Positions 1 through 64,000 of a stretch of 64,000 nucleotides of DNA are shown one piece after another. How positions within the stretch are numbered: the first letter of the stretch is position 1; every line of letters begins with the position of its first letter. The translations under genes were made by a program, and so were the position numbers. A model generated the notes under the pieces. It did no database searches. It saw only the letters and a program-made list of their open reading frames with translations, and was not told the DNA's origin. The stretch covers positions 16,683,001 through 16,747,000 of the forward strand of contig OY997596.1 of the NCBI GenBank assembly GCA_963921825.1, in the 5' to 3' direction. Origin of the DNA: Erodium maritimum. Its lineage: Eukaryota > Streptophyta > Magnoliopsida > Geraniales > Geraniaceae.

Positions 1-91
1 GCAGAGTCGTATTTACATCCTGTAATTGATACAGCTGCTCCTGCTGATCACATCATGTTTTATACGAATTCTTTTTATTGGTTCATTGCAG

Positions 92-1659
92 GATGAGTGC
101 CGTTGCTTATCTTGCTAGTTATCTTTCACGTGCAAAGTTTCTCCCAACTTCTCTGGTTACTAGCATGTTGCAAAGGTCAGAATTGGAAAGCATGTTCAGT
201 TCTCAACCTTGAATTCTCTGTCTGTATAACTATAGAAAGAAGGATTTTATATTAATATATGGTATGTATGTTTGCGAGGTTTTAGGCTGGTAGATTGGTG
301 TATGGAATATTGCAGTCTCCATAATGGTGATATAGACCCTAAAGCTCATCGAATTTTTTATTCTGCATGCCAGGTAAATAATTCAGAGTTCAAATATTTG
401 AAGGTGGGGAATTTGAGGCTGCTTAACGGGTCTCTCACCTTTGTTTTCAGTGTACCTAGTAGTTCACTTTCGTTTAGTTGTTTGAATTGAATCACCTACC
501 TAGTAGTTCTGTAGTTATTGGAATATCTTGTACACTCCCACACATAGACTTGAACCATACCAAGCCTTTCTTGCTTATAGATCTCCTTACCACTTGTCTG
601 AACATATGTTGGTTAGAATCTAAGTGATATATTGAAGATCTATTTGTTTTTGTCACAGGCCATCATGTACGTGCTCTGCTTCCGTATGAAATCAATAATG
701 AATGTCCCTCGTCTCAAAACACAGCTTCTACTTATGCCTATCGATCAAATATTGAAACATAAACTGGATCCATTGAAGGTCGGAAGCTGTAGTATAAACA
801 TCTCGTTATTTTCTAGCTTTATTAAGTTCTATTGTTACTTTTCCCCGGTTACTGCGTTCCAGTTATAATCATCTGAACTATTCTCAATCATTAAATGTCT
901 AGTTTCTTAATGATTTTACAACAGGTTTGCCTTCCTTCTGTGGTGCAAGAATTCCTTCGACAGGCTAAAGCAGCACATCTATTCACTATCTTAGAGAAAT
1001 TTATATTTAACGACTTGCTTGAGTCGGAACTTTCCAAGGCTTTTGGTGGGCTGGAAAGGCTTGACATGTTCTTCCCCTTTGACCCATGTCTACTGAAGCA
1101 AAGTGACAGGTACACATTCTTTACTTGAAATGAGAAGTGGTTATTTTGCATTCCTTTTTCTTAATAGGGGTTTAACCATTTTCTGGGATTATTGACATCC
1201 TAAATTTTTTCCTGAAAAGACCTTAAGATAAAGAATATGGATGGTTTTCTGAAGCGTTAATCTCTTTTTCACAAGAGAATTATCATATACATATGTAGAG
1301 CAAATTCTTCACACTAATATTGCTTTTGAGTTGTTGTCCTTGTTCTTACTATTATGTTCTCCCTTTTTTTCTGTACCTGAAGGTATATCCGCAAGAACTT
1401 TGTGTACTGGTCAATGGTCAAAAGTACTTATGATGAGGACGATGACGAGGAAGGTAGTAGTGATGAAGATGTTGAGGAGCTAGATGACGAGATTCTAATA
1501 GAGGAAGTGATGTCAATGAGCTTCAATGAGCAAGGTCTTGATCTGGCACTGAATCAGATGTCAATCTCACCCAAGATTACCATAAGCTCCAGGTTTGGTG
1601 GAAGAGCTGCAAAAATGCCGTCAAAGCTCAGACCATCCATGAGTCCAGAGTCATTGTGA
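92..1659 (+). CDS. RRN3: RNA polymerase I transcription initiation factor RRN3 (TIF-IA), C-terminal exons
   Basis: Five exons are visible: 92-175, 286-373, 659-778, 925-1109 and 1383-1659. All have GT-AG junctions with consistent phases and the last ends in TGA at 1657-1659. The joined reading frame gives the RRN3 family pattern: MSAVAYLASYLSRAKFLPTS, then LVDWCMEYC, a PRLKTQLLLMPIDQILKHKL block, a conserved LERLDMFFPFDPCLL block, and RYIRKNFVYW before an acidic Asp/Glu tail (about 1429-1500). From family knowledge, RRN3 bridges RNA polymerase I to the promoter-bound core factor in the nucleolus and sets the rate of rRNA synthesis; its acidic tail and phosphorylation sites are regulatory. The start of the gene lies before the window, so only the C-terminal part is present. 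No frameshift or stop interrupts the exons, so the gene looks intact here. The first 91 bases read as intron. Confidence 0.9.
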
Positions 1660-2603
1660 TATAAGAGGTAAGTATGCATAAAGAGAACAGAAGCTCGTCA
1701 TATAGTATCCTAGAAATCTTCGGAGCCATGATTTTGCTATGATTTTTAGGATGGGAGGGATGTTACCTGCAGATTGGTGTGGTATGGATTTGTTAAGTTA
1801 TACTTAAAAGTGGTGTAACAGTCAAATTTTGGTGGATATTTGCGACTGTAGGGAGTGTTGTATCACTGTGTCCTGTACTGTTGTAAAATCAGTGAGTAGA
1901 CACAGTATTCCGAATCTGTCCTACAATGTCTAGGCAATTTCAATTTAGGCGTATCTATATGTTCATGAACTGTAGTTGGATTGGATGCTTTTACTAATCT
2001 GGACTGTTGCTTATTCTTTCTTTTTACCTTGGAATGAGAAAGTTGTGGTTCATTCGGTAAGATTCTACTAGTTCGGTTCGGGTACTGACTACCCGTTCTT
2101 TAAAAATGTCCATTTTTTCAAGTTCCGTTTACCCACATATGAGGCGTCCTTTCCTGAAAGCATTAGATTCCGAGTTGAAACAATTATTTCGTACTTTTTA
2201 CTATATTTATTACTTAACATATGATTAAGTGACCTTTAATTCGGGTTTAGTGGTGATTGATGGCTATGTCATTTGCTTGATGCCTATCTCTTTTGTGAAA
2301 TGATATGCAAATAAGGTCGTTCATGTCTTAATTAAGATCTGCCTTTCTCAAAGAAGTTTTGTTTTGTTGTAAATGGGTTTATATTGTTCCAGTTGAAAGC
2401 TTTGGTCTTTTGTAGTTGGGCCTTGCACCCGACACATGAGCGGGGGGGCTTAATGACCATTTCTGGCCTAAATACTTCTAAATTTTTTACCATGATTGGG
2501 ACTTTGACTACAGATTTTTTCTGGAGGTCTTTTCTTATTTATATCAGCGTTTTCCAGTCTTTATTATGTTTTCCACTAAATTCTTATTCTACAATAATGC
2601 TCT
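1660..2603. other. RRN3 3' UTR and downstream intergenic DNA
   Basis: No coding region or RNA gene is recognisable. The first 200-300 bases are T-rich and probably hold the RRN3 3' UTR. The remainder is AT-rich intergenic sequence without clear repeat structure. Confidence 0.5.
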
Positions 2604-2920
2604 TGTTGTAATTACTTTGCTGAAAATAGAGATCAAACCGAGTAATACACGTATACAGCTTACAAACCTTTAACTCAATGGACATGAATAAGCAAGAGGT
2701 ACACACGGTGATGAACAAGATAAAGTAGCTGTATAAGTGAGTAGCATAAGTACAAAATGTGTTTCATTTTTTGTCTCGAACATACAAATGGGGGCTATAC
2801 ATAGAAGAAGCCAACCAACATCATCATTTTCAAAGCAAGTTGATACTCTATTAATTATACAGAGTAAAGTAAGGCTCTGAACCTCACAAAAGTAGGATGG
2901 TGAGCCACTAAATTGCAACA
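2604..2920 (-). mobile_element. small Copia-type LTR remnant (copy 1)
   Basis: The 317-bp segment begins TGTTGTAATTAC and ends AATTGCAACA, so in minus orientation it has TG...CA ends. A diverged second copy starts at 12018 and resumes at 18413 after an inserted LINE. Shared landmarks are GAGATCAAACC, GGACATGAATAAG, a GGCTATAnATAGAAGAAG TATA-like block and GTAAAGTAAGGC. At the second copy the sequence just outside resembles the complement of an initiator-Met tRNA primer-binding site (GCTGATAACG before TGTTG). No matching target duplication was found around this copy, so the LTR reading is tentative. Confidence 0.45.
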
Positions 2921-2944
2921 CTCCTTAGACTACCCTTCATAAAT

Positions 2945-3371
2945 GGGAAAACTATCAATACCTATCCAAAACCATGCCCATTTAATTGATGTTTACACTG
3001 AAGTTTAAAGTTAACTGATGCATACCCTGAAGTTTCGAAAATGTAACTCAAAACCCCTCCGTCAGCTAAAATGACGAAAATACCCTCAACTACACTTCAA
3101 TAATTATGTTAAAAAAATTATTTAAAAATTACTTTTGTTATATATGTATATTTACTTATTAAATGACTTCATTTTTATTTTAAAAATCACTTCATTTATA
3201 TTTAAAAAAAATTATTTAAAAAATCACTAAGGGTATTTTCGTCATTTTAGTTGACAGAAGGGTTTTTTAGTTACAAGTCGTAACTTCAGGGTATGCATCA
3301 GTTAACTTTAAACTTCAGAGTAAACATCAGTTAAATGGGCATGGTTTTGGGTAGGTATTGGTAGTTTTCCC
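2945..3371. mobile_element. Mutator-like MITE with 9-bp target duplication
   Basis: The element is a 427-bp foldback. Its long terminal inverted repeats begin GGGAAAACTATCAATACC at the left and end GGTATTGGTAGTTTTCCC at the right. The inverted similarity runs well over 100 bases inward, through GGGCATGG/CCATGCCC and GTTAACTGATGCATACCCTG/CAGGGTATGCATCAGTTAAC. It is flanked by an exact direct repeat TTCATAAAT at 2936-2944 and 3372-3380. A 9-bp duplication is the signature of Mutator-like transposases, which must have acted in trans because the element has no coding capacity. The centre is AT-rich. Confidence 0.85.
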
Positions 3372-3380
3372 TTCATAAAT

Positions 3381-3601
3381 ATATCAGACGTGTTTTAAGC
3401 TATCTCGTTAAAAACCTTTTAAAGAAAAATCTAGTGGGACAAAACCCGAACAAGGGAAAAAATATACATTGCACGATTCTCGCTTCCTCTGATCGATACT
3501 CCGTTGATGGTTGTCGAGGTTATTTCGGTTGTTGGTTGAGTCGACACATCTCGATTACAAATGCTAACTTCTCAAAAAACTGGGTGTCAGCATAGCCTTA
3601 C
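3381..3601. repeat. intergenic DNA with one half of a diverged short duplication
   Basis: Bases around 3405-3475 (AACCTTTT, then GTGGGACAAAACCC and a purine run ending in ACATTGCAC) resemble 7790-7866 (AACCTTTT, GGGACGAAACC, ACAACGCAC). Before the retroelement at 3602-7744 inserted, the two copies lay within about 200 bases of each other. No gene is seen. The last 11 bases, 3591-3601, form the left target duplication of that element. Confidence 0.4.
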
Positions 3602-4643
3602 CGAAAACCCTCAATACCCTAATTTCCTCTGACTTGAAAATCGTGCCCAAACCTTCCTTAGCTGCCAGAGTGCTCTCTTGCTCCCGCCGGTGACGACCGT
3701 CATGGTTGTTGCCGGCGGAAGCTCTCCCTCGCCCTCCTCCCTTCTTCTCTTCTCCCTAACTCTTCTCTGCCTCTATTTTTTACCGTGGTTTTGCTCCTTC
3801 TCCTGCCTGCTGCAACGCCGACGTTCCTTGTGCCGGAGTCTGGGACGGTCCTTCGCCTTGCTCCTTCTTGCACGGCGGTTCGGGTCCCCTCAGTCGCGCC
3901 GGAGTTCGTTCCTGCTGCTCTCGCCGGAGGAGTTGTTTGGATCTGCATCTCTGGTCGGGACCGCTCTCCGGAAGCCTGCCGGCGGCTCGTCTGCGTGATG
4001 GAAGTTTGTTTCCTCGTGGGTTGTTGTCGTGCGTGAAGGTGGTTCGGAGTTGGCTGGTTCGTGTGCGGCTGGCTCGGGTTGACGCTGTTCTTGTGGTCCG
4101 GGTAGGGCTTCTCCGGGCCGGGGCGGTTCAGGTCAGGTGGGGCAGTGGTTTTGGGCCTGCACCTGGGCCTGTCTGTGTTCCTGGGCCAAAGCCTGGGCTT
4201 GCCCCTGTTGGGCCAGCTTCTTGGCCTGGTCCAACGCCTGTTCCCGGCCCGGCGTGCTGCATGCTGTTTTCTAGACCTGATCGTGGTGGCTCTCGGATGT
4301 CTTCGTACAGTTTCATCGTGGGAGGCGTTTCCGAGCTCGGATTCGTTGTGCTTCTGGCCTCGACTCTCCTCGTCACAGACGGTTTGGTTTTGCTCCCCTT
4401 TGGCTTTATTGGTAGCTTGTAGGATTTGTGCTCATCCTTACAAGTTGGTGTGTTTCGTTTTCCTTTGTACTTCTGCCTTGCTTGCGGAGTCCGTCATTCT
4501 TTAGGTGTTGGCCTTTGACGGGTTGTACTGGGTCTTTAGGCCTTGGATAACGACATGTCCTTCTTTAGGTTTTTGAGTTTCGGTGTTCTTGCACTGATTT
4601 TTCTCTGCCGTCTAGTGATGTTGGTCGTCGGCGTGTCGGTGCC

Positions 4644-7254
4644 TTTCACGCCCCAAATCCGATTCTTGCCCGGACTCGAGGCATGACTAGTAAACTGTGA
4701 GTAAAGGAGATAACACTTTAAAACAAGTTCCGGAAAGTTCCAATAAACAACTATAATCCAACAAACGGAGTTCAAACATGAAATAACCCTCAAGGGGTGT
4801 AACAATAATAATCTCCACAGTTTGGTTCAAAACCTAAAAAGTAAGTCCGAAGCCTCTAACAAGTACTCCGCCGAGAAGCGCCCAAGCTTCTACTCCTCAA
4901 TCAAGCCTGTAGACACAACAGTGAAACATAGGGGTGAGCTCACGCTCAGTAGGGAAAACACATAACACAGTGAACCTTAAACTCCAAAGAATCAACGGTA
5001 ATGCCCACAAGATCCATAATTCACAGAACATTCCACAAGGTAGTTCATAACATCACAAATAAATTCATTAATAAAGTTAACAAGAAGTTCTCAACAATTG
5101 GAGACAATAGATAAGCCAAACACTGCCGTGGTACATGAGGTCACCACCCTCCGATCCACGTCTTACGTGTCCTCTCGAATTTTCCCTCCAATCCAGAGGA
5201 GACGCATATCATTGAGACTATCGGAAACACCCTTCAGGGCACATATCGTCGGAAGTCTCAGAAACGTCTCCAAGGGATTTTAGATCATCGGGAACCTAGG
5301 GCCATACTCCCATAGGGAGCGCACACGTGGGCAATTTAACGAAAAACAGTTAATAATTGAATAACGCACTCAACCGAAATATGAAGTAATACAAGCTCAA
5401 CAACCATCAATCCAAGTCCACACACGGCTCAATCATCACCAATTCACCACAACACATAGCATACGAATCACGCAACCATAGCACACCAAACACACAATTC
5501 CAACTTACCGTTCACTTACCAGTTTCGAACCACCGGGGCATCGATCACCTGATTGCACCGCTCGGTACAACCAGTCATACTCGATACCCCCCACCACCAA
5601 CCAAGTAAATTAAATAATCATTCGAATACCATCAACGAGCAAATACGAGTATGATCAACTAAGACATATAGCCTTCAAGAGAGCATTCAAGCATGCAATT
5701 CCACTAGTTTCATTAGACTCTTTAGCCTATCCACTAAGCAATCAACAACCAAGCATGTGATCCTATCACGCAACTAATCCGAGGGATTTGCCAAGGCTCC
5801 TCTACCAGACAATCATATCCCAAGTATTGAAAGCGAATTACACTAGTGATTGGCATCCTAATCGGTCACCACTAGACTCTCCAGTTATTAGCAATTGAAA
5901 GACGATTAAGCTAGTTATTCGCATCCTATATGCATGTCTAGGACCTTTTCCAATTTTATTAACTTAGCATGCATACTAGGCATCATAAACGAGAGGTTAA
6001 GGCTTTCCCTACCTCAAGGTCCTCCTCTTCAACGCCTTGGTGAAGTCCGGTGATCACCACCTCGCTCTTCCCTCGGGTCTCGGTGTGATCCTTGCTCCTC
6101 TAGCTCGGTCCCCAAAGTCTTGGACACAAACAAACACTAATTAGGCTCCACTTAAACAGCAAGAAAGACCCCCAAAACCCTTCCAAAGTTCAGCTCAAAA
6201 CCAAGATGTAAAACCTTCGAAAAACTCCCAAGAAACCCTCACTCTGGTGGGTCACGGACCTGGTCACGGATCCGTGATGGAAACCCTCACGGTCACCGTC
6301 ACGGAGCCGTGACGAGTGTCGTCATGGTCTCCCTCACGGAGCCGTGACGTCGCCCGTCACGGATCCGTGACGCACCAGGACATATTCGCCCTTCTTCAAC
6401 CTCCAGCTCCAAAACTCCGAAAATCCACCTTCAAACCCAGAAATTTCCCCAATCCGACCCCAAAACAGTCCAAATCCATCAATACTCCTCTACCCATGGT
6501 AGGAATCAATACGCAAACAAGTTTTCCAATGATTCATCAAATCAAACTCACTTCAAAATCTCCAACCACCATTGATTTCTCATCAAAACTTCACCAAACT
6601 CTTCATCAACACCATCTCCCATCATCTCTACTCAACCCAACATCATCTAGCCATTTTTTCACCCAAAACCCAAGGAAATAGATGAAGAGAAAAGATGAGT
6701 AGAGAGTTCCATTACCTCTAGAATGTGAAGATGAAGAGGATGCTAGTGATTTTGAGGGTGGAAGGCTAGAAGATGACCCCAAATGGCTCCTCCTTCTTTG
6801 ATTCTCCTTCAAGCTTCCATGAGAGCTCCTCTTCCTTGCCTCTCCTCCAATTTTCGGCTACAACAATGCAAATAGGAATGATTTTGCTTCTCCAATCCAA
6901 TATAATACCTAGATGTAGGAAAAGACCAAAAGCCCTTGAGCTAGAAACCCAAGTAGAAGCTTTTGGGAGGGTAAAAGGGACAATGAATATCCTTTTTCTC
7001 TCCTTCAACCACAAAGGGACATGTGTCCACCTAGGTCATTTAAATTTCCAATATAAATTCCAGCACTTTTAAAATTGGAGTTTTAGTCGATATAAAGTCT
7101 CGTTTTGACCAAAATTGACTTTATCCAATATTATACTCAAACGAAAGGGTTTTCTCCCCTGAAGCCAACCGTGATAGTGGCTACTTCGTTTGGTTTCCGG
7201 AAAAGTGCCGAGTGACTTCCGAAGTCACCGGTTCGACCGGAAGCGGGTCTTACA
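4644..7254 (-). mobile_element. large solo LTR, copy L1
   Basis: The element is 2611 bp and is flanked by an exact 5-bp duplication GTGCC at 4639-4643 and 7255-7259. Read on the minus strand it begins TGTAAGACCCGCTTCCGGTC and ends GGGGCGTGAAA; the expected final CA is mutated (TTTCACGCCCC on the plus strand). It shares the family landmarks GTGAGCTCACGCTCAGTAGGG near 4932 and the terminal CGCCCC box. No gag, pol or primer-binding site is linked to it. A run of four 14-bp palindromes at 6264-6370 is specific to this copy. Family membership (Ty3-like, 5-bp duplications) is inferred because there is no internal domain. Confidence 0.75.
6264..6370. repeat. four TCACGGA(T/G)CCGTGA palindromes in LTR L1
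   Basis: The motif occurs at 6264-6277, 6299-6312, 6334-6347 and 6357-6370. The outer two are perfect (central AT) and the inner two have a central AG. Spacing is 23-35 bases from start to start. Additional half-sites (TCACGGACC, CCTCACGG) lie between them. It resembles a cluster of binding sites or a processed cruciform array, but no function is known to me. Confidence 0.8.
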
Positions 7255-7421
7255 GTGCCTTTTAACTCGTTGAGTTTGGGTGCCGTTGAGATTCAGTTAT
7301 CTCCTCAAGCTCGAATATAGTCTTTGGTGTTGGCTTTGGTTGACGGTAAGCTTTTTCGGAGCTTCAGGTTTGGCTTATATGGGTTTTAGACCTTCTGTTG
7401 TTGTTTTGCTTGTTAGCTTCC

Positions 7422-7625
7422 GGGTCTGCGTACCCTTTCCCGGTTTGGGTTTCTCCTGGGTCTGCGTACCCATCCTCATCTGGGTCTGCGTACCCATCCT
7501 CTTCAGGGTCTGCGTACCCATCCATTTCTGGGTCTGCGTACCCAGCCACTTCAGGGTCTGCGTACCCATCATCCTCAGGGTCCGTGTACCCTTCCACTTC
7601 AGGGTCTGCGTACCCATCCTTCATG
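7422..7625 (+). repeat. 24-bp minisatellite, eight units
   Basis: Units begin with GGGTCTGCGTACCC at 7422, 7458, 7482, 7506, 7530, 7554, 7578 and 7602. The first is 36 bases long and the others are 24. Because 24 is divisible by three, every frame stays open and one plus frame reads GSAYPSSS repeated. Each unit contains GGGT/ACCC arms around a six-base loop. It lies in the 3' part of the non-LTR element. Confidence 0.9.
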
Positions 7626-7755
7626 GCTCTTTCATGTTTGATGTACGCTTGTAAAAGTCTCTGTAGCTAGAGACTTTTTGTCCTCCCTTTTCAATCTTTG
7701 GAACGGGAGAGATTTATATACTGCTTTGCTTATCAAAAAAAAAACAAAGCCTTAC

Positions 7756-9429
7756 TGAGTAGCGTGTTTCTTCCGTTGTGCATAACAACTGCCTCATTAA
7801 CAACCTTTTCAAGAAAACCCTATGGGACGAAACCTTAATAAGAGAAAAAAGAGTACAACGCACAAAAACATGACCCCCTGACTATCGCTCCCCCTAAAAA
7901 CTAAGTGAACTCAATTGCTTGCAAAGTCGACTTAAACTATCTTGTACACCAACTTCCCCAAAAATCAATGTTGTCAAAATCAGTGAACAAATATGCAGGA
8001 TTTCCCTTAGATGATTCCGATTGACGTCAATCTCATGACTTTACTAGAGCTCATGATTATAAAAGAAATTCTGAACAACTAATGGGTTCCAACCAAAGAC
8101 ACTGAACACTAAAACCTGTCTTCCTAAAGTATAATTGTCCCGACACATGCTTTGCAAATCTGATTCTATTTCAAAACAGTTAGTTGCTTTTGAGCTCAAA
8201 TTGGCTAGCACATCATTACAAATTTTCTATCAGGCCTTTTGCATTATAAAGTACTTCGACTTGGTACTTCAGAACCAAATAGTTTTTTATTTATTTCTTT
8301 GAGACAAATGAGATCCTCTGTAGGATCTAAAGATCGATCGATCATTCGAGTATTAAGTCAAAAACGCCTTTTTGCGATTCTTAGCATATGCATATTTATG
8401 TATCCATTTACAAAAAATTCTGATTCACAGGTCGGAACAATATTTTATCATTAAAATATTCATATGAAAATCTTTGTTTAGACATGATGTAATTCCAAGG
8501 ATCTCACTAGAAGTTCATTTGAATTTATATTATCGACGCAAACTACTTATTGAGTACATGATTACTCATACCATCTTTCACTGTCTCATGTAAATTAAAC
8601 CTTTCAGTGATTCATCGCGCTGGATAATTTTAAATCCTTAGGGAATGCCATTGTTTCAAGAAATTTAAACTTTTAGAGGACTTGCTTCAAGAAAGTTGGA
8701 TTACTCGTGGACTTTCATAAAACGTTGGCACTTAAGTACCATTAGCAGTGAATACATCCTTTAGATATATAGAAAATATACCATGGTGATCACACATCAC
8801 AAGTTATAAACAATTGATTTCAAGTTATTTGATAGAAACACCTTAACTATAAGGCGTTCTTTATATTGAACATCTTTGTTATTCTCATTTCATTTCTTTA
8901 TGAATATTCATTTATGCTCAGCTGGTAAAAAATATTTAGATGTTTTGATCATGATTTGGAACATTGGACATTCTGCTAATAAGTCAATTCTACTTGAATG
9001 ACTTTTTCTCGTATTGACCAAACATGTCTTTAAATGACATTTGTCGCTACAACGCGGTTCAATGTCAAAATCATCTACCATTTCAATTTCATGGAAATAG
9101 TAAGGCCTTTATCAATGGAAAACGATTTTTGATTCCATGGTTCTCAATACGTGAGAACAACTTATATGCATTCCTTTGCTCTTCTCGAACTAACGTTTTT
9201 GTATGAATTGATATTCTTCTGAAATCAACTTCGAGAATCAATTTTATCATGCTCATTTATGATCTGCTTGTTTGGCAGGAGCAATTGATTGTTTCGGAAT
9301 CAACAATTTTTCTTAAACTGACATTTTCGTTAGAACAAATTCCGATAGTGAAGGCATATCATGTTCATCATTAAAATGCGTTTGATTCCTTTTATTTTGG
9401 GATCAATATTCTTTGATCCAATTAGCCTC
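7756..9429. other. AT-rich intergenic or degenerate repeat DNA without a gene
   Basis: No reading frame here has plausible coding character. The start (7790-7870) carries the second half of the short duplication described at 3381-3601. From about 7860 on, the sequence looks like an old degenerate repeat element (CTATCGCTCCCCC, several CA-rich tracts), but I cannot assign a family. Confidence 0.4.
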
Positions 9430-10143
9430 TCACGCTTCTAGTGGGACACATTTCTTTCGGTAAAGATTCGGCGTGGTTCTTGTCTTGCTCGTCGGCCTCG
9501 GTAGCTGCATCTGCTCCTCTTTCTTGTGTGTCCCCCCTTTTACTTTCAATTTGGATGATCACTCTTCTCTGGTCACAGTTGTGGCGGAGACTCGATGGTC
9601 CCGGTGCTGGCCGACGTCGATTGTTTGGCTCTTATGCCAGTGTTCAGATTGTCTTTGTTGAGGTCGGGGTGACTTGACCGTTCGTGGTGTTGGCCACCGG
9701 TGTGTCAAGCCTCTTGTGGTTCCGGTGAGTCTTGGGTCTCACGAGTTAGACGGTGCTTCTGCTGGGTTTGTCCGGTTGGTGTGGTGGGGTTGGTTCGTTA
9801 CCTATCCTTTAGAGGATCTCTACTTGTTCGGTAATTATCGGTGGTTTTTCTGGGTTCTAGACATTTGATTTATGTTTTGTTTGTTGCCTTTGTTGGCTGG
9901 TTGTCCCATGTTGGACGGTGTCGTTTGACCCTTTGTTGGGTATTGGTTGGTTAGTGTTAAGGAGTTTCTGGTTAGGTTCTTCATGTTAGTAATATGTGGG
10001 TTTGTAGACCTGGTTTGTTCCCATTCATTGGGTTGTTGGTTCTGTTTCGAGGTGCATGTTAGGCATGCTCTGGTTTGTAGTTAAGGGGTTTCCCCTTGAC
10101 CTTGTTTTTCACTTTGAAAACTTGTTTTTTTATAAAAAAAAAA
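9430..10143 (+). mobile_element. probable short non-LTR retroelement with poly-A tail
   Basis: A G/T-rich block of roughly 0.7 kb differs sharply from the AT-rich surroundings and ends in a TATA plus A-run at 10131-10143. The composition resembles the 3' parts of the poly-A-tailed elements at 3602-7744 and near 58.4-60.2 kb. No convincing target duplication or protein domain was found, so both the boundaries and the class are tentative. Confidence 0.35.
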
Positions 10144-11446
10144 TAGGAGCTATTCCCCGCTTTTACAAACACTTTTAAATTCACCCTTATTTTTTTTTTC
10201 ATATTTGTAATGAAAAATTATTTTATTCTTGAAATCATATTCTAATATATTTAAATAATAATATTATTTTTAAAATAATATTTTGAAAATTAGAAAATAG
10301 ATTATGAAAATAAATTTTTATTTTTTAAATCAGTTTCTTTTTTAAAATTTCAGTTTTTTTTATTTTTTATGATTTCCATTTTTTATAAACTCTTCTTAAA
10401 TTTTACTTGAACGAATGATACAATGAACTTTTCTCAAGTTAAATTGTTAAGTATTTATGAAGTTCTGGTCATACGACATTTATGAAAAGCGTACGTCTCT
10501 ATTTTCACTCGAACGACTAGTTTAATGAACACATCTTTAACGATTTTGGAACTTCAGGCCCAAAATATCATGATATCTATAAACTCCGAGTTTAAATATA
10601 TAATATTTAAGCTATCACAATTAGATATAACCGCACTATGAGCGAACTCATGGGGTGAACATAATAATAGTAAATAACAACAAGAGATAAATATAAGCAT
10701 AACCGCACACCGAGTGAACTCGTGTGGTAAACATAATAAGCGCATAAATTAAATATACATATAAGTGCACAACAAGTGAACTCGCGGGGTAGACTAAATA
10801 AATATAAATAGTTAAATTGGAAAATTTTAGGCTCCAAGACTTGGACACAAATCAAGGCTACGGGCCCGTGGTTTCGTCTTGTGACCTTAAATACAAGTAA
10901 CAAGCTTCAGGCCTGTGGTATGCATTCTACCTTTAAGGACATTTTATAGGCTTCAGGCCCATGGTTTGTCATTCAACCGTAAATATAAGTATTAAGCTTC
11001 AGGCTTGTGATTTATCGTTTGACTGTATAGGCAAACATCAAGCTTCAAGCATGTGATTTATCATTTGACAATAAAAGGAAAGTATCAAGCCCCAGACTTG
11101 AAATTTATTATTTCGCCATAAAAGGAAAGCTTCATGCCCCAGGCTTGTAGTTTATCATTTGGTCTTAAAAAGATAAGTATCAAGCTTCAGGCTTGTGATT
11201 TTTCATTTGGTTGTTAAGGCACATAACAAGCTTCGGCCTGCGATTTATCATTTGGGGCTTCTAGTCTCAAATGATTTAGTTTCAATATAAACAAAACTTA
11301 ATACATAACGGGATTTCGATACTGACACATTTTATGATGTGAAAGATCCAACATATTATGGGCGATCACAGAGCATATTAGTAAATAACATATATAAATA
11401 AGAATGACGTATACATAAATTTCATAGATATCGTTAGTAAATAATA
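10144..11446. repeat. AT-rich DNA with two adjacent diverged tandem arrays
   Basis: At 10620-10800 three units of roughly 70 bases carry GAnnGAACTCnnGnGGT followed by AnCATAATAA-like sequence. At about 10850-11260 six or seven units of about 60-70 bases carry AAGCTTCAGGCnTGTGATTT and TATCATTTG. Both arrays are diverged. Short open frames on the minus strand are by-products of the repetition. The stretch before 10560 is very AT-rich with nothing recognisable. Confidence 0.6.
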
Positions 11447-11935
11447 GGGTTTACTCCATGTCCTAACCTCGTACTACACTTAATTGTCAAATCCGCACCC
11501 AAGCTTTGGAAAATTGTCAAATAGTAACGAATTTCAAAATTGAATTATTAAAAATCAAAAAGTACTGTTTAAATTGACTTTTTCCGTGAACAGTGAATCA
11601 CGTGCTGCCCACGTGACTCATTTTATAATGGAGCTTGCGCGTGCTGAGGTCACGAAGAGATGAAATTCGAAGCTTGGCCACAAAGAGATGTAGTTCGAAG
11701 AGTTGAGGTGAAGAGATTAGGTCACAAAGAGATGAAGTTAGGCCAAGTTAACATCCGTAGGAAGAACATATTTGAGGGTAAACTCGACTTTTCACTTGTC
11801 CAAGTTAACGTCCGTTTAAAATTAGAAACAATTGGCAATTTCAGTTAATTGACCGTTACTACATGGAATTTCAATTGTACAAGGTTTGGATTTAACAATT
11901 TCTGAAAGTTGGGCGTTAGGACATGGAGTAACCCC
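11447..11935. mobile_element. Mutator-like MITE with 9-bp target duplication (second family)
   Basis: The 489-bp element has inverted ends GGGTTTACTCCATGTCCTAAC and GTTAGGACATGGAGTAACCCC. An exact 9-bp duplication TAAATAATA lies at 11438-11446 and 11936-11944. The inverted similarity continues inward with ATTGTCAAAT- and AATTGAAATT-type segments. The middle contains two GTCACnAAGAGATGAA(A/G)TT copies (about 11650 and 11720). It has no transposase, so it depends on an autonomous Mutator-like partner elsewhere. Confidence 0.85.
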
Positions 11936-12017
11936 TAAATAATATCAATAATATTTTTTGATAATATGAAACTTTGATGCCTGAACGATTTAATAGAGTT
12001 ATTTATGCTGATAACGT

Positions 12018-12219
12018 GTTGTAATTACATTGTAGGATACAAAGATCAAACCAAGAATTACACTATAAAGCTTACTGAAATCTTTGACTCACTGGACATG
12101 AATAAGTAGCGCTAAGAATGATAATGAACAAGTTAAAGTGGTTGTATAAGTGAAGAGCATAAGTGGAAAATGCGTTCCATTTTTTATGTCTCAAAATACA
12201 AATGGTGGCTATATATAGA
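12018..12219 (-). mobile_element. small Copia-type LTR remnant (copy 2), left part
   Basis: This is homologous to 2604-2810: it starts TGTTGTAATTACATTG and ends GGCTATATATAGAAGAAG. The preceding GCTGATAACG looks like a decayed complement of an initiator-Met primer-binding site. The homologous right part resumes at 18413 beyond the LINE, showing that the LINE inserted into it. Confidence 0.5.
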
Positions 12220-12229
12220 AGAAGTTGTC

Positions 12230-14139
12230 TGTAGCGAGTTGTACTGGATTCTCAGAGTGCCTTTCTAAAAGGTAGACTGATTACCGATAATATCATCATT
12301 TCGGGAGAGGTATTACACTCCCTGAAGGCAAGGCGACAAGGAAAAGTGGGGATGATGGCGATGAAGGTGGATATGCATAAAGCATATGATAGGGTGGAGT
12401 GGAGTTATCTGGAGAGAGTGCTGTCAGATATGGGCTTTGATGATCGATGGGTGGGTTTGATAATGGAGTGTGTGCAAACTCCACAGTTGTGGGTGACGAC
12501 AGAAAGCAGGAGACTGGGGGCAATCAAACCGAGTAGGGGCCTCAGACGGGGGACCCTCTTTATCCTTATTTGTTTATTATCTGTGTAGAGGGTCTTTCCA
12601 GACTAATTGATAATTATGAGAGGCGGGGTTTGGTACACGGTTCCAAGGTAGCTGTGATGCTCCATCGATTACCCACTTGTTTTTCGCTGAAGAAGAAGCG
12701 TGCAGATGGAAGGATCTGTTGGGGAAGTATGAACTTGCATCGGGGCAGCAAATTAACCCGCGAAAGTCTTCAGTTTATTTTAGTCCTAACACGGAGGAAG
12801 GGAGAAAGGTGCGGGTTCAGGAGGTGTTGGGGATGAGAAGTGTGGAGGATGTCGGGACCTATCTAGGTATGCCAACCATGGTGGGAAGAAGTAAGTACCG
12901 AACCTTCAAGTACATAAAAGACCGAATTCAGAATAGATTGGGAAGCTGGAACGAATTACTACTGAGCAAAGTCGGTAAGGAGATTCTCCTTAAGGTAGTG
13001 ACTCAGGCGCTACCAGCTTATTTGATGAGCGTTCATTTGTTACCTCAATCTCTTTTACAAGAAATTGAGACAGTTATGAATAGATTCTGGTGGTCTCATG
13101 ATAACATGACATGTAAAGGACTAAAGTCGAGTAAGTGGGGGGATTTATGCATCTATAAGTTGATGGGTGTGCTCAGTTTTAAATGTCTCCGGGATTTTAA
13201 TGTGGCTCTATTGGGTAAGCAGGGCTGGAGACTGATGCATAATTCCGACAGTCTGGTAGCAAAGGTTCTGAAGGCAAAATATTATCCGTTGATTGATTTT
13301 GTGCATGCTGAACTCAGAGGGACAGTAAGCCCGATATGGAGAAGTTTGTTGGCCGGCCAAGAGGTGGTTAGGGGAGGAATTCGAAGGACAGTAGGGGTTG
13401 AAAACTCGGCTATACTGAATAACCCGTGGGTCAATTCTGAGACAGGTTTTATTCAGGTGAGCCGAGAGTAGTGGAGGGCTGGTCAATAGACAAATTGATG
13501 GTGAATGGTCAACGAAAGTGGAATACTGAGCTGATTAGTAGACTTTTTTCTGAGAGGGACACTGAATCCATTTTAGGTGTCCCACTTAGTTTATCAGTGG
13601 AGGAGGATACTTGGTATTGGAAGGGTACTCGGGATGGATTGTATTCTGTCCGTGTGGCTTATAGGGAGATCCAGGCTAGAAGAGGTGCTTGGAGACAGGA
13701 GGAGCGGGATGTTTTTTGGAGATGGATGTGGTCGCTTCCTGTCCCTCCAAAGGTTCATCACCTTATATGGAGAGGAGTTTCTGGGAACTTACCAACTAAC
13801 CAGAATCTCAGGTCTCTATGTGTTCCAGTGCAGGGTGATTGCACTAAATGTGGTGAGGCGGAGAGTGTGGAACACGTTTTCATTGAGTGTTCAGTAGCTC
13901 GGGAATTGTGGGGAAGATTGCTGGGCGTGCAATTGGGCTATCAGTTATCATTCAAGGAGTGGTTGGAGCTTAACTGGGCCTCTAGAAACAAAGATTGTAT
14001 GGCGCAGGTAGTAATGGGATGCTGGGAGTTGTGGAGAGCTCAGAACCTTCGAGTATGGCAAGACAAGAGGGTTTCGGGGGAAGCGTTGTTTCATATGACG
14101 ATGGGAGCATGGAAGGAATGGACGGATGCACAGGGGATC
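12230..14139 (+). pseudogene. L1-type LINE reverse transcriptase ORF2, 5' part (degenerate)
   Basis: The frame opens with [16 protein letters not shown], then [17 protein letters not shown], the typical plant L1 palm region, followed by GLRRG near 12546 with a 1-base frameshift and [13 protein letters not shown]. The usual catalytic FADD reads FAEE (12677-12690). Further on are the LGSWNELLLSKVGKEILLK thumb region, a WW-type block, a second frameshift near 13471, and the zinc-binding reverse-transcriptase-like region (PPKVHHLIWR, CTKCGEAESVEHVFIEC). The N-terminal endonuclease is absent, so the copy is 5'-truncated. LINE ORF2 makes a nicking and reverse-transcribing enzyme, but this copy is dead. 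The frame is cut at AGGTT (14140-14144) by a solo LTR and resumes at 17866. Confidence 0.9.
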
Positions 14140-15326
14140 AGGTTTGTAAGGACCGCTCCTGGTCAACGTTGGTCAATCGGCGGAAAAACTAGAAAAATTT
14201 AAATTTTTTGGACATACACCAAAATTAACCTAAAATTGACCCCGAGGGTCATATCGGACTTAAGTTGACCCTGATATCGACCAAAGTGAGTTCTGGGTGA
14301 CTCAGGGCAACTTTTTGACCAATTCAGGAGAAGTTGACTTTTTGCAGTAAAAGTCAACCGAGCGACATTTTGGTCCGTTCGAGGCCCGTTTTGGATCCAA
14401 AAAGCTTAGCCGTCGTTACAATGGTCTTAGTTGGCCGCTTCCTTGTAGCACGTGAAATTTCGTAATTTCTTGTAAAATGGGCCCGTTCGGGGCCCGAGAC
14501 GGCCGAATTTCGCGAATCTGACTGAAAGATATTTTTCTAAGCAGTGGGACCCACTTGACACTTGTCACACATTTGGTGGTTGGTTTTTAAAATAAAGAAA
14601 AAGAAAGGAGAATGGTAGTTTTGTAAATAAGGGGTGGTTGGTGATAGTTTTGAACAAAACAAAAGGGAATGGCAGAGAGTGGTTCGGCCAAGAGAAAAAA
14701 AGGGGGAAAAGGAGAGAGAAAGAAGCGAGAAGGAGGAAAGGAAAAAGGAAAAGGAAAGTTTTTTTTGGAGATTTCCCGACGATCCGACCGACCGATCGAC
14801 TCAACGACTGCGTATTCGAACTCCCCTCGTCATTCCCTACGGTGAGAACCCATTCTTTTCTCGTTTTAGCACGTTTGAAAATTAGAGTTTGAGTTTAAAG
14901 GAGTCAAATATGGTTGGGTTTTGGTTAGAATTGGTTTAAAGGCGAATGGTTGAGGTTTGAGGTTCGTTAGGAACGTTTTGGGGCGAAAAGGAAAATTTTC
15001 CTTTGGGGCCGTATGGGGCCCACTTTCCCGGGCCTCGGGTTTTTCGTGTTCAGGTGGTTTTGGACGATCCCCGAATCGATAATTCACACCCGGAACGAAT
15101 TATGGAATTAAATTGTGAAAATTGGAAATTTCGGGTTTAGAAACTTTAAACGCGAATTAAATCGCTCGGAAGTTGGAAATTGATTCCGTCGATTGCATTG
15201 GAACCCTTGAATTATTTTAGGATCGTAGAAATGAAAACGGGAATTTTCGGAGCCCCGGAAGGGCGTTTTCCGATCCCGGGCAGATTCGCCGAGCCGGGCG
15301 AATCGGGCCTTTCCGGGCCCGTGGTT

Positions 15327-15371
15327 GACAATGTCGAGTAATTGGGAGGTTTGGGAGTGATCGACATTGTC
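15327..15371 (+). promoter_or_regulatory. conserved LTR stem-loop (copy in L2)
   Basis: GACAATGTCGA (15327-15337) pairs with TCGACATTGTC (15361-15371) across a 23-base loop. The same stem, loop length and loop sequence occur in inverse orientation at 21669-21713 and 23829-23873. Each 11-mer is itself partly palindromic (CGACnnTGTCG-like). The role is unknown. Confidence 0.75.
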
Positions 15372-15588
15372 GGGGTTGCTTTTGGGCGTCAAATTCATTA
15401 AATTTCAGCTTTGCCTGCGAACTTAAAAAGTGTTTCAATTTGTGATCATTCTAGACCGTGTCGCCGACCGTGGAAAGAGGAGGCTAAGCGGGAAATATGA
15501 AGCTTTTCCGGAGAGAGAGCATCGGGTTTGACACGCTTCAAGAGGTAGGGAAAAGTAGCCGGATATCGGCCTTGACTAGGGAAAGTTA

Positions 15589-15850
15589 TCAGTAGAAGTG
15601 CATGTGACACTTGGTGGTGTCGTAGGTTGAGTGAACCTGTCGAATAACAAAAGTGCATGTGACACTTGGTGGTGTCGTAGGTTGAGTGAACCTGTCGAAT
15701 AATAGAATTGCATGTGACACTTGGTAGTGTCGTAGTTTGAGTGAACCTGTCGAATAATAGAATTGCATGTGACACTTGGTAGTGTCGTAGGTTGAGTGAA
15801 CCTGTCGAACAATAGAAATGCATGTGGCACTTGGTGGTGTCGTAGGGTTA
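15589..15850 (+). repeat. about 60-bp tandem repeat in L2
   Basis: Four to five near-identical units contain GCATGTGACACTTGGTGGTG, TCGTAGGTTGAGTGAACCTG and TCGAATAA. The related unit appears once, in inverse orientation, in the copies at 19641-25059 and 49864-53569. The array is therefore an L2-specific amplification of a family segment. Confidence 0.85.
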
Positions 15851-16189
15851 ATGAACTGATTGTGGTTGTGTGTGGCCATGAGTGCCTGTGGGGCGTTAAA
15901 CCTGTATGGTTGTTGACTGACTTGCTGAGTGGTAGCTAGTCATTATGTTATTTTCGCTGGTTGTTGAGTATTCGTGTCATTTGTGTGATTGGCGTGGAGG
16001 TTGGCCCGCCTATCGATTTGCCATCGATAAGGGGTGCCACGGTATGGCCATGAGTGCCTGTGGGGTGTTGAACCTATATGGTTGTTGTCTGACTTGCTGA
16101 GTGGTAGTTAGTCGTGGTGTTAATTTTGCTATTTGCGGAGTATTGTGTGATATTTGGCTGTGATTGTAATTGTTCTGGTGATACCTGGA

Positions 16190-17095
16190 TGAGCTGTGCC
16201 CGAGAGGTGTGTCGTACCTTCCAATGCGCGGTCGGTAAAATGCTGAGGGTTGTGGTTCCCGTTAGGTGCGTCGTACCTTCCGGCACGTGATTGGTAAATT
16301 GCTGAGGCTTGAGTTGTGCCCGAGAGGTATGTCGTACCTTCCAATGCGTGGTCGGTAAAGTGCTGAGGGCTGTGGTTCCCGTCAGGTGCGTCGTACCTTC
16401 CGGCGCGCGATTGGTAAAGTGCTGAGGCTTGATTTATGCCCGTGAGGTGTGTCGTACCTTCTGATGTGCGGTCGGTAAAGTGCTGAGGGATGTGGTTCCC
16501 GTCAGGTGCGTCGTACCTTCCGGCGCGCGATCGGTAAAGTACTGAGGCTTGTGGTTGTGCAGTATGGTGTGCGATCCTTTGTGATCTTGGTTGGTGTGCG
16601 ATCCTTTGTGATCTTGGCTGGTGTGCGATCCTTTGTGATCTTGACCTGGTGTGTGATCCTTTGTGATCTTGGGTGTTGTGTGATCGGTTGGTTTTGTGTG
16701 ACCCTGCGTGATTTTGATTACATTACGTGAACGGGTTATTCAAGGTTTCCCTCACGTGAACGGGTGGTTTGAGGTTTCCCTCACGTGAGTGGGTTGTTTG
16801 AGGTTCCCCCTATGTGATCGGGTAGTTGGGGTATTGATATTATGAGCAATAATGATTTGCTTAGTTGAGAAAATGATCCCCGTTTTGAGGTTTCCCTTAC
16901 GTGATCGGGTAATTGGGGTATTGATATTATGGTGAGTAATAATTTTTTACTTAGTTGAGAATGTGATCCCCGTTTTGAGGTTTCCCTTACGTGATCGGGC
17001 AATTGGGGTGTTGATATGGTGAGCAATAGTGTTTTGCTTAGTCGGGAATATGATCCCCATTCGAGGTTTCCCTTACGTGGGCGAGTATTTGAGGT
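16190..17095 (+). repeat. three successive tandem arrays in L2
   Basis: At 16190-16550 about six units of roughly 60 bases alternate around GGTGnGTCGTACCTTCCnn and CGGTAAAnTGCTGAGG. At 16564-16690 four units of about 28 bases carry GGTGTGCGATCCTTTGTGAT. At 16735-17095 diverged units of roughly 25-110 bases carry GAGGTTTCCCTTACGTGATC and GGGTATTGATAT. The arrays sit in the part of the LTR that differs most between copies. Confidence 0.8.
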
Positions 17096-17865
17096 ATTGA
17101 TATCGTGAGCAGTTGTGACGGTTTGGTATCAGGTTTTGAGGTAGTCGTTGCCTGTTTAGATTGGTAAGTTGTTGATGCTTTACTAGTATGCCATAATCGA
17201 ACGGGCATCCGTGGAGGTGAGCGGAACGCTCATCCCCTTTACTAATTTTCCCGCATGCCTTTGAAGTAGGGACGAGTAGCGAATACTGATTTGGTTGCGG
17301 AAAGTTACAAGTAAATGCACATAGGATCGTGTGCGGGTTGTGCTTTACCTTGTCGGTGTGACTTATGGAATGGTTGTTCGGTCTCTGATTTGGGGTTTAC
17401 ATTACATGTCCGGGCTTTGAGATGGTTGGGAAGTTTTTGACAATTGTATTGCGTGACCGTCAGTCTAATTTGTGTTTTTGGGGTAGTAGTCCTCGGGGTT
17501 GTTGTTGTTGCCGGTGTTCCTGACATTTCTGTTGGTATGCCGTGGTCAATCCGGTATCCGTGGTGGTGAGCGAAGTGCTCACCCCCTGCAGCTTTTCCTG
17601 CAGGTACTGGTCGTGAGGCGGACTAGGAGAACCCTCGAAGCTTGAAGAGCTGGGAGCGGAAGTCCGGGTCTTTGGGTAGTTAGTGACGTACCTTGTAGCT
17701 CGTGTTGTTCATTGTTTTGAACGTATTTTCCGCTGTAAAAATATTGTTTTGATTAACGTAAGTGGCAATTTTAAAAAGGTTTATTAATTTTTTTGAAAAT
17801 CGTTTTACTGTTTCACCGTTCGCGTTCCGGGTTCGGTTTTACCGAATTCGGGGCGTGACAAGGTT

Positions 17866-18382
17866 GGTGGCCGAGTGGGGGGCGGTGACTGAGGTACGAA
17901 GATGGCGCCGACCAGCATCAAATTCAGTTAAGTTAAATACGGACGGGGATGTTTTTGGTGGCTGGGGAGGGGGTGGTGGTTTTCTGTTAAGGAGCTCGGT
18001 GGGAGAAGTATTGGGAGACCGAAGTGTAGTCTATCCGGGTTTAAAAGATCCGAAGGTGATTGAAGCGATGATAGTGCGAGACGCGCTCTAGTGGCTACTG
18101 TAGGAGGAGCGGGAGAATGTGAAGGTAGAATCTGATTGTCTTGGTGTTGTTCTTGCAATTAACTCCACAGAAAAACTGGTTACCCTGTTGGGGATTATTA
18201 TTGAAGATTGTAAGCATCTTCTGAGGGGCTTAGTGGGTTGCATGATTAGTCATATTCGTAGAGAGGCTAATCGGGTAGCTCATACACTAGCTCATTATAG
18301 CCGAGATTGGGTATCTATTTCTTCGGTTCCTGATTGTATGCCAGAACCTATTCCGGGTCTCTTGGCTTTTGATTCAAGTTAA
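17866..18382 (+). pseudogene. LINE RNase H domain, 3' part of the split ORF2
   Basis: After the LTR the frame continues with WRRPASNSVKLNTDGDVF, the start of the plant LINE RNase H domain. It continues through AMIVRDAL, VKVESDCLGVVLAIN and SHIRREANRVAHTLAHYS to a stop at 18380-18382. Two in-frame stops lie near 18090 and 18102. The domain removes RNA from RNA-DNA hybrids in active elements. A poly-A run at 18403-18413 ends the LINE, after which the interrupted small LTR resumes. Confidence 0.9.
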
Positions 18383-18402
18383 ATGAATTTAAACATTCCG
18401 TC

Positions 18403-18413
18403 AAAAAAAAAAA
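18403..18413 (+). other. poly-A tail of the L1-type LINE
   Basis: An eleven-base A run lies 20 bases after the ORF2 stop. The next bases, ATTACAAAGGGTAAAGTAAGG, match the host repeat at 2860-2880, which marks the exact 3' junction. Confidence 0.85.
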
Positions 18414-18480
18414 TTACAAAGGGTAAAGTAAGGCCTTGAACCTTACAAAATTAGGATGGTGGGGCACTAAACTGGAACTG
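18414..18480 (-). mobile_element. small Copia-type LTR remnant (copy 2), right part
   Basis: This is homologous to 2859-2920 (GTAAAGTAAGG, CTTACAAAATTAGGATGGTG, GCACTAAACTGGAAC). It is the right-hand piece of the LTR interrupted by the LINE. Confidence 0.5.
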
Positions 18481-19635
18481 CTCTCAAAATTTCTCATGTT
18501 TATACAATTTTGCAATTTCTATATTCGGTAGAGCGAGTGAGCGCATTGCTAGATTGAGTTGTGTTAGCTTTAAGCGGAGACCGATCTGATTGTCACACGG
18601 TCAGGACGAAACATTTTCTTTCAAGTTATTGTGTTGAGACTGTCACGACACAACTGCTTTGATATGTATGTCAAACCGATAAGTTCACATTATTTTCTAT
18701 TTTCTGTAGTTTGAAAAGAATTGAGTGTTACATTTGGTTAAAATGAGTGTCATATCTAGTCGAATGGAGAAATTCAATGTTACATTTAACAACGGGTTGA
18801 AGACCCACCAATCTACTGGCCCGTCATTAACCAACCCGTTACCAACCTCCCCTCGTAATGTCATTCTTGAACGTTTTCATTGGAATTTTTTTTGTGTTTA
18901 TTAATTTGACTGTGGTCGACTGTTGTAGAATAAATAATTGACTGTTTCTGGTAATGTTGTGACATTTTCTGTTTATAGATTGATGGTGGATTGTTATAAT
19001 AGGTATATATAGGTAATATGCACAATTAGGTGCTGCAATTTGAAATATTTTTTTGATTATGTTTATAATTTATCCGTCGGATAAAATCCATCGGTATATG
19101 AAGATCGACACATGACTTCAGCAACGGACAACATCCGTCGGAAGGGTCTTAATCTTCCGTAACAGAAAGCATCCGTTAGAATGGTTGATAGATTAAGAAA
19201 AAAATATCCGTCGGAAGGGTTGACACCTACACCAATTGATAACATACGTCAGAAAGGTGAAATCCTTCAGCAACGAATAACATACGTCGAAAATGTGAAA
19301 TCCTTCAACAACAGATTCTATCTGTGGCTGAAGGAGTGACCTTGCCGATATACATTTTGGCCCATTGGTCTAAACTTGGGCCACGAGACCTTAACAAAGG
19401 AACTTAGCCAACGAATGCCTCCGTCGGTATGGTATTTGACCGACAGATATGATGGCATAGGCAACAGATACCATCCGTCCGCCAACAATGAATTAATAGT
19501 AGTGCCACACAGACGTCTCATTAAAACTGAAATCACGAGGGTTGTCCTCTTGATTGAACTATGACAAGGCTACTAGGATTTTATTGAAACCCCTCGGTTC
19601 CATGTCTAATACTCCATACTTCTCCCTTTCATTTG
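18481..19635. repeat. intergenic DNA with dispersed ATCCGTCGG-type motifs
   Basis: No gene is recognisable. Between 19070 and 19500 short motifs of the type (A/C)ATCCGTCGGAAGGGT, CATACGTCGAAA and CAGCAACGGAtAACAT recur six or more times at about 40-60-base spacing, with CCGTCCG/CGACGG forms on both strands. Such subterminal motif arrays are typical of CACTA-type DNA transposons, but no CACTA terminus or transposase was found, so I leave the class open. Confidence 0.45.
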
Positions 19636-20288
19636 GGAATTGTCACGCCCCAATTTCAGTAAACCGAACTCGGGACGCGAACATTTAAAATAATAAAACC
19701 ATGAAACCTGTTTTTGGATAAACACTTTAAAATCTCCATGTAATTAATCAAAATAATATTTACAACTTAAAAGTACGTCCCAACACGTGGACAAAAGTAC
19801 GAGGTATCCGTCACTAGACTCAAAAGACTAAACCCGGACTCCGCTCCTAGCTCCACAAGTTTCGAGAGCTCACCTAGTCCGTCCTGTGATCAGTACCTGT
19901 AGGAAAAGCAGCTAGGGGTGAGCGTTCGCTCACCACCACAGATAACAGACTGACTACGGCATAATTAGCAGACAATGCCGGTAACACCCACAATAAACTC
20001 AACTCCGGGGATCACTGTCCCCAACTCAAGTACTCCGATTGACAAACACCCACGTTGACCTTCCTCGAATGACTCAACACTCAAACACGTAAGTAGACCC
20101 GACACAACGATTGACAACCTCTTCCCAAGACTCAAAAGACCATCACGCAACACCCAAGATCACGAAGGATCGCACACCAAACAAGATCACAAAGGATCGC
20201 ACACCAAACAAGATCACAAAGGATCGCATACCAGCTGCTCAGTACCCCATCTCCCACTCATACGAATACGGATCAGGCTAGCCAAAGA

Positions 20289-20590
20289 ATGCTTACAACC
20301 TGTGATACTCAAACTCGGACCAGGCCAGCCAAAGAATGCTTGCAACCTGTTGATGCTCAAAATCGGATCAGGCTTGCCCAAGAATGCTTACAACCTGTTG
20401 ATACTCAAACTGTGTCAGGCCAGCCAAAGAATGCTTGCAACCTGTTGATACTCAAACTGTGTCAGGCCAGCCAAAGAATGCTTGCAACCTGTTGATACTC
20501 AAACTGTGTTAGGCCAACCAAAGAATGCTTGCAACCTGTTGATACTCAAACTTGGTCAGGCCAGCCAAAGAATGCTTGCAACCTACCGGG
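20289..20590 (-). repeat. tandem repeat, about 60-bp units, in L3
   Basis: Five units carry CAGGCCAGCCAAAGAATGCT, TGCAACCTGTTGATACTCAA and ACTnnGT. Related single units occur in L5 (50500-50650) and L6 (56820-56990) with the variants GCCAGCCGGAAAACGCTGCA. This is the same LTR segment amplified to different degrees in each copy. Confidence 0.85.
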
Positions 20591-21668
20591 ATCCGCAACC
20601 ACAATCACAAGCACAATCACAATCACAAGCACAATCACAATCACAAGCAAGTTCAACAACCAGTAACAAGACCAGTTCAACACTCCACAGGCACTCATGA
20701 CCACATAAGACACCGACAGTAAAACACAGACTCAACAACAGTAACTCACGGGCTCAACAACCCCACGGCACTCACGGCCACCCAAGACACACCACTAGTT
20801 ACTCACGGGCTCAACAACTCCACGGCACTCACGGCCACTCAAGACACCAACAACGAAGCAACACGGGTTCAACAACCCAACGGCACTCACGGCCACCCAA
20901 GACACCAATAATAAAGTAACACGGGTTCAACAACCCCACGGGCCCTCATGACCACCCTAGACACCAACGGTAAAGTACGGGTTCACAACCCCACGGGCAC
21001 TCACGGCCACCCAAAACACCAATAATAATACCACGGGCTCTCATGGCCACCCAAGACTCGACAATAATAACACGGGCTCTTATGGCCACCCAAACTCAAT
21101 AATAACAACACGGGCTCTTATGGCCACCCAAGACACCAACAATAATACACGAACAACCTCCGGGCATAACCAATGCCTCCAGCAGTCCTAATATCAACAG
21201 TTTCACAATCAACCTCCGGGCATGGTCATATGCCTCCAGTACTCCTAATCTCGATAAGTTCGCAATCAACCTCCGAGCATGGTCATATGCCTCCAGTAAT
21301 TCTAATAACGCTAAGTTCTCTGCTCCTACGACACTACTAAGTGTCACATGCATTTCTAATATTCGCTACGTTCCCGTATCATGCCTTTCTAATATTCGAT
21401 AAACCTACTTAACCCACGACACCCCGGTGTCACATGCAATTCTACTGTTAACTTTCCCTAGTTAGGGCCGAGATCCGGCTACTTTTCCCTACCTCGTGCG
21501 TGTTCTCCCAAAAGCCAACCAACGAGCTCCGGTGATGATCTCAGTCACTCACCCAGCTTTCCCTTGCCTCGGTCCGTGGCACGATCTAAAAGAACACAAA
21601 TTTAAGGCACTTAACAACCCGCGGGAATAAACTGAAAATCATTAAACTTGATGCCCAAACTTAACCCC

Positions 21669-21713
21669 GACAATGTCGATCACTCCCAAACTTCCCAATT
21701 ACTCGACATTGTC
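21669..21713 (-). promoter_or_regulatory. conserved LTR stem-loop (copy in L3)
   Basis: GACAATGTCGA at 21669-21679 pairs with TCGACATTGTC at 21703-21713, with a 23-base loop containing CCCAAACTTCCCAATTAC. It matches the copies at 15327-15371 and 23829-23873. Confidence 0.75.
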
Positions 21714-22979
21714 GATAAGGGACCCGTAAAGGCCCGATTCGCCCGACATGGCGAATCTGCCCGGGTTTTGTAAATGCCCTTCCGGGGCTCCAAAAATTCC
21801 CGTTTTCGTTTCTACGGTCTTAGAATAATTCAAGGATCCCAATGCACTTGACATAATCGAATTCCGACTTCCGAGTCAATTAATTACCGTTTCAAGTTTC
21901 TAAACCCGATAATTATAACTTTTCCAATTTAATTCCAAATTTCGATTCGGTTAAGGATAAATGGTCCGGGGAACGTTTTAAACCACCCGAGCACGTGGGC
22001 CCCACACGGCCACAATGGAAAATTCCCTTTTTGCCCCAAAACGTTCCTAACGAACCCCAAACCTCAACCATTCATCTTTAAACCAATTCTAACCAAAACC
22101 CAACCATAATCAAACCGTTTAAACTCAAACCCTAAAATTTAAACGTATCAAAACGAAAATCGGTTAGGTGCTCACCGTAGGGAATGACGACGGGATGACG
22201 AATCTTCAATCGTTGAGTCGATCGGTCGGTCGGATCGTCGGGAAATCACCAAAATCTCTCATTCTCTTTCCTTTTCTCTCCTTCCCTTTCTCTCTCTTCT
22301 TTCTCTCTCCATTTCGTATTTTTTTTGCTGAATTGCCGTGTATCACCTCCACATTTCCCTTTTAAATTGATTCAAACACTAACACATGGCAAAAAGACCA
22401 AAATGCCCTTCCTTTCCCTTTTGTCTTTTCTTTAAAGTCAAGGGTAAAGTTGTCCTCCCCTTTTCCTTCCACCACATTCATGACATGTGTCATGTGGGTC
22501 CCACACCTTTTTGAAAAATATCTTCTAGATATTTTTCAGTCAGATTCGCGAAATTCGGTTGTTTCGGGCCCCGAACGGGCACTTTTTCCAAGAAATTACG
22601 AAACTTCACGGGCTACAAGGAAACGGCTCAACTAAGACCGCTGCGACGACGGCTAAGATTTTTGGATCTAAAACGGTCCTCGAATAGACCAAGTCGCTCG
22701 GTTGACTTTTCCAACGAAAAGTCAACTTTTCCCAAATTGATCAGAAAGTTGCCCTGATTCCCCCGGAACTCACTTTGGTCGATATCGGGGTCAAATTAAG
22801 TCCGGTATGACCCTCGGGGTCAAATTTAGGTTCAATTAAGTGACTAACCAAATTTTTTAAATTTTCCTGTTTTTCGTAGATTTGACTGGCGTTGACCGGG
22901 AGTGGTTATTACAGGAATAATAAATTTACTATCTTCGGGGTGTACAGATGCATTACCATCCCTCAAACATGGGCTCAAA

Positions 22980-23345
22980 AACCCCACGGGCACTCATGGC
23001 CACCCAAGACACACCAACAGTAACTCACGGGCTCAACAACCCCACGGGCACTCATGGCCACCCAAGACTCCAACAGTAAAACAGGGGCTCTCAAGGCCAC
23101 CCAAGACACAACCAGTAAAGTACGGGCTCTCATGGCCACCCAAGACACCAACAGTAAAACACGGGCCCTCACGGCCTCCCAAGACACACCAACAGTAACT
23201 CACGGGCTCAACAACCCCACGGGCACTCATGGCCACCCAAGACACACCGACAATGACTCACAGGCTCAACAATCCCACGGGCACTCATGGCCACCCAAGA
23301 CACCAATAGTAAAACACGGGCTCTCATGGCCACCCAAGATACAAC
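22980..23345 (-). repeat. tandem repeat of about 30-60 bases in L3b
   Basis: Units carry CACGGGCTCAACAACCCCAC, GGGCACTCATGGCCACCCAA and GACACACCAACAGTAA. The same unit is present in L3, L5 and L6 in different copy numbers. Open frames seen across it result only from the repetition. Confidence 0.8.
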
Positions 23346-23828
23346 TACACAATCAACCTCCGGGCATAACCAATGCCTCCAGCAGTTCTAATATCAACAG
23401 GCTCACAATTAACCTCCGGGCATAACCAAATGCCTCCAGTAGTTCTAATATCGAAAGTTCACTGCTCCTACGGCACTACTAAGTGTCACATGCATTTCTA
23501 TTGTTCGATACGTTCCCGTATCATACGACACCACCCGGTGTCGCCTGCCTTTCTAATATTCGATAAACTTACTTAACCCACGACACCCAAGTGTCACATG
23601 CATTTCTACTGTTAACTTTCCCTAGTCAGGGCGGAGATCCGGCTACTTTTCCCTACCTCTTGAAGCATGTCAAACCCGATACTCTTACTTCGGCAAAGCT
23701 CCATAATTCCCGCTTAGCCTCATATTTCCACGGTAGGCGACACGGTCTACAATCATTACAATTGACACACTTTTTAAGTAAGCATGCGAAACCCGAATTT
23801 AAAGAATTAAACGCCCAAATGCAACCCC

Positions 23829-23873
23829 GACAATGTCGATCACTCCCAAACTTCCCAATTACTCGACATTGTC
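23829..23873 (-). promoter_or_regulatory. conserved LTR stem-loop (copy in L3b)
   Basis: GACAATGTCGA at 23829-23839 pairs with TCGACATTGTC at 23863-23873, with a 23-base loop identical to that of L3. Confidence 0.75.
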
Positions 23874-25059
23874 GATAATGGGCTCGGAAAAGCCCGATTC
23901 GCCCGACATGGCGAATCTGCCCGAGTTTTGAAAACGCCCTTCCGGGGCTCCGAAAATTCCCGTTTTCGTTTCTACGGTCTTAGAATAATTCAAGGGTTCC
24001 AACGCAATCGACGGAATCAATTTCCGACTTCCGAGCGATTTAATTCGCGTTTAAAGTTTCTAAACCCGAAATTCCAACTTTCACAACTTAGTTCCAAAAT
24101 TCGTTCCGGGTGTGAATTAACGACTTGGGGATCGTCCTAAACCACCCGAACACGAAAAACCCGAGGCCCGAAAACGTGAGCCCCACACGACCACAACGGA
24201 AAACATTTCTTTTCGCCCCAAAACGTTCCTAACGAACCCCAAACCTCAACCCAACCTTAATCAAACCATTTAAACTCAAACCCTAAAATTCAAACGTTCC
24301 AAAATGAAAATCGGTTAGGTTCTCACCGTAGGGAATGACGACGGGAGCTCGATTCTTCAACCGTTGAGACGATCCGTCGATCGGATTGTCGGGAAATCAC
24401 AAAACTCCAACACTTTCTCTTCTCTTTTCCCTTTTCTCCTTCTCTTTCTTCTCTCCACTTCCTCTCTCTACTTTCTCCCTGTTTTTTTTTCTAAAATGGC
24501 CTACACTTTCATTTTGTCTTCCTTTTGTTTTGTTTTTAAAACAACACCAACCACACACCTTTTTCATAATTACAAAACTAACACCACCTTTCCATCTTTT
24601 GTTTTGTCCAATAAACCTAACACCACCACATTGGTGACATGTGGCAAGTGGGTCCCACACCTTTTGGAAAATATCTTCTAGATATTTTTCAGCCAGATTC
24701 GCGAAATTCGGCCGTCTCGGGCCCCGAACAGGCAGTTTTTCCAAGAAATTACGAAACTTCACGGGCTACAAGGAAACGGATCAACTAAGATCGCTGTGAC
24801 GATGGCTAAGCTTTTTGGATCCAAAACGGACCTCGAACGGACCAAAACGTCCCTCGGTTGACTTTTCCAGCAAAAAGTCAACCTTTCCCAAATTGGTCAG
24901 AAAGTTGCCCTCAGTCCCCCGGAACTCACTTCGGTCGATAACGGGGTCAACTTAAGTCTGGTATGACCCTCGGGGTCAAATTTAGGTTCATTTAAGTGAT
25001 TTTTAAATTTTCTTGTTTTTCTCCGATTTGACTGGCGTTGACCGGGAGCGGTTCTTACA

Positions 25060-25410
25060 TTGATCGATTTCCTTGTCGAGACCTTCCTAGCAAGAGAATA
25101 TCGACTCTCCCCCATTCCCCATGGTTCATAGCTTCCTCTGGGTACGACTATCCCTTCATTGCCACTTTATATTGAACCTCTTGCAACATTCCTTGAATAT
25201 GATCCATCTATACACCCGAGTCTCCCTCTCAGTCGAACATGATTGCATCCGTTAGCACCAACTTTCGCAATCCCAAGGTTTTCAAAAACCTTTGGCATTG
25301 ATAAAATCGAATCGAAGTACCTTTGAATATTATTCAACAATATATATATATTAATAAAGAGATGAGATGTAAATAATCGTGGAGTAGTAGTACGAGCATT
25401 TCCAGTCATT
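25060..25410. other. unassigned intergenic DNA
   Basis: I see no gene or repeat family. The stretch separates the L3b end from a decayed Harbinger element whose left part starts near 25420 with several GCTGATAGAAT motifs. Confidence 0.4.
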
Positions 25411-25682
25411 AACTAATTTGCTAGCTGATAGAATAAAAAAATAATTAATATGTCACTCTATCCCCTTTCAGCTAGGCTGATAGAATTTCATTTCCATTCT
25501 ATATTTTTCTAGTGGCTGATAGGATAGACTGATAGAATAAATTAATAATAAACATTACATTTTTATTACAAAAAGCGAAACACACATTACACGATTTATT
25601 AATACCCGAAGTTGAAACTAAACATAGGTTAACAACGATTTATTATTGCCGAAGCGAAAACTAAACATAGGTTAACAACAAT

Positions 25683-26528
25683 TTATATTTCATTGCAATA
25701 TTTTAGCCCCTTGGGTTGGTCTTTGACGATATTCCAGATCTCTAACTTTGTGAAAACTTGGCGAAAACACTCCCGATACGTCTCCGCAGCCAAAAGTTGA
25801 GCATCGGTTTGCCCTAACAATTGAGCATGAAGTTTTTCATGGTATATTAAACTGAAACACTTTATCTTTATGGACGTCCTTTGCCAGTGATCCTTCAACT
25901 ACCTCTCGGTTTGTAGTGGCGCGATATTAGGGGCCAAGGCGACGTAGTTGCTGTAAACATCTGGCCAGCAATGAATGCCCGCTTCAAGCTGGGACGCCTA
26001 ATCAACCAATCTAGGGGCACCTTAATATTGACTTCCACCTAACTGGTGCTCGCGTACCTAAAGAAATGAGAATCCATTTTTTACTGTCAGTTAAAAATTT
26101 CTATTTTAGAAGCTGTTTGTTTTCTTTCACTCATATAACTATCTGGTTTAGTCCATCAACCTGAATCAAACGATTCATAGGGAGGGTTTTCTTTTTATCG
26201 AATCGCACGTAGAGATATTGACAACACGCAGAGCATTAATGGTATTTCATAACTAATTGATTGAGCAATAGCTCGTAGACCACCTAAAAAGAAATATTTA
26301 TTATTTGACCCATATCCTGACATAAGAAGTCCAATGAGAGCAATACTTGCAATGGCAATCCATAAAAATACACAACCATTTAGATCAGCTAAAACAAGAC
26401 GATAGCTAAAAGGAATTACTGAATAACTCAGGAGAATTGATTTGGCCCCAAACGAGCATGTTCAAGCCACACAAGACACAACACCATTTCTTCTTCGGGT
26501 GACCAAAAGTTCGACGCTCGGCATCCAT
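25683..26528 (-). pseudogene. SANT/trihelix-like Harbinger accessory gene (type B), interrupted by plastid DNA
   Basis: On the minus strand, after the ATG at 26528, a shifted frame reads [20 protein letters not shown]. The sequence then runs into foreign DNA (26040-26440) and resumes with HCWPDVYSNYVALAPNIAP and LKDHWQRTSIKIKCF, ending EIWNIVKDQPKGLKY plus stop. The same order (EEEMVL...W, YWPEVFANYV, KQCRDHWQQLARKI, VVKDQLKFL) occurs uninterrupted in the copy at 61934-62323. These proteins probably bind element ends as Myb/SANT-like factors. This copy cannot be functional. Confidence 0.7.
26040..26440 (-). mobile_element. nuclear plastid-DNA insertion (ndhA exon 1 end and intron start)
   Basis: Reading the minus strand from 26440 to 26209 gives [19 protein letters not shown], then [20 protein letters not shown] and [18 protein letters not shown]. 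This is plastid NADH dehydrogenase subunit ndhA, exon 1 end. At 26208 the frame gives way to GTGCGATTCG, the usual 5' end of the ndhA group II intron. Several amino-acid changes against the conserved plastid protein show that the copy is old. The next about 150 bases also look like plastid non-coding DNA, but I am less sure of the left border (26040-26060). Confidence 0.8.
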
Positions 26529-27089
26529 CGGAGGTTTGCTTGAAGGAAGCTTTGATAGCAATTTTTTTTGAGGAATTTGGGAAGAAAGGAGTCGGTGGAA
26601 GAAGTGGTGAGGATAGGTGATAGAAGAGGACACATTTATAGGTGAGGTGGTGGAGAAAATGCCACCGAACCGTCGGCCATAGCAATGGGAATTTGGTCTT
26701 TTTCCATGTGTTGGGCAATCATGTCACGCAAACCAATGATAGTTGAATGAAGACCAAATTCATGTGAAATGTTGGCAAAATGACATCCAAACTATTTCAG
26801 TCCCACAATAATTTAATAGATATGCAACGGAAAATTAAACCTATAAAATGTAATGAGAATTAAATAATGGAAAGATAAAACTTCATTACTCAAACAGAAA
26901 GATACAACGAAAGTTCCAACTAGAAAATGAAATACAGAAATTTAGGTATGGAATTGAAAAAACCAAAGAGCACTAATAGGAGAAACACCGAAATGAGTCA
27001 CATTCCAAGCTTATGATGCAACATCGCAAGGGTCTCATAGTGGGCCCCAAGATCCTAAGGAGTCATGCTCGAAGTGTCCTTGGGTCTCT

Positions 27090-28022
27090 CCTCCTTCCAT
27101 ATCTCGAAGTACAGCTAGAGGTTGGCAATGAGTTTGAGCTTTAATTCGAGTGCATTGCAAACTGCTTGTTGAGCCTCCGTAACACTTGAGACAATCTCCT
27201 TTGCTTTTGAGACTTTTCCGTTACCTTTGAGCCTTGCAACTATGGCAGCCTTCTAACCCATAGGCCGACGGTAATCCGAACTTAAGCTCATCCACGTGTT
27301 GTGCTCACTGTCGTTCCCATGTGTGTCTTCCCGGCTACCCTTTCTTGATTCGCTATATGGTTATAAAGGCGACACTGGCTCGAATGGATCTTCATGCTCC
27401 ATTGCGTCAAGTATGACAAAGTGCCTTGAAGTCCAGTTGTGCTCCTTTTGGAAAAGTTTCCAACAATGCTTCCACACAAAATCATGCCCTTCCTTAGCCT
27501 TGCATAATTCCTCGGCCAACTCCATAACTTGGTCATCGGATCGACCTATCTTGTGATCCTTGACTGTATGCTCGTAGTGCCCTTGGAACTTCATCACGAA
27601 CTTCATCACTCACGGGTTCACGTTTTTCCAATGGTCCTTGCAAGTCTTAATGGACCACAACGAATCATTTGGTCCACGCAGCGCAACAACTTCTTGGTTG
27701 ATGTCATCCTAGTACTTCACGTTCATCTTGTTATTCCTGACAATTGAATCATATGAATTTACCATCCACTCACGAACAAGGTGCTCATCCTTATCAGCGC
27801 TCCATTTCGTGCGTGTCTTTTTTTTGTCACCTAACTCGCTTAATTTTTCCGTGCTTGCGAACCTTCAACCATGTGGGGACCCGAAAACACCTCCACGACG
27901 TCTTCGGTAATGTTGGGACTTTCTTGACTTGTCCAGAAGAAGTCTTGGCTCTGGGGGAAATGCTCTTGTGTTTCCGGTACATAATCATTCATTTAGACCA
28001 AGAAAGGATCGAAATCAAAATC
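27090..28022 (-). pseudogene. SANT/trihelix-like Harbinger accessory gene (type A), degenerate
   Basis: From ATG at 28022 the minus strand gives a short acidic start and a KWSADKDEHLVREWMVNSYD-type SANT helix in a shifted frame. It continues with a KxCKDHWKNVN block and, at 27609-27361, a segment with HKIGRSDDQVMELAEELCKA and FVWKHCWKLFQKEHNW. The matching regions in the copy at 40720-41780 read DEDERLVRAWMHHSYDS, KQCKDHWGQV and FTWKHWWKLVKDQNKW. Several frameshifts and stops make this a pseudogene. Confidence 0.6.
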
Positions 28023-28361
28023 CATTGCCAACGAAAAAAATAAGAACATCGAGAAAGAAGAGAGTAGTATAATGAGAGGATTTGTGTAGATGTTTGAAAA
28101 TTGAAGCTAAGCTTGCTGTTTTTTTATAAGCAATGAATTTATTGATATTTGAAATTCAAGAAAAATTACAAAGATGGGGAACACTACCAGAAAGAGGTTA
28201 TCCCGAGACTAAACAACCCTTCCACCGAAACAAAACAAACCGAACTCAAAACAAACTTGAAACTGAACAAACATAAAAAAAAAAAAAATCAGCCAGTCCA
28301 GCTTTCCTGCAGTGATAAACTTCTTCCAAATCGCTTTTCTGCGTTGTATTGCTATAATTTC

Positions 28362-29040
28362 TTATTCACTTTGAGTGCTAGTTAGAGTTTGAATGGTATA
28401 AGTGCAAGGCTGCGAATGTTTTTTCTTCTCCCTCCCTTTGACTTTCTTAGGATTTACATGTGATAGAATAGGAAATGCTTGGTCGAAAATAACCGCCATT
28501 TCCTCTATTGTCACTATCACCGCAGAAACTTGAGAAATAAAGTTTAGGCTTGAATGGGCAGTATCTGTACCCAAAGGGTCCGCCTTCTCTTCTGAGTGAG
28601 CAGGTGTCGGACTTGAACCGCCATAATCCATGGCTTGAGGTGGGTGTTGGGCCTCCATATCCGAAAGAACCACCTCGAGACCCAATCGCTGCTGGGCCAA
28701 AGCGTTAGATCGGTCCATCTCTCCCCTTGTCCGCTCCATCTTCCCTAATTGAGTCGATGGAGATACCACATCTAGTTCCAGATTTTAGGCGATTTCCCAG
28801 CCACAAACTATTGTGATTCACCCCCCGGGTTTGACTGAGTATCAAATCCCGAATTTATAGGTGGAGTATCTGTCGAAATCCCTTGATTGTCGATCCGAAT
28901 CACCTTCGATTGAATGCATCCAACGAACTTTGGCATCTACACATCCATATTTGATTTCGCCTTCGCCGTCCGACTATCACCAGGAATAGTTTCCGGCGAG
29001 GAAACATGATTTTGTTCACCCATTGTCTGCTCAATGAAAA
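28362..29040 (-). pseudogene. C-terminal part of the ORF1-like protein
   Basis: The minus strand downstream of the LTR (29040 toward lower coordinates) continues with EQTMGEQNHVSSPETIPGDS and then a low-complexity hydrophilic region. After a frame change it gives LEVVLSDMEAQHPPQAMDYG and further polar sequence, ending at 28362. Stops near 28790 show decay. No known domain is recognisable; only position and strand link it to the RRM part at 32208-32728. Confidence 0.5.
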
Positions 29041-29044
29041 ACCT

Positions 29045-32000
29045 TGTAAGAACCGCCCCCGGTCGACACCGGTCGAACTAGTGAAATTTGGGGAAAGTTG
29101 ACTTTCCGCCGAAAAAGTCAAGCGATGACTCTGGGAGTCATTCGGGACCTTTCCGGGACCAAAAAATCTTATCCGTCGTTACGGTTAGCTTAGTTGGGTC
29201 ATTTCCTTTCAAATGACTACTTTTGCGAAAAAGTCAAACCCGGGTCAAACTAGGTCGAATTAGGGGTCTTAACGAATTCATTTAATTTGAGCTGAGATAT
29301 TTTGGGTAGAGGTGGGACCCACATGGACACATGTCCATGATGACTTGGAGGGGAAGAAAAGGGTGAGAAAAGACCATTTGGTCCCCACTTGTGGACAAAA
29401 GAGAGAGAAAGGGGCTAAAGGACAAAAGAGACTTTCCCCTTTTAGGTTAAAGGCCACATGGGGCAATTTTTTCAGCTCATTTGTTGCCTTGGCCGAAACT
29501 TATATATATAGATAGAGGGTGTGTGAAGTCTCCATAGCTTGAAGAAGAAGAAAGGAGAAGAAGAAAGGAGAAGAAGAGAAGAAATGTGCCTCCTTTCACT
29601 TGATTTCTACCCCAAAACCTTCATTTTCTTCCATTTTCTTCATCAACTACCCATTCCCTAAGGTAATCTTGCACTTCACTTCCCTTTTGTCAAAATTTCT
29701 AGTTGTGGGTTTTGGTAGAAATTGGTTGAACATGACTTGGGAGTTATGGGTTTGGGGTTTTGATGGTTAAATAGATGATTGTGTAGAGAAAGTGGAAGAG
29801 TTTGATGGAAATCATTTGGGTTTGTTATTATTTGGATGAAACCCACTTTGGGTTTGAAGTTTTTGGAGTTGTTGAGGTTAATTTTGAGGTTTTAAGACTT
29901 AACAATGGAGTTTTGGAGAATCTAGAACTTGTTAGGAACTTTTTTGAGAAAGGGGGTATTTTTCCAGCGACCGGAGTTTCGCCGGAGCTCCGGCCGGTCA
30001 CCGGAGGGTATAACCGGCCATGGCCGGAGGGAAGGCACGGAACCGTGACCGGCCACACGGTGGCGGTCCGGTCCGACCACCCACGGTCCACGTGTGACCG
30101 TGGGGCCCACATGGCCGGGGTACGTGTGATTCATGTTCGGGTGGTCTTGGGTGATCCCTGGATCAATAATTCACACCCGGAACGAATTATGGAAGTGATT
30201 CGTGGAAATTTGGAAATTGTAGTTTAGAAACTTTAATTGCGGTTTTAGAACGCTCGGATATCGGAATTTGATTCCGTCAAGTGCGTTGGAACAAGTAAAT
30301 TTAATTAGGAATGATAGAAACAAAAAAGGGGAATTTTTGGAGGCTCCAGGAACGTTTTCCATATTCCGGGCAAAATGGGCCTTCCGGGCCCATTTTGACA
30401 AGATTGAGTAATTGGGGGTTAATTTGGTTATTTCTCTCTTTGAACCACCCTTGAGTTATTATTAATTCTCGTATTAATTGTAATCTTAGACGTTGTTCCC
30501 GAGCATGGAGGAGGAGGCTACTAGGCGACTCGTGATCGTCCACGTTTGGATAGCGGTTGAGGTAGGGAAAAGTAGCGAATATCGGTTTAATTGCGAAAGT
30601 TACTAGTATGCATATAGGTTATGAATTCTCGATATAATATAGAATCACATGTAGGATGTGAATAACTAGCGTAGTCATATAAATATGGAACCACTTGCGG
30701 GCCAAGTCGTGCTCGTAAGTGTGGTAATTGCCGTGCTGTAGTATCACATGTGGGTCCCTGGTTGGGCTCATAGGATTGCGTGTTGGTTGTGTTTGTTGTG
30801 ATTAGTAGTTTGTAATGAGTGATATGTGTTATGTCCGTTGGTAACTTAAGGATCAGGATATGCTATGAGAACGTGGTAAATGTTAGTGTGAATTATTGCC
30901 TTGTGATATGATCGGGTGATTGATAGACCGATGTGGTCTGTTCGGTAAGATTGTTCGGAATGGTATGACGGTGTGATATGTTCGGTATGATATGTTGATG
31001 ATGTTGTTCCGGTCCGATATCGTGGCTGATGCTGTTCCGGCACGATATGTTCCGAGGCAGTGTGTTCCGGTCCGATATCTATATCGATGGATGGTTCCGA
31101 TATAGATATCTAGACCGAGGCTTCTGGAATGATATCTATACCGTGGAGGATTCCGGTATAGGATATCCAAGCCGAGGATTGGTTCCGGTGCGATACCTGT
31201 GCTGCATGTGTGATTCCGGTACAGGGGATCTAAAGCCGAGGAAGGTGTTCTAGAGCAATGTTTATACCGATGAGTGTTCCGGTATGGTATGCATGATGTG
31301 ATTTGTGCCCCGTGCTACAGGAAGATATACCCGACCGACGGAGGATTCCGGTCCGCTATATTATGAGTTGTACCCCGATGCTTTTTATTCCAGGAAGATA
31401 TCTAGGCCGATGTCGAGTTCGATACGATATGGTAAGCCGGGCCAAGGAAGCCGACACATTTCTCTGGAATACCACAGGTGGAAGTGGTTGCTAATGATAT
31501 TACTCTGTGTGTTGAACTGTTTTGATTGTTGTGATTACTTATGCTTGTTATGTGATCTTCTGTGATTTGAAATACAGTTATACCTGAGTTCAGTGTATTG
31601 CCGTGCGAGTTCGCACGTGTGGTCGATTGTGAGATAACCGTGGTCGTTTTCCATTGAGAATTGTTAGGTGACGGGTGCTAAGAGCATAGTTGAGAAGAAA
31701 TGTATGAGTTCAGTTCGGTGTCGAGGTTGATTTATGGGTTGCACCCGAGTGGGGGTCAAGCGTGTCTTGGGTTACTTGTTTAATTGATTCGTAGTTATTA
31801 TGCTTACTAGTATGCCCTAATTGGACGGTTACCCGTGGTGGTGAGCGGATAGCTCATCCCCTTAACTATTTTTTCCTACTGAGCGAAAGCTCACCCCCTT
31901 CATTACTGTTTTACAGGTTTCGATCGTGAGTTGGTTTAAAAAACGTCTCAGAGCTGGGAAGCTTGGCGAGAGTCCTAGTTTTGGGATCCTCTAGAGACGT

Positions 32001-32169
32001 AATTTCCCCTTTTTGTATTAAACTCTTTATTACTGAGTTTTCGAGCGTTGACTCGGTATTGCTGACTTTAAACAACTTATTGGAGCTTCATTTCGTTTAA
32101 ACTTGCTTTATTTATTATTGTTTTATCTCACGTCTCGAGTCCGGTCAAAACCAGATTTAGGGCGTGACA
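29045..32169 (+). mobile_element. large solo LTR, copy L4
   Basis: The element is 3125 bp, begins TGTAAGAACCGCCCCCGGTC and ends TTAGGGCGTGACA. The exact duplication AACCT is at 29040-29044 and 32170-32174. It interrupts the ORF1-like insert, which confirms the ends. A TATA-like CTTATATATATAGATAG lies at about 29497-29512. A GGTTCCGGTNNGATAT-type array fills 30960-31290, and an imperfect GGTGAGCGG...GCTCATCCCC element lies near 31840. The diverged equivalent of the stem-loop region (GACAAGATTGAGTAATTGGG, near 30397) has lost its pairing arm. Confidence 0.9.
30960..31290 (+). repeat. diverged short tandem repeat in L4
   Basis: Units of about 35-45 bases carry GTTCCGGTncGATATcnnnn with CCGAGG or CCGTGG linkers, seven to nine times. 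The unit differs from the arrays in the other LTR copies but occupies a comparable position. Confidence 0.7.
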
Positions 32170-32207
32170 AACCTGGTATCACCGCCTCTGACTGCTTCAC
32201 GTATTCT

Positions 32208-32728
32208 CTACTTGATCTCATTATTTTTTTTACGATTGCCCGAGGCTACCAGCAAGGTGTTTCCATTGATCCTAAGACCGTTTAGGCTTGAAATTTCCTG
32301 CTTTTCATCCTCAAACGTTCGAAACCTTACGAAGCCAAAAAATTTTCCTTTACGGTTTGGCCGTTGCGGAACAAAGGATTCCGAGATGTCGCCAAAAACG
32401 TTGAACACATTGTTGATCCACGAAAATTTGGTTGCAGGTGGCAAATTGCAAATTAAGATCTCCTCTGATTGAATCGGTTCACAACCCTCGCCCCCTTCGA
32501 TTGAGTCGAGTTCACATGGCCTGCACTTGGCACCGCCACTAAATCATCAAAGAGGACATCCCGGCCTGACCTTGGCACCGCCACTGATTCATCTAGGAGG
32601 GCAACATGTCCCTTTTTTTCGCCCCTTTCAGGTGAACCGTGCTTTGGAGCCACCTGACCCTTGATGACAGTAGAAGTGCGACGAGAAGAGCCACCCCTTC
32701 CCCTCTTGATTTCCTCATCCTTACCCAC
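32208..32728 (-). pseudogene. RRM-containing ORF1-like protein, N-terminal part
   Basis: The minus strand from 32728 gives a basic, Ser/Arg-rich start (EEIKRGRGGSSRRTSTVIKG), then repeated VALLDESVAVP / VLFDDLVAVP segments. After a small frame change comes an RNA-recognition motif: ICNLPPATKFSWINNVFNVF (RNP2), then KGKFFGFVRFRTFEDEKQEI (RNP1) and LNGLRINGNTLLVASG. RRM-bearing ORF1 proteins are known from plant LINEs, where they bind element RNA. The frame runs into L4 at 32174. Confidence 0.7.
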
Positions 32729-32831
32729 AATTGAACATTACTTCTCGTAGCTCGACACTAGTACTAAACAGAAGGAAGAGAAAAAGAGAGGTTTCACTGG
32801 AACTGTTGATTCCATGGTAAGCTTGCTGTTT

Positions 32832-33174
32832 ACATGGTGGAGAAAAAAATTAGACTATGCCGACTCATCCACGTGGCGTCACAATATAGGTTGACAATGA
32901 TCGACGACGCTCCCGAAGTAGTTAGCACTGACTGGCAACGATCGTATGCGTTGGTTGATAGTGTCGTCGGTAACGTAACCGACACATCCATCTACCAATA
33001 TATATCCGCCAGCTATCAACCGCTGCTTTGTATTCGCCAATACCTATCCGCTACCGATCTACCTATGGACGGGAGAGACAAAAGAAGGGGAAGGGGTGGA
33101 AGCGACAAATGCTCAAAGCACGCCGTACGTGTGGGCATTATAGGGTCCGGCAAGCGCGCCAACGCTTTTCTCTC
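32832..33174. other. upstream region of HMG-CoA reductase
   Basis: The segment contains no separate gene. It may hold the right end of the Harbinger remnant, since GGTTGATAG and AGCTATCAACC occur near 32953 and 33012. An open frame from ATG 32834 runs in frame into the HMG-CoA reductase start without a stop, but it lies upstream of the TATA box and is probably not translated. Confidence 0.5.
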
Positions 33175-33181
33175 TATAAAA
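33175..33181 (+). promoter_or_regulatory. TATA box of the HMG-CoA reductase gene
   Basis: CTCTATAAAACC lies 85 bases before the ATG at 33266. This is a good spacing for a plant promoter with a 50-60-base 5' UTR, and it is the best TATA match upstream of the gene. Confidence 0.65.
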
Positions 33182-33265
33182 CCACCTCCCTATATTTCCG
33201 TTTCCGCTTTCAAAATCCTAAACAGACTCACACTCTCCGTACCGCTTCCATCGCTGGACCCGACC

Positions 33266-35689
33266 ATGGACTTTCGTCGGCGACCAACCTCCTCCGCCGC
33301 CGGCGAACCCTTCAAGTCCCACCACCACGGCTCGCCTCTCAGGGCCTCAGATGTTCTTCCTCTGCCTCTCTACCTCACCAACGCCGTCTTCTTCACTCTC
33401 TTCTTCTCCGTCGCTTACTTCCTCCTCCACCGCTGGCGCGAGAAGATCAGCACCTCCACCCCTCTCCACGTCGTCACCTTCCCCGAAATCGCCGCCATCG
33501 TCTCCATGGTCGCCTCTGTAATCTACCTCCTTGGCTTTTTTGGCATTGGCCTCGTTCAATCCGCCGCCTCCCGCTCCTCCCACAACACCTGGGAGGACGT
33601 GGACGACACCGCCACCGTCGACCGCTTCATCATCAGAGATGACACTAAACCCGGGCCCTGCCCTGCCTCCATTGACCGCTCCTTTTCCTCCAAAGCAGTG
33701 TCGCCGCCATCACCAACGCCGCTCATTGCCGCTCCTCTCCCAGGGGACGACGAGGAAATCGTCCAATCGGTGGTCTCCGGGTCGATTCCGTCCTACTCGC
33801 TCGAATCGAAGCTCGGGGACTGCAAGAGGGCCGCTTCAATCCGCCGCGAGGCGCTGGAGAGGATGGTGGGGAGGTCACTGGAGGGGCTGCCTCTCGATGG
33901 GTTCGATTACGAGTCGATTTTGGGGCAGTGCTGCGAGATGCCAGTGGGATATGTGCAGATCCCGGTGGGAATGGCCGGGCCGCTGCTTCTCGACGGGAAG
34001 GAGTACACTGTGCCAATGGCGACCACTGAGGGGTGTCTGGTGGCAAGCACCAACAGGGGATGCAAGGCCATAGCTATCTCCGGCGGAGCAAACAGCGTGG
34101 TGCTCAAGGACGGCATGACCAGAGCTCCGGTGGTGAGGTTCGGCTCCGCCAAGAGAGCCGCCGAGTTGAAATTCTTCATGGAAGATCCCAACAACTTCGA
34201 CACCATATCTGTCGTCTTCAACAGGTAATTTGATTAATAATTTTCTAATCTGGGTTATTTGTCTCCGGTTTAATTTCAGCTTGGAGTTAGATAGATTGCT
34301 ATGGGAAATTACAATTACTAAGTTATGTGTTTGATGTTGATAGATGCAACCCTTTCCTTTATTATATTCAAATTTTAATTTTTTGTGTGCTTTGTTCCAA
34401 ATTAATCTGAATTTCATATCTTATCATCATATGTAGTCAAGTCAATAAAATGGAGTAATCGGGTTGCAGGTCTAGCAGATTTGCAAAGTTAGAGGGTATT
34501 CAGTGTGCAATGGTGGGGAAGAATCTGTACATGAGGTTCAGATGCAGCACTGGTGACGCTATGGGGATGAACATGGTCTCCAAAGGTGTCCAAAATGTGC
34601 TTGATTATCTCCAAAATGACTTCCATGATATGGATGTCATTGGAATCTCAGGTAATCCTCCAATCTATTTGTAACTCCATAGGCTTCCAAGTAAAATTCC
34701 CTTCAGTCCCTTAATATGTAGTTGGCTTCTCAGCCATAACCAGAACAAGATTATCCTTTGTATTGTGTGATTTTCATTCCGATTTGAAGTCAATAAGCTG
34801 AGTTTGATACATCCAGCGTGTCAGTTGCCAATTTGGTAATGGCCACTGGTTATCATTATGTGTGGTTTTAAAACCTCCCATTGGTATGTAGGAAACTTCT
34901 GTTCGGACAAGAAACCTGCAGCAGTGAACTGGATAGAAGGGCGTGGAAAGTCTGTTGTGTGCGAGGCAATCATCAAGGAAGAGGTGGTGAGGAAGGTGTT
35001 GAAGACGGACGTAGCTGCCCTGGTGGAGCTCAACATGCTCAAGAACCTTACTGGGTCAGCTCTAGCCGGTGCTCTTGGTGGGTTCAATGCCCATGCTAGC
35101 AATGTAGTCAGCGCAATCTATCTAGCCACAGGCCAGGACCCAGCTCAGAATGTGGAGAGCTCCCACTGCATCACCATGATGGAAGCTGTCAATGGTGGCA
35201 AGGACCTACACGTCTCTGTCACCATGCCTTCCATTGAGGTACTCAGTTACACTCAAGTTTGAAATTTAAATAATCACAACATGTTCATCCTATTCACATG
35301 CATTTTCAAAGAAAGAGCCATCCTAGTCCTACTGCAATCTTTTCTCGTGATTCTTGTCTTCTTTTGGATGCAAGATTGTATAATAATGGACTATCCTTTG
35401 TATAAAATATACAAATGAGTGATGAATTGTATATTATTTGATTCAGGTGGGTACAATTGGAGGTGGCACCCAACTTGCCTCACAGTCGGCTTGCCTGAAC
35501 CTGCTAGGTGTCAGGGGTGCGAGCAAAGATTCCCCTGGGGCAAACTCAAGGCTGCTGGCCACGGTCGTTGCTGGCTCAGTTCTTGCCGGGGAACTCTCAC
35601 TCATGTCTGCTCTAGCAGCCGGGCAGCTTGTGAAGAGTCACATGAAGTACAACAGATCTAGCAAGGATGTCACCAAACTATCTGCCTAA
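33266..35689 (+). CDS. HMGR: 3-hydroxy-3-methylglutaryl-CoA reductase
   Basis: Four exons (33266-34224, 34470-34651, 34892-35238, 35447-35689) join to 1731 bp, a 576-residue protein of normal plant length. HMGR reduces HMG-CoA to mevalonate with two NADPH, the committed step of the cytosolic mevalonate pathway to sterols and other isoprenoids. The N-terminus has an RRR motif (residues 4-6) and two membrane segments (about 35-55 and 75-97) for the ER. A variable linker precedes the catalytic domain. HMG-CoA-binding motifs [10 protein letters not shown] (224-233) and TTEGCLVA (253-260) and NADPH motifs DAMGMNM (349-355) and GTIGGGTQ (498-505) are intact, as are the DKKP region (386-389) and the catalytic His561 (KSHMKY). 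The start is chosen because it opens the conserved MDxRRRP N-terminus and follows a TATA box. The GC-rich first exon has no defects. Confidence 0.97.
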
Positions 35690-38600
35690 ACTGGGTAAAC
35701 AACGTACCTCTTCCTTTGATTTTAGCTCTGCTTTAGCTGGATCACCATAGTCCCATGATCATGAAGAAACCTAAACAACTTGTAGAATAAGAAAAAAAAG
35801 TGAAGGTGCTTGGGTTGAGGAAGGAGAAAGAAGGAAGTAGTTAATGGAGCCATGTGGGTTTGGAAAAAAAAATCTGTTAAGAAAACAAGTATATACAACC
35901 TGTGATTTTATGTTTTGTTTTAGGATCTTCAGGTATGGTGACATGATCTGTGGTTTGTGGGGAGGTTAGGATTTATTGTCTTTTGTAGCTTTGTATCTAA
36001 TCCAAATGGAATCAGCCTGAGTTTAGCACGTTCATGTACTTGAAAATATTCCCTTTAATGATCTGTAGGTGATGTGTAGAGTACATTCTACTTTGATAAT
36101 ATGGATGTCGTGTGGGAAAATTTAGTCTGAGGGTGGCTTAAAAAGTAATTATTTCCCCAACATTCATCTCACGAAGATCACAACATGCAATAAAATAATG
36201 TAAAGAAAAGTTAACAAAGGAATTCATGGTTATTCTAGAACCTTTCTTCTCTCTCTTTTTATTTGTTAATATTGGTTGAGATAACTATTCTGTAATGGAC
36301 ATAATTGAAAATAAGATAAATCCCACAAATGTATGATAAACAATTCATTAATTTAGAAACTTACAATAACTTAAATGTGTCGGATAAGACGAAAAAAAAA
36401 ACAAACATACTACGTTAGTAGTTTTTCCCTTATGTTGTTAAATTTAATGAAACTTATGTGTACGGTACTTGTCTTGTATTATTTTAGGAATAATTATGAA
36501 AATCTACAAAATAGACGGATAGCTATATAGATATATGTATGTTACAAATGCTACACTTAACGAATTATCTCTCTTCCGTCCAAATCTGTTAGTTTTTGTT
36601 GAAATATCGAAAGTGTCATCCTTGATTTTTCTCCTTTGTTCATCTTATTTGTGTTCTTGTCATTTTAATTTCACGAAAACAAAATCAGGCTAATTGGATA
36701 ATTAACATGCTATAGTCTGACTTTTTATTTGAGAAACATTTTTTTTCCAAATCTTAGCCAAACTGTACATTCAAGACCTAGATCTCTCATCTGAACTAGA
36801 TAATTCGGAGACCATCGATTTTGCTCAACCAAATTGTTTCTTCTCTAGGACCTCTATCTTCAACCATTTTGAAAACACCACATCAAATTGTTTCACAAAA
36901 TCAATAATGTGTACTTGGAGTTATCAGAGGCCTTTCGTTTGTGATTTGTTTAGTTGCTCGAAGGTATTTCGTCTTTATAATGCTTCTCGTCTCAGTTCCC
37001 TTTTACTTTGTCGGACATCTGCACTCGTCCTCTTGGTTCCAGTTCTAGTTCGAGGGACGGTTGAAGGTCTCAGTGGACTTTAGGGCCGTGGTTTTTTCTT
37101 GCCTCCCTTTGGCTTCCTTTAGGTTGATTCATCCTCTTTTCGTACCTTTTTCGAATAGGGTCTAGGGGAGTTTGGGGATTACTATTCGGTGTTTGATCTT
37201 CGGTTAGTGGTGGCCATGGATGGACTACTAAACAAAAGCTGAGAGCAATGTATAACGATTTTTCCTAGGAGGTTCGTAAAACCCAGATGGGGTCCCAATG
37301 TTCGCGACTTGATAAGGACAGGTTCTTGACGGGGATTTTCATATTTGGGCCGAGTACGGGGCTGTCAATGGGTAAATTGACCGGGGACGAAGACGGTACT
37401 CCTTACGTTGGCCCTATAGTTACTAATATACATATGTGATTTGAAAACTTGGACCAGCTGCCCAGTGCCCACATGCTCATCAGCCACCCCAACCCATCCT
37501 TGGTAAAACGCAATGCACAAAATTGTTATAGGCAGCTTTGCTCAGTCAACATCTTAATGTCCCACAGAAGATAAGGACATTTCAGTATAATAATGGATCC
37601 CAGCAGTTCACCTGGTAATGACTAATGAGAAAGACATTTCAATACATTGCGGTTGGATATTGAATATCTAATCAAAGATATGCATATTGTGGGTGCAATG
37701 TTCGGTAGTGGGAAACATTATCAAGCCACACGAATCCGACCTCCAATCTTAGTAACCTTGCTTTGTCCTTCGGTACTCTCTTCTGAGAGGGACTAGCAAT
37801 TTCAGCTTTCAACCCACATGTAACTCATGCACCCAAAGAGTGATACATGAAAATACATTTATGAACGAGTTTTTTGCTTGTCAAGACGCAAATTCAGATC
37901 CAAACCAGAGTCTAATACCATGTAATAAAATTCGATACGTTTCAGAAGTCAAACAGACATGTACATGTCACTGAATACACATTTACAATTTTGGCAGCAT
38001 TTTATTCCGAAGTTGATTTAACTATAGGTTGAAGTATAAAAGAGGGAAAAGGGAGTGATACATAGACATGATTAGCCATGATGTGAGCCTATTTTTCTTC
38101 TTGATACAAAGAAAAGGAAGAGGAGGCTATTCATTTCATGATTGTCACATAATCAAAAGGAGGCAACATTTCAACCTATACACTCTTTTTTCTTCTTTTT
38201 ATCCTCTCTCCTTTTCCCTTTCTACTTTTCAACTTGTTTATACTATTTGGCTTAATTAGTCAAATAATAGCTATTGTGTTTGGTGGTAACGGGTAAGGTA
38301 CACAGTCTCCTTTCACACCTACAATGAACCTCCCCTACCTCCACCAATAACCCACAAACTCAATAATACACGTATAATTTCTCAATTCCTTTTACAAATA
38401 TAATTCATACCCAAAACGAAATGGACATCTATGATCTAAGTCTGGTCTTAACTGTTTCATAAGAAATTTAGTATTCTTTCGATTGCTGATAAGTGAAAAG
38501 TTTAGAAGACTAGAGAGTTTTAGTCCAATCACGTGACTCATAGTTAAGAAAAAAACCCATAGAATTGTTCAACTTTGAGCAAAACAAAGATGAATCGGTT

Positions 38601-38767
38601 CGACAAATAATTTTAATTCTCTTCATCATTTTTACAAATGAAAAATGATTCACACCCAAAAACAAAACAAAACAAAATCTCAATCGCTGTACAAAGTAGA
38701 ATGGGTAAAATTTGGCATAGCTTTATAGCACAAGTTGCGGAGAAGAAGAAGAAGAAACTAACATGGC
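35690..38767. other. HMGR 3' UTR and a gene-free interval
   Basis: The first 300-350 bases are probably the HMGR 3' UTR. Beyond that I see no coding region. Around 36960-37400 a G/T-rich block resembles non-LTR element 3' sequence. Near 37900-37930 CCAGAGTCTAATACCATG resembles a decayed primer-binding-site complement next to an old Copia-type LTR on the minus strand. Neither is firm. Confidence 0.4.
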
Positions 38768-39127
38768 CTATTGGTCAACGGAAACAGAGGACCTCTTGAT
38801 GAACTCCAAGCAGTCCGCAATGGCTTCCGCGTAAAATGAGTTGGAGCCGAGCCTGTCGCAGTCACGAACATGCCTCGAATCGTACCTTTTAACGTTAATG
38901 TGCTTGTCCCTGTTCCTCTTGCAGCTCACGGCGAAGCCTCTTTTGATCGACTGCAGAGCGTGTCCGTACGAGGATCTGAGCCTGTGGAAGATCCTGAGTA
39001 AGAAGAAGAGTCTCGACCGGAGCCTATGGACCGAGAACCGCTTCGAGTTGATCCTGAACCCTCCTCGGAAACTGCTGACGTGGCTTCTCGTCCTCTTCCC
39101 GACTCTGGTATAGCTCATCTGACCCAT
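38768..39127 (-). CDS. small conserved plant protein of unknown function, 119 aa
   Basis: The frame runs from ATG at 39127 to a TGA-type stop at 38768 without introns. The product is very basic with many Arg/Ser. It starts MGQMSYTRVGKRTRSHVSSF, has an RLRSRLFFLLRIFHRLRSSY central block that could form an amphipathic helix, and ends SNSFYAEAIADCLEFIKRSS then VSVDQ. From memory, that C-terminal block is conserved in short uncharacterised plant proteins, which is why I call the frame a gene. No catalytic motif, signal peptide or clear membrane span is visible. The G+C content and ordered codon use differ from the AT-rich DNA on both sides. Confidence 0.65.
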   Translation of the reverse strand: MGQMSYTRVGKRTRSHVSSFRGGFRINSKRFSVHRLRSRLFFLLRIFHRLRSSYGHALQSIKRGFAVSCKRNRDKHINVKRYDSRHVRDCDRLGSNSFYAEAIADCLEFIKRSSVSVDQ

Positions 39128-39447
39128 TTTCAGACCAACCCAAATACTGTGCCCAGCTTTGAATTTTTCTGTCTTTTTTGGTGTGGCGGAGTTTCGGTGC
39201 GCTTATGTAACGTGCGGGGTCTTGTGAAACGGTGACGTATGGATCCGTGTTTTTGTACTTATTTTCTTGACGGATTATTTATTATTATTTAATTTTTGGG
39301 GGATTTTTGATTACGGGAAATTAAAATTGTTAACTTGAGAACGTGGAACTAGGGATTAGATAATCAAAGATTTTAATGAGTATTTAAATGGTGATGGGTG
39401 GGGCCTATAATTGGGGGGCAAGGTGGGCTAAAAGTAAATTCAGGGGG

Positions 39448-39482
<35 letters not shown>

Positions 39483-39675
39483 TTTTAATTCTAGTTTTGT
39501 GATTAGATGACTAAAGAGAGGTTTTTCGGATGGAGACCCAATTGGCATCTTAGGATGACGAAGCTATAATCATGATTTTTCATACAAAAAGCAGACCAAA
39601 TTATCATTTTTCAACTCATTTTTTTTTGGATAGGACCGGTTCCAATGATTTAACCAAGCTTTTACTAATGCATCA
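39128..39675. other. intergenic DNA with long poly-T tract
   Basis: This should hold the promoter of the small minus-strand gene. A run of about 31 T lies at 39451-39480. No further feature is seen. Confidence 0.5.
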
Positions 39676-39950
39676 GAGCATCAACAATCATTTCGTCAGC
39701 AACCGACGAGATGACGCTGGCGAGATGGATTAAAAAATTGTTTTTTTCTCTTCAAGCCAGCTCACCGCCAGCAAGCTCTGCAGTGGTGTTTTCGTTGTCG
39801 GCGGAGAACCGCCGACGAGATGGGAAAAAGTATATATTTTTTAAAAATATTATAAATTTAACACAACAATTTTATTATAATTAGAATAATTAGCACACAC
39901 ACGATTGATAAAAACATAAACGATATATAATTTTATTACACGTTCACGAT

Positions 39951-40332
39951 TTACATCTCGTGAACATAATAGAGGAATTTGGGTTGGTCTCTAACGACCT
40001 CCCAAAGATAGCACTTCGTGAATTGTTGGCCATGGCGCCTGAAGTACTCGTCCGCCGCTGCAGAGCGATGGTAATTCTCGGTATTTCCTGGCGGGGCTGT
40101 CTGAACTGCTAGACGGTATCAAAGTTCAAAACGGTGGATTTTCTAGGCTAGATGCTGCCAGTGGTCTCTACACTGCTTTTGGGTTTGTGGCGGGGCACCG
40201 GCCGTGGACTAAATTGGCGAACACTACCGGCCACTACCTATTATTTGGGCCCGATCGGGCGTCGTGTAGCCAGCATATGACCAACACCATCTCTTCCTCG
40301 GGACTCCATGGGTGTGCTGCTACGCCGACCAT
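39951..40332 (-). pseudogene. SANT/trihelix-like accessory gene, type B, in H1
   Basis: From ATG at 40332 the minus strand gives HPWSPEEEMVLVICWLHDAR and, after a stop and frameshifts, a RDHWQHLA segment. It then reads HRFELxYR, TAPPGNTENYHRSAAADEY and CYLWEVVRDQPKFLYYVHEM plus stop. It matches the type B copies at 61934-62323 and 62852-63088. It is a short SANT-like protein lacking the long C-terminal tail of type A. It lies downstream of type A on the same strand, next to the left terminal repeat. Confidence 0.7.
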
Positions 40333-40719
40333 TGGATCTTCGAACAAGAGGAGAAAATTAGGACGATCAAAGGTTGGGAGTAAGAGAGGTTATTGGGAGA
40401 AGAGGTGTGAAAATATAGAAGGATGGGGTGCATTTTATAGGCCAAGCCGCCAGCCACTTTAGGGGCATTTTGGTCATTTTCATGTTGGTGACAATAATGT
40501 CACTCATCCCAAGAAACCTACAATGCACTAAATGTAAAAAAAAAACTACTAATTCTTTTAAATTATTTAAAAAACAACAATGCATTACCGAAACAGAAAA
40601 TACAAGTTTGGAGTGAAAAAAAAACTACAATTTTTTGTAAATTAATTAAAAACAACAATTCATTAACGAAATAAGAAATACAACTTAAACAAAAACACAA
40701 GTACATAAAATAAAGACCG

Positions 40720-41780
40720 TCGTCACTAGTTCATCAGATTGCGTAAAATCGCAAGTTGCACATTGTGTTCCTCGAGCTGGGGGGGGGGGGGGGGCGGGGG
40801 GAGTCATGGACGTAGTGTCCTTTGCTTCAGCGAGCACCCATTGATCGAATGCCTTGAGCTTCAGCTGCGCGGCGGTCTCAATGGTCCTGACGGTGCTTGC
40901 TTCTTTGACCGCTAAATGGGCCAGCTGAACACGCTCTACAACCGCAACCTTAGAGGGTGCAGAGTTTTTACCTTTGAGCCTCGCAGCCTTTTGCAGCCTT
41001 CTGGCCCATAGGCCTCTGGTACGGCGGTTGGCACTCCATATTAGCACCCGTCGTCTGCTGACTGTCCTCAAACGTCGTGTCTTCACGAGTGCGCTTCCCC
41101 GAGTCGCTAGACTCCTCGACATCAAACTGAGTACGCGGTGTCCCTTCATCGTGCTCCTCAACGGCAAAATAATATGAATTCCACTTGTTTTGGTCTTTCA
41201 CAAGTTTCCACCAATGTTTCCATGTGAATGGATGTCCATTCGCCTGTTCGTATTTTTCCTCGACCAAAATCATGATTTCATCATCCTAACGGCCGCTCCG
41301 GTGGTCCCTGCAGTTCTTGACAAACAGCCTCTGGAAGCTCGTCACTTTGGTACTGACTTGACCCCAGTGGTCTTTGCACTGCTTAGCCGTCCTCAATGGA
41401 TCATCCCGGCCACAAGTACCAGCAAGTTTTTCAGCGATGGTCGCCCAGTACTTTAGATTATGCTTCTGATTCTTGTGAATTGAGTCGTACGAATGGTGCA
41501 TCCAAGCTCGAACTAACCGCTCGTCCTCGTCGGTTCTCCACAAGCATCGCTTCCCTTTTCCCTTTGATGGAACCACGTCGACGGACTCGGTAAGAGTTGG
41601 AGAGGAATTGACCGTCGGGTTGGAGGAAAGGTTCGGTGAAAAGAACTCTTGCGAAAACGCCGGCGAGGAGCTGGCGGGGAGGTGGCTGGGAGCTGGCGGG
41701 GACGTCGCTGGCGAAGATGGCTGGCGAGGATCTTCTCGCAGGCAGTTCACGCCGGTGCCAACAACTATATTATCCACCAA
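40720..41780 (-). pseudogene. SANT/trihelix-like ORF1, type A, in H1
   Basis: From ATG at 41780 comes a Pro/Ser-rich start, then KRCLWRTDEDERLVRAWMHH, HNLKYWATIAEKLAGTCG and KQCKDHWGQVSTKVTSFQRL: a Myb/SANT-like trihelix domain. After frameshifts near 41280 and 40985 the protein continues with GHPFTWKHWWKLVKDQNKW, the TFEDSQQTTG region and QLKLKAFDQWVLAEAKDTTS at the C-terminus. In Pong-like elements this Myb-like ORF1 product is needed with the transposase for movement. Frameshifts make it inactive. A G run at 40780-40802 follows the tail. Confidence 0.8.
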
Positions 41781-42062
41781 AATCTAAATTGTCCAATAGA
41801 ATACCCTTGATCCTTGTTAATTTTAATTTAAAATAACACACACCAATATTATCCAAAAAATCTAAATGTTCAATAGAAGAACCTTGATCATAGTTTTTAT
41901 GTTAAAATAACACACACCATAACTACAACATTTATGTCGAAACCAACCCTAACCCTTATAAAAACCTACCCTTATAAACTAAAAATCACAAACTCTCTAC
42001 TCTCACTATTCATCCTTCTCACAAATCATCGTCCCGACCCGCATTCTTGTTTGTCCGTCATC

Positions 42063-43317
42063 ATGGCCAAACTACCCGACGATGTTGATTTCAATTCCAT
42101 TTTGGAGGAGATGCTCGAAGATTGTCTGTCCACCGACGGGGGGTTGTTAGAAGACGCTTTGGTCGATTCTCCTCCACGGAAGAGAAAATACATTTCACGT
42201 GACCGGGTAGCCGCAAACAAATGGTTAATGAAGGACTACTTCAACACTAACCCTGTGTACACCGAGGTGCATTTTCAACGTCGGTTCAGAATGCCAAAGG
42301 ATGTGTTCCTCCGTATCGTACATGCATTGGAGCAGCACGATGATTACTTCAAGGAAAGGTTAGATGCATTAGGTCAAGTTTCATTTTCTCCTTATTAGAA
42401 ATGTACTGCCGCCATTAGGCAATTATGTTACGGAATTGCAGTTGATGGGTTGGACCAGTACTTGTAGATAGGGGAAACAACGTCTTTGGAATGTTTGCGA
42501 ATTTTTGCAGTGGAATCAATAGAGTATTTGGTCCTACATACCGGCGTAAGCCTACACAGGCTGATATGGACCACATTTTGGCGGTTAATGAAGCGCGAGG
42601 GTTCCCGGGCATGCTTGGAAGTCTTGACTACATGCATTGGGAGTGGAAGAATTTCCCAAAGGTGCTTCGAGGAGCACATTCTCGGAGGGACCACGGTAAT
42701 CGACCAATCGTTGTCCTCGAGGCGGTTGCTACTCGCGACTTATGGATTTGGCACTCCTTCTTCGACATGGTGGGCTCGAACAACGATTTGACGGTGCTCA
42801 ACCATTCCAGACTATTCGCGGACGTTATCATCGGTTGAATACACGATAAATGGTAACCAGTACACACTTTTGTATTATCTTGTCGATGGCATATACCCTT
42901 CGTGGCCAGTTTTCGTGAAAACAATTCCACTACCTCAAACTTCGAAACAGAAAAAGTATGCTGAAGTCCAAGAAGCGTGCATGAAGGATGTAGAACGAGC
43001 TTTCGGTGTACTCCAATTCGGTTTCACATTATCAAACAACCGAGCCGCTTGTGGGTTTTCCCAAGTCTATCGGTTTGGTCATGAATGCGTGCATTATACT
43101 GCACAATATGATAGTTGAGGCTGAACGTCATACGTACGACGGGTACCTTGAACAAACAGAAGAAGGTGGTCCAAGTCAAGCACATATTACACGAAGAGGC
43201 TTTGTCCCGACCAATGTCATACTTGGAAACACTTCGAGGATGCAAAATGAACGGGTACATTACCGGTTGAAGGACGATCTCGTCGAACACATCTGGAATA
43301 AATTTGGAGACGCCTAG
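42063..43317 (+). pseudogene. PIF/Harbinger DDE transposase (plant transposon protein)
   Basis: ATG at 42063 opens MAKLPDDVDFNSILEEMLED, then NPVYTEVHFQRRFRMPKDVF, a helix-turn-helix-like region typical of Harbinger transposases. A stop at 42396 and frameshifts follow. The catalytic core appears in pieces: first Asp in GSLDYMHWEWKNFP (about 42615-42660), second Asp in MVGSNNDLTVLNHS (about 42770-42810), Glu in MKDVERAFGVLQFGF (about 42982-43026). The frame closes near 43317 after LKDDLVEHIWNKFGDA. The family cuts and pastes elements at TTA sites. This gene is divergent from the two SANT-like genes and is dead. Confidence 0.85.
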
Positions 43318-43880
43318 CTGCTATTATTGTTTATTAGGTTTTAAGTTCAGTTCTAGGTCATTCAGTTGTTGTTCGCCTTGTCTCAGTAGCTTCTTCTTCC
43401 ACTCATCTGTTGTACTCTTATCTGTGATGTTTATGCTTATTTGTATCCTTTATTTTGTCGGGAGTTCCTTTTATTCTATACCGTTTGGTGTGATGACCAC
43501 TTTTTTTCAAGTTGTAAATGGTAACTCCGGAACTTGTGTTTCCCGCCATCTTATTCGTCATCTCAGGCAAGGCAAAGCTGTTTGATCGAGCTTTGATCGA
43601 ACTTGAACTTGACTCGATTAATACTTGTTGTTTTTACATTTAATATTTAAATGTTACATAAAACAATACATTAAAAAATCATTTTCCCCATCTCGCCGGC
43701 GGCTCCCCGCCGGCAACAAAAATGCCACTTCAGAGCTCGTTGGCGGTGAGCTCGCTGGGAAAGGAAAAAACAGTATTTTAATCCTCCCCGCCAGCGCCAT
43801 CTCGCCAGCTGTCGACGAGATGGTTGTGGATGCTCTTATCTTGTTTCTTCTTCATCCGGTTCATCACATGTGCTTTTTTC
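43318..43880. other. right-hand non-coding part of H1 and junction
   Basis: This holds the 3' UTR-like DNA of the transposase gene and the right subterminal region rich in CCGCCGGC/CTCGCCGGC motifs (43690-43835), mirrored at the left end. From 43839 the next element begins. Confidence 0.5.
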
Positions 43881-46112
43881 CTCATATTTACCCCCCAAGC
43901 ATTTCAGCTATGTCCACCCAAAAACCCATAACCTATCCCTTAGACACCCCTTCCACGACCTTCACTGGTCGGAGCTGCGAGATGCTCCCGAAACCACCAC
44001 TCCTCCCGACTCCGACTCCAAGGTTAGAGGCATCCCCCGCCACCACTACCCTCTCACCGTCCACAATCGTTGGCCAAAACCAACATGCACGATCTTCTCT
44101 TTTGGGATAATACCAAACATCGCTTCTCTGATCCTCTGGGCCACCAGTCGGATCCCAACCACATTCGGACTCCTCGTCAACGAGTCTAGATATTGTCCAA
44201 GAACAACTTACAAAGGTGTCCCTCGAGACTATTATGACGAATGACTTTTATGAGGATGATGACGAGGTGCTGGAGGTCCCGGTAAACACGATTCCAAATC
44301 TTGACGACTCCCACTATCGTTTCGCGCTTGTCGGGCGACTTCTCGCGGACAAATGTGTAAGGCCGCATTCTTTATGTATCATCGTTGCAAATTCATGGAA
44401 CGTGGAGGACCTCATGGTCCAACCACTAACCGAAAAGATCGTTTCCTTTTATTTCTCCTTTAAGGAGGCGATGGAGGGACTTCAGGCTAGGGAGTCGTTG
44501 CCGTTTTACGACATAGTACTTCTCCTTACGCCTTTACCGCCGAGGACCCAATTGGAGAGCCTATGTTTTCACTCCATCCGGATCTCGGTTAGAGCCTTCG
44601 ACATCCCGGTCGAAGCTAGAACCTTGTAGATGAGGGCCTTTATTGTACAAAGCCTGGGAAGGGATGTGGAGATCTGTCGGGCAAACACTCCGAGAAGCCC
44701 AAGTAAGCCCCGTGGATGGGATAACTTTCTCTAGCTTCGGGTTGAACTAGACGCCACAAGGCCCCTACGACTCCACTTGATCATGTAGTTGGACGTGAAC
44801 ACAAAGCCGTTGAAAGTATGGATGAAGTACAAGAAAATAACGGACTTTTTCTACCTGTGTGGCCGCCTTATCCACGTGAATTGAGACTGTGTTGCCGTCC
44901 TCCCGGGAGTGGATGAACTCGCCAGGCCCTACAGGGAATCTCTTCGAGCACCCTCATCACTCAAATCAAAAGGGATTTTTCGAATGGACATGAATGCCAT
45001 GCCTCCGCAACCACGCCCACAACCACTTAGCAACACCATTTTCTCACCTACTAACCTTTTTGTTTCGAATATTGTGACAAGAACCCAGGAACAAAAGAAG
45101 CCTTCCCTCCTGGATGTGCCCAACGCCCCGAGGGGGTGCGAATCTGCTCCAAGTCTCGAAGTGCTTGAATCTATAGCTCTGCCTATCGATCACGGTATCG
45201 GAAACCCCATACCGGTTGTAACGTTGAAGGATGTGGGGTGCGGGAAGGGATCGGTAGTATATCCCTCGACCCCGTAGACCGTTAAATCTACATATCTTCC
45301 AAATCTAAAGGCTCTTGAACCCAACATAGATTGAGCGAACACGAACCCGAAGGTAGGTGAAGAACCACAGACCTTGGTTGTGGAAACACAATCACTGGGG
45401 ATACCAATTCAGCAATAGTTAAAGGCGCCCCAAAGACACATTATCCATCACATTCTCCAACACGAGATCTTAGCGGGTTTCATGAAATGTCAAAAACTAG
45501 CCCCTATTATAGAGAAGGTGAAGACTGAAGTACAAAAGATACAGCCAACCAAGAGAATCCCGAGGGAAGCAAAGACCCTCAAGGCTCAAGCCAAGGAGAA
45601 GGAGTCCCTCCCAGGGGCGGATGCTACAAGTTCCAAGAAGCGGTCTCAGGTTCGGATGGACATTGACTAGCATGTGACGAAAGACCACCATGTTTATAAC
45701 CTGCCTAGATCGACGAAGGCTGACAAAAAACCTCGTCGAGAGTTATGGTAGGCCTTTGGACTATTGGGGGTTTGATTATTTTCAACTCCTAACCCTCTCA
45801 TGGCCCTATATAGAAGGGTCATGTTCCATGGGGTGATACCATCACTGTCAAAGCGACCCAATGCAATCTCCTCTTTGGGAATGTAACACCTCTGTATCGT
45901 AAAATTATGCGCATCTACAGATATCAGCTCTCATATACCATTTGGTGTAGATTATTTTTCTTAACCATGTATGTTGGATCACCTATTTGTTCCCAAATGG
46001 GGCATTCCGGTTACTCCCTTGGCTTGTATCGGCTTTATCCCCTAAACTTTGGTATTGTATCTTGTTACTTCTTTGAATGAATACATACCCTCTACTAAAA
46101 AAATAAGAACTT
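43880..46112 (+). pseudogene. LINE ORF1 remnant with poly-A tail
   Basis: The strongest frame (44216-44629) reads RFALVGRLLADKCVRPHSLC, then SWNVEDLMVQPLTEKIVSFY and IRISVRAFDIPVE. This is the N-terminal domain found in plant LINE ORF1 and related proteins (DUF4283 type, from memory). A preceding segment with RGIPRHHYPLTVHNRWPKPT and broken downstream frames to about 45670 extend it. The 3' end ATTGTATCTTGTTACTTC, ATGAATACATACCCTCTA and an A run at 46099-46105 form a LINE-type tail. No reverse transcriptase region is present, so it is ORF1-only or internally deleted. Many stops show it is dead. Confidence 0.65.
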
Positions 46113-46859
46113 CCTGTCTACCTTTATTCGGTAGGACATGAGGGTTAGGAAAAAGATTGGATTACAACCCTGACAACCAACATCGACTCAGAGGATCAGC
46201 CAACACAGGACCCTCATAGGCCCAAAATAAAAGAGAACAAGCTTTCCAGAAAACATGGAGCTCAAGTAGGAAGCTCAACTTTTTCAACCAATATAAGGAG
46301 TGGAAAGGCGAACCACAAATTTAAAGTTTTTTAAAGGAGAAAGCTGTAACATCATTCTTGGGGTGCATAGATAAAAAAAAGAGGACGTTTGATCAAGTGG
46401 AGAACGACCTGACGGAACAAAAAATATATATTACTACTTCTAGTGTGTGTAAATAATTTGTTTTGATCGAAATATATAATTTTACTAAACATTAGATAAT
46501 AAAAACATATAAAAGATCAGCGGGAGAGCGGATCATTCGAAAATAATCCTACAAAATAATCTTAGAACCGTAACCGAGGAATAATCGGTCTTGACATAAG
46601 GGTTAAACGCCAACCAACAGAAATTGAAATGAAAAAAGAACCAATCTTACCTCGACCTGATCCACACACGAGTGCTTAAATGCTGCTTAATCCTCAGTGG
46701 GGGATTATAAAACATCTGTAATAAGTGCGCGATTTGGTCAGGGATCACAATAATTGGTAGAGGAACCCAAACAAGGGTTAGGTTGCTACTACTCCCCAGC
46801 AACCTATATCTCTTAGGGTTTCCTCATTTTTCCCGACGAGGATGTTTCTCAGCCCTCGG
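46113..46859. other. gene-free AT-rich interval
   Basis: I see no coding region. Parts of 46140-46330 and 46560-46850 are probably the 3' continuation of the minus-strand ORF1 remnant that follows, but I could not confirm this. Confidence 0.35.
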
Positions 46860-47760
46860 CTAATGCTCATACGAATCCTCTGCAACTAATGTATTGGGAG
46901 GGTTGAATGTACTCTTCTTGGCAAAGTTATTATGTGGCTCACTTCCAAAGGGAGGATGAGTAGAAATCTCTTCTTTCGCCACCTCGTAAGCTACCATCTC
47001 TTGGGAGTTCCCTCTTGGTTCCCTTGTGGTGCTTATTCCTCCCAATTGTGTAGGAGCCAAGGACCCTATATTACTTGTACCACCTAAATGTGGGTTAGGC
47101 AAGACGTTGGTTGTTATGACATATAGCCTTTCACGAGCCAAACCCTCCCCTTTCCTACTTGAAGGTTGAGTGGTCAAGATGGCTTTCGAAACTCGAGGTG
47201 TGCTGGTGCTTTAGGTAAGACATGGGTTATCACTTGTGGGCCTCGGGTTGGTGGCAGTGGTGAGAAACCTAAGGGGGGCCTTTGAAGATGAGCGAGTCAA
47301 CAGTTCCTTCCAATCCGTGCTTAAGTGCTGACCTAACTTTGTGTTCCCATATGGAGTAAGAGAAAGGTCAAAGCGTGGTGACTCGGTGTGGGAGTATCGC
47401 ACTCATGGATTGCATGCCCCAAGTTACCACTATTAAAACACTCGTGCATCAGAGTGGCCCGTACAGGGTCGGGAAGCTCGTTGAACCGAAGTACCATTGA
47501 ACGACGAAGGGGTTTGGCAAGTTCATCTAAAGGAAAACCATGATCTTTCCTCCCAAATAGAGTCCTCATTTGTCACATTGGACTCTCACACATCCTCCAT
47601 GCGTGTACCCCACTGTGGTTCCTATTATTTCAGTCATAACCTTCGGCGGAAACCCCCAAGCTTGGACTATAGTTGAATGCAATCCAACCGGGGAAGAGAC
47701 GTCGCATGCAGCGGTAGATCAACGAAGATGAGAGGGGCGCTAACAAAAAACCATGATTCA
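46860..47760 (-). pseudogene. LINE ORF1 remnant, minus strand
   Basis: Read down from 47569 the minus strand gives FPLDELAKPLRRSMVLRFNE and a zinc-knuckle-like MHECFNSGNLGHAIHEC. After frame changes a Ser/Thr/Pro-rich hinge follows (47402-46860). PLRR...RLGH..C is the plant LINE ORF1 pattern of the domain behind DUF4283. It is the complementary half of what is preserved in the plus-strand remnant at 43880-46112. No poly-A end is visible. Confidence 0.55.
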
Positions 47761-49774
47761 TTCCGTCTTACCCTTTCCTTCGCCTCTTACGATGCAAAAT
47801 AGAACTCGTACACATCTAAGGCTAAGTCATTCACCACCAGGCCCTCGGTCGAGGAGCCCCACCCTTGGTAACAACCCGAAGCATGACTTTCCGGTTGTAC
47901 GACCGGTTAGAGAGCAGGAGGCCAGCAATTCCATAGATTAGGAGTGTGAGTAAAAACGTAGACTAGGAAAATTACACAAAATCGAACCAGTTTGATCCTA
48001 AAATTACCTAATCTGAATGAAAGCAGACAAAATCGGGGTACTCGGATGTTTTGTATTTGGTACCGAATCCAATTCTCCAACCCCGCACAGGTCTGGGTAA
48101 AACCCAAACCAATCCTGACCTAAATTGACAGGTCTTAATTGATAGGCCCATTCATCCACATTCGGTCACATTTGGCCTAGGGTACCACGACCTCTTTAGG
48201 CCCACTTAGAGCCCAGATGACAGGTACAACCAGCCCATATGCATAGAAATCTATTTTATCTATAAAAGGAGAATAAGATTAGATTTCACGTGCTCCCTCC
48301 ACAGTGCATAGTCGAAATCCGCACACGTTACTCGTCGACTTCAATTTCATGTTTTTTTATCCGTATTTCATACACGTTTATTTGTTCCCTTTTTATTTTC
48401 CTTTTCCCACCATTTAATTGAGCTATATAGGTAGGACTCCATCCAATAACATTCAATGTGACTCTTGGCTAGGGTATGTACTCATGTACACGTCTTACCC
48501 TATCTGATACCCTAGCTCAACCTCAGGTTGAGCATCGTAGTTGGGTTCACCAATTTTCAACTATGACCCATCACTATGTAGGTGCTCCGCTAATGCGCAC
48601 GAAGTCCACATATGTCGTCCAAACCTACTACCCCTCTTTCCCATGGATGCTCCGCTAGTGAGCATGACACCCATTAGACAGGGAGATAGTAAGGTGTTGA
48701 TAATTGGGAGGTATCGGACATGACCTATTTTTACTTGTCCGGTTATGTTTAAAACTTTTGGCACATCCTAGATGCGATAATCACGTAAAGTACATTCCAA
48801 ATGTAATGATGCCTCCAATTACATCCAATGTAATTATTCCATTGAACCTGTCAACTACATCCAATGTAATGACGATTCTAAGGGCTCACAAACAAGGATA
48901 AAAAACCAATTTTATCTTTGCATGTGAGGTGATATGCTCGATAAATAAAGTTAAGCATGCAATTCTAAAACACATAGAATTAATCATGCAAAAACTAAAC
49001 CAAGCATAAAACTATAAATGTGCACATAATAGCCCTCTAAACTAACTCCCACTAGCTTCTTGAGCTCCTTTGACTCCAAGTCGATGTCAACACCCGAAAA
49101 GCCACCAATTGACCTTTTCGCCCTTTCTGCATCTTGAGCAAAATATTACAATTGAATACATGACTCGCATGTAGAGAAATAATAAATATTACAAATAAGT
49201 GGTACGACGACCACACCTCAAAAAAATTAATTACACGCTAACTCCAACGGCTTGCAGGCCGTGAAAAGCGATGAATAATTAAAACGACCTCAAGGCTATT
49301 ACGTGCACCATGCAAACATCACATCACACAAGATGTTATCACACCACATGTTATTTTCCAGTTTTAGTTTATAGCCAAGTTTTGAAAAAATTTTAATGCT
49401 CGGTTTATCAAAACCGTTCAAAAATGAAACTTTTAGAGATTTGATTTTTGAGTTCATCAAGACGGTTCCAAACTCTTCATGACTAACTAAACGTTTTTCC
49501 CGGCATTTCAACCATCCAATGTCCATGCTCGGCCTAGATCCATCCAACAGAGCCCCGTTCGCTCCCGGTTTCGGCTCCACGAGAGTCCCGCTCCCAAGAC
49601 CCGAAAAATCTAACTGTTTCAAAAATTTACAAATTTGAAATAATTTTCAAAAGTTCATTTTTCATGGCAACAAAACCATAAGCAAGAATTTAAAACATGC
49701 TATCAAACAATATGCAAATACAAGCAAAAAACGAAAACACAACCTAACTTTTGTGAATCCTAGAGGTAGCACGA
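47761..49774 (-). mobile_element. probable leader or internal region of a minus-strand Copia-type element
   Basis: The region lies directly inside (downstream on the minus strand) of the primer-binding site at 49775-49785. It is AT-rich at 48900-49750, with one open minus frame (49299-49622, MKQLDFSGLGSGTLVEPKPG) of unknown product. No gag or pol motif is recognisable, so the element is either non-autonomous or truncated. Around 48120-48400 a CTATAAAAGGAG box and a promoter-like stretch may mark a different LTR fragment. Confidence 0.4.
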
Positions 49775-49785
49775 CTCTGATACCA
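49775..49785 (-). other. tRNA-iMet primer-binding site
   Basis: On the minus strand the sequence immediately after the LTR end (CAACA, then one base) is TGGTATCAGAG, complementary to the 3' end of initiator methionine tRNA. This identifies the adjoining 49787-58291 segment as a 5' LTR in minus orientation. Confidence 0.85.
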
Positions 49786-49863
49786 CTGTTGGATCTCTTG
49801 GTAGGGTATGAGATGAACGGACTCACAGTGGAAAAACAATTAGCACAAAGAGACCATTAAAAC

Positions 49864-52800
49864 TGTCACGCCCCAATTTCAGTAAAACCGAACTAGGGAC
49901 GCGAACATTTTAAAACATAAAAACACTTGAAAACCTGTTTTCATTAAACTCTTTAAAAGTACCATTTGTTCAACAAAATTATAAATACAGTTTAAAACAC
50001 GCCCTAACAAGTGGACAAAGTACACAGTATCCGTCACTAGACTCAAAAGACAAAACCCGGACTCCGCTCCCAGCTCCACAAGCTTCGAGAGCTCACCTAG
50101 TCCGTCCCACGAACAGTACCTGTAGGAAAAGCAGCTAGGGGTGAGCGTTCGCTCACCACCACGGATAACAGACTGACTACGGCATAATTAGCAGGCAAAG
50201 CAAGTAACACCAACAATGACTCAACACCGGGGAAACCATCCCCAACCCAAGCACTCTGACTGAACAAACACCCACGATGACCTTCCTCGAACGACTCAAC
50301 ACTCTGACACGTAAAGTAGACCTGATCCAACGATTGACGACCTCTTCCAAGGACTCAAAAGAAAGTACGCAACATCAAACAGCATCACAAGGGATCACAC
50401 ACCAACCAAGATCACAAAGGATCGCACACCAAAACAAGATCACAAAGAATCGCAAACCAGCTGCCAAGAACGCCCTCCCGAGACTCTAACCCGACCAGGC
50501 CAACCCAAGAATGCTGCAACTTACCGGGACTCTAACCCATAAGCCAGCCGGAAAACGCTGCAACTTACTGGGACTCTAACCCATAAGCCAGCCGGAAAAC
50601 GCTGCAACTTACTGGGACTCTAACCCATAAGCCAGCCAAGGTATGCTCACAAACCCAAACCACACACGCGCGGCCAGGACCCCTTTATTGGCGGGCGGGC
50701 CCCCTACCCCGTCTGAACATGCAGACGCGTGTGCTCGTGGACCCCCGTTTCAGGAAGCGGGCCCCCAACCTCCGGTAACCACAATCACAATCACAAGCAA
50801 AATCAACAACCAGTAACAACACAGGTTCAACACTCATAGGCACTCATGGCCACCAAGACACCAACCGTAAAACTCGGACTCAACAGCCCCATAGGCACTC
50901 ACGGCCTCCCAAGACACACCGACAGTAAGACACGGACTGAACATCCCCACAGGCACTCACGACCTCTCAAGACACCAACCATAAAACACGCTTGCAACTT
51001 ATCGAGACTCTAACTCGTAAGCCAGCTAAAGAAAGCTTGCAACCCCCCGAGACTCTAACTCGGTAGGCCAGCCAAGACACCAACCTTAGTACACGGGCTC
51101 TCAAGGCCACCCAAAACACCAAAGGTAAAGACACGGGTTCAACAACCCCACGGGCACTCATGGCCACCCAAAACTCAACGATAAAACACGCTTGCAACTT
51201 ACCGAGACTCTAACTCGTAAGCCAGCTAAAACACCAACAGTAAAGTACGGGCTCTCATGGCCACCCAAACACGAATAATAACACGAGCTCTCATGGCCAC
51301 CCAAGACTCAACAATAATAATACACGGGCTCTCAAGGCCACCCAAAACTCGATAATAAAACACGGGCTCTCAAGGCCACCCAAGACACCAAATAAACAAT
51401 CAACCTCTGGATTAACCCAAGCCTCCAACAGTCCCAAAATCAACAGTTTCACAATCAACCTCCGGGCATGGTCATATGCCTCCAGTAAATCAATTACGCT
51501 AAGTTCTCTGCTCCTACGACACTACTAAATGTCACATGCATTTCCAGTATTCGCTACGTTCCCGTATCATGCATTTATAATATTTGATAACCTACTTAAC
51601 CCACGACACCCCGGTGTCACATGCAATTCTACAGTTAACTTTCCCTAGTCAGGGCCGAGATCCGGCTACTTTTCCCTACCTCAACTGAAGAGCAACCGCT
51701 ACGCTTCCTAGCTGCTGACGTTCTAGCTTGCTACCTCCGGGCTTCACTTCGATCGAAGCCGGACGCTAAGGATAACAAGACAGCCATAAATTAGAGGCGG
51801 TTCCTAGGTTAATCTAAAGGTCGCGATTAAACCACTTTAAAAACCGACAGTAGTCCCTTAAACTCGAGCGGGATAAAAGCGGGGTCACGGTGAATCGGGT
51901 GGAGTACCCGAGCACCGAAACCGGTGCATGCGAGGCACAGTCCCAATGCACGAGTCCCGAGGTCCGATTCAACGGTTCGCTTTTGTTCCCCTTTTTAACC
52001 CAGCTAGCAGTCCAATTTAACTAGAGTTCCAGATTCGTTCCTAATTCCGATTACCAATCGTTTATTCAAAACAGAACGGTTTTTGTTTTAAATCAAAATC
52101 CCTTTTATTTCAAATCTGTTTCTGTTCCGATCTTTTGAGCCAAAAAAGAATCAAGTTCGGTTTTTGAACAACCGTCCCTAAATCCCGTTTACAAATTCGA
52201 TTCTCAACTCCTCGATTTAAAACCGTTTTTAAAACCGAATTGATTTTAATTCCTTTTTATTTTAAATCCCTTTTTTTCTTAAATCGGATTTTCGTTTACA
52301 ACCTTTTCTTTCCAAAACCTTGATTCCGATTCCAACCAAAGCAGATCCAAAAACCGTCTTTTACTCCAATCTGATTTTTGATTCAAATATTTCCCTTTTT
52401 AAATTAAAACCACTTTCCTTTTCCTTTCTCGTTGAATTAGTTCTAGTCTCAAGACCCATTTTAAATCCATTTTAAATCGAAACTGAAATCAACCTTCTTC
52501 TGTTTCAATTTCTCAACTTTCAGTTTAAATTCGATTTCGCTAAACCTCTATCAAGAACAAAACTAGATACAATACTGACAAAGCTTCAGTTTATAGATTA
52601 AAAAAAAAAAACACCACAAGAACAGATCCATGAGTTCTCATTTCAACAAGAACAAAAACAACAGAAACTCGAAGTACAAATAAAGGGAAGATGGAGGGTT
52701 GTTGGTCAGAGTCCGACCACCGGCGGTGACCAACCCGGCCGGGGCTTCACGGTGTAACGCTCACCGTAGGAAGCAGAAAGGGCGGCGGCGACGGCTGCCG

Positions 52801-53569
52801 GAGCGGCGGAGCACGGCGGTTCAGCCTCGGATCCGGACGAGGCCGACGATCCCGTCCCCAGATCTGTCGCGCTCGTTGGCGAGTTCGTCCGAACGGCACG
52901 AAGACGGGACTCATGTGTGGGGGTGGAGGTCGGCTGGACGGTGCACGGCGGCGGTGGCCTCGGACGGCGACGCTCGAGGGTCGGGAGGAGCTCGGTGTTG
53001 GGAGGCGTGGCGGCCGTGTGGTGGCGACCGGAACGACGAGGCAGAGAGGACGAGGTCGGGAGAGTGGGTGGTGGCCGGATGGAGAGGGAAGGGTGGTCGG
53101 AGGCGGCGTGGGTGAGGGGCTCCGGCGAGAGGATCGGGACCAGAGAGGGAGGAGGGTCGGACGGCGAGCTCGGGCTCGGTCGGCGCTGGCGTGGTTGGAC
53201 GGAGGAGGTGAGGAGGACGGAGGTGAGGGTCGCCGGAGCTGGAGAAGGGAGAGGGAGCGGTGGTCGGGGACGGCCGGCGACGGAGGAGGAAGGAGAGGGT
53301 CGGCTGCGTGGGTCGAAGGCGAGAGGAGGGGGCGGCTGAAGGAGAAGGGGAAATGGGGATTAGGGTTTCAGAACCCTAATGCCCACCCTTTTATAGGTCG
53401 GGCTTTGGGCCGGCCATTTGGGCCTCAGACAACAAATGGGCTCAAGCCCAAACCGGGTCTGGCCTGCCCAGCTTCCATTCTGTTTTTTTTTTGCCACTTG
53501 TTTCAAGAACCTACCCTAAGGTTTTAGGATTTTAAATTAATACCCTAATGAAACGAAGCGGGTTTTACA
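49864..53569 (-). mobile_element. large solo LTR, copy L5
   Basis: The element is 3706 bp. On the minus strand it begins TGTAAAACCCGCTTCG and ends GGGGCGTGACA. The exact duplication AAAAC lies at 49859-49863 and 53570-53574. It has the perfect palindrome GTGAGCGTTCGCTCAC at 50141-50156 and repeats at 50500-51400. A very GC-rich block (52700-53340) has long open frames on both strands that lack ATG starts and domains. A TATAAAA box on the minus strand (53389-53395) lies only about 175 bases from the LTR start. Confidence 0.9.
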
Positions 53570-53574
53570 AAAAC

Positions 53575-54282
53575 CATGAAACAACTACCAAAGAATAGAA
53601 TCACAAAAAAATAAGCATTTTCGTACCAAATGAAGAACACCGAGTAAGGAATGATTTGGCTTGAGCCCCCAAGACGCCTATGTATCCTCTTAGAAATCAA
53701 AGCCACGTACTTCTTCTTATGAGGACTCAAGAACACAAAAATGGAGGAAGAACACAAGCTTGGTCGAAATTGTTTGGGGGGGGGGGGAATTGCTTCCTTT
53801 TGTGTGTTTTGTCTTATTATGTTGAAAAGATGACTCTCAAGTCATCTTATCCCATCACCATAATAGAAAAATAATAAATAGGACAAGGGATGGTGTAAAG
53901 TAGATATAAGTTGGTGGAACGTTGGAGGATTGAATCACCAACGACCTAATCTAGTTAGTTTAGTTAGAACCATATAGTTAAGACTTAACTAGTTGGTTCC
54001 ATGGGCCTTTGGTGGCATGGGCCGTCCATGAGCCTCGTGGGTGATGGCCCGTGGCCATTCCTGATGAGGTCCTGTGATGCACTCATCGCCTCCACGCCTC
54101 CCATCCCAGATATGTCCAACATTATCCGACACGATCAATCCCAAGACTCGAAGTCTTGTCTCAATCCATAAAGTCCTAACTACTTACAAGCACATGACCA
54201 AAACCCAGTTTTGGTCATCCCCCGTGACAACTTCCCTCTTGGTCATTCTCCATAAATGTGTTAATTAGTTTCATCCTCCGGT
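53575..54282 (-). other. Copia LTR spacer between L5 and L6
   Basis: About 0.7 kb of the host Copia LTR, with a G run near 53777-53789 and no gene. It separates two oppositely oriented members of the same LTR family. Confidence 0.6.
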
Positions 54283-54287
54283 GTAAC

Positions 54288-57200
54288 TGTAAAGTCCCGA
54301 AAATTTAATTGTCTTTACGGGTTTTAATTGACGGGATTGGGAAGCGGTAAAAAAAATAATTCAAAAGGCTGGACCGGGCGGGCCAGACCCGGCCCAAGCT
54401 GCAGACCCGGATAGCCCGGCCCACTTACCAGGCCTGCCTATTTAAGGGCAATTTTAGGGTCAAACCCTAAAATTCCCTTCCTCTCTCTTGCTACTCAGCC
54501 GCAGCCACCCTCCCCCACTCCTTCCTCTTCGTCGTCTCCGACCCCTCCTTCCGATCCCGTCTTCGGCGACCTCCCACGTCCGGCCAGCTCCTCCCACTCC
54601 TCGTCTTCTCCAGCTCACGTCGCCGGCCACACCACCGGCCTCCCTCCACCGGCCGTCCCTCTCTGTCCTCACCCAGTCCCGAACCCGACCTCACCCTCCG
54701 TGTTCCTCCTACTCCACGCCGTCGCCCTCCCACGACCACGCCGCCGGCCAGGATCTCTCCCTCACCGTCCGCTCCTTCTCCTCCGTCCGATTCTCCGACC
54801 ACCGCCGCCCCCGTCTCCTTTCCCCACTCCGTCCTGCCACACCGAGCCCCTCCTCCTCCCAGCCGCCCTCTTCTCCGCCCCTCACGCCGCCGCCGTCCAG
54901 ATCCACCTCCGTCCCTCTCGATTCCGGCCGTCCCGAGCCCGAGCTCGGCCACCACCGTCCGATTCCGGCCGTCCCGAGCCCGAGCTCGGCCGTCCCCGAC
55001 CATCCCGTCTCCCTTCTCCTCGTCGCCGTCCGCACGGCCGGCAAGCTCAACCGAGCCACCACCACCGCCGTTCCCACCGCCGTATCCACCGCCGCCACCG
55101 TTCGTTCCCACGGTTAGGCTTCGGCCGGCTACGCCCTTACCGGTGGTCAGCCGGTTGTGAAAACCGAGCCCTTTATTTTTCCCGTCTTCGTTTTTCTGTT
55201 GAATCTTGGCTGTCGTTGAAACACTTTGTGTTAAAGTGAACTGAGTACTGTACGTAACAAAAGGGTAATGAAATGAAACCTTTTTTCGAGTTAATTTGGA
55301 TTCTATTGAGGGTTAAAACTGTTAAAGAAATTTGATTAATATTGGATCGGTTTTTAAAGTAAAAAAAAGGGAATTAATTGAATCAAAATCAGTTTATAAT
55401 AAAAGATGGTTTTGGATCTGCTTTGGTTGAAATCGAAATCACGGTTTTGGAAAGAAAAGGGTTGTAAAATGGAAAATCAAGTTTAAGGAAAAAGGTTTTA
55501 AAATGAAAAGGAATTAAAAGCGTTTCGGTTTTAAAAACGGTTTAAATCGAGGAGTTGTGAATCTAAGTCGTAAACGGGATTTAGGGACGGTTGTTCAAAA
55601 ACCGAACCTAATTCATTTTGGGCTCAAAGATCGGAATAGAATCAGATTTGAAATAAAAAGGGAATTCGTTTTAAAATAAAAACCGTTCTGTTGTGAAAAA
55701 GGGTTATTAATCGGTTTTGGAAACGACTCGGGATTTCTGGGTAAAATGGACTGCTATTGGGTTTAAAAAGGAACAAAAGCGGACCGCTGAATCGAACCTC
55801 GGGATTCGTGCATTGGGACCGTGCCTCGCATGCACCGGTTTCGGTGCTCGGGTATTCAAACCCGATTCGCCGTGACCCCGCTTTTATCCCGCTCGAGTTT
55901 AAGGGACAACTGTCGGTTCTAAACTAGACTAATCGTAACCTTTAGTTTAACGGTGGAACCGTTATTAATCTATGGCTTTCGTGTTCTCTTTAGAGTCCGG
56001 CTTCGATCGAAGTGAAGCTCGGAGGTAGCGAGCCAGAACGTCAGCAGCTAGGAAGCGTAGGGGTTGCTCTTCAGTTGAGGTAGGGAAAAGTAGCCGGATC
56101 TCGGCCCTGACTGGGGAAAGTTGACAGTAGAATTGCATGTGACACCGGGGTGTCGTGGGTTGAGTAGGTTTATTTAATTATTAGAAAAGCATGATACGAG
56201 ATTGTAGCGTTTATGAGAAAGGCATGTGACACTTAGTAGTGTCGTAGGATCAGAGAACTTAGCGATAATTGAATTACTGGAGGCATATGACCACGCCCGG
56301 AGGTTGATTGTTTATTTTGGTGTCTTGGGCGGCCTTGAGAGCCCGTGTTTTATTATCGAGTTTTGGGTGGCCTTGAGAGCCCGTATTATTATTGTCGAGT
56401 CTTGGGTGGCCATGAGAGCCCGTGTTATTATTCGTGTTTGGGTGGCCATGAGAGCCCGTACTTTACTGTTGGTGTTTTAGCTGGCTTACGAGTTAGAGTC
56501 TCGGTAAGTTGCAAGCGTGTTTTATGGTTGGTGTCTTGGGAGGCCGTGAGTGCCCGTGGGGCTGTTGAGTCCGAGTTTTACTGTTAGTGTCTTGGTGGCC
56601 ATGAGTGCCTATGAGTGTTGAACCTGTGTTGTTACTGGTTGTGAACTTGCTTGTGATTCTGATTGTGTTTGCGATTGTGTTTGTGGTTACCGGAGGTTGG
56701 GGGCCCGCTTCCTGAAACGGGGGTCCACGAGCACACGCGTCTGCATGTTCAGACGGGGTAGGGGGCCCGCCCGCCAATAAAGGGGTCCTGGCCGCGCGTG
56801 TGTGGTTTGGGTTTGTGAGCGTACCTTGGCTGGCTTATGGGTTAGAGTCCCAGTAAGTTGCAGCATTTTCCGGCTGGCTTATGGGTTAGAGTCCCAGTAA
56901 GTTGCAGTATTTTCCGGCTGGCTTATGGGTTAGAGTCCCGGTAAGTTGCAGCATTCTTGGGTTGGCCTGACCGGGTTAGAGTCCCGGGAGGGCGTTCTTG
57001 GCAGCTGGTTCGCGATCCTTTGCGATCTTGTTTGGTATTGCGTGGTTGTTAGTCGTGTCTTTGGAGGAGGTCGTCAATCGTAGTGTGAGGTCTACATCAC
57101 GTGTCCGAATGTTGAGTCAGTCGAGGAAGGTACTGGTCGTGTGTGTGTCTTTTGGGTCGTGGTTGGTGTCCCCGGCTTTGTCTGCTAAGTATGCCGTAGT

Positions 57201-57512
57201 CAGTCTGTTATTCGTGGTGGTGAGCGAACGCTCACCCCTAGCTGCTTTTCCTACAGGTACCGTTCGTGGGACGGACTAGGTGAGCTCTCGAAGCTTGTGG
57301 AGCTAGGAGCGGAGTCCGGGTTTTGTCTTTTTAGTCTAGCGACGGATACCTCGCCTTTTTGTCCGCTTGTGGGACGTTTATGTTGATTTGTAATTATCCT
57401 TTGTTGAACTAAATTGTTATTGTAAATTGTTTTAATGGAAATGTTTGCAAAGTGTATTCTTATTCTAAACGTTTGCGTCCCGAGTTCGGTTTACTGAAAT
57501 TGGGGTATGACA
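54288..57512 (+). mobile_element. large solo LTR, copy L6
   Basis: The element is 3225 bp, begins TGTAAAGTCCCGAAAATTT and ends TTGGGGTATGACA. The exact duplication GTAAC lies at 54283-54287 and 57513-57517. TATTTAAGG at about 54440 sits 150 bases inside. The GC-rich block (54480-55120) has a 44-base tandem duplication near 54917-54990. Palindrome GTGAGCGAACGCTCAC is at 57220-57235. From 55800 on it is nearly identical, in inverse orientation, to L5, for example the stretch with GGGGGCCCGCCCGCCAATAA near 56760. Confidence 0.9.
57220..57235 (+). promoter_or_regulatory. perfect 16-bp palindrome conserved near the LTR 3' end
   Basis: GTGAGCGAACGCTCAC is followed by CCCTAGCTGCTTTTCCTACA and GGTAC. 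Exact or near-exact equivalents occur at 19918-19933, 50141-50156 and 17566-17582, always about 280-300 bases from the TGACA end. Confidence 0.75.
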
Positions 57513-58291
57513 GTAACCCTTAGGTTTATGCATGTCAATAGATCAACATAAAATCTCAATTTACTTGATCCTATATAAGTGGCAACTAACGAGACTTTAG
57601 TATTGCTTGATAGAGCATAACGAATCGACCCTATTAATTCTAACCTTTCCGTCGTGTATGTTATCCTTTTATCTCTGATATCCTAATTGAGATAAGGCAT
57701 AGAGCCGTCATTTATATTATTCTCAATCACGGTTCCTTGATATGTGAGGTGACTGAATATATGATGCCTAGTATCATGTGCATGTCCGTGCTATTCTTTT
57801 AGTCACTCTCGATCAAGCTATCATGTGCATATCTTTCCCATACCTTAGTATGAGGGATAAATCCCTTACCCATCTTTCGTGTCACTCATACAACCTATCT
57901 CTAAGCCAATCCTGGCTGTTATGGAAGTCATGTTACGAAAAACGTTAGACTAAGGTCAAACTAAGTTGTTGACTGCATATCGATCACAAAAACTCCTTGG
58001 TCTAAGGATACATGACAAGCTACGACACTAAATATGTTCATCACTCAATCAATGGCACATATTTAAGGTTGGTCGTCCAATATCATGTCTCATATGATAT
58101 CTATGATTAGACTCTAGAATCTCATTCAAATGACTAACATAACGTAACCCATAAAGAACCATATTTCATACTAGTTGCTTATAGTGAAGCTTTGTTGACT
58201 AGAGACCCATCGAGTGTGATCTATCTCGATCTCTGGTTCTATTCGCATGGTGGGCATAAATCAAAACACAGATCGATATATTACTCCAACA

Positions 58292-60282
58292 CATAAGTAA
58301 TATACAGTCGCTTTAATTTTATTGCTAACGATGATATTTATATTTGGATAATTATGATTGGACTACGGGCATTAAAACTAACACGCCGGTAGTCTGGGGA
58401 AGGTGGAGCTCCCCATCGGTGAGTTGCGAAGGATCTTTGGAAGGGCCTCAGATCTTCCCTTGGTGAAGTCGTGGTCTTGTTCCGTCTTCAAATCTGTTCA
58501 GGCATAACTCTTTTTCTGACGAGTAGAGGGCGTGGAGGAGTGATTCTTCCGGCGACTAGTTGATGTGGAGGTCTACAACTAGTTGGAGTAAGGGTCGAGC
58601 CCACTCTTGTGTTCTTCGAAGCTCGTTGCGGTGTCCATTCGTACTTCGTTGTGTTTCAACGTGGAAATGTTTAGATCCATTTGTTGTTGCAGCTGATTCT
58701 TGTCATGGTGGACTTGATGGGGTGGTGGTGCTTTGTCCAGAATGTTACTTCCTCTCTTATTCAACTTTGTGTGGATTTTGGATCTTGTGGCTATTGGGGA
58801 TCTGATGGAGGTTGCCTTTTCGCCAAATACGGCCTTTGTGGTCGAGATTTAAGCTTGGTTATCTAGCTTGGATAGCTCTAGTATTTCGGGTGGCGGCTCG
58901 ATTTGTGGCTCCGGTGTTGTTCCCGGTGAAGTCTCCAAAGTCTCATCTAGATTCGGTGTGAGACACACTTCTCAATCAACCGGGTTGTAGATCGTAGTAG
59001 ATTGGAGTGTGACCGGTGGTGCAACTTTGTGTGTGGTGGTGTATGTACAACCTCTTCACCTGTTCCGACCTTTGTGACCGAACTTTTGAACTTGGTCCTC
59101 GACTACAGACAATTGTTGTTTTGATGGTAGCTGATTTAGTGACTCTAGTCTCGTCCCCGATAAATCTTCCGGCGAAGCTTCCCAAGTCTCATTTTAGATC
59201 CGCTACAATCTACAACCATCCAGGTTGTAGATTGTAGCGGATCTGGTCGACTTGCTTCGGGTGCTTTCGTTTGTCGTACTTTGGATCTTTCCTCTCTTTT
59301 TCGGTGTTTCTCCGGCGAATCGATGTAGATCCTGTGTGGAACGCGTTTCTCGATCTCCTTGGTTATAGATCGTTGTGGTTTTGCTCGTGTAGTGTCGCTT
59401 TGTTGGTTGTTATGGTGTTGGCCCCAGCTCGACGATGCTTTGCTCAGGTGATGCTCCTTTTCAGTTGAGAGTTAGCTGATCTCCTTATTATGTGATTTAG
59501 TGGTGTTGTTCACCTCGTTGTCCTTATATCGTTTCTGTTTGGTTCTCATTGGTTTCCTTCCACTTCGGTGGTAAGAGCTTGCGGGTTTATAGATGTTTGT
59601 CACCAGTGAGTGCTATTGGCATTTGTGCCTAATGGTGATTTCCTGCAGTTTCGATCTAAGGTTTAGTGAGTTTTAGTGGGTTTTCTCGCTAAATCTGTCT
59701 CTGTCGTTTATGGTGTTGGTTGTCGGCTTGTTAATGTTCGTCGTTCTCTCCGCGTGAGAGGTTGATGGTCCTAATGAGACATGTTGCTCTTGATTCTTAG
59801 GTAGAAAACTGAGTAGTTTCAAGTTTCCTTTAGTGTTCTTGGTTGAAAAATATGGGTTATAGACCTCTCTTAGTATCGCGTGTTTCATGGTTGTAAAATC
59901 AAGGTACTAGACCTTTTTTTCTTACTTACTTGTTTTGGGCTTCATGTTTGTAAAATCGGGTATTGAGACCTTGGTTATCTAGTTTGCACCTTTGTTGGGT
60001 TGCTGAGATTCCTTACCTAGGAATGCTCATTCATGTATCTGGTGGTCTTTTGTTGGATCCCCTTGTTGGGGTTTTCATAAGGCTGAGTTGTAATGTCAAC
60101 GCTCAAGTTTTTTTCTTTATGTTGTTTCACCTTCAATTCAATAGTTAGATCATCTTGTACTCTTCTTTTATCTCATGAAAAGTTTTAAAATTTAAATTTG
60201 TATTCGCTGATAAAAGAAAACCAATAGATTAGTGATAGGTTACAACAAGGTGAGATTGGTGGCCAACATGAACAAAAGGTAA
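58292..60282. repeat. gene-free repeat-like DNA with LINE-type composition
   Basis: The first about 90 bases flank the Copia LTR. From about 58385 to 60180 the sequence is G/T-rich with loosely repeated phrases (CCGGNGAAGNTTCC...AAGTCTCAT near 58935 and 59175; TTGTAAAATCnnGGTA near 59894 and 59950). This resembles the non-coding, poly-A-type element 3' parts elsewhere in the window. No protein domain is recognisable. A perfect hairpin at 59196-59244 is listed separately. Confidence 0.4.
59196..59244. repeat. perfect 22-bp hairpin with 5-base loop
   Basis: The left arm 59196-59217 (AGATCCGCTACAATC... to ACAACC) and the right arm 59223-59244 (GGTTGTAGATTG... to GGATCT) pair completely. The loop is ATCCA. 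The right arm partly repeats a phrase seen near 58985 (GGTTGTAGATCGTAGTAGAT) and 59360 (GGTTATAGATCGTTGTGG), so the hairpin may come from an inverted repetition inside a repeat. Confidence 0.9.
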
Positions 60283-60619
60283 TTAAGGCATCCACAGTCG
60301 TTGGCGGGGACGCACTGGCAGGGAGAAAACGCCGGCGAGGAGGAGGCGTTGAGCAGGCGGGGAGGTCGCTGGCGGGGAAGGTAGCCGTTGAGTTCCTCGC
60401 CAACACTCCTCGCTGGCGAAGTGAGCTGGTCTTCATTGGTCGCCACGCCGGCCTTTGGCTGCTGACGCGCTGGCGACACGTGTCCCTTCGTTTGCAGCCA
60501 ACATTTAATTTTTTTCCCTTTCCCCCTATAAATACCAACCCTATTGTTTCATTTTTCACCCACACTTTTACCTCTCTTCTCTCTATTCTCACTACATACT
60601 AATATATTTTCCGTTTTAC

Positions 60620-61563
60620 AATGTCGTTCGATCTCAACGAGTGGGGCCACGTGTTTAGGTCGTTGCAGGACGACCCGATGACGCAAGAGTTTTTTTACAC
60701 CAAACCTTCCATCGGATCCGACAAACGTTGCATCTCCAACGCTTACCAAGGCCGCCGGCGTGGTTCCACCAAAACCTAGAGGGAAGCGAAATCTGTGGAG
60801 CGACGATGAGGATGATCATTTAGTTCGAGCTTGGATGCACCATTCTTTCGACTCAATTCATGGGAATCAGAAACACAATCTGAAGTATTGGACGACCATC
60901 GCGAACAAGTTGCTGATACGTGTGGACCGGATGATCCGGTAAGGTCACATAAGCAGTGCAAAGACCACAGGGCCCAAGTCAATTCGAGAGTGACGAACTT
61001 TCAGGGGATGTTCATACGGAACATTAGGGACCACAGGAGCGGTCGTTCCGGTGATGAAATCATTTCATTGACCAAGCAACAGTACGAGCAGAAGGAAGGA
61101 CATTCATTCACTTGGAAACGTCAGGTGGAACCTAGTCAAAGACCAACATAAGTTGAATTCAAATTTTTTTGACGTCGACGAGTTAGTTCGATATCGACGA
61201 GTCTACCGACTCGGGCAAGCGCACTCGTGAAGACACGACGTTTGAGGATAGTCAGCAGACCACGGGTGCTACTACGGGGTGCCAAACGGCGTACAAACGG
61301 CCTATGGGTCAGAAGGCTGCCAAAGCTGCGAAGCTCAGAGGTAAAAACCCTATAGCATCTAAGAAAGAGCTTGTCGATAGTGTTCAGCATAATCATTTAG
61401 AGGCGAAAGAAGAAATCGACGCCAGGGAAAGAGAAAGCGTTGTGCAGTTGAAGCTCAAGGCTTTCGATCGATGGTTGCTAGAGGAAGCGAAGGACACGTC
61501 GACCATGACTCCCCCCCCCAGCTTGAGGCACATTATGCGACCCTTGCGATGTTACGCGATCTG
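60620..61563 (+). pseudogene. SANT/trihelix-like ORF1, type A, in H2
   Basis: ATG at 60620 opens MSFDLNEWGHVFRSLQDDP. A stop follows near 60777; the SANT domain (KRNLWSDDEDDHLVRAWMHH, HNLKYWTTIANK) continues in another frame. The next frame has KQCKDHRAQVNSRVTNFQGM and HSFTWKRQVEPSQRP, then after further shifts TFEDSQQTTGATTG and QLKLKAFDRWLLEEAKDTST. The last codon region ends near 61563. It is the counterpart of 40720-41780. Several frameshifts make it non-functional. Confidence 0.75.
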
Positions 61564-61933
61564 ATGAAGTAGTGTCGCCGCTCTTGCTTATTTATTTTAA
61601 TTAGTTTGTTTTTTTTTAATTTGTAGTTTGTTTTTCAGTAATGAATTGTCATTTTTTTTATGTTGTAGTTTGTTTAATGTAATGAATTGTTGCTTTAATT
61701 TAATTTAAGAAGTTGTAGTTTTTAAAAAAAATTTAATGCTTTATAGTTTCTTGGGATGCGTGACATAATTTCCATGAGCATGCTAAAAGGACCAAAATAC
61801 CGCTACATGGCCGGCGGTTTGGGCTATATACGACACCTCATCCTTTCGTTTTTTTTCCACACCTCTTCACCCAACAAGGTCTCTTACTTCCGAGCTTCTT
61901 TCCTTCTAATTTCTTCTCTTGTTCGAAGGTCCA

Positions 61934-62323
61934 ATGGCCAGCATAGAAGCACACCCCTGGAGGCATGAGGAAGAGATGGTGTTGGTTTTGTGTTGGCTAC
62001 ATGATGCCTGACCGGGGCCAAATAATAGGTACTGGCCGGAAGTGTTCGCCAATTATGTCCAAAATGCTCATGCCGATGCCCCACCGCGCACCCAGAAGCA
62101 GTGCAGAGACCACTGGCAACAACTAGCCCGAAAAATCCAGCGTTTTGAACTTTGCTACCGTGAAGCAGTTCAGGCTACCCCGCCGGGACAAACCGAAAAT
62201 TACTTTCGATTTGTAGCGGCGGACCGGTATGTTAGACAACATGGCCACCAGTTCATGAAGTATTTGCTTTGGGAGGTCGTTAAAGACCAACTCAAATTCC
62301 TCCAGTACGTTCACGAGCTGTAA
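61934..62323 (+). pseudogene. SANT/trihelix-like gene, type B, in H2 (one stop codon)
   Basis: ATG at 61934 opens MASIEAHPWRHEEEMVLVLC. A single TGA at 62009-62011 (probably from CGA) interrupts it. The rest is open: YWPEVFANYVQNAHADAPP, KQCRDHWQQLARKIQRFE, TENYFRFVAADRYVRQHGHQ and LLWEVVKDQLKFLQYVHEL plus stop. This is the best-preserved type B copy, about 129 codons. Its order of SANT helix, KQCxDHW and WxxVKDQ matches type A, showing that they are related proteins, but it lacks the type A C-terminal third. Confidence 0.8.
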
Positions 62324-62590
62324 ATCGTGAACATGTAATCTCGTTTCTGTTTTTCTCGATCTTGTGTGTGCTAATAAAAATTACCGTCTTAATTTTCGTC
62401 AGAATTTATACTAATAATATACTAAAATATTATTTTTTTTTCTTCCCGTCGGCGGCTCCCCGACGTCACAAAAGTCGCCGCTACAGCTTGCGTAGGTGGT
62501 GAGCTGGCTGGAAAGAAAAAACTAATTTTTTAATCCTCCTCGACGGCGCCTCCTCGCCAACAGCCGGCGAAATGGTTGTGGATTCCCTTA

Positions 62591-63090
62591 GAGCATCCAC
62601 AATCATCTCGCCGGCAGTTGGAGGGGAGGATTTAAAAAGGTTTTTTTTCTTTCCCAGCCAGCTCACCGTCTGCGCAAGCTGCAGTGGCGTTTTTTTTTGC
62701 CGGTGGGGAGCCACCGGCGGTAAGGAAAAGATATTTAAAAAAAATTAAATTTATAATAAATTCTGACGATAATTTATTATTATTATTATTATTATGATAA
62801 TTAGCACACACAAGATAGAGAAAAACAGAAACGAGATTACATATTCACGATTTACAGCTCGTGAACGTACTAGAGGAATTTGGGCTGGTTGTAATGACCT
62901 CCCAAACATAACACTTCGTGAATTGCTGGCCATGTCGCCTAACATACTCTTCCGCGGTAGCAGATCGAAAGTATGCTTCGGTTTGTCCCGGCGGGGCAGC
63001 CTGAATTCATTCACGGTAGCAAATTTCAAAACGGTGGATTTTTCGGGCTAGATGCTGCTAGTGGTCCCTGCACTGCTTTTGCATAAACTT
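62591..63090 (-). mobile_element. truncated Harbinger derivative H3, abutting H2
   Basis: Immediately after the TTA of H2, the sequence GAGCATCCACAATCATCTCG starts a fresh Harbinger terminal repeat. It continues with the same subterminal GC-rich motifs and a type B gene end on the minus strand. No right terminus was found; homology fades near 63090. Confidence 0.65.
62852..63088 (-). pseudogene. SANT-like gene, type B, 3' fragment in H3
   Basis: The minus strand reads, across frame changes, KQCRDHQQHLARKIHRFE, PPGQTEAYFRSATAEEYVRR, HGQQFTKCYVWEV and YVHEL plus stop at 62852. It is the C-terminal half of type B, with the N-terminal SANT helix missing. Confidence 0.7.
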
Positions 63091-64000
63091 GGCTCGTCCT
63101 GCGGGTTTAAATCGCAGAAACGGGACACGGCAAGTGCACCGGTCGCCAAGTAGTAACCGAAAGTAAATTCCGGGACATCGAGCCCAAGAGAGCAACAAAC
63201 AATCACTTGTTATTTAAAATTCGTAGCTAAACTGTTTTGGCAAAAATCGAGTTTTTATGTTTTGAAAATAAACCTATAACGACTAAAAAGAAAAGGGATA
63301 ATATCACAAAATTACCCTCAACTTTTAGCCATTTTCAAAAAGTTACCCTCAACTATAAACGTTTTCAAAATGATACCCTAACTTCCAATTTTGCTCAAAC
63401 TAGTCAACGCCGTTAACTTTCCATCCCAACAAATGTAAAAAGTCTAAAATACCCCTTATTTACAATCTAATTTTCAAATGTACCATTATTTTTCAGAAAT
63501 TCTTTATCTTTGTTTTTAAATACTTCTTTTAATTTCATTAATTCATTTCTCCTTTTTATTTTCATAAAACTTTAATTTTGTATTAATGTTTTTTTCTTTC
63601 TATTTTTAGTATAAAAAATCTTTATTCTTTTTCTAATATATTTTTTTTCATTAAAAAAATTAATTTTTCATTCAAATAATTTTTATCAATCAATATTTTT
63701 TTATTACTCTTTATTAATTATTATTTTAAATTATTTTCACTCAAAAATATTTTTTAATCCTTTTTTCTCTTCTTCCATGTTTTGGTTATGTAATTCCGAC
63801 AAGTTCCGACAAACTCCACCGTTCCAACCTCTTTAACTAAATCATTGGCACTTGCAGTGCTTAAATTTCCATTTTTTTTCATTTCCATCCATCGAATCCA
63901 ACAAGAAAAATGTGCATTCTCAGTAGCATATCTGAATTATATAATCTAGAGTACATTAGCCAGATTATACCAACGTTGAGAGGTAGATAAGAGAAGAAAT
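63091..64000. repeat. AT-rich repeat DNA at the window edge
   Basis: The phrase GGCAAGTGCACCGGTCGCCA near 63130 is one I recall from plant retroelement DNA. From 63293, AAATTACCCTCAACTTTTAG and AAAGTTACCCTCAACTATAA resemble the ends of Mutator-like MITEs such as the one at 2945-3371, but the partner end is not in the window. 63480-63780 is extremely AT-rich. No gene is seen. Confidence 0.4.

Follow-up and report, generated by a model that had tools for sequence, protein, structure and literature searches.

Transposition of PIF/Harbinger elements has been described as requiring two proteins, a transposase and an ORF1 protein that binds the element ends and, in zebrafish, carries the transposase to the nucleus (PMC2836001). 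In the same account, Ping/Pong of rice and Harbinger3_DR of zebrafish encode a DDE transposase and a separate Myb/SANT protein, need both proteins, have 3-bp target site duplications (TSDs) and share their ends with MITEs (PMC2836001). The elements reported here resemble Ping/Pong and Harbinger3_DR in the kinds of protein encoded, in TSD length and in their end-sharing MITEs, but differ in layout: both genes are described within one element there, with one SANT gene, whereas here the transposase is separate and two SANT-like genes occur. PIF-like elements without ORF1 are treated as incomplete or defective in the reports cited (PMC2213677, PMC6327408).

Gene pairs in the window

In the window, which is the whole 64,000-nucleotide stretch of Erodium maritimum DNA that was analysed, a long SANT-like gene (A) has a short gene (B) downstream of it in the same orientation at three places, designated H1, H2 and D. 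This arrangement had been described in a first-pass annotation and was borne out by the window copies, in which the A-B genes are broken by stops or frameshifts. The features are as follows.

39676..43835: H1, A-B element (left) and transposase-only element (right), apparent head-to-head fusion
39951..40332, minus strand: H1 gene B, broken by a frameshift and stops
40727..41653, minus strand: H1 gene A, broken; PF13837/PF00249 and PF14303 matches
41653..41660: putative H1 fusion junction, A-B homology stops and transposase-only homology starts within ~7 bp
41653..43835, plus strand: transposase-only half of H1, nearly complete; 82-90% identity to L034-L041
42063..43318, plus strand: H1 transposase gene (Plant_tran / DDE), frameshifted; PF04827 E=5e-34 in one piece
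60286..62587, plus strand: H2, A-B element without transposase; flanks TTA / TTA
60621..61572, plus strand: H2 gene A, broken
61934..62323, plus strand: H2 gene B, with a single in-frame TGA
62591..64000 and beyond the window, minus strand: H3, incomplete copy facing H2 tail to tail
25683..28025 (approximate), minus strand: D, a divergent and older A-B pair, gene A at 26998-28025 and gene B at 25683-26528

H2 is a full-size, normal, old A-B element. H3 consists of a B remnant (~62851-63100) followed by AT-rich DNA of no relation, and a single TTA (window 62588-62590) is common to H2 and H3, as if one had entered the target duplication of the other. Neither inverted terminal repeats nor a transposase were found for D, the gene B of which is interrupted by a ~440-bp insert (window 25990-26430) that reads like, and is presumably derived from, the chloroplast gene ndhA (an exon end and the start of an intron).

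The arms of H1 are 167 nt long and 79% complementary. On the right, H1 aligns with transposase-only (T) elements (best match L036) starting 39 bp in from the 5' terminus and continuing to the 3' end; on the left, its alignment with A-B elements (L010) starts ~407 bp in from the 5' terminus and likewise reaches the 3' end. Gene A of H1 is short of ~20 N-terminal codons, and the A-B part has lost its 5' end. Each outer end of H1 is a 3'-type end, and the triplets on either side (TCA and TTA) are unequal. Two outer ends of the 3' type and one junction without either 5' end are what fusion predicts, and H1 is, as judged from these alignments, a fusion of one T and one A-B element, head to head. 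It probably originated when a deletion spanning the facing 5' ends of a T and an A-B element, in head-to-head arrangement, joined the two. Elsewhere in the genome, two transposase matches (G000, C6:19379103 and C6:19381312) lie ~2.2 kb apart on opposite strands, and an H1-like fusion could start from such a configuration. A derivation of H2 from H1 by deletion was ruled out because H2 keeps the A-B 5' end that is absent from H1.

The two SANT-like genes had been regarded as relatives, and this held: A of H1 and B of H2 are homologous (tblastn, E=3e-10), and in L031, where both genes are intact, A and B share 28% identity over 120 aa (E=3e-14). The A proteins of H, D and other copies are closer to one another than to B, which places the A/B duplication before the split of these families. 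A is of the common ORF1 type, with a Myb/SANT region ahead of a NAM-associated one; in L031, PF00249 and PF14303 exceeded the Pfam cut-off and PF13837 fell just under it. B is a short SANT-like protein that fell below Pfam cut-offs in all copies examined; a search of solved structures with B gave a best E of 0.41, single-chain models were poor (mean pLDDT of 63 for B and 50 for A), and a search for B relatives in viral contigs led nowhere. A TATA box was located upstream of A in 14 of 16 copies, at a distance of 85-96 bp, and upstream of B in 21 of 22, at 98-109 bp; the latter marks B as a gene in its own right. With a stop in A and a TATA box for B, the reading of B as a terminal exon of A was ruled out. 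B had also been considered as a separate element nested repeatedly at one site, which was rejected because one copy after another has B between the same two ends.

A-B and transposase-only elements across the genome

The assembly that holds the window (one genome, 763 Mb, 40 contigs) yielded 129 SANT places in a Pfam search, from which 20 weaker, A-like ones were taken, favouring long frames; the locus samples in this study are small, hand-chosen and biased to long frames. B was located downstream of A on the same strand in 18 of the 20 A loci, with the B of L014 being a distant fragment, and none was found in L016 and L021. The recurrence of the pair, claimed from three copies, thus extends well outside the window; those three copies, however, are descendants of one old arrangement and not independent as had been stated. 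A transposase homologue of >56% identity was found in none of the 20 A loci (~10 kb each). Five of them contained homologues of only 29-56% identity, which accordingly belong to other families.

A-B copies aligned end to end over ~2.4 kb with 91-98% identity within the L010 group (88% for L025) and about 72-78% identity over the full length to L027 and L028; copies with deletions or inserts aligned piecewise. Intact-looking copies measured 2,337-2,407 bp (an element of ~2.3-2.4 kb), and those with deletions or inserts 1,835-3,410 bp. Matching TSDs flanked 15 of 18 A-B loci (GTA in the case of L009); that of L013 was off by one base, and L015 and L018 were without a recognised 5' end. L018 also retains, on one strand (~1518-3389), pieces of a further Harbinger transposase together with an A-like gene, like conventional two-gene elements. 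A was intact in six and B in two of the first 20 A-B loci, and both were intact in none, but L031 has open frames for both A (325 aa) and B (129 aa) within 2,337 bp flanked by TAA on either side. Of the intact frames expected beside a transposase, L031 supplied A and B together, and a matching transposase was missing from all 20 A loci.

Comparing the substitution patterns of A and B, as had been proposed, gave a median dN/dS of 0.45 for each (15 copies; 93 pairs with B dS >0.12), against 0.90 and 1.33 for B off-frame in the same set of 93 pairs. The dS of A and the dS of B were correlated with r 0.92 across 105 non-independent pairs. Within the window, B had a dN/dS of 0.38 between H1 and H2 (1.14 and 1.08 in the other frames), 0.27 between H2 and D, where dS is near saturation, and only 0.71 between H2 and H3. 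Bootstrapping of five pairs placed A at a dN/dS of at least 1 in 0 to 1 of 1000 replicates, rejecting neutrality, and B in 65, 0, 28, 101, and 132 of 1000, so that for B neutrality was rejected only in the deepest or clearest pairs and constraint was weak in single pairs. Young copies showed values of 0.59 (A) and 0.75 (B), higher as expected if terminal branches are neutral. By these comparisons, A and B are apparently two separate genes, co-inherited and under constraint.

Loose candidates numbered 6998 for A, 4334 for B, and 6094 for T, and the 150 best of each were scored. With the H1 transposase as the query, all of the best 150 matched, mostly with long open frames, and the H1 transposase was approximately 84-94% identical to the other 149. 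Eight T loci picked for long frames all had transposase frames of 421-462 aa, and A or B matches were found at none of the eight. Both ends were recognised in four of them, which measured 1,962-2,177 bp (an element of 2.0-2.2 kb), and the TSD matched in three of these four. A TATA box was present 85-106 bp ahead of the start in the six of the eight loci tested. The L036 transposase matched PF04827 (E=6.4e-86) and PF13359 (E=4.7e-9), and three acidic motifs were present in seven of the eight T frames, with the second motif altered to GSNNYL in L041. The median dN/dS of T was 0.32 (28 pairs). L027 also contains, ~80 bp from an A-B element, a transposase-only element of another kind (6775-9242 on the plus strand of L027), which has ends GAGCAGGAACAACGGGCCGG and 355-bp inverted repeats (87%); its end motif has 16 exact genomic sites, and it is possibly another split family.

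A-B and T elements alike have 3-bp target duplications, and their terminal inverted repeats carry GAGCAYCCACA at both ends; the 5' and 3' ends diverge from each other beyond ~14 bp. Over 110 bp of the 5' end (20 A-B, 6 T), the mean identity was 0.58 for T to A-B and 0.62 for T to T, and over 200 bp of the 3' end (24 A-B, 7 T) it was 0.57 for T to A-B and likewise 0.57 for T to T, so that T ends resembled A-B ends no less than they resembled one another. For the T element L044, the closest matches to its 5' end were seven A-B ends (0.90-0.93), the best T end reaching 0.89. The exact 22-bp 5' motif occurred at 358 genomic sites (reversed control 0) and the exact 25-bp 3' motif at 454 (control 0). 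Among the first 100 listed 5' sites, 13 stood before a listed A or B, 13 before a listed T, none before both, and 74 before neither; this matching used the best-150 lists of A, B, and T, in which two A places were entered twice.

Combining the 100 listed 5' sites with the listed 3' sites gave 35 paired ends. Twelve of these were 273-340 bp apart and represent MITEs whose ends are those of T and A-B, five were 576-1,400 bp apart, and one spanned 1,864 bp with an A. Five pairs fell at 1,972-2,093 bp (three with a listed T) and 11 at 2,246-2,496 bp (four with a listed A), while one of 7,904 bp is a T element carrying a 5.9-kb insert. None of the 35 had the size of a three-gene element (~4 kb).

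Among the matches listed, 41 B-A pairs within 5 kb were on the same strand, with A upstream in all, and none were on opposite strands. Three of the best 150 T were within 5 kb and five within 10 kb of a listed A or B, the random expectation within 5 kb being 0.6. The three are H1, L042, and L043, of which the latter two are separate neighbours, and the mild excess of T and A-B neighbours may reflect an insertion preference. L042, L043, and L044 were considered as three-gene elements and rejected, being two neighbouring pairs and one T with a 5.9-kb insert.

Interpretation and rival explanations

The elements are PIF/Harbinger by transposase, TSD, and Myb/SANT partner, and they depart from the usual picture of an autonomous element, in which one unit contains both genes. 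The reading that I favour, with a probability of about 0.68, is a bipartite PIF/Harbinger cut-and-paste transposon, in which T and A-B form different elements and are cross-mobilised by way of the ends they have in common. Here, the T element encodes the DDE transposase only and the A-B element the SANT-like proteins A and B, with B under its own promoter, and A and/or B would bind the ends and bring the transposase there, as in Ping/Pong and Harbinger3_DR. Because T and A-B have the same 5' and 3' ends, the proteins of either could act on both as well as on the short MITEs. If the SANT partner or partners bind the ends and recruit the transposase, neither element would be expected to move without the other; by analogy, T would depend on A in trans, and perhaps on B as well, and A-B on T, which is the mutual dependence that I infer for the two. 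That they form an obligate multipartite DNA transposon, with catalyst and partners on two end-sharing elements, neither of them autonomous, and lasting through several subfamilies, is put forward tentatively and at slightly less than even odds. Since the 5' and 3' ends are unlike beyond ~14 bp, two end-binding proteins could take one each, and, as a guess, A may read one end and B the other. This would explain why two SANT genes have been retained, and such a division of labour at the ends is directly testable.

Alternatively, a three-gene autonomous element may exist at low frequency, have died out or have escaped sampling, and T-only and A-B-only copies may have arisen from it by ordinary deletion, their frames still being open only because the copies are young. 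PIF-like copies lacking ORF1 or transposase have been published beside two-gene autonomous ones (PMC6327408), H1, alone among the window copies, holds all three genes, and a rare three-gene element could be missed as scoring was confined to the top 150 candidates for each of A, B, and T. I nevertheless consider this unlikely. A-B copies that are 72-78% identical (L010 versus L028 and L027) have the same 5' end and leader, which puts the transposase-free form before a divergence of up to 0.97 in A dS (L010-H2), and A and B have been constrained since that divergence; moreover, the structure of H1 fits fusion, and the paired ends include no pair of ~4 kb. The original proposal of a three-gene autonomous element of the H1 type, with a heterodimeric end-binding partner, draws on the long inverted arms that enclose all three genes in H1. 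It was not upheld and appears highly improbable, given the unmatched flanking triplets and apparent fusion origin of H1, and given that none of the 20 A-B loci and none of the eight T loci contained all genes, with a matching transposase near no A locus and A or B at no T locus.

A-B elements might also be hitchhikers of a conventional two-gene Harbinger, with A and B serving otherwise, for example in repression or competition. The distantly related transposases near A-B in five of the 20 loci (29-56% identity) and the same-strand transposase remnants and A-like gene at L018 would suit this idea, yet a T-only family that shares the ends of A-B exists and is itself constrained, and T is without the ORF1 described as needed in known PIF/Harbinger transposition (PMC2836001), making the idea quite improbable.

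Comparison with other PIF/Harbinger families

MtPH-E, OsPIF1, and ZmPIFa are like T in that a transposase is present and ORF1 was not found (PMC2213677, PMC6327408), but unlike here, no end-sharing partner element bearing ORF1 is described for them in these reports. PePIF1 of Phalaenopsis likewise includes TIR-bearing copies without ORF1 or transposase, as well as many MITE-like copies (PMC6327408). PePIF1 is, however, reported with 66 putative autonomous two-gene elements (PMC6327408), whereas the present samples contained no complete element. A survey of the PHIS superfamily in 836 genomes describes a TWA TSD, TIRs starting with A or G, and a Myb/SANT partner, as here, while its autonomous candidates differ in mostly having two ORFs and an average length of ~4.1 kb (PMC4482050). 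Partner elements of the kind proposed here were not found in open-literature titles and abstracts, a search that left out Repbase and most subscription journals.

A stable split between two elements, if true, would raise the question of how selection maintains trans-acting genes in a selfish element. It would also mean that annotation expecting both genes together would call both halves defective, and would offer a reason for the PIF-like families that have been reported without ORF1. Such a split would then be the transposon counterpart of a multipartite virus.
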